Assembly: GCA_016933615.1 (NCBI GenBank)
Contig: JAFGAO010000243.1
Span: 1-34,781 of the forward strand
DNA length: 34,781 nt
Source: Acidobacteriota bacterium
GTDB taxonomy: Bacteria; Acidobacteriota; UBA6911
Direction of reading: 5' to 3'
The translations under genes were made by a program, and so were the position numbers. The notes under the pieces were generated by a model that did not search any database, was not told the DNA's origin, and saw only the letters and a program-made list of their open reading frames with translations. Below are positions 1 to 34,781 of this stretch, piece after piece (the first letter of the stretch is position 1; each line of letters opens with the position of its first letter).

Positions 1-3
1 CTA

Positions 4-41
4 AGGGCTCGCGCCAAAATGTAAACTTATTTTTGCGCGAA
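4..41. repeat. 38-bp hairpin repeat, copy 1
   Basis: This sequence is identical over 38 bases to the reverse complement of 34621-34658. It is also an imperfect palindrome: an arm reading GGGCTCGCGCCAAAAT pairs with ATTTTTGCGCGAATCCC around a loop of about 8 bases. It lies about 30 bases downstream of the stop codon of the minus-strand CoA ligase gene and in the same orientation relative to that gene as the other copy is to its own. The window begins almost exactly at the repeat, which is what an assembly break at a multicopy repeat looks like. I infer a REP-like dispersed element that may act as a terminator or mRNA 3' stabiliser. Function is not shown. Confidence 0.8.
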
Positions 42-70
42 TCCCACGAGAGAAGACGACAGAGGGGCAC

Positions 71-1450
71 TCATCTCGAGTCGACGATCATCTTCTTTGC
101 ACGGTCCGCGGTCTCGAGGGAGCCCATGGGGACCACGGCCACATGCGGTTCGTCCATGGTGCCGGCGTCTCTGCCCGCGCAAATGACCGGCGCCGAAAAG
201 AGCCTGCGGCGGATTCGGGCAAGGACACGGGTGGTATCGCGTGCGGTTTCTATTTCGAACATCAGCCGGTCCCTGCCTCCGTGCTTCATTATTCTTACCC
301 GGTAGTCGATTACATCGGGGACGGCGAAGAGCAGGTCGTCGAAAAGCGCGGGATAGATTTCCGCCCCGTCCGAAAGCCTCACGATCGATTCCAGCCGCTT
401 CCTGACCGCATCGAACCGGAGCAGGCTTACGGCGCCGCAGGGGCACGGATTCTCGATCAGGCGGGACAGGTCGTGCGTCCGGTACCGGATCAGGGGCATG
501 GCTTCCCGGGTCAAGGTGGTGAAAACAAGCTCCCCTTCCTCCCCGGGTTTTGAGCGCCGCCCTGTTGCGGGGTCGATTATTTCGAGAAGGAGATCGGCTT
601 CATTGAAATGGTATCCGTTCTGGGCGCTGCATTCGACAGCCACCCCGAGCCCCATTTCCGTCAGTCCGTAATGGGTATGGACCCTGCAGTTCCAGATGGA
701 TTCCAGTTCGCACCGTCTCGCCGCGGGCAGATATTCCCCGGCCAGGAAAAGGGCCTTCAATCCCATCGACTCGAGGTCCCGTAGGGCCTCGAGCTCTTTG
801 GTCATACGGTAAATCTGTCCGGCGTACCCGAATAATATCGCGCTGTGGGATTTTTCCAGGACAGCCAGCTGTTCTTCGGGGCTTCGCGCCGCACCCGAAA
901 CGACGGGCGAGGCTCCGAACTTGAGGATACCACGCCGCAGGAGGTCCGCCTGGCTGTAAGGTCGGCCGTCGAACAGAAGGATCTGAACCGTGTCGTTGCG
1001 GGCCGCAACCGTACCGATCCCGGCCGCCATGAAGTCTGTGATCCTTTCCAGATCCCACCGGGACCAGAAAATTTCCTTTTGCGGGCCGGTAGTACCCGAA
1101 GTGACGAATATGCACGGCCGTGCCACGGCGGACTGAGGGATGCATAAAAACCGGTAGGGGTGTTGAGCCAGGTCGCGGGGGTCGGTGAGAGGGAGTTTCA
1201 CCAGATCTTCATAGCCGGCAATGTCGGACGGTTTCATCCCCGCCCTGTCGAACCGCTCCCGGTAGAAGGCGCTTTTTTCATACGCGTACCGGAGCGTTCG
1301 CCGCAGGTTGAAGTCCCGGTAGCTTTCGACATCGGACCGGGTGAAGGAAGAAGCGCGCTCTTTGCCCGAGAAGCGGCGGAATTCGGCATCCGTCCTCAAA
1401 TTATCTTCAATCACGCCCTGGAGCCAGGATTGCAGATAGATCGCCGCCAC
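71..1450 (-). CDS. PaaK-like AMP-dependent CoA ligase (DVU_1553-like)
   Basis: This 459-aa cytoplasmic enzyme of the adenylate-forming superfamily resembles phenylacetate-CoA ligase (PaaK) and coenzyme F390 synthetase. Visible motifs are the P-loop SGTTG at residues 118-122, the adenine-binding HYGLTEMG at 260-267, and a YRTHDLSR hinge followed by the PaaK-type C-terminal domain. The family activates a carboxylate as acyl-AMP; the substrate here cannot be read from sequence. Translation begins at a GTG one base after the TGA of the upstream radical SAM gene (TGA-C-GTG), so the two are probably translationally coupled. From memory, a homologous ligase (DVU_1553 family) accompanies trsS genes in sulfate reducers and other anaerobes, so I infer that it acts with the radical SAM protein. 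It is the last gene of the operon inside the window. Confidence 0.85.
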   Translation of the reverse strand: MAAIYLQSWLQGVIEDNLRTDAEFRRFSGKERASSFTRSDVESYRDFNLRRTLRYAYEKSAFYRERFDRAGMKPSDIAGYEDLVKLPLTDPRDLAQHPYRFLCIPQSAVARPCIFVTSGTTGPQKEIFWSRWDLERITDFMAAGIGTVAARNDTVQILLFDGRPYSQADLLRRGILKFGASPVVSGAARSPEEQLAVLEKSHSAILFGYAGQIYRMTKELEALRDLESMGLKALFLAGEYLPAARRCELESIWNCRVHTHYGLTEMGLGVAVECSAQNGYHFNEADLLLEIIDPATGRRSKPGEEGELVFTTLTREAMPLIRYRTHDLSRLIENPCPCGAVSLLRFDAVRKRLESIVRLSDGAEIYPALFDDLLFAVPDVIDYRVRIMKHGGRDRLMFEIETARDTTRVLARIRRRLFSAPVICAGRDAGTMDEPHVAVVPMGSLETADRAKKMIVDSR

Positions 1451-1451
1451 G

Positions 1452-2831
1452 TCAATATTCTTTCCGGGCGGGATACAGCCGCCGGCCGCGGGTTCCGGTC
1501 ATGTAATAGGCGCAGAAAGGGACCCGCTTCCCCTCCGGCGTCACCACGTGGACGCAGCAGCGCTCGAGCCGCTCGAGATCGATGTTCCAAGCATCCTGGA
1601 ATGCCATGCCCGATATGGACAGGGAATGGCTCCGGATCCGTTCAAAAAGGTCGTCCTCGGGGGCGGGGCCGCTGCCCGCCCTGTTGCCGGGGAGGATGGG
1701 CATCGGACCCGGTTCCATGTATCTCCAGCGGCTTCGGACGTGATCGATCGAGCGCCGGGCATAGTCCTCGCTGCAGCACGGCCGGGATCTGCGCACCGAA
1801 TCAAAATGGGTCGTGGGTATCAGCCTGCCGTCTTTTCCAAGGACGGCGAGAGCGGAAAAGGAGCAGTGGGATTCTTCGCAGCCGGGCGGGATGAAATTCT
1901 CCACCTTCAATTCTCCCAGGGTCTGCTTTTCAATGGCGTCGAGGATATCGGGTATCAATAAGCGCGCTTCATTGCGGGGCTTGCCGGGGTACCTGCCGAG
2001 GTAGGTCATGGGTTGAAAATGCACCCCTTTCACCACCGGCACCCATTTCCGGGCAAAGCGGATGATCCGTCCTATATGATCGTCGTTGACCCCCTTGAGC
2101 AGGGTGGGAACGAGAATCACGCCGAGTTTCAACTCGGCGCAGCGCTCAATCGTTCTTTGTTTGGTCTCAAAAAGCCCGGCTCCGCGGATGCGTTTATAGA
2201 CGGAATCGTCGACGCCGTCGAACTGGAGAAATGCGACCGAAGCGCCGGCGTCGGCCAGGGCGCGCCCGAAGTCCGCGTCCTCGGCCAGGCGGATCCCGTT
2301 GGTATTGATCTGTAAATGGTCGAATCCCATTTTCCTGGACAGTGCCACCAATTCCGGCAGGTCGTCGCGCAGGGTCGGTTCGCCGCCGCTGAACTGAACC
2401 GTGCAGGGGCCGCCGGCATCCAGAAGGGACCGGAGCATGCGGGCGATCTCTTCTTTCTTCGGATCCTTGGCGGGAGCGCCCGGGGACGAGGCGAAGCACA
2501 CGGGACAGCGCAGATTGCATGTCTCCGTGGCCTCGATGACGGCGGTGCAGGTGCGCTGTTTGTGATCGGGGCGGAGGCCGCATCGCAACGGGTATCCGGG
2601 CGGCGGCGACGGTTCCTTTTCCCGGTTCCTCGGCACATTCTTATCCAAGGGCCTTTCCCATTCGGAATAGGATCTGGGTGCATTGTTCCACAAAAGCGCC
2701 TTGCCCAGGTAGCCGTGGGCGGGACAGCTTTTCTCCAGGTAGACGGAACCGTTTTCGGTGATTCGGCGGGCCGGAATGCGGCGCAGGCATTGCGGGCAGA
2801 GGCTTTCCGTCAGGTCAGGCGAATCCGGCAT
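1452..2831 (-). CDS. trsS: TrsS-like radical SAM protein
   Basis: This is a 459-aa radical SAM protein. The [4Fe-4S]/SAM motif is CNLRCPVC with cysteines at residues 105, 109 and 112, followed by a GGEPTLR SAM-binding segment. The N-terminus has a small cysteine cluster (CPQC at 12-15, then SCPAHG around 36-39). The C-terminus is also cysteine-rich (PCCSE, RCCVH, PFCAYY), suggesting auxiliary clusters or substrate-binding thiols. The overall pattern matches the proteins I know as TrsS, a family described as including selenoproteins. This ORF has no internal TGA, so it appears to be a cysteine version. It sits between the 61-aa CxxC gene (9-base gap) and the CoA ligase (1-base gap). The reaction is not established; a maturation or modification role is inferred. 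Confidence 0.85.
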   Translation of the reverse strand: MPDSPDLTESLCPQCLRRIPARRITENGSVYLEKSCPAHGYLGKALLWNNAPRSYSEWERPLDKNVPRNREKEPSPPPGYPLRCGLRPDHKQRTCTAVIEATETCNLRCPVCFASSPGAPAKDPKKEEIARMLRSLLDAGGPCTVQFSGGEPTLRDDLPELVALSRKMGFDHLQINTNGIRLAEDADFGRALADAGASVAFLQFDGVDDSVYKRIRGAGLFETKQRTIERCAELKLGVILVPTLLKGVNDDHIGRIIRFARKWVPVVKGVHFQPMTYLGRYPGKPRNEARLLIPDILDAIEKQTLGELKVENFIPPGCEESHCSFSALAVLGKDGRLIPTTHFDSVRRSRPCCSEDYARRSIDHVRSRWRYMEPGPMPILPGNRAGSGPAPEDDLFERIRSHSLSISGMAFQDAWNIDLERLERCCVHVVTPEGKRVPFCAYYMTGTRGRRLYPARKEY

Positions 2832-2840
2832 GTATGGATC

Positions 2841-3026
2841 CTATTTCCCGTAGATCATGTTTTCCGCTTCTTTCACCACGCTGACGACGATCTCCTCGGT
2901 GAGGTAGCTTTCGCCGCAGACCGGACAGCGGAGGCCGGGAAGCCTTTGAGAGAGCTGCATGTAGCTCAACTTGACGTCCGTTTCCAGCATTTTTACCTTG
3001 TCCTTGTAGCAGTACCAGTCGGCCAT
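2841..3026 (-). CDS. Small CxxC redox-like protein (DVU_1557-like)
   Basis: This is a 61-aa soluble protein with a zinc-ribbon-like CPVCGESYL knuckle near residue 35 and one further cysteine in the N-terminal WYCYKD segment. There is no signal peptide. It resembles the short DVU_1557 family redox proteins that I associate with trsS operons. Its start codon overlaps the stop of the Tat-signal gene as TAATG, and its stop lies nine bases before trsS, so all are clearly co-transcribed. With only one CxxC pair it could bind metal as a dimer, or use the cysteines for thiol redox or as a carrier. Function is inferred from context only. Confidence 0.8.
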   Translation of the reverse strand: MADWYCYKDKVKMLETDVKLSYMQLSQRLPGLRCPVCGESYLTEEIVVSVVKEAENMIYGK

Positions 3027-3427
3027 TACATTCCTTCCTCGAGCAGGAAACGGTGCGAATACGCGTCATGGATGCGGTAGCCGCCATCCACGGGCGAGTA
3101 TTCCGCATAGAAATAGACTTCATCCATGCGCAGTTTGGCCAGCAGGCGGTCGCTGTCCTGCCGGTACAGTTTTACCCCGCTTTTTTCCGCATGGCCGATC
3201 ACCTTGACAAGGTCGTCTTCCAGGATGTGACGGTCCACCATGAGACGGCGTACCTCGCCTGCAATGTCGAGCTTGAAAGGGGGAGTTTCCGGAGAAACGT
3301 CGGCAAGGACCAAAGGACTGGATCCGATGACGGCCATGGACCCGATGGCGAACTTCCTCCGGGAAATCCGGCCCTTGCCTCCGTCTTTATTGGGGCGGGC
3401 TTCTTCTCTCTTCTCTTTTCGGGGCAT
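3026..3427 (-). CDS. Tat-signal protein with 'HDAYSHR' domain, first gene of trs operon
   Basis: This is a 133-aa protein. The N-terminus is highly charged, then has a twin-arginine motif (ISRRKFAIG) and a short hydrophobic stretch ending near residue 43, so Tat export or membrane anchoring is likely. The mature part (EDDLVKVIGHAEKSG through YFYAEYSPVDGGYRIHDAYSHR) recalls a small domain I have seen at the end of FAD/Fe-S dicluster-binding subunits in aldehyde-oxidase-type operons. There it reads roughly as an AEKTG-KL segment followed by YWVEY and HNAYSHRM. That resemblance is from memory and unverified. A good Shine-Dalgarno AAGGAAG precedes the ATG. Being first in the operon and exported is odd, because the three partners look cytoplasmic. 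Confidence 0.75.
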   Translation of the reverse strand: MPRKEKREEARPNKDGGKGRISRRKFAIGSMAVIGSSPLVLADVSPETPPFKLDIAGEVRRLMVDRHILEDDLVKVIGHAEKSGVKLYRQDSDRLLAKLRMDEVYFYAEYSPVDGGYRIHDAYSHRFLLEEGM

Positions 3428-3469
3428 GGCGCTTCCTTCATTTACAGTGTCGTGTTTTTCATAAATTTC

Positions 3470-3498
3470 ATGCTAAAGTGAAAAAAGACCCGTGTCAA
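3470..3498 (-). promoter_or_regulatory. Candidate sigma70-type promoter of the trs operon
   Basis: Read on the minus strand there is a perfect -35 TTGACA (3493-3498), a 17-base spacer and a -10 TAGCAT (3470-3475, 4 of 6 matches). The predicted start of transcription falls about 30-35 bases upstream of the ATG at 3427. The element overlaps the only upstream GTG start of amrS (3478), which argues that amrS begins further downstream at 3556. Confidence 0.6.
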
Positions 3499-3555
3499 AA
3501 AAATGTTCGGGCTGTTGGCTTTCACGCCTTCAGCTTCAAGGCCTCGAAAAGGGAT

Positions 3556-4614
3556 ATGCTATCGGCGGCGGAAATAATCGAACGGCACTCGAAGCCGGGC
3601 GAGCTGTTTCAGAAGCTCGAGAAGAACCAGGTGCGCTGCCTCGCCTGCGGGCACCGCTGCAGGATACGCGACGGAAGGTCGGGCGCCTGCAAGGTGCGTT
3701 TCAACCGCGGGGGCGTGCTGCGGGTCCCGTTCGGATACGTGTCCGGCGTGCAGTGCGATCCTGTCGAGAAGAAACCCTTTTTCCATGTGCGTCCGGGTTC
3801 CGCGGCCTTGAGTTTCGGCATGCTCGGCTGCAATTTTCATTGCGGCTTCTGCCAGAACTGGATCACGTCCCAGGTTCTCAAGGATCCCAAAGCGGCGCCC
3901 TATCTGTCCCCGGCAACCCCGGGCGCATTGATCGAGGCCGCCGGCAGGGAAGGCGCCGGGATTATCGTCAGCACGTACAATGAACCCCTGGTGTCGGCCG
4001 AGTGGAGCGCCGCGGTTTTCCGGGAGGCGAAAGCCGCGGGATTGACGACCGCCTACGTGTCCAACGGATTTGCGTCCTCCGAGGCGCTGGAGTACCTCGG
4101 GCCGTGGGTGGATCTTTTCAAGGTTGATCTGAAATGTTTCAGCGATGCGAAGTACCGGCAGCTGGGCGGAAGGCTTGGGCCGGTCCTGGAAACGATCCGG
4201 AGCCTGCACAAAGCGGGCATATGGATGGAAATCGTCACGTTGCTGGTTCCCGGGTTCAACGATTCGGCGCGGGATTTGTCCGGGCTGGCAGGTTTCATCC
4301 GTTCGGTTTCTCCGGATATACCCTGGCACGTGACCGCCTTCCATAAAAATTACCGGATGACGGAGCCGCGCGATACGGCGCCCGACGATCTGGTGCGCGC
4401 CGCGGATATCGGAAGGAACAGCGGCCTGCACTATGTTTACGCCGGGAACCGTCCGGGAGATAGCGGCGATCTGGAAAACACGCGGTGCCCGAAATGCGGG
4501 GAACTGCTCGTCGAGCGGATCGGGTACCGCATTCTGAGCTGCAGACTTGAGCCCGGGGGACGATGCCCTCGCTGTAAACTGGCGATTCCGGGAAGATGGG
4601 GATCGTTGAAATAA
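3556..4614 (+). CDS. amrS: AmmeMemoRadiSam system radical SAM enzyme
   Basis: This is a radical SAM protein of about 352 aa. An N-terminal CLACGHRC...GACKVR cysteine segment is followed by the cluster motif CNFHCGFC (C92, C96, C99, counted from the ATG at 3556). It ends in a C-terminal zinc ribbon with CPKCG and CPRC pairs. This layout is typical of AmrS, the radical SAM member of the AMMECR1/Memo/radical-SAM gene set, often misnamed pyruvate formate-lyase activating enzyme. The AMMECR1 and Memo partners are not in this window. The reading frame is open back to a GTG at 3478, but that codon lies in the trs promoter and lacks a ribosome site. The ATG at 3556 has AAGGG close upstream and leaves the usual family N-terminus. 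The biochemical role is unresolved. Confidence 0.88.
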   Translation: MLSAAEIIERHSKPGELFQKLEKNQVRCLACGHRCRIRDGRSGACKVRFNRGGVLRVPFGYVSGVQCDPVEKKPFFHVRPGSAALSFGMLGCNFHCGFCQNWITSQVLKDPKAAPYLSPATPGALIEAAGREGAGIIVSTYNEPLVSAEWSAAVFREAKAAGLTTAYVSNGFASSEALEYLGPWVDLFKVDLKCFSDAKYRQLGGRLGPVLETIRSLHKAGIWMEIVTLLVPGFNDSARDLSGLAGFIRSVSPDIPWHVTAFHKNYRMTEPRDTAPDDLVRAADIGRNSGLHYVYAGNRPGDSGDLENTRCPKCGELLVERIGYRILSCRLEPGGRCPRCKLAIPGRWGSLK

Positions 4615-4670
4615 GTTTTTGCATAAACGGATTTTGGTCGGGGTACACGACGCGTCAAAGGAGCCCTTCA

Positions 4671-6647
4671 ATGAAAAAGAGATATTCATTACCGCTTGCG
4701 TTGCTGCTGATGGGATTGGCCGTGAGCGCGGTGCTGTCCGGCGCCGATACCGCGGAGTCGGTTGCGGTCAGGATCGATGCCTTAAAAACGGCGGAGCCGA
4801 TCTCCCCCTATGTTTACGGCCAGTTCATAGAACATCTGGGCCGCTGCATTTACGGTGGGCTCTGGGCCGAGATGCTCGAAGACCGGAAATTTTACTACCC
4901 CGTAACCGGAGAAGCCCCGGCATGGGAGATGTTCACTCCCGGCCCGCGCTCCTGGGACGGGGAGGGGCATCCCTACGAACTGCTCGTACGGTCTCCATGG
5001 ATGGTTATCGGAGATGCATCCGCCGTAACCATGCAGAAGCAAAATTCCTACGTCGGGGAGCACACGCCGGAAGTGCGGCTTCCGGGGAACGGGCGGCGGG
5101 CGGGAATACAGCAGCAACGCCTGGGGCTGGTTTCCGGGAAACGCTACACGGGCAGGATCGCACTGTCCGGGGATCCGGCGGCGGCGCCGATCGAGGTGAG
5201 CCTCGCCTGGGGAGGCGGGGCCGGGGACAGGGCTACGGTGACCGTCGAAAGACTGCGGTCCGGCTACGTCACGGTGCCTCTCGCGTTTACCTCGGGAGGC
5301 ACGACCGACAACGGGCGACTGGAGATCGCGGGCCGCGGGGAGGGGAGCTTTCTGGTAGGCACGGTCTCCCTGATGCCTGCGGACAATGTCCGGGGGTGGC
5401 GCAGCGACACCGTGGCGCTTTTGAAGGAATTGAATGCGCCCGTGTACCGCTGGCCCGGCGGCAACTTCGTCAGCGGTTATGAATGGAAGGAAGGGATCGG
5501 CGATCCGGACAGGAGGCCCCCGAGAAAAAATCCGGCCTGGAAGGGCGTGGAGCATAACGATGTCGGGATCCACGAGTTCATGGACCTTTGCCGCGAAATC
5601 GGCGCGGAACCTTTTATCGCGGTCAATACCGGCTTGGGGGGCGCCGCGGGCGCCGCGGAGGAGGTCGAGTATGTCAACGGCGCCGTGGACGCTCCCATGG
5701 GCGCGCTGCGCGCGAAAAACGGGCATCCCAATCCCTTCGGGGCCCGGTGGTGGGCGATCGGCAATGAAATGTTCGGCGACTGGCAGCTCGGGCACATGCC
5801 CCTCACGGAGTACCTGAAAAAGCATCGCGGGGTTGTGGATGCCATGCGCGCGGTGGATCCCGCGATTCAGTCCATCGCCGTCGGCCAGGCAGGCGAGTGG
5901 AGCCGGGAGATGCTGGCCAACTGCGCCGATCATATGGAGCTTCTGAGCGAACACCTCTACTGGCAGGACCGGGACGATGTCGAATCCCACGTGGCCCAGA
6001 TTCCCCAGGGAATCCGCCGCGTCGCCGACGCGCATCGGAAATACAGAGAGGAATTGCCCTCCCTCGCCGGCAAGGACATCCGCATCGCCCTGGACGAATG
6101 GAACTACTGGTACGGCGGGAATGAATACGGGGAGCTTGGGGTGCGCTACTTTCTCCAGGACGCCCTCGGCATCGCCGCCGGGCTTCACGAAATGTTCCGG
6201 CAGAGCGATCTTTTTTTCATGGCCAATTACGCCCAGACCGTCAACGTCATCGGGGCCATAAAAACGACGAAAACGGCGGCCGAGTTCGAGCCGACGGGGC
6301 TCGTCCTGAAGCTTTACAGGCGGCGTTTCGGGAAAATACCGGTCCGGGTCTCGGGCGATCTCGGGTCTTTGGATATCGCCGCGGCATGGACGCAAGACAG
6401 GAACTACCTCACGGTGGCTGTTGTAAATCCCGCTTCGGAGCCCCGGTCCCTGGTTCTTGAAACGGCGGGGGTGAAGATCGGGTCCAAAGCCGGAATGTGG
6501 AAAATCAGCGGTAAAAACCGGTGGGCCCATAATCTTCCCGGCCGGAAACGGGGGGTTGATATCGAGGCGGAGACACTCGAAATAAAAGATAAACGCATCG
6601 AGGTATCACCGTTGAGCGTAACCCTTTATTCGTTCCCGGTCCTATAG
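4671..6647 (+). CDS. Secreted GH51 alpha-L-arabinofuranosidase
   Basis: This 658-aa enzyme has an N-terminal signal peptide (KKRYSLPLALLLMG, cleavage probably after about residue 25). The GH51 hallmark segments are all present: an YVYGQFIEHLGRCIYGGLWAEM start, the acid/base in AIGNEMFG (E366), and the nucleophile in LDEWNYW (E476). A beta-sandwich follows at the C-terminus. The family removes terminal arabinofuranose from arabinan or arabinoxylan with retention. The start is fixed by AAAGGAG at 4657-4663; the frame is open further upstream, but that extension would precede the signal peptide. The gene follows amrS by 56 bases. Most bacterial GH51 enzymes are intracellular, so the signal peptide is worth noting. 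Together with the GH3 enzyme at 12023 it suggests use of plant hemicellulose. Confidence 0.92.
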   Translation: MKKRYSLPLALLLMGLAVSAVLSGADTAESVAVRIDALKTAEPISPYVYGQFIEHLGRCIYGGLWAEMLEDRKFYYPVTGEAPAWEMFTPGPRSWDGEGHPYELLVRSPWMVIGDASAVTMQKQNSYVGEHTPEVRLPGNGRRAGIQQQRLGLVSGKRYTGRIALSGDPAAAPIEVSLAWGGGAGDRATVTVERLRSGYVTVPLAFTSGGTTDNGRLEIAGRGEGSFLVGTVSLMPADNVRGWRSDTVALLKELNAPVYRWPGGNFVSGYEWKEGIGDPDRRPPRKNPAWKGVEHNDVGIHEFMDLCREIGAEPFIAVNTGLGGAAGAAEEVEYVNGAVDAPMGALRAKNGHPNPFGARWWAIGNEMFGDWQLGHMPLTEYLKKHRGVVDAMRAVDPAIQSIAVGQAGEWSREMLANCADHMELLSEHLYWQDRDDVESHVAQIPQGIRRVADAHRKYREELPSLAGKDIRIALDEWNYWYGGNEYGELGVRYFLQDALGIAAGLHEMFRQSDLFFMANYAQTVNVIGAIKTTKTAAEFEPTGLVLKLYRRRFGKIPVRVSGDLGSLDIAAAWTQDRNYLTVAVVNPASEPRSLVLETAGVKIGSKAGMWKISGKNRWAHNLPGRKRGVDIEAETLEIKDKRIEVSPLSVTLYSFPVL

Positions 6648-6694
6648 GGAATTGGACCCATCGTCTACTGCGGTGAAGGTTTTTTGCGGAGCAA

Positions 6695-6717
6695 AGCCGG
6701 GCGGGCACTCCCCGGCT
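6695..6717. terminator. Possible hairpin terminator after GH51
   Basis: A perfect 7-bp inverted repeat AGCCGGG/CCCGGCT with a 9-base loop lies 47 bases after the GH51 stop, between convergent genes. No T tract follows, so intrinsic termination is uncertain. The rest of 6648-6845 is GC-rich and shows no gene. Confidence 0.25.
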
Positions 6718-6845
6718 CCGAAAGTACGGGCCGGCCGTTGAGAAACGGGAAGTCAGCCCGGACTCCGGCCGGTTGCCGGATTGAACAATCTGCAGCTCGG
6801 CAGTTACAGGCCGGGTGCGAAGGATTCGGGAGGGACAAACCGGGT

Positions 6846-7103
6846 TTATTCCTCAAGGTACAAAATGTCGATGCCGTCCTGCGCGCCTGCCAGAGCTTTT
6901 TCCAGAAGCGCAATCAGATTCTTATCCGCCTTCTGATCCTTCAGGAAATCGAGGGTTGCGGCGTTGAGCAGGTACTCTTCGTCTTCCTCGAACTCTTCTT
7001 CGAAGTTTTCGATAAGGAAATCCAGCTGGTTCCGGGTGATGACCCCCAGAGCTTCCCGTTCGTATGTCTGTGGATTTTCTTTATACAGCTTAATGACGCC
7101 CAT
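6846..7103 (-). CDS. Small acidic protein downstream of mutS2
   Basis: This is an 85-aa protein with no signal peptide or membrane segment. It begins GVIKLYKENPQTYE and has a central acid-rich run (NFEEEFEEDEEYLL, residues about 33-46), followed by a helix-like DFLKDQKADKNLIALLEKAL. I cannot assign a domain. It lies 41 bases downstream of mutS2 on the same strand, so it is probably co-transcribed. Its composition would suit a small soluble protein that mimics nucleic acid or binds a basic partner, but that is speculation. The coding sequence is well formed and not a shadow: the opposite strand holds only an unrecognisable frame. Confidence 0.7.
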   Translation of the reverse strand: MGVIKLYKENPQTYEREALGVITRNQLDFLIENFEEEFEEDEEYLLNAATLDFLKDQKADKNLIALLEKALAGAQDGIDILYLEE

Positions 7104-7144
7104 GGTTTTTTCTCTTCAGTTTTACTGCATTATAATAGGATTCC

Positions 7145-9532
7145 TTATTGCTTCAGCTCCACAATGGTGGCGCCGCCTCCGCCCTGGTCCTGAGGGGCCG
7201 GGCCGAATCTTTTGACCTGCAGATGGTTCTCGAGCAGTTCGGCGATGGCCCTCCTTAGAATGCCCTTTCCGTGGCCGTGGATAATGCGGACCTGTTCTTC
7301 GCCGGCGAGGAATGCCTGATCCAGGAATTTGTCGACCCTGGCGACCGCCTCGTCGGCCGTCATTCCGATTACTTTCAGCTCCGGGCTCATTGCCTCATCC
7401 GCGCCGTCAATATTGGACGGTTGCCCCGTCAGCCACGATCCGCGATCCCGGGCAGGGGCGGATTCTCCCTGCCGGGAGATTTTGGAAAGGTCGGAACGGC
7501 CCGCCCGGTACCGGACCGATCCAATGGCCACGGTAAAGGTATCGTTGTTGATCGATTCCACGGAGCCTTCGCGATCCAGCGACCGGATTTTCACACGATC
7601 GCCGGCGGCAATTACCTCGTCCGGATCCGCATTCCCGCTCCCCGCACGGCCGGATTCATTTTTGCCGGCGGATCCGGCGGCTATCCTCCCCAGTGCCGCA
7701 GCCCGCGCTTGGACGTTCTTTTTCATCCGGGCGGCCTCGGCGCGGTCCTTTATGCCGCGCAGGGCCCGGTCGCTTTCCGCCCTGAATTCTTCCAGGAGGC
7801 GCTCGCGCTCCCGGGCGAATTCCCGTTCCCGCTTCTTTTCAAGATCGGCAAAATCCTTCTCCAGCGAGGAATATTTCCGAGCGACGGCGGCCCTTTCGGA
7901 GTCCAGTGCCGAACGCAGGTCCTGCTGCGCATCCAGCGTTTCCTTGAGCTGGCGCAGATACTCCCTTGCCTGCGCGTAGCTGGGTTCGACGAGCGACTGC
8001 GCCCGGGACAGGATTTCTTCGGGAACGAGCATCCTTCTGGCGATTTCAACGCCCGAAGATGCGCCGGCGACACCGAGCATGAGACGGTAGGTCGGCTGCA
8101 GGGTTTTTTCGTCGAACTCCACCGAGGCGTTCCGGACTCCGTCGGTTTGGGAAGCCCACATTTTCAGTCTCGGGTAATGGGTGGAGGCGACCGTAGTGGC
8201 GCCCGCGCGATGGAAATAGTCGATGATGGCGATGGCTAAAGCGGCGCCTTCTTCGGGATCGGTGCCGGTGCCGACCTCGTCGAGCAGGACCAGCGCAGGA
8301 AGATCCAGCTGCCCGTCCATTTCCGCGATGTTGCGCATGTGCGCCGTAAATGTCGAAAGGCTTGCGGCCATGGATTGCTGATCCCCGATGTCCGCGAATA
8401 TTTTTTTGAAGGCCGGGAGGACGGCGTTTTGCACCGGCAAATGAAATCCGGTTTGCGCCATGAGGGAAAGAAGCCCCAGAGTCTTCAGCGCGACCGTTTT
8501 CCCGCCCGCGTTCGGTCCGCTGATGACCAGCACCGGATGCTGCCGATCCAGATCCAGGGATATCGGCACGACCCGGGAGCCTGAGTCGCGAAAGGAGCTT
8601 TCAAGCAGGATATTGCGCGCATTGCACAGACGGCAGGTTCCGTTTTCCGAAATTTCCGGTCTGGAGCATTGAAATTCAGCTGCGAGCAGGGCCTTTGCCT
8701 GCGCGGCATCCAGGACGGTCACAAGCTCGATTATGGACCGGATCTCTTGCAGGCCGCTTCTCAAGGAGCCGGTGATTTCCGCCAGGATCCGGTTTGTTTC
8801 CAGGATTTCCCTTTCATGCAGGCGGACGAGATCGTTGTTCTGGTTGATAACCGTCAGGGGTTCGATGAAGGTGGTCTGGCCGCTCGAAGACAGCCCGTGC
8901 ACGACGCCGGGTATCTGGTTGCGCGAATCGGTCCGGACGGGGATGACGAAGCGGTCGTTGCGGAACGTGATGATCTCCTCCTGCACGGCCTGCGAACGGC
9001 TGCGCAAGATCGACTCGAGTGCCCTGTGGATGCGCGCCCGCCGGTCGGTCAGGTCCCTCCTCAACAGGCGAAGCTCCGAGCTGGCATTGTCGTCAAGTTC
9101 CCCGTTGGGGAGTATCTTGCCCTCGATGGCGGCCAGCAGGCGCCCGGCATCCGGTATGGAGGCCGCAATCCTGCGCAGGTTCGGAAAAGACCCGGCCGGT
9201 TCCGCATTTTTAATAAGGCTTTTTATCTGAATGCTCGACGACAGCAGCGTTTCCGTCTGCAGTATCTGTTTCGGGTCGAGGCTTGTGCCTTCAATCTGAA
9301 GCTGCCGCACTATCGGGGCGGGATCCCGGACCCCGGCCAGCCCGAACCTTCCGTTTGCGGAGAGAAAATCCGCGCATTCGCCTGTGAGGTCGAGGTCCGC
9401 GACGATGGCGGCCCGCGATGTCGCGGGCTCGAGGTGCAGGATTCTTTCCCGGCCCGGCCCGGTCTCGGCGTGCCGTGCCGCCAAAGCCAGGAAGGCATCG
9501 AGTTCCAGTGTTTTCAGGGTGCGCTCGTTCAT
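7145..9532 (-). CDS. mutS2: MutS2 (MutSB) DNA/ribosome-associated ATPase with Smr domain
   Basis: This 795-aa protein is close to the usual length of the family. It lacks the mismatch-binding N-terminal domains of MutS1. It has the MutS core with Walker A GPNAGGKT at 339-346 and Walker B LLDEVGTGTDP at about 416-426. A long charged coiled coil follows (about 515-620), with a C-terminal Smr domain carrying IIHGHGKGILR. MutS2 proteins suppress homologous recombination in some bacteria, and in Bacillus they act on collided ribosomes, so the role here cannot be fixed from sequence. The Smr domain starts ELKVIGMTADEA rather than the LDLR/LDLHG form tied to nuclease activity in some homologs. I believe the LxVIG form is common in related phyla. 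Confidence 0.95.
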   Translation of the reverse strand: MNERTLKTLELDAFLALAARHAETGPGRERILHLEPATSRAAIVADLDLTGECADFLSANGRFGLAGVRDPAPIVRQLQIEGTSLDPKQILQTETLLSSSIQIKSLIKNAEPAGSFPNLRRIAASIPDAGRLLAAIEGKILPNGELDDNASSELRLLRRDLTDRRARIHRALESILRSRSQAVQEEIITFRNDRFVIPVRTDSRNQIPGVVHGLSSSGQTTFIEPLTVINQNNDLVRLHEREILETNRILAEITGSLRSGLQEIRSIIELVTVLDAAQAKALLAAEFQCSRPEISENGTCRLCNARNILLESSFRDSGSRVVPISLDLDRQHPVLVISGPNAGGKTVALKTLGLLSLMAQTGFHLPVQNAVLPAFKKIFADIGDQQSMAASLSTFTAHMRNIAEMDGQLDLPALVLLDEVGTGTDPEEGAALAIAIIDYFHRAGATTVASTHYPRLKMWASQTDGVRNASVEFDEKTLQPTYRLMLGVAGASSGVEIARRMLVPEEILSRAQSLVEPSYAQAREYLRQLKETLDAQQDLRSALDSERAAVARKYSSLEKDFADLEKKREREFARERERLLEEFRAESDRALRGIKDRAEAARMKKNVQARAAALGRIAAGSAGKNESGRAGSGNADPDEVIAAGDRVKIRSLDREGSVESINNDTFTVAIGSVRYRAGRSDLSKISRQGESAPARDRGSWLTGQPSNIDGADEAMSPELKVIGMTADEAVARVDKFLDQAFLAGEEQVRIIHGHGKGILRRAIAELLENHLQVKRFGPAPQDQGGGGATIVELKQ

Positions 9533-9728
9533 AGGGATCCGATCATGGGTCTGCTGCAGGATTCCGTGCCGCAGGACTCCTTTAGAGATATCACAGGTGC
9601 CTTCAAATCTCCCATATTATTAGTCGAAGCACGGACAGGCAAGAACGTTGCCGGCTTTGCGAAAAATGAGGGTTCGGTATGGCCAGAAGGAAACTTTTTC
9701 GATACAGTATTGGATTTTGGGGTAAAGG

Positions 9729-10646
9729 ATGAAAAACAAGGACTTCATTACCATCAGGGACTGGCCGGCGGATGCGATGAACGAGCTGCTGGCGCTGGCG
9801 GACGCGGTCAAGAAAAATCCGTCGAAGTACGCAAACATCCTGCAGCGCAAAGCGCTTGCCATGATTTTTGAGAAACCGTCGCTGAGAACGCGCGTGTCTT
9901 TCGAAGTCGGAATCCAGCAGCTCGGCGGTTTTTCCCTGTATCTGACACAGAACGAGATCCATCTCGGCCGGAGGGAGTCGGTCGGCGACGTGGCGCGCAA
10001 CCTGGAGCGCATGGTCGACGGGATCATGGCCCGGACTTTCAGCCATGCCGTCGTGGAGGATATCGCGAGGTTCGCTTCCATCCCTGTAATAAACGGGCTC
10101 ACGGATTTCTGCCACCCCTGCCAGGCGCTGGCCGATTACATGACCATTCGTGAAGCGAAGGGTGCGGCGCACGGAATAAAAATCGCCTATATCGGCGACG
10201 GGAACAATGTGGCCCATTCCCTGATATACGGAGCGGCGCGTTTTGGGGCCGAACTTCACGTCGCCTCCCCGGCCGGCTACGGGCCGGATCCCGCCGTGGT
10301 CGGCTGGGCGCAGGAAAACGGCGGCGAAACCGGAGCCAGGATCGAAGTTCTTACGGATCCTTTCCGGGCGGCTGAAGATGCGGACGTCATTTATACGGAC
10401 GTCTGGACAAGCATGGGGGCCGAATCCGAAGCGGCCCGGCGCCGGGAGGCGTTCCGGTCCTTCCAGGTGAACGACGGCCTGGTTTCCCGCGCCAGGCCCG
10501 ACTACGTGTTCATGCATTGCCTGCCCGCGCACAGGGGGGAAGAGGTGACCGGATCGGTCATCGATTCCGGGCGCTCTATTGTCTTTCAGCAGGCAGAGAA
10601 TCGCCTGCACGTCCAGAAGGCGGTCATGATCACGCTGATGGGGTAA
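9729..10646 (+). CDS. argF: Ornithine carbamoyltransferase
   Basis: This 305-aa cytoplasmic enzyme joins ornithine and carbamoyl phosphate to make citrulline in arginine biosynthesis. The carbamoyl-phosphate loop is FEKPSLRTR (PSLRTR at residues 50-55). HPCQ is at 129-132, an SMG-type ornithine loop (DVWTSMGAE) at 224-232, and HCLPAHRGEE at 263-272. The last motif favours ornithine over N-acetyl- or N-succinylornithine as substrate. A GGTAAAGG stretch directly precedes the ATG. It is divergent from mutS2 across about 196 bases and has no arginine-gene neighbours here, so it seems to stand alone. Confidence 0.95.
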   Translation: MKNKDFITIRDWPADAMNELLALADAVKKNPSKYANILQRKALAMIFEKPSLRTRVSFEVGIQQLGGFSLYLTQNEIHLGRRESVGDVARNLERMVDGIMARTFSHAVVEDIARFASIPVINGLTDFCHPCQALADYMTIREAKGAAHGIKIAYIGDGNNVAHSLIYGAARFGAELHVASPAGYGPDPAVVGWAQENGGETGARIEVLTDPFRAAEDADVIYTDVWTSMGAESEAARRREAFRSFQVNDGLVSRARPDYVFMHCLPAHRGEEVTGSVIDSGRSIVFQQAENRLHVQKAVMITLMG

Positions 10647-10866
10647 CCGCAGGCACCCGCCCGCCTGACTCATCCCATGCAATATCCAATTGAGAAAACG
10701 TCTGCCCTCTCATTCTGCTTTCAGGAACTTTCCGCGGTAAACGGTGTCTCAATAATCAGCAGCCGAGATCAAGACCGAAGTTCACATGCGCCTGCCGCGG
10801 TCGGTTTATAGACTCAGGAAGGGGAATTTTTCGATACGCAGGATACTGCGGGGAGGCGTCTGTCTC

Positions 10867-11835
10867 CTACGGACGCAGGAGGACCTTGCCGCGGCTGTTT
10901 CTCGATTCCAGCAGGTCGTGCGCTTTGGATGCATCCCTCAGGGGAAAAATCCGGTCGATGCGAAGTTTCAGGACGCCGTCGGCGAGCCAGCGGAAAATGT
11001 CGTTCGCTCGCTGAACCAATTCCGCGCGGGTCGCCGTGTAATGGGCCAGCCCGGGGCGGGTCAGAAAAAGAGATCCTTTCGAATTCAGGATGTTGGGGTC
11101 GACCGGCGGCACCGGACCGCTGGACTGCCCGAAAAGCACCAGGGTGCCGCGCGGCTTCAGGCAGTTCAGGCTTCGGTCGAAAGTGTCCCGGCCCACGGAA
11201 TCGAACACGACATCGACGCCGGTCCCGCCCGTAATCTCCTTGACACCGGCTTCGAAGTCGGTCCGGCTGTAAACAATGACGTGTTCCGCCCCGGCTTCCC
11301 GCGCCAGCGAAGCCTTTTCATCGGTCGAGACGGTCGCAATGACCCGTGCGCCCAGAAACGCGGCGATCTGAGTCAGGAGCAGTCCAACCCCTCCGGCTGC
11401 GGCATGCACCAGCAGTGTCGAGCCTTTTTTGAGCGGGAACGTCGAACGGGTCAGGTAGTGGGCGGTCATGCCCTGGAGCAGAACCGAGGATGCCGTCTCG
11501 AAATCGATCGATTCGGGAAGCGTTATCAGTTTGTCGGAATCCACCGCGGCGTATTCGGCGTAGGATCCGGGAGTCATGGCATAAGCGACGCGACCGCCGG
11601 GCATGATGCCGGCAACGCCTTCGCCGAGACCCTCCACGACGCCCGACGCCTCCATGCCCGGCGTGAACGGGACCGCGGCCGGGTACAGGCCCTTCCTGAA
11701 ATAGACGTCGATGAAATTGACGCCTATGGAGCGGATCCTTACAAGAACCTGCCCCGTTGCCGGAGAAGGCGCCGGTGTTTCCTCATACACAAGCCTGTCG
11801 GATCCCCCGGTTTCATGCACACGCACGGCTTTCAT
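10867..11835 (-). CDS. qor: Zinc-independent quinone oxidoreductase (MDR family)
   Basis: This 322-aa medium-chain dehydrogenase/reductase has the quinone oxidoreductase signature NFIDVYFRKGLYP at residues 40-52. The NADPH-binding AAAGGVG is at 145-151. It lacks the cysteine ligands of the structural zinc lobe. It probably reduces quinones or other electrophilic carbonyls with NADPH in the cytosol. The frame opens at a TTG at 11841, but the ATG at 11835 has GAGAGG eight bases upstream and is the better start. It is divergent from the GH3 gene, and the 220 bases between it and argF contain no gene I can recognise. Confidence 0.9.
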   Translation of the reverse strand: MKAVRVHETGGSDRLVYEETPAPSPATGQVLVRIRSIGVNFIDVYFRKGLYPAAVPFTPGMEASGVVEGLGEGVAGIMPGGRVAYAMTPGSYAEYAAVDSDKLITLPESIDFETASSVLLQGMTAHYLTRSTFPLKKGSTLLVHAAAGGVGLLLTQIAAFLGARVIATVSTDEKASLAREAGAEHVIVYSRTDFEAGVKEITGGTGVDVVFDSVGRDTFDRSLNCLKPRGTLVLFGQSSGPVPPVDPNILNSKGSLFLTRPGLAHYTATRAELVQRANDIFRWLADGVLKLRIDRIFPLRDASKAHDLLESRNSRGKVLLRP

Positions 11836-12022
11836 CGTCAATCCTCTCTTCCGGGCGGAATGGTTGCGGGACTTTCCATTTATTCTTCTGTCCCCCCTCT
11901 AGCGAGGGTTATCGGGAGCGGATTCGGACCTTGTCTTTATATGCAATTCAGAAATCATTATAGTAATATCCCCTCAGCGGTTCGCAAAACAACAGGAAAG
12001 CTTCATTGCTGAGGAGAAATTC

Positions 12023-14587
12023 ATGTCGACGATACTGTGGCTCATGATCGCACTGCTGGGTTTCATCCTGGGAGCGGCCCTTTCCTCGGCCCAGTCTCCC
12101 GGAGGCGCGCAACCGGGGGATCCGGAAGACCGGGTCGAATCTATTCTGGACCGGATGAGCCTGGAGGAGAAAATAGATTATATCGGCGGAGCGGACCGCT
12201 TCTACATTCGTTCCGTCGACCGGCTGGGAGTGCCCCGGTTGAAAATGGCGGACGGCCCCCTCGGTGTCCGCAACTACGGACCGGCAACCGCCATGGCCGG
12301 CGGCATTGCGCTGGCCGCTTCATGGGACCCCGCGCTGGCCGAACGCGTCGGCATCGAAATAGGCCGGGACGCGCGCGCCAGGGGCGTTCATTTCCTGCTG
12401 GGCCCCGGCGTCAATATCTACCGGGCGCCGATGAACGGAAGGAACTTCGAGTATCTGGGGGAGGACCCGCTTCTGGCGTCGAGAATTGCGGTTCCCTACA
12501 TCCGGGGCGTGCAGAAGCAGGGCGTATGCGCGACGGTCAAACACTTCGCGGGAAACAATTCGGAGTTCGACCGGCGCAAAACCGATGCGGTCATCGACGA
12601 GCGAACACTGCGGGAAATATATCTTCCGGTTTTCGAAGCCGCCGTCAGAGAAGCGGATGTGGGAGCCGTCATGACGGCCTACAACCGGACCAACGGGGTA
12701 TACATGTCGCAAAACGGGTACCTGAACAATGAAATAGTCAAAAAGGAATGGGGTTTTGAAGGCGTCCTCATGTCGGACTGGACCTCGACCTTCGACGGCA
12801 TTGCGGCCGCCGTCGGGGGGCTGGACCTGGAGATGCCCTCGGGCGAGTTTATGAACCGCCGCAACCTCCTGCCCGCACTCGAACAGCAAAGGATCGCCAT
12901 GGGAACCATCGACGACAAGGTCCGGCGCATTCTTCGCACGGCCGTGCGTTTCGGCTGGCTGGACCGCGAGCAGACGGACCGGACCGTCCCGCGCTACAAC
13001 CCGGCCGGCCGGGAGGTCGCGCTCGATGCCGCCCGGGCGTCCGTGGTTCTGCTCAAGAACGAAAACTCGATTCTTCCGCTCGACCCGGAGACAATCAAAA
13101 CAATCGCGGTCCTGGGGCCGAACGCGCATCCCGCCCCGGTGGCGGGGGGAGGAAGCGCGCGCGTCACCCCGTTCGGCGCGGTCAGCATCCTCGAAGGGCT
13201 GGCGCAACTCCTGGAGGGCGGGGCATCGGTGCACTACCATCCGGGCATTCCGTCACCGGGGGACATTGCCGATGCGACGCGTTTTTATACCGCTCCGTCC
13301 GGCGGATCGCAGGGCATGCTGCTGGAGCTGTTCGAGGGCATGGACCTGTCGGGCGAACCTGACCGCAAATGCATCGTGGCGGGAGTCGGTTCCCCCGGGT
13401 TCACGGGCGGGATTCTCGAGCCGTTCACCTCCGCCCGCTGGACGGGGTATTTCACGGCGCCCGGCGAAGGGAACTACGAGGTGTTCGTGCAGATACCGGG
13501 AGAAAGGATCGGCTACCGGCTCCATGTCAACGACCGGCCTGTGCTCGACGCATGGGACTTTTCGAAAGCCCTGCTGGATACGGAAACCGCAGGGTTCGTG
13601 GGCGGCGGCAATAAAGTGGTTCTGGAGCTCGTGCGCAGGGGCGGCGGTTACGCGGGCGGAAAACTGCGGTTGGGCATCGTGCAGACCGGGAGCCTGGTGG
13701 ATCCGGACGCTCTGGCACTGGCGCGGCAATCCGATGCGGTCGTCGTCGCCGCCGGATTCAATTCCGAAATCGAGAGCGAAAGCGGGGACAGGGAATTCAG
13801 GCTCCCGCCCGGACAGGACATGCTGATCCGGGAGGTTGCGGCGGTCAACCCGAAAACGATTGTGGCGATCACCTCGGGCGGCGGCGTGGATATGAGGGAG
13901 TGGCTCGGCACTGTGCCGGCCGTGATGGCAACCTGGTATCCGGGCCAGGAGGGGGGCAGGGCGCTTGCTGAAATTCTCATGGGACGCACGAACCCGTCCG
14001 GCCGCCTGCCCGTGACTTTCGAAAACAGCCCCGAGGATAATCCGGCGTTTGAAAATTACTACCCGGATCCTGGCGCGGACAGGGTCGCATACCGGGAAGG
14101 CGTGTTTGTCGGGTACCGGGGATACGAACGGAGAAACGCAAAGCCGCTCTTCCCGTTCGGGCACGGGCTTTCCTATACGACGTTCGAGTACAGGGATCTG
14201 GAAATAACGACGGCGGCTCGGGAAGCGGTCGGAAAGACGGCTCCAGGCGCGCAGTTTGAAGTCTCGTTCGAAATCGTGAACACGGGCAATATGCAAGGTT
14301 CCGAAGTGGCCCAGGTTTATGTCGGCTCCGCCGGAAGCGATGTAAAGCGGCCGCCGAAGGAACTGAAGGGTTTCGTGAAAGTCGCTCTCGATCCCGGCGA
14401 AAGAAAAAGGGTTTCGGTAAAGCTGGACAGGCGGGCCTTCTGTTACTACGACGCCGCGGAAAGAAGATGGAAAATTGAAACCGGCGAACGGAAAATACTT
14501 GTCGGGCGCTCCTCGGAACAGATCGAGCTCGAGGGAAAATTGAGGCTTGCCGAAATAGCGGAAAGCAGCGGAGCGGATTCCCGCTAG
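12023..14587 (+). CDS. Secreted GH3 beta-glycosidase with PA14 insert
   Basis: This is an 854-aa protein. After a signal peptide (STILWLMIALLGFILG, cleaved near residue 23) comes the GH3 N-terminal barrel with the nucleophile aspartate in MSDWTSTFDG (D252). The alpha/beta domain is interrupted at about 430-560 by a PA14-like lectin insert (ARWTGYFTAPGEGNYEVFVQ). The second half of the domain holds the acid/base segment ESESGDREF, and a C-terminal fibronectin-III-like domain contains SEVAQVYVG and RPPKELKGF. This architecture matches PA14-containing beta-glucosidases of plant-degrading bacteria; specificity (glucose, xylose or other) is not readable. The ATG is preceded by GAGGAG at good spacing. 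It is divergent from qor; its promoter probably lies in the AT-rich stretch 11935-11975. Confidence 0.93.
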   Translation: MSTILWLMIALLGFILGAALSSAQSPGGAQPGDPEDRVESILDRMSLEEKIDYIGGADRFYIRSVDRLGVPRLKMADGPLGVRNYGPATAMAGGIALAASWDPALAERVGIEIGRDARARGVHFLLGPGVNIYRAPMNGRNFEYLGEDPLLASRIAVPYIRGVQKQGVCATVKHFAGNNSEFDRRKTDAVIDERTLREIYLPVFEAAVREADVGAVMTAYNRTNGVYMSQNGYLNNEIVKKEWGFEGVLMSDWTSTFDGIAAAVGGLDLEMPSGEFMNRRNLLPALEQQRIAMGTIDDKVRRILRTAVRFGWLDREQTDRTVPRYNPAGREVALDAARASVVLLKNENSILPLDPETIKTIAVLGPNAHPAPVAGGGSARVTPFGAVSILEGLAQLLEGGASVHYHPGIPSPGDIADATRFYTAPSGGSQGMLLELFEGMDLSGEPDRKCIVAGVGSPGFTGGILEPFTSARWTGYFTAPGEGNYEVFVQIPGERIGYRLHVNDRPVLDAWDFSKALLDTETAGFVGGGNKVVLELVRRGGGYAGGKLRLGIVQTGSLVDPDALALARQSDAVVVAAGFNSEIESESGDREFRLPPGQDMLIREVAAVNPKTIVAITSGGGVDMREWLGTVPAVMATWYPGQEGGRALAEILMGRTNPSGRLPVTFENSPEDNPAFENYYPDPGADRVAYREGVFVGYRGYERRNAKPLFPFGHGLSYTTFEYRDLEITTAAREAVGKTAPGAQFEVSFEIVNTGNMQGSEVAQVYVGSAGSDVKRPPKELKGFVKVALDPGERKRVSVKLDRRAFCYYDAAERRWKIETGERKILVGRSSEQIELEGKLRLAEIAESSGADSR

Positions 14588-14605
14588 GGGAATTCCGCCG
14601 ATTCC
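14586..14605. terminator. Possible hairpin between convergent genes
   Basis: GGGGAAT and ATTCCC pair around a short loop immediately after the GH3 stop and between the convergent GH3 and SnoaL-like genes. There is no T tract, so only a weak or factor-assisted role is plausible. Confidence 0.2.
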
Positions 14606-14642
14606 CGTCCCTCAGGGGGATTGCAAGCGAAGGGTTCCTTTC

Positions 14643-15221
14643 TTAGTCCTTCTCCCCTGTTTCGGGATTTTCCCTGGGAATGTCGGAGTAGGCGACGCGC
14701 CGGAGAAACCTCCATTTCCCGTTTTCACGCGCCAGCGTGTCTTCATAGTGGCCCAGGTAAAAGGGTTCCGGCCTGCCGGCGCCGTTCTGCACCACGAATA
14801 TCCACCTGGTCGAAGCAACGGCCCGGTCGCCGTCGAGATCGATCCTGTCGTTCGTAAAAAGGTGATAGCTGCCCGGGGCATCCTTCGCGGTGCCGGTCCC
14901 GATGGTTTCCTCCATCAGCCGGCGGATCGCATCCCGGCCCCTGGCTTTTCCCATGCCGCCGACCCACTCCCCCTCATTCTCAGCGAAAAGGAGCGCAAAA
15001 GATTCAAAGTCGCGCCGGTCCAGGAAACGGCCGTAATCGATCAACAAACGCCGGATTTCCTCGCGGTCTTCGAGATCCTTCAACCGCTGCCCGATTTCAT
15101 GCATTGTCTTTTCCGGGACCGCACCGGGTTTTTCAGTCCCGATGCATGCCGCGAATACAACAGCAACCAACGGCGCCGCCAGGACGGCAGCCCTGCAGCG
15201 CATGGGCGATCTGTTTTTCAA
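14643..15221 (-). CDS. SnoaL/NTF2-like predicted lipoprotein
   Basis: This is a 192-aa protein. The N-terminal hydrophobic segment ends VVFAAC (C26), a plausible though not ideal lipobox. The mature part is one NTF2-like (SnoaL/DUF4440) cone domain, recognised by EDREEIRRLLIDYGRFLDRRDFESFALLFAE, then RGRDAIRRLMEE and a terminal beta sheet (GHYEDTLARENGKWRFLRR). Such domains bind small hydrophobic ligands or act as hydratases or isomerases; no active-site assignment is safe. The start is a TTG at 15221 with a strong AAAGGAGGG site upstream. The first ATG (15203) has no ribosome site and would trim the charged N-region. Confidence 0.82.
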   Translation of the reverse strand: MKNRSPMRCRAAVLAAPLVAVVFAACIGTEKPGAVPEKTMHEIGQRLKDLEDREEIRRLLIDYGRFLDRRDFESFALLFAENEGEWVGGMGKARGRDAIRRLMEETIGTGTAKDAPGSYHLFTNDRIDLDGDRAVASTRWIFVVQNGAGRPEPFYLGHYEDTLARENGKWRFLRRVAYSDIPRENPETGEKD

Positions 15222-15335
15222 AACACTCCCTCCTTTATGCCGGTATCCGGTCCAAGTCCGCCTTATCTTAGCCCGAAAGCGCCCCGGATCGATGGACGAA
15301 TAATTTCCTTTCTTTTAAATAAAAGTTCGGGGGAA

Positions 15336-15341
15336 TATAGT
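15336..15341 (+). promoter_or_regulatory. Candidate -10 element for the SOD gene
   Basis: TATAGT (5 of 6 matches to TATAAT) lies 47 bases before the SOD start. A weak -35-like TTTAAA sits 16 bases further upstream in an AT-rich stretch. A strong AGGAGG ribosome site at 15374-15379 follows. Confidence 0.35.
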
Positions 15342-15388
15342 GGCTGGAATCAGCAAGCGGAACATCCGGGAACAGGAGGGGTACTTTT

Positions 15389-16108
15389 ATGTTACGGAAA
15401 CAGATTCCCCTGGTTAATCGCAGGGAATTTTTTATTACTGTCGGAGCGGCCGGCGCCGCGCTGGCAATGGCGTGCAACGACGACGCCGATTCATTTGCGG
15501 TCGAGGAGCCGGGGGAGGGGATTGCGCTCCCCGAACTACCTTACGGGCCCGGCGCCCTGGCGCCGTATATATCCGAGAATACGATGTCGTTTCATTACGG
15601 AAAGCATCACCGGGGATACGTCAACAAAACGAAGGAGATCGTAGCGGGAACGGAATTCGAGAATGCTTCCCTGGAAGAGATAATCAAAAGGACGGCCGGG
15701 AAAACCGAGTGGGCCGCGTTATTCAATAATGCGGCGCAGGTTTTCAACCACAACTTTTACTGGAAAAGCATGAAGCAGGGCGGAGGCGGGCGGCCCGGCG
15801 GACGGATTGCGGAAAAAATCCGGCAATCTTTCGGCGATTACGAAAAGTTCGCCGGGGAATTCGCCGGCGCGGCAGCCGCCCAGTTCGGAAGCGGCTGGGC
15901 CTGGCTGGTCCAGGACGGCGGCGCCCTGAAAATAGTGAAGACATCCAATGCGGATACTCCGCTTGAAAAGGGAATGAAGCCCCTGATCACGATCGACGTC
16001 TGGGAGCACGCCTATTACCTGGACTACCAGAACCTCCGATCGGATTACATCAAGGCTTTTGTAGACTCGCTGATCAACTGGGAATTTGCCGAGCGGAACC
16101 TCGCCTGA
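15389..16108 (+). CDS. sodB: Exported Fe-type superoxide dismutase (Tat signal)
   Basis: This 239-aa protein is a full Fe/Mn superoxide dismutase with an N-terminal extension. The extension has a twin-arginine motif NRREFF (residues 10-15), a hydrophobic run and AMAC (C29), consistent with Tat export and possibly lipid anchoring. Metal ligands fit H69, H121, D203 (DVWEHAYY) and H207. [13 protein letters not shown] with Q117, and [10 protein letters not shown], are the pattern of the iron enzyme. It converts superoxide to oxygen and hydrogen peroxide, here most likely outside the cytoplasmic membrane. Tat export fits a protein folded with its metal in the cytosol. It converges with the UbiD gene with one base between stop codons. 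Confidence 0.93.
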
Positions 16109-16109
16109 T

Positions 16110-17876
16110 TCATTCCCCGGGGAAAAGGGCGGGCCACCGTTCATCGACGCGGGCCACTGTTTCCGGCAGCGGTTCCACCGGGGGCGGGTACCAGGGTTTG
16201 AACCGGCAATCGATCACGACCGGGGCCGACAATAGCGCGTGAAAGCGCTCCAGGCGGCAGTCTTTCGCGTGAATGTCGGCTGCCGGCTCGAACCTTGTGA
16301 ATACCGTCCAAAGGAAGGACGCGTCATCCCGGGTGCAGTCCCGTGCATTGTCCACAAGCACCACAATGCGGAATGGCCGCACGGCCTCCTCCTGCAGCAA
16401 TTGACCCGCGGCGTCGTCGTTTTGCCGCCACTTGGGGCCTTCCACCACGAGCAGGCCGGGCATGAAGACCCTCTGGGCCCGGAATGCTTCATTTTTCAGC
16501 TCGGCGACAGGATTTTCCTGAAGTCTGAAGCGGCGGTCTCCGAGGCCCATGAGGACGGCTTTGCTTCCCTCGTTCACGGTCCCGCTCGTGTAATCGAGAG
16601 TGTCCTGGGAAACGGGCGAAAATACATGCAGATCGGTGCTGAAATCGGCGCGCTCCAGAATGTGGCGCATTAGGGCGCGGAAATCCTGCAGTTGCACTGG
16701 CGTGTCGGTGACCATCAGGAACTTGGTCAACGACAGCTGTCCCTCTCCCAGGATTCTCAATGCCGCCGCGAACGCTTCCCTGGGGTAGCGTTCCCGGACC
16801 ACCGCGGCCGCCAGGGGATGCACACCGGCATCGTCGTAGGCCCACACCGCCCGGACTCCGTTCATTACCAGCGGGTATACGGGAGAGAACAGTTCCTGCA
16901 GGTATTCGCAGATATAGTGGTCCTCCTGCCGGGGGCGTCCGACAACGGTGGCGGGGAAAAGCGCGTCTTTTCGGTGAAAAATCTTTTCCGTTACGAATAC
17001 GGGGTACGGGTGCGCCAGGGAGTAGTATCCGTAGTGATCCCCGAATGGCCCTTCATTACGCCTTGTATGGGGAGGGACATGGCCCACGAGCGCGAATTCC
17101 GCTTCGGAGACTACCGGGAGAGAACTGATTTCCCCGTTCTTTATCAGCGATAATTTCTTTCCCTGCAGGAGGGAGGCCAGGACGACTTCCGGCACATTTT
17201 CCGGAAGCGGCGCGATCGCAGAAAGGATGAGAGCCGGGGAGCCGCCTAAAAAGACATTCGCCGCCAGAGGCTTCCCCAGTTTTTCCGCTTCGTGGTAGTG
17301 AAATCCCATGCCGCGCTGGATCTGAAAATGCATGCCGGCAACCGAATCCTCGTAGATTTGAACGCGGTACATGCCGATATTGGAATTTCCGGTCACGGGA
17401 TGCTCCGTGTAGACGAGAGGCAGTGTAAGAAAGGCGCCGCCGTCGCCCGGCCAGCTCTGAATCTGCGGAAGCGATTTCAGCCGCACCGGGTGCATGGCGC
17501 ATTGGAGGACCGGCCCCGAGCGGCGGATCCGGGTTCCCAGCCGCACAAGCTGTTTGGCGAGGTCCCGAAACTCCCATAGCCTGGAAAGGGAAGGCGCCAT
17601 CAGGCGTTCGGCGGCTTCCGTAACGCGTGCAATGAATCGGGACGGCTCTTCGCCAAAGGCCAGATCGATGCGCCGGCGGGTCCCGAACAGGTTCGAAACA
17701 ACGGGGAATTTTGTGCCCAGGACCCGGCGGAACAGAAGCGCCGGCCCCTGGCGCCCGACAACCCTGCGCTGGATCTCGGCCAGTTCGAGACGGGGGTCCA
17801 CGGCTTCATCGATAACGTGGAGTTCTCCCTCCCGCTTCAGACATTCGATATAGCTTCCGAGGTTGAGGTGTCGCAT
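16110..17876 (-). CDS. UbiD-family decarboxylase
   Basis: This 588-aa protein belongs to the prenyl-FMN-dependent UbiD family. Recognisable segments are the N-terminal KREGELHVIDEAVDPRLELAEI, the prFMN-contact NSNIGMYRVQ, and NEGPFGDHYGYYS. SPVSQDTLDYTSGTVNEGSKAVLMGLGDR near the end is also diagnostic. The length fits the long UbiD subgroup that includes menaquinone (futalosine pathway) decarboxylases, but no other mqn gene is near, so the substrate is open. One oddity: the segment usually reading E-x-V-x-E-G reads EAEFALVGHV, so the second acidic residue is valine. The gene lies 73 bases downstream of metXW on the same strand; a TATACT at 17899-17904 may give it its own promoter. Confidence 0.88.
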   Translation of the reverse strand: MRHLNLGSYIECLKREGELHVIDEAVDPRLELAEIQRRVVGRQGPALLFRRVLGTKFPVVSNLFGTRRRIDLAFGEEPSRFIARVTEAAERLMAPSLSRLWEFRDLAKQLVRLGTRIRRSGPVLQCAMHPVRLKSLPQIQSWPGDGGAFLTLPLVYTEHPVTGNSNIGMYRVQIYEDSVAGMHFQIQRGMGFHYHEAEKLGKPLAANVFLGGSPALILSAIAPLPENVPEVVLASLLQGKKLSLIKNGEISSLPVVSEAEFALVGHVPPHTRRNEGPFGDHYGYYSLAHPYPVFVTEKIFHRKDALFPATVVGRPRQEDHYICEYLQELFSPVYPLVMNGVRAVWAYDDAGVHPLAAAVVRERYPREAFAAALRILGEGQLSLTKFLMVTDTPVQLQDFRALMRHILERADFSTDLHVFSPVSQDTLDYTSGTVNEGSKAVLMGLGDRRFRLQENPVAELKNEAFRAQRVFMPGLLVVEGPKWRQNDDAAGQLLQEEAVRPFRIVVLVDNARDCTRDDASFLWTVFTRFEPAADIHAKDCRLERFHALLSAPVVIDCRFKPWYPPPVEPLPETVARVDERWPALFPGE

Positions 17877-17898
17877 GGCCTTTCCGTTAAGAAGGGAC

Positions 17899-17904
17899 AG
17901 TATA
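17899..17904 (-). promoter_or_regulatory. Candidate -10 box for the ubiD-like gene
   Basis: On the minus strand TATACT (5 of 6) lies 22 bases before the start codon in the 73-base gap after metXW. No convincing -35 accompanies it, so this may be an internal promoter or chance. Confidence 0.25.
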
Positions 17905-17949
17905 CCTGAAACAAGCGTTCAAGGACTGAAGATTGAAAGAGGCGGCTTC

Positions 17950-19764
17950 TTACCGGCTGATGACGAAGATCGCCATGTCCGCCATAAGGTTGGGATCTTC
18001 CGTGACGATGCGTCCGTCTTCGGTATCCAGGGCGATGCATTCGTGGACCCGGATGTCGCGCCGGCGGCAGAAATCGTAGAAATCCTCGATGGAAAAAAAA
18101 CGGATATTGGGCGAGTTGTACCATTCGTAGCGTAGAAGCTCGTTCGAACGGGGCGACCGGCCTTCCTCGTAAAGCATCCGGCGCAGCTTGTGGTAGGCGA
18201 AATTGGGGAAACTGACGATGGATTTGCTTCCGACCCGCAGCATCTCTTTTATGAGGTGCTCCACGTCCTTTACCGCCTGAAGCGTATGTGAGAGTACAAT
18301 GCAATCAAACTGCCCATCTGAAAATGGATCGAGTCCCGAGTTCAGATCGGCCTGCACCACGTTCAGGCCCCTTTGCAGGCAGTAAAGGACGTCTTCTTCG
18401 TTCAGTTCAAGTCCCATCAGTTTTGTGTTGCCGTTGGCCAGCAGTTTTACCAGCAGGCTGCCCCGGCCGCAGCCGAGATCGAGGACGCTCGCGTGCGGAT
18501 CCACAAGCCTGGCGATCTCTTCGTTGTCCATGCGGGGGCGATGGATGGAGCCGAAAATACTGGCTGGAGCGTGGACGTAAAAATCGTCTTCCTCAAGACA
18601 CTCCGGAATCCCGTTCTGCATGGTGTCCAGGAATGCGCGCATCAGTTCCCCGTAAACCGGCAGGTCGTCCTCGAGCAGGAAGGCATCGTGCCCGCAGCTG
18701 CTGACGACATTGCAGTAGCTGACGGACTTGCCGAGTCCCAGAAGCGTGTCCGCGAGCTCCCGGGACTGTTCCGGAGGGAAAAGCCAGTCGCTGGAAAAGC
18801 TGAGGATAAGCCAGCGGCATGAGGACCGGCTCAAGTTCGCGGCCAGCACGTCATTTGTGTCGCCGAGGTTGAAAAGGTCCATGGCCATCGAAAGCTTGAT
18901 GTAGCTGTTGGCGTCGAACCGCTCCACGAATTTACCTCCCTGGTGGGCCAGGTAGGAGCCGACACTGAATATTTTCTCAAATTCCGTATCCAGCTCTCTC
19001 GGCTGCAGACGGTTGAACTCGAACTTCTCCCGCATCGCCTCTGCAGAGAGGTAAGTTATGTGACCCAGCATGCGCGCCAGAGCCAGCCCCACCGCGGGCA
19101 CAGTCCCCTTGTCTATGTAGTCGCCCTCTTCGAAGTTGGGATCGCGCCGGATCGCGTTGCGCCCGACGATGTCGAATGCCAGCGCCTGCGTCGTCAGCCT
19201 GGCCGACGTGGCGACGGCAACGGCACCTGCGACCCTTCCTGGATGCCGCGTCGCCCAGGTCAGTACCTGCTGGCCTCCCATGGAACCTCCGACCACCGCC
19301 AGCAGCCGGGATATGCCGAGATGCTCGATCAGCCTTTTTTGCGTCTCCACTATATCCAGGGTGGTAACAGTGGGGAAGTTGTCCCCGTAGCGCCGGCCTG
19401 TTTCGGGATCGATGCTGTTCGGGCCGGTGGTGCCGCGGCACCCGCCGAGAATGTTGGGGCATATTACATAATAACTGTCGGTGTCGATGGCTTTTCCGGG
19501 GCCGACGACGATGTCCCACCATCCGGGATCATCCTCCTCGTCGTGGGCGGCCGCGTGCGAGTCGCCGCTCAGGGCATGGCAGATCAGAATGGCGTTGTCC
19601 CGGGCCGCGTTGAGCGTGCCGTACGTTTCGTAAGCGACGGTCACCCGGGGCAGGCTCCCTCCCAGCTCCAGCGAGAGCGGCGCTTCGAAGTCCGCTGTTT
19701 TCACGTGCTTCAGGGGGCGTGACGAACGGGCGCTGTCGCTGCTTTCAAAGATTTTCGTAGTCAT
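17950..19764 (-). CDS. metXW: Homoserine O-acetyltransferase / MetW fusion
   Basis: This 604-aa fusion carries the alpha/beta-hydrolase MetX at residues 1 to about 385. Its motifs are NILGGCRGTTGPNS, the nucleophile elbow GGSMGG (S161), SSDWLFP (D327) and CGHDAF (H359), giving a complete S-D-H triad. Residues about 405-604 are MetW, a class I SAM-methyltransferase-like domain with VLDLGCGRGSLL (427-438). MetX activates homoserine to O-acetylhomoserine, the substrate of MetY encoded 22 bases upstream. MetW is a frequent neighbour of MetX thought to support its activity, but its own reaction is uncertain. The reading frame runs through the junction without stop or ambiguity. O-succinyl rather than O-acetyl transfer cannot be excluded from sequence alone. 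Confidence 0.93.
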   Translation of the reverse strand: MTTKIFESSDSARSSRPLKHVKTADFEAPLSLELGGSLPRVTVAYETYGTLNAARDNAILICHALSGDSHAAAHDEEDDPGWWDIVVGPGKAIDTDSYYVICPNILGGCRGTTGPNSIDPETGRRYGDNFPTVTTLDIVETQKRLIEHLGISRLLAVVGGSMGGQQVLTWATRHPGRVAGAVAVATSARLTTQALAFDIVGRNAIRRDPNFEEGDYIDKGTVPAVGLALARMLGHITYLSAEAMREKFEFNRLQPRELDTEFEKIFSVGSYLAHQGGKFVERFDANSYIKLSMAMDLFNLGDTNDVLAANLSRSSCRWLILSFSSDWLFPPEQSRELADTLLGLGKSVSYCNVVSSCGHDAFLLEDDLPVYGELMRAFLDTMQNGIPECLEEDDFYVHAPASIFGSIHRPRMDNEEIARLVDPHASVLDLGCGRGSLLVKLLANGNTKLMGLELNEEDVLYCLQRGLNVVQADLNSGLDPFSDGQFDCIVLSHTLQAVKDVEHLIKEMLRVGSKSIVSFPNFAYHKLRRMLYEEGRSPRSNELLRYEWYNSPNIRFFSIEDFYDFCRRRDIRVHECIALDTEDGRIVTEDPNLMADMAIFVISR

Positions 19765-19786
19765 CGTATTTTCCCGTGCGCGCTTC

Positions 19787-21094
19787 TTATTTCTGCGATT
19801 CCCGCAAGGCCTGGTCGAAGTCCTCCCGTATGTCGGCGATGTCCTCGATACCGACGGAAACCCGGATATATTCCTGGGAAACCCCGGCGGTCCGCTGCTC
19901 CTTTTCGGTCAGTTGGGAGTGTGTCGTGGAGGCGGGATGGATGACCAGGGTTTTGGCGTCTCCGATATTGGCAAGGTGGCTGGCAAGACGGACGCTGTCG
20001 ATGAATTTTATGCCGGCCTGGCGGCCTCCCCGGATGCCGAATCCCAGGATCGCCCCGGCTCCTTTTTTGAGATAGCGCCGGGCCATTTCGTGGTGTTTGT
20101 GGCCCTCGAGCCCGGGGTAGTTCACCCATTCGACCGCGGGGTGGTTCGCAAGCCATCGGGCCAGGGCGAGCGCGTTGCCCGTATGACGCTGCATGCGGAC
20201 GTCGAGCGTTTCCAGACCGAGCAGGAGCAAAAAGGCCGCAAAGGGACTCTGGCATGCGCCCGTGTCCCGGAGCCAATGGGTGCGCATGTGTACGATATAG
20301 GCGAGGTTCCCCAGGTGTTTGAACGCTTCGGTAAAGACCAGCCCGTGGTAGGCTTCGTCCGGCTCCGTGAATTCGGGCCATCTTTTCGGGTTGTCGGCCC
20401 ATGGAAAGTTGCCGCTGTCGACGACGGCTCCGCCCACATGCACGCCGTGGCCGCCGATGAATTTCGTCGTCGAATACACCACGATGTCGGCTCCATGTTC
20501 GACGGGTCGGAACAGAACCGGCGTCAGCACCGTGTTGTCGACGATGACCGGAAGGCCGCAGCCGTGGGATATCTCTGAAATCTTTTCAAAGTCCGCAATG
20601 TCGTTTTTGGGATTGCCGACCGACTCCAGGAAGACGGCGCGCGTGTTCCCGTCCGCCCTCGTTTCGATGGTTTCCGGTTGATCGGGATTGAAAAACCTCA
20701 CTTCGATCCCCAATTTTCTAAATGTCTGGGTGAAAAGGGTCCATGTGCCTCCGTACAGGCTTGTCGATGCGATGAAATTCTGGCCTGAGTGCGCGATGGT
20801 CAGGAGGGCGGCCGTAATGGCGGCCTGGCCGCTCGAGAACGCCAGCCCCCCGATTCCGCCGTCAAGAGCCGCAAGGCGCTTTTCCAGGACGTCGTTAGTG
20901 GGATTCATCAGGCGCGAATAGATGTTTCCGAATTCTTTTAGAGAAAAGAGATCCGCTGCGTGCCCGGTATCTTTGAAAGTGTAGCTGCTCGTTGCATAAA
21001 TCGGCACGGCCCGGGCGGTTGTGGCGGGATCCGGTTCCTGGCCGGCGTGCAGAACCAGAGTAGCCGGGCGATATTTTTCCTTTTCTTCGCGCAT
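19787..21094 (-). CDS. metY: O-acetylhomoserine sulfhydrylase (MetY)
   Basis: This 435-aa PLP enzyme of the Cys/Met metabolism family has the lysine segment [18 protein letters not shown]. The long insert and the GSYAxK-like C-terminal part are characteristic of O-acetylhomoserine aminocarboxypropyltransferase. It condenses O-acetylhomoserine with sulfide to form homocysteine, bypassing cystathionine. The frame extends 39 codons further upstream. The ATG at 21094 is chosen because AAAGGAGA (21099-21106) precedes it and the protein then begins [18 protein letters not shown] as in the family. It is first in the metY-metXW operon. Confidence 0.94.
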
Positions 21095-21131
21095 TCGATC
21101 TCCTTTCGCTTGTGCGATGCGACGCGATAAT

Positions 21132-21159
21132 ACTCTATTAACACGATAGACATTGTCAA
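21132..21159 (-). promoter_or_regulatory. Candidate sigma70-type promoter of metY-metXW
   Basis: On the minus strand, a perfect -35 TTGACA (21154-21159), a 16-base spacer and -10 TAGAGT (21132-21137, 4 of 6) sit about 40 bases before metY. The resulting leader of roughly 30 bases is too short for a SAM riboswitch, so methionine control would need a protein regulator. The rest of 21095-21265 shows no gene. Confidence 0.5.
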
Positions 21160-21265
21160 GTATTGATTGAGCCCCAATAATGACGACATTGGAAGGCGGG
21201 TCCGGGTTCAAAAATTAACGTCGATCGTTTATTATCCGGGGAAGTGGAGCCGGGGTATCCTGGGT

Positions 21266-21781
21266 TTAAATCATTGAAAAAAGGCGTGCATAGTGGCCGT
21301 AGGTAAAAGAGTCGAAACAGACCAGCACCACTTTTTCCGGTACGGGATTTTGTGCCAGGAATTGTTTTATTTCGCCGAGCGCGATCCGGCAGGCTCTTTC
21401 GACGGGGAAACGGTACGCCCCGGTACTGATGGAGGGAAAAGCGATACTAACGGCGCCGAGCTCCTTCGCGAGCTCCAGCGAGCGGCGGTAGCAGGACGCA
21501 AGCAGCCGGTCTTCACCGCTCTTGCCGTCTTTGTAGACGGGGCCGACCGTATGGATGATCCATTGCGCCTTCAAATCATATGCCCCGGTGACTTTTGCTT
21601 CGCCCGTGGCGCACCCCCCAAGTTTTCTGCATTCCTGCAGGAGTCCGGGGCCTGCGGCCCTGTGGATGGCGCCGTCGACCCCGCCTCCTCCGAGGAGGCC
21701 GGAGTTGGCGGCATTGACGATCACGGACACATCCTGATGGGTGATATCTCCCTGTATCAATTCGATTCTGCTTTCAGGCAT
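21266..21781 (-). CDS. Macro-domain ADP-ribose hydrolase
   Basis: This 171-aa single macro domain is of the YmdB/MacroD type. [20 protein letters not shown] (residues 21-40) forms the catalytic loop around the distal ribose, and [10 protein letters not shown] (117-126) is the phosphate loop. The family removes acetyl from O-acetyl-ADP-ribose, or ADP-ribose from proteins. A strong GGAGG site lies eight bases before the ATG, and the gene follows the TPR gene by 35 bases, so it is probably the third gene of a thiI-TPR-macro transcript. No ADP-ribosyltransferase is visible nearby. Confidence 0.93.
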
Positions 21782-21816
21782 TATTCAATCCTCCCTGCAG
21801 CCGGCAATCGATTCCA

Positions 21817-23748
21817 TCACTTAAGGGATTTTCCCGTCAGAAGAATTTCCGCTTTCCGGGGCGTCTCGAGGGAGGGGTCGGCGCTTTCCATAACCCATAA
21901 ATATTGTCTGAAATATTGTTTGGCTTCCTCGGTCCTGTTCGATTCCAGGCTGCACCGGCCCGCGTCATAGAGCGCCTGTACCCAGGTTCCCGCAAACCAG
22001 GTCTTCCGATGAGGGAAGAGTACGGCGGCTTTCTGCCGCCGGATATCGGCGAACTCGGCCATGGCATCCTCCCACTGCTTCGTTTGCATCAGAAGGCGGG
22101 CCAGCGACGGGGATGGGATCTTCGTGTATTCTCTGGCCTGTTTCAGGGATTGCAAAGCTTCCCTGAACCGGCCCTCCGCGGCCTGGATTTCTCCCTGCAA
22201 AGCGGCCGCCAGAGCCTCGGTGAAGGGGCTCGCTGAAACCGCAAGCAAATGCTCCAGCATTTCCCGCGCTTGCGCCGTCCGGCCGATGCCGGCCAGAACG
22301 GAACCGCGTTCCGCTATTAAAACCGGATCGCCGCCTGCTTCCGGAATCCTGAGGCATTCCGCGGCCGCGTCCGAAGTTTTTCCCGTATGTTGGAATATTC
22401 TGGCCCGCGCCAGCCTTTTTGTCGCCTCCGAATAGGAATCCCCGTTTCTACGGTCATCTTCGATGCCCGCGGCCAGAAGCTGGAGGGCATCCGTGAATTT
22501 TCCCCGGTAGATTCCGGTTTGAGCCAGCAGCATGTTGCTGCGGGATCCGTACAGGGGGAGTTTCGCTGTTTCGTCGAAGGCTTCGATGGCGTAACGGGGA
22601 TTGTTTTCCACCAGTTCCAGCAACCCGAGCGCTATTTTGACGTCGGGATCGTCCGGCGCAAGCGCGGAAGCCTGCGTCAATACTCTGCGCGCTCCCGGGA
22701 TATCCTGGCCGTAAAGCAAGCCGAGGCCGAGGCCGATCCGGCTTTCTATCCGGGTATCGTCCAGGGAAACGGCTTTCCGATATTGTTCAATCGCCGCAGG
22801 GTAGTCCCCCGCCGCCGCCGCACAGAGGCCCAGCATCGACCGCGCCTGCCAGTCATAAGGGAAGGCTTCTGCATACGAGCGGAAACGCACTATGGCCTCC
22901 TGATATCGATGCCTCACAAAATCATGGAGCCCGTCGACCAGGTAACGGGCCTTTCCCGGGAGGCCGGCGCAACTGTCCTTTGCCCCGGAGATATGAAGGA
23001 GAGCATCCCGGGGCCGCTCGAGCTGGAGATAAAGCAAGCCCAGGTGCATCCGGGCTGCGGCCATAGAGGGATCCCGCCGGAGTATTTCTTCGAGGCATCG
23101 GACGGCATCCGGGCGGCTCGTGTAGGCGTAGAAGGACAGCGACCGGGAAAGGAGATCCAGAATCTCAAACGTCGTGTCTCCCGTAAACAGATCGCCCGTC
23201 ATGGCAGGCGATCCCCAGCTTTCGCCTAAATTCTGCCGGATCCTTTTACACAGGTTTTCCACCGTTATGGCCAGTTGGTCCAGATTGCTCACCCGCAGCG
23301 TGTCCACGAACTGTTCCCGGTTTTCTTCAACATAGACAATCTTGGCGCTGACGACCAGGGATCCTTCCAGCCGGTTGACGCCCGGAAGCAGAATAACCGG
23401 TATGTCCTCCCTGAGGCAAAGCGCACGCGCCCGGGACAGTGTCATCCCGGCATCGGATGCCGGATAATTCTCTTTCAGAAACCGCGCCGCTTTCATTTCA
23501 GGATAAACAACCAGCCGGTCCGACTGCTGCAGGACCCAATGCAGAACCGGCTTGATCCGAGGCGCCAGGTCCGGATCCGCCGTATTGTCGGCAAAATCGG
23601 CGATAAGCAGCCGTATCTCCCCGGGCCCTGTTCCCCCGGTCTCTGCAGGCAATGCCGGTCCTGACGCGAGCAAAATTGCGATGAAAATCATTACAGGCAG
23701 AAAAAGGCTTCTGCGCGGGATTCGGGGGGCTTTTTTTCCGTCATTCAT
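21817..23748 (-). CDS. Secreted TPR protein with kinase-sensor-like N-terminal domain
   Basis: This is a 643-aa protein. A signal peptide or anchor spans residues 13-35 (RSLFLPVMIFIAILLASG). Residues about 43-200 (IRLLIADFADNTADP, RLVVYPEMKAARFLKE, ARALCLREDIPVILLPG) resemble the extracytoplasmic region found behind the membrane helix of acidobacterial PknB-type Ser/Thr kinases. That match is from memory. Several TPR units follow from about 215 to 610 (for example AAARMHLGLLYLQLERPRDALLHI and AAGDYPAAIEQYRKAVSLDD). There is no kinase domain, so it looks like a free-standing sensor or scaffold outside the membrane. Its start overlaps the thiI stop by 8 bases. Confidence 0.85.
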   Translation of the reverse strand: MNDGKKAPRIPRRSLFLPVMIFIAILLASGPALPAETGGTGPGEIRLLIADFADNTADPDLAPRIKPVLHWVLQQSDRLVVYPEMKAARFLKENYPASDAGMTLSRARALCLREDIPVILLPGVNRLEGSLVVSAKIVYVEENREQFVDTLRVSNLDQLAITVENLCKRIRQNLGESWGSPAMTGDLFTGDTTFEILDLLSRSLSFYAYTSRPDAVRCLEEILRRDPSMAAARMHLGLLYLQLERPRDALLHISGAKDSCAGLPGKARYLVDGLHDFVRHRYQEAIVRFRSYAEAFPYDWQARSMLGLCAAAAGDYPAAIEQYRKAVSLDDTRIESRIGLGLGLLYGQDIPGARRVLTQASALAPDDPDVKIALGLLELVENNPRYAIEAFDETAKLPLYGSRSNMLLAQTGIYRGKFTDALQLLAAGIEDDRRNGDSYSEATKRLARARIFQHTGKTSDAAAECLRIPEAGGDPVLIAERGSVLAGIGRTAQAREMLEHLLAVSASPFTEALAAALQGEIQAAEGRFREALQSLKQAREYTKIPSPSLARLLMQTKQWEDAMAEFADIRRQKAAVLFPHRKTWFAGTWVQALYDAGRCSLESNRTEEAKQYFRQYLWVMESADPSLETPRKAEILLTGKSLK

Positions 23749-24928
23749 GGAAGTGGACCGTGGGAAAATCAGGCGCGATCGACTCCCGGACCGCCGGCTT
23801 CAGGCAGGACTGGACGAGTGCGGTGACATCCAGTCCGCTTTCGGCTTCCTCGACCTGCTGCAGCCTGGCCATGGTTTCGGGATGGCGCGGAACGAAAAGA
23901 GAGCAACAGTCCTGATCCGCCTGGATGCTTATGTCATAAGTTTCTATTTTCCTGGCAATCTCGATGATTTCCTCTTTGTCGGATCCGATCAGGGGGCGGA
24001 AAATCGGCATCGCCGAGACGCTGGATATGGTCTGAATATTTTCGAGAGTCTGGCTGGCCACCTGTCCCAGGCTGTCGCCGGTCACAAGAGCCTTGGCTTT
24101 TTCCCTAGCGGCGATCACCTGGGCGATGCGGAGCATGAACCTGCGATAGAGCACCACCCGCAGGGGCGCAGGCGCGTAAGCCACAATTTCCTTCTGTACG
24201 TCCGCAAAGGGAACCAGGTACAGGCGGGACTCCAGCTGATAACGGGAAAGGATCCCGAGAATGCGGCGCACCTTGTCCTGGGATTCCGCGCTGGTGTGGG
24301 GGAAACTGTGAAAATGGATGAAAAGAACGCGGCAGCCTCGCCGCATCATCCGATAGGCCGCGACAGGGGAGTCAATCCCCCCGGACAGCAGGCAAAGGAC
24401 TTTTCCACCCGTACCTTGAGGGAGCCCCCCCGCCGCCGGAATTTTATTCAAATAGAGAAAGGCTTTGTCGTCGACGATTTCCACAAAAAATGTTCTGTCG
24501 GGATTCGAAAGGCGGACGTCGGCCATTGACTTTTGTTGCACAAAAGCCCCCAGCCGTTCGTTCAGCTGTTGAGAGTTCAGCGGAAAGTTTTTGGTCCCCC
24601 GCCGTGAATCCATCTTGAAAGATTTAAAATCCCCCAGGGCAATCAGAAATTCCAGCCCCCTCTCGATGGCTTCGATTCCGGCTTCGACTTCCCATGCCGA
24701 AACAAAATTGGCGATGCCGAAGACCATGGCGAGCCGCCGCTCGATCGCGTCTGCTGGGGAGTCCGGGTCCAATTCCACGACCAGCCGGCCTGAAATTTTC
24801 CGTACCCTTCGATATTTCAAGCCTTTAAGAGTCGAGGTGACGTGATTCTGGAGGCAGGCCTCAAACCAGCCGCGGTTATTCCCCTTAAGATTGATTTCGT
24901 GGTAGTGGATGATCAAGGAGCGTTTCAC
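23741..24928 (-). CDS. thiI: tRNA 4-thiouridine synthetase ThiI without rhodanese domain
   Basis: This 395-aa protein has an N-terminal ferredoxin-like/THUMP region (to about residue 165). The adenylating PP-loop SGGIDSP is at 182-188. The conserved QDCCSLFVPRHPET segment lies near the C-terminus. ThiI adenylates uridine-8 of tRNA and installs sulfur as 4-thiouridine; in some bacteria it also feeds thiamine thiazole synthesis. The rhodanese domain of the roughly 480-aa E. coli protein is absent, so sulfur must reach it by another path, as in many non-enterobacterial homologs. Translation starts at a GTG with GAGG eight bases upstream. It is first of the three-gene thiI-TPR-macro cluster. Confidence 0.94.
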   Translation of the reverse strand: MKRSLIIHYHEINLKGNNRGWFEACLQNHVTSTLKGLKYRRVRKISGRLVVELDPDSPADAIERRLAMVFGIANFVSAWEVEAGIEAIERGLEFLIALGDFKSFKMDSRRGTKNFPLNSQQLNERLGAFVQQKSMADVRLSNPDRTFFVEIVDDKAFLYLNKIPAAGGLPQGTGGKVLCLLSGGIDSPVAAYRMMRRGCRVLFIHFHSFPHTSAESQDKVRRILGILSRYQLESRLYLVPFADVQKEIVAYAPAPLRVVLYRRFMLRIAQVIAAREKAKALVTGDSLGQVASQTLENIQTISSVSAMPIFRPLIGSDKEEIIEIARKIETYDISIQADQDCCSLFVPRHPETMARLQQVEEAESGLDVTALVQSCLKPAVRESIAPDFPTVHFHE

Positions 24929-25052
24929 GCGCTTAGCCTCATTCCCAAATTTTATTCACGGTCAAGACGGTCTTTTTTCGGATTGATTCGCTGAACAATT
25001 TTCAATCCCGAGTTCGGATGAAAACTTCATCTTAACCCATAAACGCTCGGCA

Positions 25053-25175
25053 TTGAACATCATATTGCCTGTCTCCCTTCTGGCGTGTTTCTCGCCCTCT
25101 GCGGCCGGAGTAGCCGGCAACGAAAGAACACCGTTGAGGGATATTCTGAAAAACATGGAAACAGAGGCTTTTTAG
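25053..25175 (+). other. Possible 40-aa signal-peptide-like ORF upstream of blaI
   Basis: In the 308-base gap 24929-25236 a TTG-started frame reads NIILPVSLLACFSPSAAG followed by NERTPLRDILKNMETEAF and a stop. It looks like a lipoprotein signal with an LLAC lipobox followed by a short tail. There is no clear ribosome site, and the frame is open a further 18 codons upstream without an ATG. It could be a tiny secreted peptide, a decayed gene start, or chance. Nothing else in the gap is recognisable apart from the 17-codon frame just before blaI. Confidence 0.2.
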
Positions 25176-25186
25176 AAATCGTAGTA

Positions 25187-25240
25187 ATGAAAAACGAAGA
25201 GGCCTGGAAATTTTTGCGCCTGATATGGAGACAGTTATGA
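25187..25240 (+). other. Possible 17-aa leader peptide overlapping blaI start
   Basis: An ATG at 25187 opens MKNEEAWKFLRLIWRQL, and its TGA overlaps the preferred blaI ATG as ATGA. That geometry is typical of translational coupling. No Shine-Dalgarno precedes the ATG, so the peptide is unproven. Confidence 0.25.
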
Positions 25241-25620
25241 ACAGAGACCTGAACCGGATCCTCCTGACGCGGCAGGAACTCGAGATCATGAAGATCATAT
25301 GGGATATGGGAGCTGTCTCCGTAAAAAACGTTTATTTGGTCATTTCCAGGAATAAAAAAACCGCATACACAACCGTCCTGACCATTATGGGCATCCTGGA
25401 ATCCAAGGGGGCTCTGTCGCACACGAAATCGGGAAGGGCCTACATATACAGGCCTCTTTTAACCAGGCAACAGGCGGCACGAAATCAAATCTGCGATATT
25501 CTCGACAGGTTTTTTGACGGCAATCCGCAGAAAATGATTGAAAATATCCAGGAAAACGGAACGAAATTTTACGGCGAAAAAATCCGACTCAAGAAGAGGG
25601 AAACTGAGGCGATACTTTAA
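25237..25620 (+). CDS. BlaI/MecI/CopY-family repressor
   Basis: This 127-aa winged-helix regulator carries LTRQELEIMKIIWDMGAVSVKNVYLVI and a KTAYTTVLTIMGILESKG recognition-helix region. A C-terminal dimerisation segment (ICDILDRFFDGNPQKMIENI) follows. BlaI proteins repress as dimers and are usually inactivated by a BlaR1/MecR1 membrane protease encoded next door. Here the downstream neighbour is convergent and unrelated, so this is an orphan. Two in-frame ATGs exist. The second (25237) is chosen because GGAG at 25227-25230 is six bases upstream; the first (25225) would add four residues. Its stop overlaps that of the VWFA gene by a few bases on the opposite strand. Confidence 0.9.
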   Translation: MNRDLNRILLTRQELEIMKIIWDMGAVSVKNVYLVISRNKKTAYTTVLTIMGILESKGALSHTKSGRAYIYRPLLTRQQAARNQICDILDRFFDGNPQKMIENIQENGTKFYGEKIRLKKRETEAIL

Positions 25621-26600
25621 CTTGTTGGGGCGTAATACCCTTTACGAAAGTTTAATTTATATCCGCCTTCTTTAACCTTTACCTCGATCTTGCGGTATTT
25701 CCCATCCTTTTGCGAGTTCGTGGAGGTATAGCCTATACTGTACTGGCTTCGCAGTTCCTGATCGATTTGCCGGAAATTGTCGTATAATTCATCAATTTCG
25801 AAAGGGAAGAAAACCCGCCCGCCCGTTTCCTTTACCAGATCCTTGAGCACGTCGTCTCCCTCGCTGCCGGAATCGACTCCGAAAAAACCGCCCTTGGTGA
25901 CGCTGATGGCAAAAATCATGGCTTCGGCCCGGAGTGCCATTTCCGTTGCCTGTTCCAGGGTATGCCTGCTGGATTCGTCTTCTCCGTCGGACAGGATGAT
26001 TATGGCTTTCCTTCCGGTTTCGCGGATCAGCTTTTCGTCGCAGCTGAGATGGATGGCGTCATAGAGCGAGGTGCCCATACCGCCGGCCTTCAGCTTCATT
26101 ATTTCGCCCGCCAGTTTGTTGGGATCGTTGGTGAAATCCTGCACCAGAGTGACTCCGGGATCGAATTCCACCAGCATCGCGCGGTCGTCTTCCCGAAGAA
26201 TGCTTTGAAAGAAATTGATGGCGGCTTCCTGTTCGAACTGGAGCTTGGTCTGCACGCTCCTGCTCGTGTCGATCAGCATTGCCAGAGTGAGCGGTATGTC
26301 GGTTTCGCGGGAGAAATTTTCGATTTTCTGCTCTTCACCGTCCTCGTAGACGATAAAATCGTCCTGCATCAAACTGGTTACAAAGGAATTGGTGTTTTCG
26401 TTGAATACCGAGCAGAGAACGTTGACGAGATCGACACGGACCCGGTAGGTTTGGCCGGACAGCTTTTCCGGGAGCTGTTGGTAGGGTGCCGGATGCGGCC
26501 TCTTTTCCTGACCGGAAAGGTCCCCCGTTTGGGGTATCAACAGCAATGCCGTCAATAGGAAAAGCGGGATGGGGAGCCAGGATAGCGATCGAAAAAACAT
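25617..26600 (-). CDS. Secreted acidobacterial-type VWFA domain protein
   Basis: This is a 327-aa protein. A signal peptide lies at residues about 4-25. A short pre-domain typical of this group (YRVRVDLVNVLCSVFNENTN then DDFIVYEDGEEQKIENF) precedes a von Willebrand A domain. The domain has a MIDAS motif DTSRS (111-115), with GTSLYDAI and IILSDGEDESS completing the metal site. The C-terminal SQYSIGYTSTN and YKLNFRKGYYAP match the acidobacterial VWFA-related family I recall as TIGR03436. Such proteins are secreted or periplasmic and presumably bind proteins through the metal site; partners are unknown. It lies 81 bases downstream of the rluD-type gene. Confidence 0.9.
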   Translation of the reverse strand: MFFRSLSWLPIPLFLLTALLLIPQTGDLSGQEKRPHPAPYQQLPEKLSGQTYRVRVDLVNVLCSVFNENTNSFVTSLMQDDFIVYEDGEEQKIENFSRETDIPLTLAMLIDTSRSVQTKLQFEQEAAINFFQSILREDDRAMLVEFDPGVTLVQDFTNDPNKLAGEIMKLKAGGMGTSLYDAIHLSCDEKLIRETGRKAIIILSDGEDESSRHTLEQATEMALRAEAMIFAISVTKGGFFGVDSGSEGDDVLKDLVKETGGRVFFPFEIDELYDNFRQIDQELRSQYSIGYTSTNSQKDGKYRKIEVKVKEGGYKLNFRKGYYAPTS

Positions 26601-26681
26601 ATTATTTCCCGTAGTTTAAGCATGATTAACGTGAAACCGGAATTATAAGTTTCGCCTGCATTCGAGTCAAGCTTCCACCGG

Positions 26682-27611
26682 TTATGCACGCCGGATGCCG
26701 CGGACCGTTTCCAAAAATTCCAGGAGTTCTCCCGGAAGCTGTGCGATAAATGCCATTGTTTCCCCGGATACCGGGTGGCCGAATTCCAGCCGGTATGAGT
26801 GAAGGAAGGGGCGATGCAGTCCCTTCAGGACCGTCTGCATTCCCGGCGGCAGGTTCGCGTCTATTTTGCCTCCGTAAAGAACGTCTCCCACGACCGGATG
26901 CCCCCTGTGTGCCAGGTGAACGCGGATCTGGTGCGTTCTGCCGGTTTCGATGCGGATCCTGAGCAGGGAAAACGGGCCGCAGCTTTCTTCCAGGGTGAAG
27001 TGAGTAACCGCGGACCGTCTTCTGCGGGCTCTGGCGGATATTTTGATCCTGTTATGCGGGTCTCTTCCAATCGGCAAATCGATGGTGCCCTGATCCGAGG
27101 CGGGATGCCCGAATACCAGAGCGAGATATTCTTTATGCACGCGCCTGTTTTTGAATTGCAGGGAAAGCGCCCTGTGGGAAGAAATATTTTTAGCCACAAC
27201 CATGACGCCGCTGGTGAGCTTGTCGAGCCGGTGCACGATTCCGGGTCTCACCGGATCCCCGGTGTCGACCGGACCCAGGTGATACAAGAGCGCGTTGACC
27301 AGGGTTGCGGAGCGCACTCCCGCCCCGATATGGCAGACAAGGCCGGCCGGCTTGTTTACAACGGCGAGTTCGGAATCCTCGTACAGGATATCCAGAGGAA
27401 TTTCTTCCGGGCGGGGCAGATCCGCAGGGGGGTCGGGAATGCTGATGCAGATGCGGTCGTTCGGCCTGGTCAGGTAACCCGTCTTGGCTTTTTTGCCGTT
27501 TACAAGAAGGCATCCCGCGCGAATCCAGTTCTGGATCTGCGAGCGGCTTTGTCCGGGGATTCGGGCGAGCAGGAATTGATCCAGGCGTACCCGGGCCGTT
27601 TCCGGTGTCAC
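26682..27611 (-). CDS. rluD: RluD-type 23S rRNA pseudouridine synthase
   Basis: This 309-aa protein has an N-terminal S4 RNA-binding domain (VRLDQFLLARIPGQSRSQIQNWI). The RluA-family catalytic domain holds the catalytic aspartate in HRLDKLTSG (D130). RTHQIRVHLAHRGHPVVGDVLYG completes the family signature. It isomerises uridines in large-subunit rRNA; which of RluC, RluD or another specificity applies is not certain. The start is a GTG at 27611 with only a weak ribosome site. It follows the EF-G paralog by 33 bases and is probably co-transcribed, putting two translation-related genes together. Confidence 0.92.
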   Translation of the reverse strand: MTPETARVRLDQFLLARIPGQSRSQIQNWIRAGCLLVNGKKAKTGYLTRPNDRICISIPDPPADLPRPEEIPLDILYEDSELAVVNKPAGLVCHIGAGVRSATLVNALLYHLGPVDTGDPVRPGIVHRLDKLTSGVMVVAKNISSHRALSLQFKNRRVHKEYLALVFGHPASDQGTIDLPIGRDPHNRIKISARARRRRSAVTHFTLEESCGPFSLLRIRIETGRTHQIRVHLAHRGHPVVGDVLYGGKIDANLPPGMQTVLKGLHRPFLHSYRLEFGHPVSGETMAFIAQLPGELLEFLETVRGIRRA

Positions 27612-27644
27612 GGTCCAAGAATCGGTCCTGTCGCTCGATTTCAG

Positions 27645-29738
27645 CTATTCTTCCTCCGCGGTCTTTTCTTTTTGCGCTTCTTCCACGACCTTCTGGGCTA
27701 TGTGCGCCGGAACTTCGTCGTAATGGGAAAATTCCATATGAAAGCTGCCTCTTCCGCCGGTCACCGACGTCAGCACCGGGGAATAGGAAACCATTTCGGC
27801 CATCGGCACCTGGGCTTTGATGATCTGGATGTCCCGTTTCATGTCCATACCCTGCAATCGTCCGCGGCGGCTGGTAAGGTCGCCCGTCAGAGCCCCGGCG
27901 TATTCCTGGGGGGCGTAGATCTCGACGTTCATGATGGGCTCCAGCAGGACGGGATTGGCCTGCTCCATCGCCTTTTTGAAGGCCAGGCTTCCCGCGATTT
28001 TAAACGCCATTTCCGAAGAATCCACCGGATGGAAGCTGCCGTCATAGAGCGTGACTCTGAAGTCGACGACCGGGTATCCGGCCAGGTACCCTCTTGCGGC
28101 GGATTCGACGATTCCTTTTTCGACCGCCGGGATAAAATTCCGGGGAATGGCGCCGCCGAAAATTTCATCGACGAACTCGAAATGGGCGCCGCGCTGCAGA
28201 GGCTCTATTCTGATCCGGCAGTCTCCGAACTGCCCGTGCCCTCCGGTCTGTTTTTTATGGCGCCCCTGGACGTCCGCCTTGCCGCGGATGGTTTCGCGGT
28301 AGGGGACCTTGGGAGTTTTCAGTATCACCTCGACGCCGTAGCGTTTCGAAAGCTTGGCAACGGTTATCTCGACATGAAGCTGCCCGTTGCCGGACAGCAG
28401 GAGTTGCTTGGTCTGGGGATCGCGGTTGTATTTTATGGCCGCGTCCTCTTCCGTGATGCGCGCCAGCGCATTGCTGATCTTGTCTTCATCCCCCCTGCTT
28501 TTGGGCTCGATGGCGAAGGTGATGGAAGGTTCCGGGATTTCCACGCCCGGGAACACGATGGGACTGGACGGATCGCAGAAAGAATCGCCCGTCGTGGTCT
28601 CCTTCAGCTTGGTGACGGCAAAGAAATCCCCGGCGTGAACCTCGCCGACGGGGACCATGGTTTTCCCCTGGGGCAGCTGCAGGGGACCGAATTTCTCGCT
28701 TTTTCCCTTTGTCTGGTTGTTGTAGTTGCTGTCGGAGCGCATGATTCCGGAGTAAAGCTTGACCAGGCTGATGCGTCCGGCGAAGGGATCGGCGATCGTT
28801 TTGAATACGTAGGCCGCGTAGGGCTCTTTGCTCGAGATCGCGCGTTCCGCTGCTTCTTTGGTCTTGGGATTGATGCCGGCGGCCTTTGCCACGGCGGCCG
28901 GAGAGGGGCACAGATCCGTAACGGCGTCCAGGACATGAGCCACTCCGAGATTCAGGGTCGAGCTGGCAAAATATACGGGGTAGATGCTCCGCTGCTTCAT
29001 TCCGGCTTTGAGGCCCTCGATGAAATCCTCCTGGCTCAGCGTTCCCTCGGCGAAGAACTTTTCCATCAGTTCATCGCTCCCTTCAGCCGCCATCTCTATG
29101 AGCTTTTCACGGGCTTGAGACATTTCATCCCGGTATTCGGCCGGGACTTCCTCTTCCCTGAACTTTCCGGAGCCGTCCTTTTCGTACCGGTAAGCTTTTG
29201 CATTCAGAAGGCTGATGACCCCGGTAAAATCCTTTTCCATGCCCATCGGGATCTCGACGGGTACGGCGCCGCGGCCGAAGGTTTCTTCGAGGGACGAAAG
29301 GGCGCGCTCCTTGCTGGCGTTATCCCGATCGCATTTGTTGATCACGATCATGCGGGGAAGGTTGTATTCATCGCAGAATTCCCACACTTTTTCCGTTTGA
29401 ACCTCGACGCCGGCAACGGCATCGACGACAACCAGTGCGGCGTCGGCGGCGCGCAGGGCGAGCTGGGTTTCAGCCAGGAAAGGCCTGTAACCGGGAGTGT
29501 CCAGAATGTTGATCTTCTTCTTGTTCCATTCGCAATGCGCCAGGGCGCAGCTGATGCTGATTTTACGCTCTATCTCCTCGTCTTCCCAATCCGTGACGGT
29601 GTTGCCGTCCTCCACCCGGCCCAGCCGGTTGACGGCGCCGGAGACGAACAGCATGGCCGAGGTCAGGGAGGTTTTTCCCGAGGCCCCGTGGCCCACAAGG
29701 CATATGTTGCGGATGGATTCACTCTCGAAAACCTTCAT
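27645..29738 (-). CDS. fusA2: EF-G-like translational GTPase paralog (FusA2 type)
   Basis: This 697-aa protein has the five-domain length of elongation factor G. G1 is GHGASGKTS (16-24) instead of AHIDAGKTT. The switch I region is ERKISISCA, without the usual RGITI threonine. G3 is DTPGY (80-84), with tyrosine at the place of the catalytic histidine of DTPGH, and G4 is NKCD (134-137). Domain IV is recognisable by GHGQFGDCRIRIEPL. These features match the EF-G-like paralogs (FusA2 of mycobacteria, and TM1651-like proteins, from memory) rather than housekeeping EF-G. Roles proposed for such paralogs vary. The ATG at 29738 is chosen for AAAGGAGT (29745-29752); the frame remains open upstream. 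Confidence 0.88.
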   Translation of the reverse strand: MKVFESESIRNICLVGHGASGKTSLTSAMLFVSGAVNRLGRVEDGNTVTDWEDEEIERKISISCALAHCEWNKKKINILDTPGYRPFLAETQLALRAADAALVVVDAVAGVEVQTEKVWEFCDEYNLPRMIVINKCDRDNASKERALSSLEETFGRGAVPVEIPMGMEKDFTGVISLLNAKAYRYEKDGSGKFREEEVPAEYRDEMSQAREKLIEMAAEGSDELMEKFFAEGTLSQEDFIEGLKAGMKQRSIYPVYFASSTLNLGVAHVLDAVTDLCPSPAAVAKAAGINPKTKEAAERAISSKEPYAAYVFKTIADPFAGRISLVKLYSGIMRSDSNYNNQTKGKSEKFGPLQLPQGKTMVPVGEVHAGDFFAVTKLKETTTGDSFCDPSSPIVFPGVEIPEPSITFAIEPKSRGDEDKISNALARITEEDAAIKYNRDPQTKQLLLSGNGQLHVEITVAKLSKRYGVEVILKTPKVPYRETIRGKADVQGRHKKQTGGHGQFGDCRIRIEPLQRGAHFEFVDEIFGGAIPRNFIPAVEKGIVESAARGYLAGYPVVDFRVTLYDGSFHPVDSSEMAFKIAGSLAFKKAMEQANPVLLEPIMNVEIYAPQEYAGALTGDLTSRRGRLQGMDMKRDIQIIKAQVPMAEMVSYSPVLTSVTGGRGSFHMEFSHYDEVPAHIAQKVVEEAQKEKTAEEE

Positions 29739-29887
29739 TAAGGGACTCCTTTCAAGGGGAAGAAGCGCGTTCCAAAAGAAAAAGATACTACCATAGCCAG
29801 GATTGGGCCGCAATTCCTTGATGGCCCGGCAATGCATCTTTAATGGAGAGCGTTTGAACCGGAGCCTGTCAGGTTCGGATGCAAGGA

Positions 29888-29910
29888 GCCCGGACATTTT
29901 TCCACCGGGC
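29888..29910 (-). terminator. Possible hairpin after the TIG lipoprotein gene
   Basis: A perfect 6-bp stem GCCCGG/CCGGGC with an 11-base loop lies 10 bases after the stop codon of the minus-strand lipoprotein gene. The expected T tract is missing, so termination is unproven. The remaining 29739-29887 has no recognisable gene. Confidence 0.3.
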
Positions 29911-29919
29911 GCTATCCGG

Positions 29920-31278
29920 TCAGTCGGCGCCGGAAAGGGAAAGATCGTAAAGGAAATCGGGCCTGCCGTCGCCGCGCAGGTCGCTGACGCGGATGTAGTA
30001 GGTCCCCGTGTAGGGAAGCAAGTAATTTTCTATAAGCGAGTCATAGACGACGCCGAGGATCATGTCGTCGTTGGCGATACGTACAGCGCAGGCGGAATCC
30101 AGGATCTCCAGGTAGGAATCCAGGTATATATCCCGGCCGGCCGGGTCTTCGTCCGTGTCGAGACGCTGGGCAAAGATTTCGGCCGTCACGGGGCTTCCCT
30201 GGGTCCCGCGGAACGTATAGACGTCCACGTCCCCGTATGGGCTGATGGACGCGCGCAGGACGCCGTTTGATATCGGCGTTGCCGCGGCGGCGCCGCATGT
30301 GTCGTTCCTTCCCGGGCTGACACTTCTTACCAGCAGGCTGAAATCATGCAGCCCGGTGTTGGAGCCGGCCGAGTCGTCCAGGGAAACGGTGAAGGGATAG
30401 GAGGTGTCTGAAGCTACCATGGGCGCAGTTCCGGAAATCTCGCCGCCCTGACTCAGGTTCAATCCGGCCGGAAGGCTGCCGGCCGCTATGGACCAAGAAT
30501 AAGGCATGACGCCGCCTTCGGCGCGCAGGGTATAGGCATAGCTTTTCGAGTTATGGGCATCAGGCAGGCTCCGGGTCAGCACGGCGAGACCCGGAGCTCT
30601 TACCGTAAAAGGCAGGGCTGCGGAGGATCCTCCTCCCGGGGGCGGATTGGATACGCTTACGCTTACGTTCCCTTCACCGGAAATGTACGCGGCGGAGATG
30701 GTGAAAGCCATCTGCGTGGCGTCGACATAGTTGCCGTAAAGAGTGTTGCTCCCCCATTGCAGAGAGGAATTCTCGACGAAATTTTCTCCGAATATCATTA
30801 AAGTAAAACTTCCACTTTCAGCTGGAATGCTTTTTGGACTAATGATATTTAGCGCTGGTACAAGGTTGTTGATGTTGAAGGTCACTCCGTTTGAGACCGC
30901 GGCTGAGGGCGAAGTGTTCCGTACCGTGATTGTCCGGGTGCCGCCGGCGGCAATGTCCGAGGCGGGGATGGCGGCTTCGAGGCGGGTGCTGCTGACGTAA
31001 TCCGTGGCGCGGTTCGATCCCGCCCATCGCACCATGGAACTGCTGTTGAAATTTGAGCCGTTCACTTCGAGCGTAAAGCCGCCGCTTCCGGCCGCAACGC
31101 CCGTGGGCGATATCGATGAGATGGACGGGGATGTGTTTGGAGGGGGGGACGGTGCCGTGGTCCCACCCCCGCAGCCGACAAGAAAAAATGCGCTCAAAGC
31201 GACAACGGCGGGCGCCAGGATAAGGCGGCATAAGTATGGCGCCGCAGGATGCTTTTGAGGACTGCCGAAAAGTGCCAT
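29920..31278 (-). CDS. TIG/Ig-domain surface lipoprotein
   Basis: This 452-aa protein has a signal peptide with lipobox ending FFLVGCGGG (cysteine near residue 35) and a proline/serine linker. Two TIG/IPT repeats follow (starting SPSISSISPTGVAAGSG and LNIISPKSIPAESGS). A putative-Ig repeat of the YAYTLRAEGGVMPYSWSIA...GLPAGL type comes next. The C-terminal domain resembles a bacterial pre-peptidase (PPC) beta domain (GDVDVYTFRGTQGSPVTAEI, TGTYYIRVSD). It is probably anchored on the cell surface and adhesive or carbohydrate-binding. The frame is open 56 codons upstream; the ATG at 31278 is chosen because the lipoprotein signal starts there. It follows the matrixin gene by 53 bases. Confidence 0.85.
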   Translation of the reverse strand: MALFGSPQKHPAAPYLCRLILAPAVVALSAFFLVGCGGGTTAPSPPPNTSPSISSISPTGVAAGSGGFTLEVNGSNFNSSSMVRWAGSNRATDYVSSTRLEAAIPASDIAAGGTRTITVRNTSPSAAVSNGVTFNINNLVPALNIISPKSIPAESGSFTLMIFGENFVENSSLQWGSNTLYGNYVDATQMAFTISAAYISGEGNVSVSVSNPPPGGGSSAALPFTVRAPGLAVLTRSLPDAHNSKSYAYTLRAEGGVMPYSWSIAAGSLPAGLNLSQGGEISGTAPMVASDTSYPFTVSLDDSAGSNTGLHDFSLLVRSVSPGRNDTCGAAAATPISNGVLRASISPYGDVDVYTFRGTQGSPVTAEIFAQRLDTDEDPAGRDIYLDSYLEILDSACAVRIANDDMILGVVYDSLIENYLLPYTGTYYIRVSDLRGDGRPDFLYDLSLSGAD

Positions 31279-31331
31279 GGAACGTTTTCCTGTCCGGTCT
31301 ATAGGTGATGACTGCACTGAAAAATACCGCT

Positions 31332-32597
31332 CTAATCCCCGTTTTCCCATGCATCGTATCTTGGCGGCGTACCCAGGAGAATGATGTCGGTGTCCAGGTT
31401 GAGGTCCTGTCCCGCGGCGACATTCAGGATCGTATGGTCCGAGCATCCGTCATCCGGCGATGAGGGAAAGTTCAGAAGCTGCAGGCTGCATTTCCCCGGC
31501 ATTTTATACTGGAACCCGAGATATTCGCCTATCGGGCCGACGCCAGAATCGTACAGGAAGGGATACAATCCCGAACCGTGAATCGGCTCCACTTCAACCG
31601 TGTACTCCCCGGGGGGCAATCCCGCTATGTCGTAGTAACCGATCAGGGAGGGGTCGCGCGAGCCGAAGGGCAATCCATAAATTGGGACCAGCGGGTTTCC
31701 CGCGTCCGCCGTGAAGAGATGCCCTGAAACGGAGGAGACGGCCGCGCTTCGGGGCGAAAGGACGCTTCGGACCACCACGTTGTATCCCTGGGCCGGTGTC
31801 TGTCCGTCGGCGAAAAGGACCTTGCCCCGAATCCTCCCGGTCGATGCACTCATATCCGGTGAGGGGTAAAGCATTGAAATCGCCGACCTGTCGTCCAGAG
31901 TGAGGCCGGCTTCCAGGGAGGATCCCAGAAGATAAGGGAACATGACGGGCACTCCGTCCAAATCTTCTGAAGGGCAGCTTATATCGGTCAGGCAGTTCAC
32001 GTTTATCTGCGAGTGGCCCAGGCCGATCAGGTGCCCGAACTCGTGCACGAAGGCCGAACGGAATTCCTCCACGGTAAGCGATTGATGATAAGGCGAGTTC
32101 GGCTCTCCGTCGATGAATCTTCCGTTCAGGAGCGCCATGCCGTTCGTGTAGTGGCCCGTCGCCGCATTCACGCAGGATGCCAGGGCAAAGCCCAAAACAG
32201 AATTGCTGTCGAAACCCAGCGCTTCTACGGCGCTTCCGTCCTGGTCGTAAATTATTGAATTGTCTAGATTTTGACAGTTACTAACCGTGTCGAAAAAATC
32301 CAATATGTTATCTGCGTTGATGTCTTCGTCCAGGTCCCCCAGGCGCTCGAAAGTAATGTCGGCGGTATCGATGTCGGCCCACACCTGAAAAGCCGAGGCC
32401 ACCAGGACGTCCGCCTGGGCATTGGTCTGATTTCCCAGGCCGCCGAGGTCCGTATAGTAGGAAACGGTGCTGTCCGCCCAGCGGTAGGGTACGCCATTCT
32501 GGTTGACGTACAGCGGATTTCCGGCGACGGCCGGGACTGCGGAAAGCGCCAGAAGAATCGGAATCACGGCAGGGCGGAACAGTCTCGTTTCGGGCAT
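31332..32597 (-). CDS. Secreted matrixin-like metalloprotease
   Basis: This 421-aa protein begins with a signal peptide (RPAVIPILLALSAVPAVAG). A metzincin catalytic domain with the full zinc motif HEFGHLIGLGH (residues 185-195) and a Met-turn-like VPVMFPYL follow. The N-terminal substrate-groove segment VPYRWADSTVSYYTD is typical of matrixins. The C-terminal third (GRIRGKVLFADGQTPAQGYNVVV, GYYDIAGLPPGEYTVEVEP) is a carboxypeptidase-regulatory-like or CNA-B-like beta domain. It is predicted to act outside the cell on protein substrates. The ATG overlaps the upstream stop as TAATG, tying its translation to that of the preceding gene. A much longer open frame reaching 33212 lies in another frame of that gene and is not used. 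Confidence 0.9.
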   Translation of the reverse strand: MPETRLFRPAVIPILLALSAVPAVAGNPLYVNQNGVPYRWADSTVSYYTDLGGLGNQTNAQADVLVASAFQVWADIDTADITFERLGDLDEDINADNILDFFDTVSNCQNLDNSIIYDQDGSAVEALGFDSNSVLGFALASCVNAATGHYTNGMALLNGRFIDGEPNSPYHQSLTVEEFRSAFVHEFGHLIGLGHSQINVNCLTDISCPSEDLDGVPVMFPYLLGSSLEAGLTLDDRSAISMLYPSPDMSASTGRIRGKVLFADGQTPAQGYNVVVRSVLSPRSAAVSSVSGHLFTADAGNPLVPIYGLPFGSRDPSLIGYYDIAGLPPGEYTVEVEPIHGSGLYPFLYDSGVGPIGEYLGFQYKMPGKCSLQLLNFPSSPDDGCSDHTILNVAAGQDLNLDTDIILLGTPPRYDAWENGD

Positions 32598-33229
32598 TAT
32601 TGTATCCTCGGCAACGCGGTCAATGTCTTGACCAACGCTGAAAATTCGGCCAGGGGAACAGGGCCCTGTTTCGTTTCCGCCAGGCGCACATCTTTCGAGG
32701 AAAGCCGGATTCCCGCCATGAAGGTTGTGTTTCGAACATCCCTGAACAGGCCGGCGTTGCCGGTTTCGTTCGTGACGGTCTCTTCGCCTTTCGCCGTTCG
32801 CGTGACATGGAAACGCCCCTGTTCTATGCCGACGGGGCTGCTGAGGCCGTACCTGGAGGGCGAAGGCAGAAAAAGCATCAATCTCTGTCCTGTCGCGTAC
32901 CCCTGCTTCAGCTTTCCGGCCCCGATTCCGAGCAGTAGTTCGCTGAAGGTGTACGTTTGGCCGGAAGGGCCGCGCAGCATGTCTTCCACTTCCAGGGTTA
33001 CCCGAACCGTTAAAATGCCGGAGAATTCGGGATGATTTTCGCAGCGCACATCGACGACGCGGCCCCGGACGATGACGTCGGCCCTTTGCGAGAGGTAGGC
33101 CAGGTTGACCGGGAGCGTCAAAACCTGCGCCTTCAGCAAAGCCGCCGGGAAAAGAACTAGGGATAGTAAAAGGCACAAAATAGGCGGCGGCGGGAAACGG
33201 AACGGAAAACAAAGGATCTTTTTTTTCAT
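32597..33229 (-). CDS. Secreted protein of unknown function, partner of the matrixin
   Basis: This is a protein of about 210 aa with a strong signal peptide (ILCLLLSLVLFPAALLKAQ). The mature part begins with LAYLSQRADVIVRGRVVDVRC, continues with a strand-rich VRVTLEVEDMLRGPSGQTYTF, and later has GQRLMLFLPSP. This pattern (ADxIVxGRV ... VEDxLxG) recurs in secreted bacterial proteins of unknown function, probably a small beta-barrel. Its stop overlaps the matrixin start (TAATG), so a function linked to the protease, for example as inhibitor, chaperone or substrate, is a fair guess. ATGs at 33238 and 33229 are both in frame; the second is preferred since AAGGGGG then sits 10 bases upstream rather than one. 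Confidence 0.75.
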   Translation of the reverse strand: MKKKILCFPFRFPPPPILCLLLSLVLFPAALLKAQVLTLPVNLAYLSQRADVIVRGRVVDVRCENHPEFSGILTVRVTLEVEDMLRGPSGQTYTFSELLLGIGAGKLKQGYATGQRLMLFLPSPSRYGLSSPVGIEQGRFHVTRTAKGEETVTNETGNAGLFRDVRNTTFMAGIRLSSKDVRLAETKQGPVPLAEFSALVKTLTALPRIQ

Positions 33230-33316
33230 GCGGCGCATGCCCCCTTCATGAGTGCGTTTACGGCGAAGTTCCCATGGGATTTATCGGCCACTGCTGCGAA
33301 TATAAAAGAAAAAGGT

Positions 33317-33322
33317 ATTATA
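33317..33322 (-). promoter_or_regulatory. Candidate -10 box of the secreted-protein operon
   Basis: A perfect TATAAT is read on the minus strand about 88 bases before the first start codon of the unknown-matrixin-lipoprotein operon. The -35 at 17 bases spacing is poor (TTTCCG). Confidence 0.4.
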
Positions 33323-33363
33323 TACCGGAACAGGAAACGCGGAAAGAACATACCCGGAACCCT

Positions 33364-33569
33364 AAAAACGCTCTAAGCGTAAACCCTGTTTGGTGCAAGC
33401 ATAATTAAATGAGCATTGAATCAGAGCTACCGAAAGCGCAATAGAAACGGCTCCGCGCAGACTCGCCCAATGAAACGCTCTTGGCAAGAATGCGGTACAA
33501 GGTTGCACCCAACGGGTATTGAATTTCTGAAGCCAGGCGCAGGCTCCCCCAATAGGTTAGAGCGTTTTT
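33364..33569. repeat. 206-bp element bracketed by 13-bp inverted repeats
   Basis: AAAAACGCTCTAA at 33364-33376 is repeated perfectly in inverse orientation at 33557-33569. A 9-base part of the same word, AAACGCTCT, recurs at 33473-33481. The interior has no gene. The element fills most of the 475-base intergenic region 33230-33704. It could be a small non-autonomous mobile element, a structured RNA, or a regulatory region. I see no clear target-site duplication. Confidence 0.5.
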
Positions 33570-33579
33570 GGGGCGGAAT

Positions 33580-33600
33580 CCCCCGAATCCGTTCAGGGGG
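33580..33600. other. GC hairpin upstream of the glutaminyl-cyclase promoter
   Basis: CCCCC and GGGGG pair with an inner GAA/TTC extension around a tetraloop, ending 28 bases before the candidate -35. No T tract is present. It may belong to the adjacent inverted-repeat element. Confidence 0.35.
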
Positions 33601-33627
33601 GCTTTATCCCGCTCAAACTGTAAAAAT

Positions 33628-33657
33628 TTGTCAAGACAGGTTTGGGGTGGTTAAATT
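33628..33657 (+). promoter_or_regulatory. Candidate promoter of the glutaminyl-cyclase-like gene
   Basis: TTGTCA (5 of 6), an 18-base spacer and TAAATT (4 of 6) lie about 48 bases before the ATG at 33705. GGGGAGG at 33694-33700 is the ribosome site. Confidence 0.45.
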
Positions 33658-33704
33658 GTAGGATGCCTGCTGCCGCGAAAATTAATAGAAGCCGGGGAGG
33701 AAAC

Positions 33705-34610
33705 ATGCGCTGGTTTATCGGATGCACCTGTGTCTTGTTTTTTGTGTTCTGTTGCTGCGGGCGGAACCCGTTTGCCGAGTCGCCGGGTTCATCCGTCAGC
33801 GGCGAAAATGCCATGGAATATGTGAGCAAACAGGTCTCTTTCGGACCGCGCCCGCCCGGTTCCGAGGCGCTCGGGAAGTGCAGGGAATTTATCACCGCAG
33901 AACTCGAAAGCTTCGGTTACGGGGTGGAGGACGACGCCTTTACGGCGCAAACGCCCTACGGCCCTATCCGGATGCACAACCTGATCGCCCGAAATAGAGA
34001 AGGGGATCGCGGCGCGATCGTGCTCGCCAGCCACTACGACACCAAGCTTCTGGAGGGGATGCATTTTGTGGGCGCCAACGATGCGGGCAGCAGCACGGGC
34101 CTGCTTCTGGAACTGGCAAGGGTGCTGGCGGCAAGAGAAGACCCCCTGGACTACTGGTTTTTGTTCACCGACGGGGAGGAGGCTTTTGTGGAGTGGAGCA
34201 CATTCGACGGCACCTACGGAAGCAGGCACCTGGCAAAGCGCTGGAAGAACGAGGGAGTCGCTCGAAAAATCCGTGCCTTCATACTGCTCGACATGATCGG
34301 GGACAGGAACCTGGACATTTACTACGAAACCAACTCCACACCCTGGCTCATGGATCTGCTTTGGAAAACGGCGCACGGGATGGGCCTTGAATCCATATTG
34401 TCCAGCTACAAGAGCACGATACAGGACGACCACATTCCGTTTCTCGACATCGGCATTGCGTGCGTCGATATCATCGACCTCAACTATGGACCCGGAAATT
34501 CCTACTGGCACACCGAGGAAGACACCCTGGACAAAATCAGCCCTCAGAGCATGGAAAAGGTGGGGCGGCTGGTGCTGGAAATGCTTCCGGAAATCCAGAA
34601 AAGAAAATAG
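33705..34610 (+). CDS. Glutaminyl-peptide cyclotransferase-like M28 lipoprotein
   Basis: This 301-aa protein has a signal with a cysteine-rich end (VLFFVFCCCG), probably lipidated. The catalytic domain is of the M28 fold with HYDTK (H110), GANDAGSS (D126), FTDGEEAFVEWS (E158/E159), YGSRHLA, DDHIPFLDIG and HTEEDT (H269). The DGEEAF-WS...YGSRHLA and DDHIPF segments are the signature I know from animal-type glutaminyl cyclase, which converts N-terminal glutamine to pyroglutamate, rather than from aminopeptidases. It would act on exported proteins or peptides. The frame is open to a TTG at 33642, but the ATG at 33705 has the ribosome site and starts the signal peptide. A copy of the hairpin repeat follows within a few bases of the stop. 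Confidence 0.9.
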   Translation: MRWFIGCTCVLFFVFCCCGRNPFAESPGSSVSGENAMEYVSKQVSFGPRPPGSEALGKCREFITAELESFGYGVEDDAFTAQTPYGPIRMHNLIARNREGDRGAIVLASHYDTKLLEGMHFVGANDAGSSTGLLLELARVLAAREDPLDYWFLFTDGEEAFVEWSTFDGTYGSRHLAKRWKNEGVARKIRAFILLDMIGDRNLDIYYETNSTPWLMDLLWKTAHGMGLESILSSYKSTIQDDHIPFLDIGIACVDIIDLNYGPGNSYWHTEEDTLDKISPQSMEKVGRLVLEMLPEIQKRK

Positions 34611-34620
34611 CAACTAAGGG

Positions 34621-34658
34621 TTCGCGCAAAAATAAGTTTACATTTTGGCGCGAGCCCT
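34621..34658. repeat. 38-bp hairpin repeat, copy 2
   Basis: This is the exact reverse complement of 4-41, with flanking GGG on the left partly preserved (34618-34620). It folds as GGGTTCGCGCAAAAAT against ATTTTGGCGCGAGCCCT around a short loop. It begins about 10 bases after the TAG of the glutaminyl-cyclase gene and has the same orientation to that gene as copy 1 has to the CoA ligase gene. Confidence 0.8.
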
Positions 34659-34691
34659 AAATACGAAGAGCCGAGTTCCGGTATATGGAAC

Positions 34692-34717
34692 AAAGGGCGA
34701 ACACAAGGTTCGCCTTT
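34692..34717. terminator. Hairpin near the window end
   Basis: AAAGGGCGAAC pairs with GTTCGCCTTT (10 pairs, one bulged G) around the loop ACAAG. It resembles an intrinsic terminator read in either direction, although the T run is only three bases. The last 64 bases of the window show no recognisable gene. Confidence 0.4.
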
Positions 34718-34781
34718 CAGTAAAGGCAGAATTGGGCTAATGTAACGATAATTACAAATTCCAGGGATTCTGTTGTTGGTA

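Follow-up and report, generated by a model that had tools for sequence, protein, structure and literature searches.

The operon described here, four genes at one end of a 34,781-nucleotide stretch of acidobacterial DNA (the window), belongs to the trs system, the protein families of which are curated but unexplained. Comparison across many genomes suggests that these genes do more than serve a molybdenum enzyme and attach a chemical group to a very small zinc-binding protein. Tentatively, we favour the hypothesis that the operon represents a core of the trs system independent of the Desulfovibrio gigas-type molybdenum aldehyde oxidoreductase (AOR): the ligase and the radical SAM protein TrsS would build a modification on the last lysine of the zinc ribbon, and a complex of this ribbon with the domain TCD would be exported. 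The locus thereby separates a possibly essential set (TCD, ribbon, TrsS and ligase) from the molybdenum-enzyme genes.

Structure of the operon

All four open reading frames of the preliminary description were found in their places on the minus strand (Table 1), and its account of the junctions was confirmed: an ATG overlapping a stop codon (TAATG), nine bases, and TGA-C-GTG. The single good promoter that it claimed corresponds to one promoter-like site. Its assignment to the trs/DVU_155x operon also held, as the ligase and TrsS scored above the NCBIfam cut-offs and the ribbon is of the DVU_1557 type. The genes are genuine, lie close together and evolve under purifying selection; for the one pair compared, the window and its nearest relative (dS 0.8-1.2), dN/dS was about 0.24 in TrsS and between 0.09 and 0.17 in the remaining three. 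The ligase keeps 36 of 36 near-invariant positions, including K452.

Table 1 Features of the operon and its surroundings in the window.
Feature	Position	Strand	Basis
Contig end; downstream part of the locus not assembled	1..70	.	Window is the whole contig
DVU_1553-family PaaK-like AMP-forming ligase, 459 aa, GTG start	71..1450	minus	ORF; 339 bits to the DVU_1553 family (cut-off 300)
TrsS radical SAM protein, 459 aa	1452..2831	minus	ORF; 546 bits to NF045646 (cut-off 490); best PDB match 7tol/7tom
Cys318 codon	1878..1880	minus	Selenocysteine TGA there in five acidobacterial relatives
Radical SAM motif C105xxxC109xxC112	2496..2519	minus	Cys in 81/81
Y80xxxC84xxR87, position of the N-terminal auxiliary cluster motif	2571..2594	minus	CxxxCxxC in 80 other TrsS
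DVU_1557-type zinc ribbon, 61 aa, C6xxD9...C34xxC37	2841..3026	minus	ORF and profiles
Codon of K61, the invariant last lysine	2844..2846	minus	Conservation counts
Twin-arginine protein bearing TCD, 133 aa	3026..3427	minus	ORF; C-terminal part of NF045663, 71 bits
TCD domain, residues about 51-130	about 3038-3277	minus	Profile, conservation, predicted structure
Twin-arginine motif SRRKF, residues 22-26	3350..3364	minus	SRRxF in acidobacterial homologues
Promoter-like site TTGACA-17-TAGCAT	3470..3498	minus	10/12 consensus; 0.1 per region in shuffles

The assembly comprises 298 contigs and is 82% complete, and the window is one entire contig. The operon lies 70 bases from its edge, so genes missing downstream are no evidence. 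Whether only the core is present, as had been stated, could therefore not be judged from the window; relatives spoke for it, since 8 of 10 genus genomes have the same four genes. As for the other two, one contig stops too early and one genome is without a ligase at the locus; relative G005 (locus L141) has no ligase there. The gaps between the TCD and ribbon genes were -4 to 2 bases in the six acidobacterial loci with both read, the window included, and those between ribbon and trsS -14 to 9 bases in acidobacterial relatives. The identical gene order recurs in these relatives and thus reflects more than chance; the neighbourhood is, as the preliminary description implied, strongly conserved. 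Judging by record titles, the trs families span Acidobacteriota, Desulfovibrio, Chloroflexota, gut Clostridia and archaea.

Co-occurrence and phylogeny of TrsS

In the co-occurrence test that had been proposed earlier, the association of TrsS with TCD was almost perfect, and the wider family proved tightly tied to a molybdenum hydroxylase. TCD was present in 10 of 60 relatives, exactly those ten with TrsS above the cut-off, and in none of the 50 others. Among 247 genomes of the Desulfovibrio order, 154 had both, 2 only TrsS, 4 only TCD and 87 neither. Of 80 TrsS loci, 67 contained TCD; nine of the 13 genomes with a TCD-less locus encoded it elsewhere, and a search found none in the remaining four. 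The same 247 genomes, scored for TrsS and AOR, gave 150 with both, 6 with TrsS only, 10 with AOR only and 81 with neither.

Most TrsS proteins form one clade linked to AOR. In a tree computed without three outgroup rows, the AOR-branch sequences grouped together to the exclusion of the window TrsS (SH-aLRT 98). AOR was encoded in the fetched flanks of 46 of 63 AOR-branch loci, often with XdhC, MocA-like NTP transferase and MogA-like genes, and elsewhere in the genome for 12 of the other 17. NTP transferase, XdhC-like and C-GCAxxG-C-C genes were absent from all 18 AOR-unlinked loci. A dihydrolipoyl dehydrogenase cluster and a lipoate-ligase-like cluster, the names of which rest on one member each, were each found in 3 of these 18 loci versus 0 of 63 AOR-branch loci, and the gut bacteria that carry such lipoate-type genes are few and partly related.

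Relation to molybdenum enzymes

The preliminary description had suggested molybdenum hydroxylases as a possible target. The link stands for the family as a whole, as the co-occurrence with AOR shows; it is not supported for this locus, where TrsS lies outside the AOR clade and no AOR was found. In the window's 82% complete genome, the best score to the AOR family NF045668 was 352 bits versus a cut-off of 1100 (12 of 26 first-look candidates scored). A search for xanthine-dehydrogenase-family genes, also proposed earlier, thus yielded other molybdenum hydroxylases and no D. gigas-type AOR. The suggested search for trsM found no TrsM (NF045667) above the cut-off in this genome (best 61 bits versus 155), and no full NF045663 oxidoreductase exceeded its cut-off there, only its C-terminal domain being present at the locus.

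On a somewhat less probable reading, the operon acts in trans in the maturation of a molybdenum hydroxylase, be it a D. gigas-type AOR or another member of the xanthine-dehydrogenase family, for example by activating its cofactor or apoprotein. Besides the family-wide link, the frequent presence of AOR in or away from AOR-branch loci and the other hydroxylases of the window's genome, this reading is favoured by the genus: with 12 candidates scored in each genome, 6 of the 60 relatives had AOR above the cut-off, all of them TrsS-positive, and in four genomes (G005, G006, G007 and G009) the only TrsS above the cut-off is of the window type, the fetched AOR locus having none. It is opposed by the position of the window TrsS in the tree and by the absence of AOR above the cut-off from 4 of 10 TrsS-positive genus members (three at least 93% complete, 12 candidates scored each) and from 8 of 9 further AOR-unlinked genomes. 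Moreover, D. gigas mop sits in a trs cassette, in which the ligase and C-GCAxxG-C-C genes were found by tblastn, yet the published structure of D. gigas AOR has a normal MCD in which oxo takes the place of sulfido (PMC10223205). This speaks against a modification of the molybdenum cofactor. Modification of the pterin was rejected on the same ground, and also because the activity of MJ0619, formerly called a pterin methylase, could not be corroborated by the authors of PMC9433317.

Several neighbouring genes were discarded as candidates. The putative TrsM beside an acidobacterial ligase (locus L017) is an arsenite methyltransferase (358 bits to NF008823, cut-off 263; 101 bits to TrsM versus 155), and the methyltransferase encoded after the ligase in L030 is unrelated. 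Next to the G009 locus (L017), an AOR-like gene proved XdhA-like, with 96 bits to NF045668, and was not counted as AOR. Locus L022 carries a gene of the same cluster as the L017 arsenite methyltransferase. A literature search by locus tag returned only DVU_1559 and DVU_1558, in tables.

The radical SAM protein TrsS

TrsS was reportedly described in a 2025 paper by Haft and Tolstoy. Its rubredoxin-type C-x2-C-x20-C-x2-H site is present, with C12, C15 and C36 in 81 of 81 sequences and H39 read in the window sequence. The best PDB match is the tetraether synthase GDGT-MAS (7tol/7tom, 300 bits; main blocks at residues 8-316 and 398-443), and tetraether synthase Tes (NF045702) is the second-best NCBIfam match, at 334 bits. 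According to PMC9433317, the GDGT-MAS reaction passes via a bond between a substrate carbon and a cluster sulfur, and its N-terminal cluster is bound by C73, C77, C80 and a His, which we aligned to TrsS. This resemblance, together with the PaaK-like ligase, would fit radical C-C coupling in the production or modification of a membrane lipid or a free small molecule, the ligase supplying an acyl-CoA ester and the ribbon serving as a redox partner. We consider this improbable: TrsS does not reach the 450-bit cut-off of Tes, its aligned blocks are 82 residues apart versus 117 in GDGT-MAS, the window's genome has a separate, genuine Tes on another contig (C65, 570 bits), and the near-perfect link to TCD and the terminal lysine of the ribbon would be left unexplained.

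Among 81 aligned sequences, only the window TrsS has lost two of the three cysteines of the N-terminal auxiliary cluster. Just 2 of 68 near-invariant columns are broken, both in this one motif (chance about 0.001), and each changed codon (Y80 and R87) is one transition away from a Cys codon. This could mean that TrsS is losing its function in this genome, or that the missing cysteines are assembly errors in an otherwise usual operon. Such an explanation also has a slim chance, given that all other near-invariant TrsS positions and those of the ligase are kept and that dN/dS is low in all four genes. The Cys at position 318 is not due to missing selenocysteine machinery, since SelB was found above the cut-off (383 bits) in the window's genome.

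The zinc ribbon and the TCD protein

The ribbon scored 33 bits to DVU_1557, below the cut-off of 60, and 45 bits to Pfam DUF7479, above that of 27; it has no export signal of its own. Lysine is the final residue of all 53 ribbons in the cluster and of all 16 in the overlapping genus set, and it lies 24 residues past the last CxxC in 52 of the 53. The last residue varies in other clusters, the most uniform being AOR with Lys in 23 of 49.

Residues 46-130 of the twin-arginine protein correspond to the C-terminal domain (674-758 of 759) of NF045663, the pyridine-nucleotide/dicluster protein of NCBIfam. D72, Y110 and H125 are invariant in 42 sequences, and the predicted structure has a pLDDT of 91-97 over residues 51-120. 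By sequence and predicted fold, TCD is an orphan RelE/DUF4258-like domain on a twin-arginine protein. The Tat-substrate motif, SRRKF at residue 22, has an SRRxF counterpart in 9 of 9 acidobacterial TCD proteins versus 0 of 7 other stand-alone ones, and in 51 of 63 AOR-branch loci TCD is fused to a long oxidoreductase.

In Foldseek, TCD matched RelE-type proteins and the ribbon matched the MqsA N-domain (ranks 1-4 and 6), all weakly, with E values of 0.04 or worse. DUF4258 was matched by 6 of 30 TCDs, and the window ribbon passed the cut-off of the YgiT finger TIGR03831 (23.5 bits versus 20.2) and fell below that of MqsA TIGR03830 (15 bits versus 61.8). The zinc-ribbon family ECs_2282 matched 20 of 43 ribbons, versus 15 and 18 for YgiT/MqsA. 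Against PDB sequences, the ribbon profile found mostly generic zinc fingers and the TCD profile nothing better than E 0.32. In MqsR/MqsA, the toxin gene comes first and the antitoxin gene second. That TCD and ribbon function as a toxin and antitoxin of the MqsR/MqsA kind and just accompany trsS, as these similarities and this gene order might imply, is highly improbable, because the 61-residue ribbon is too short for a DNA-binding domain, the genome-wide co-occurrence of TCD and TrsS is too strict for a passenger, and the twin-arginine motif and the oxidoreductase fusions do not fit.

Proposed mechanism

The hypothesis of a modified ribbon keeps the earlier idea of an acyl-adenylating enzyme acting with a small carrier, without the molybdenum target, which is not supported for this locus. 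The ligase would adenylate a carboxylic acid and attach it to the side chain, or the end, of the C-terminal lysine. TrsS, with its tetraether-synthase layout, may then perform radical chemistry at an unactivated carbon of the protein-bound group, and its C-terminal auxiliary cluster, beside Cys/Sec318, may accept the radical on carbon; the outcome would be a redox arm that bears sulfur or is linked through carbon. By analogy with the binding of MqsR by the MqsA zinc domain, the ribbon would bind TCD; in Acidobacteriota, the folded complex would leave via Tat with the ribbon presumably riding along. In AOR-linked relatives, where TCD forms part of a fusion with an NAD(P)H/Hdr-like electron-transfer protein, the arm might pass electrons to or from AOR.

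This mechanism is supported by the TrsS-TCD co-occurrence, the invariant terminal lysine, the conserved gene order, the branching outside the AOR clade and the twin-arginine motif. The 36 kept ligase residues, the resemblance of TrsS to GDGT-MAS, the Foldseek matches and the lipoate-type clusters of AOR-unlinked loci also argue for it. Against it, CoA thioesters are the normal products of PaaK-like enzymes, the fold matches are weak, and no lipoyl-type domain, LplA/LipB or LipA/LipS was among the matches of the four proteins (for TrsS, the best 25 of 38 NCBIfam families). Binding alone could account for the conservation of the terminal lysine. Further counterpoints are the G005 locus without a ligase, the two N-terminal cluster ligands missing from the window TrsS, and the genomes that have TrsS without TCD (2 of 247, and 4 of the 13 with a TCD-less locus).

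A bolder version, which we regard as rather unlikely, is that trs adds a further kind of swinging arm, attached to protein, to the lipoyl and biotinyl cofactor systems. A PaaK-like enzyme would join an acid to the lysine that invariably ends the zinc ribbon of 60-70 residues, a Tes-like radical SAM (seleno)enzyme would convert the acid into a novel redox group bearing sulfur or selenium, and the ribbon and its RelE-fold partner, of toxin-antitoxin descent, would be Tat-exported together in Acidobacteriota as a periplasmic redox carrier. The locus narrows the question to one testable atom, in the side chain of the lysine that ends the 61-residue ribbon. Should this lysine prove modified, it would carry a new protein-bound cofactor, which would explain why so many AORs travel with a tetraether-synthase-like enzyme.

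Comparison with known systems

The NCBIfam trs cassette, named after Desulfovibrio vulgaris DVU_1551 to DVU_1557, comprises TrsS (NF045646), DVU_1553 (NF045666), DVU_1556 (NF045667), DVU_1555 (NF045669) and DVU_1557 (NF045645), and further NF045663, AOR (NF045668), XdhC-like (NF045664) and DVU_1551 (NF045665). The window shares with it TrsS and ligase above their cut-offs, a DVU_1557-type ribbon and the NF045663 C-terminal domain, in the same relative order. It differs in that the locus, as far as assembled, is without AOR, TrsM, C-GCAxxG-C-C, NTP transferase and XdhC genes, TCD is free and has a twin-arginine motif, CxxD replaces the first CxxC of the ribbon, and TrsS lies outside the AOR-linked clade. 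D. gigas MOP, itself encoded in a trs cassette, is the client of the AOR-linked branch, whereas no AOR was found in the window's 82% complete genome.

With GDGT-MAS/Tes (MJ0619, PDB 7tol/7tom), TrsS shares the rubredoxin-type CxxC...C..H site, the radical SAM motif and cysteines that, by alignment, could serve a C-terminal auxiliary cluster. Unlike it, the window TrsS has Y80, C84 and R87 in place of CxxxCxxC and thus only one of the three N-terminal cluster cysteines, scores below the Tes cut-off, is shorter between the blocks and has Cys/Sec at position 318. The MqsR/MqsA and DUF4258/YgiT pairs resemble the trs pair weakly in fold and profile of both partners and in gene order; the trs pair differs in having no HTH, a terminal lysine, a twin-arginine motif and, in relatives, fusion to an oxidoreductase. 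Finally, although the trs ligase, carrier and radical SAM protein come from other families, the sHdr lipoate assembly (sLpl(AB), LipS1/LipS2 and LbpA) is alike in logic only: a ligase that activates an acid, one or more radical SAM enzymes, and a small protein whose lysine is critical, all close to an Hdr-like oxidoreductase.

The operon and its gene families

The stretch is one entire contig of an assembly of 3.62 Mb in 298 contigs with 81.9% completeness. The gene junctions and the single promoter-like site reported for the trs operon in the preliminary description were borne out by the sequence. The four genes are those of the trs core, as it states; the contig ends 70 bases past the ligase stop, and the locus may therefore continue. 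The nearest named TrsS relatives are from Acidobacteriota MAGs, the best being that of locus L030 (70% identical), where the next sizeable same-strand gene past the ligase encodes an unrelated methyltransferase. Both TrsS, at 546 bits, and the ligase, at 339, exceed their NCBIfam cut-offs; the DVU_1557-type zinc protein, hereafter the ribbon, falls below its NCBIfam cut-off (33 of 60) and above that of Pfam DUF7479. The pyridine-nucleotide/dicluster protein NF045663 ends in an 85-residue domain, named TCD here, of which the twin-arginine protein is a free version.

Features of the window
Feature	Coordinates	Strand	Description
trs operon	3427-71	-	four genes: 133-aa twin-arginine protein, 61-aa ribbon, TrsS, PaaK-like ligase
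AmmeMemoRadiSam gene	3478-4614	+	radical SAM enzyme (TIGR04337, 280 bits), divergent to the trs operon; the listed GTG probably lies ahead of the true start
Glycoside hydrolase	4596-6647		alpha-L-arabinofuranosidase-like
Glycoside hydrolase	12023-14587		family 3
Decarboxylase	16110-17876		UbiD-type
Fusion protein	17950-19764		alpha/beta-hydrolase fused to MetW
ThiI	23741-24928		

In L030 and L019, too, a member of the ORF cluster of the AmmeMemoRadiSam gene adjoins the trs genes. The two glycoside hydrolases hint at plant polysaccharide use.

The trs cassette and the two branches of TrsS

TrsS relatives were sought by a pattern-based scan of one genome per species across 84,980 species, which detects close relatives only; the best 80 of 154 confirmed relatives were retained (loci L017-L096), their ORFs were clustered with those of the window, and one member per main cluster was named. 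In these loci the full cassette comprises MogA-like, AOR (the D. gigas-type molybdenum aldehyde oxidoreductase, NF045668), NF045663, ribbon, TrsM, C-GCAxxG-C-C, TrsS and ligase genes, with XdhC-like, MocA/HD NTP transferase and histidine phosphatase genes as further members. A profile search placed TCD in 67 of these best 80 loci; many of the 13 others lie on short contigs, and TCD occurs elsewhere in nine of those 13 genomes.

FastTree divided the loci into a set of 18, to which the window belongs, and a set of 63 that also takes in a second TrsS of the genus genome G003 (support 0.992). A quick maximum-likelihood tree took as outgroup three proteins over the Tes cut-off (570-619 of 450 bits); in it the 64 rows of this AOR branch grouped together (SH-aLRT 98, without bootstrap), and the AOR-unlinked TrsS may form a basal grade and not a clade. 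AOR was found within the fetched flanks of 46 of the 63 AOR-branch loci; the sole cluster member in the unlinked set, at L017, is XdhA-like and not NF045668. When 30 genomes were searched whole, AOR exceeded the cut-off in 15: 12 of 17 AOR-branch and one of nine unlinked genomes without AOR at the locus, and two of four with it.

Cluster counts in unlinked versus AOR-branch loci were as follows: ligase 14/18 versus 58/63, ribbon 9/18 versus 44/63 (clustering misses short ORFs), TrsM-like 5/18 versus 57/63, C-GCAxxG-C-C 0/18 versus 58/63 and NF045663 1/18 versus 52/63. Seen only in the unlinked set were DUF5714 (5/18 versus 0/63) and the dihydrolipoyl dehydrogenase and lipoate-ligase-like clusters (each 3/18 versus 0/63; the latter at 277 bits of 280). 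At least one of the five TrsM-like genes of unlinked loci, the one at L017, encodes an arsenite methyltransferase. Of 17 unlinked loci (the window, also free, is outside this count), 12 have a free TCD and in five none was found; at the 63 AOR-branch loci it was fused in 51, free in four and not found in eight. Six loci (L050, L041, L045, L065, L069, L084) carry two TrsS paralogues in tandem and lack the AOR cluster; DUF5714 occurs in five of them, and some have 2-hydroxyacyl-CoA dehydratase-like subunits, a BadF-type ATPase, dihydrolipoyl dehydrogenase or lipoate-ligase-like genes.

Co-occurrence with TCD and AOR

The preliminary description proposed cofactor synthesis or maturation, possibly for molybdenum hydroxylases. 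Co-occurrence was counted in 247 genomes of the order to which both L062 (a Desulfovibrio locus) and D. gigas belong, taken as Desulfovibrionales. For TrsS, hits at E <= 1e-110 were counted (156 genomes, of which 153 exceeded the cut-off); for AOR, hits of the D. gigas sequence at E <= 1e-150. TrsS and AOR occurred together in 150 genomes, TrsS alone in six, AOR alone in 10 and neither in 81; three genomes with weaker AOR (G137, G305, G327) were left out and would otherwise fall under both. For TrsS and TCD the counts were 154 both, two TrsS alone, four TCD alone and 87 neither. The proposed association is seen in the order, but AOR over cut-off was not found among the 12 candidates scored from the window's own 82%-complete genome.

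Among 60 relatives, TrsS was over cut-off in 10, every one in the window's genus, and TCD was present in exactly these 10 and in 0 of the other 50. Their 17 TCD copies are 10 of window type and seven in open frames of at least 753 aa adjoining AOR. AOR was over cut-off in six of the 60, all within the genus, and was not found over cut-off in G000 (the window's genome, 82% complete), G001 (93%), G004 (96%) or G008 (93%); this is not proof of absence, because just 12 first-look candidates were scored per genus genome.

The window-type locus is present in all 10 TrsS-positive genus genomes. The ribbon was read at each, and the ligase follows in eight (one truncated at a contig end); of the remaining two, one contig stops ahead of the ligase and G005 has a different gene. 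At a second locus, six of these genomes carry AOR and an NF045663-like gene, some also with a ribbon, a C-GCAxxG-C-C protein, a ligase or a cysteine desulfurase-like gene (all by BLAST labels). G003 has its own second TrsS at its AOR locus. G005, G006, G007 and G009 have no TrsS over cut-off except that of the window-type locus, and this TrsS could therefore possibly serve the AOR locus in trans. At L138 (G003:C153), a pair of AOR-like genes flanks a single trs locus that has a divergent TrsS of its own; the window-type locus is present in this genome too.

The AOR linked to trs is of the MOP family of D. gigas, matching 1sij/1vlb at 1374 bits. In the D. gigas genome (G182, identified by a 412-residue identical sequence), the gene run is MogA, AOR, NF045663, ribbon, TrsM, C-GCAxxG-C-C, TrsS, ligase, XdhC and histidine phosphatase, and no separate NTP transferase was seen in it. 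The 1.28 A structure of this AOR is described as containing MCD with well-defined pterin rings, and Desulfovibrio AORs as bearing oxo where sulfido would stand (PMC10223205). A permanent change of the molybdenum cofactor by the trs proteins is therefore unlikely.

Ribbon and TCD

The last ribbon residue is lysine in all 53 members, the window included, 24 residues past the last CxxC in 52 and 23 in one; it varies in other clusters, the most uniform being AOR (K in 23/49). In seven of the 53, namely the window ribbon and its kin, CxxD replaces the first CxxC. For the predicted ribbon model (mean pLDDT 84), the MqsA N-terminal zinc domain is the closest structure, taking ranks 1-4 and 6 (probability 0.94-0.99, E 0.04-0.24), and the YgiT finger model is above its cut-off for the window ribbon. 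Of 43 members, 15 matched YgiT at E <= 1, 18 the MqsA model, 20 the unrelated ECs_2282 ribbon and six LysW/ArgW. TCD has a confident predicted fold from residue 51 onward and invariant residues D72, Y110 and H125; among PDB structures it comes closest to YoeB, RelE and HigB proteins, every E >= 0.07, and DUF4258 was matched by six of 30 members. These fold and profile matches weakly suggest that the ribbon and TCD descend from an MqsR/MqsA-like pair. The twin-arginine motif is found in 9/9 acidobacterial TCD copies versus 0/7 other free ones.

TrsS and its cluster ligands

The best solved relative of TrsS is GDGT-MAS (300 bits), with which it shares the rubredoxin cysteines and the radical SAM motif. 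GDGT-MAS is described as carrying a rubredoxin iron besides three [4Fe-4S] clusters, with substrate carbon becoming bonded to cluster sulfur during catalysis (PMC9433317). Judged by position, C323, C425 and C440 of the window could be C-terminal cluster ligands. Two of the three cysteines of the N-terminal cluster motif are replaced by Tyr and Arg in the window and in none of the other 80 sequences; nowhere else in the 68 near-invariant columns does the window differ (chance of both changes landing in the motif ~0.001). Values of dN/dS against L030 of about 0.24 (TrsS), 0.15 (ligase), 0.17 (TCD protein) and 0.09 (ribbon), rough because dS is 0.8-1.2, indicate that all four genes are under purifying selection. 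A single in-frame TGA was seen in each of six TrsS genes of the genus. In L017, L018, L019, L021 and L022, acidobacterial relatives from the same genus, a TGA codon read as selenocysteine aligns with window Cys318, five residues ahead of C323. SelB exceeds its cut-off in the genome of the window, whose own TrsS has Cys instead. Encoded in the same genome are a tetraether synthase Tes (L002, G000:C65), which passes the cut-off with 570 bits, and a longer Tes-like protein (L003, G000:C83), which with 288 bits does not; tetraether or membrane-spanning lipids are possible in this acidobacterium.

A proposed mechanism

In the literature, searched for TrsS and for the tags DVU_1551 and DVU_1553 to DVU_1559, TrsS is named in the table of a review (PMC13188914), and DVU_1559 and DVU_1558 appear in tables (PMC10920352, PMC3114432).

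We favour a mechanism in which the ligase would acylate the last lysine of the ribbon and TrsS would then modify the lysine-bound group by radical chemistry. The grounds are that the ribbon ends in lysine, that TrsS and TCD are strictly linked and that the ligase is intact, together with a disulfide-oxidoreductase theme among the neighbours (a CCG domain in NF045663 and, at three loci, the dihydrolipoyl dehydrogenase cluster). A similar case is LysW, a small zinc protein whose last residue bears the substrate; here it was compared through the weak LysW/ArgW profile matches above. The proposal is made by analogy with lipoate assembly, in which ligases and radical SAM proteins likewise work on a protein lysine (PMC10332631, PMC9585515).
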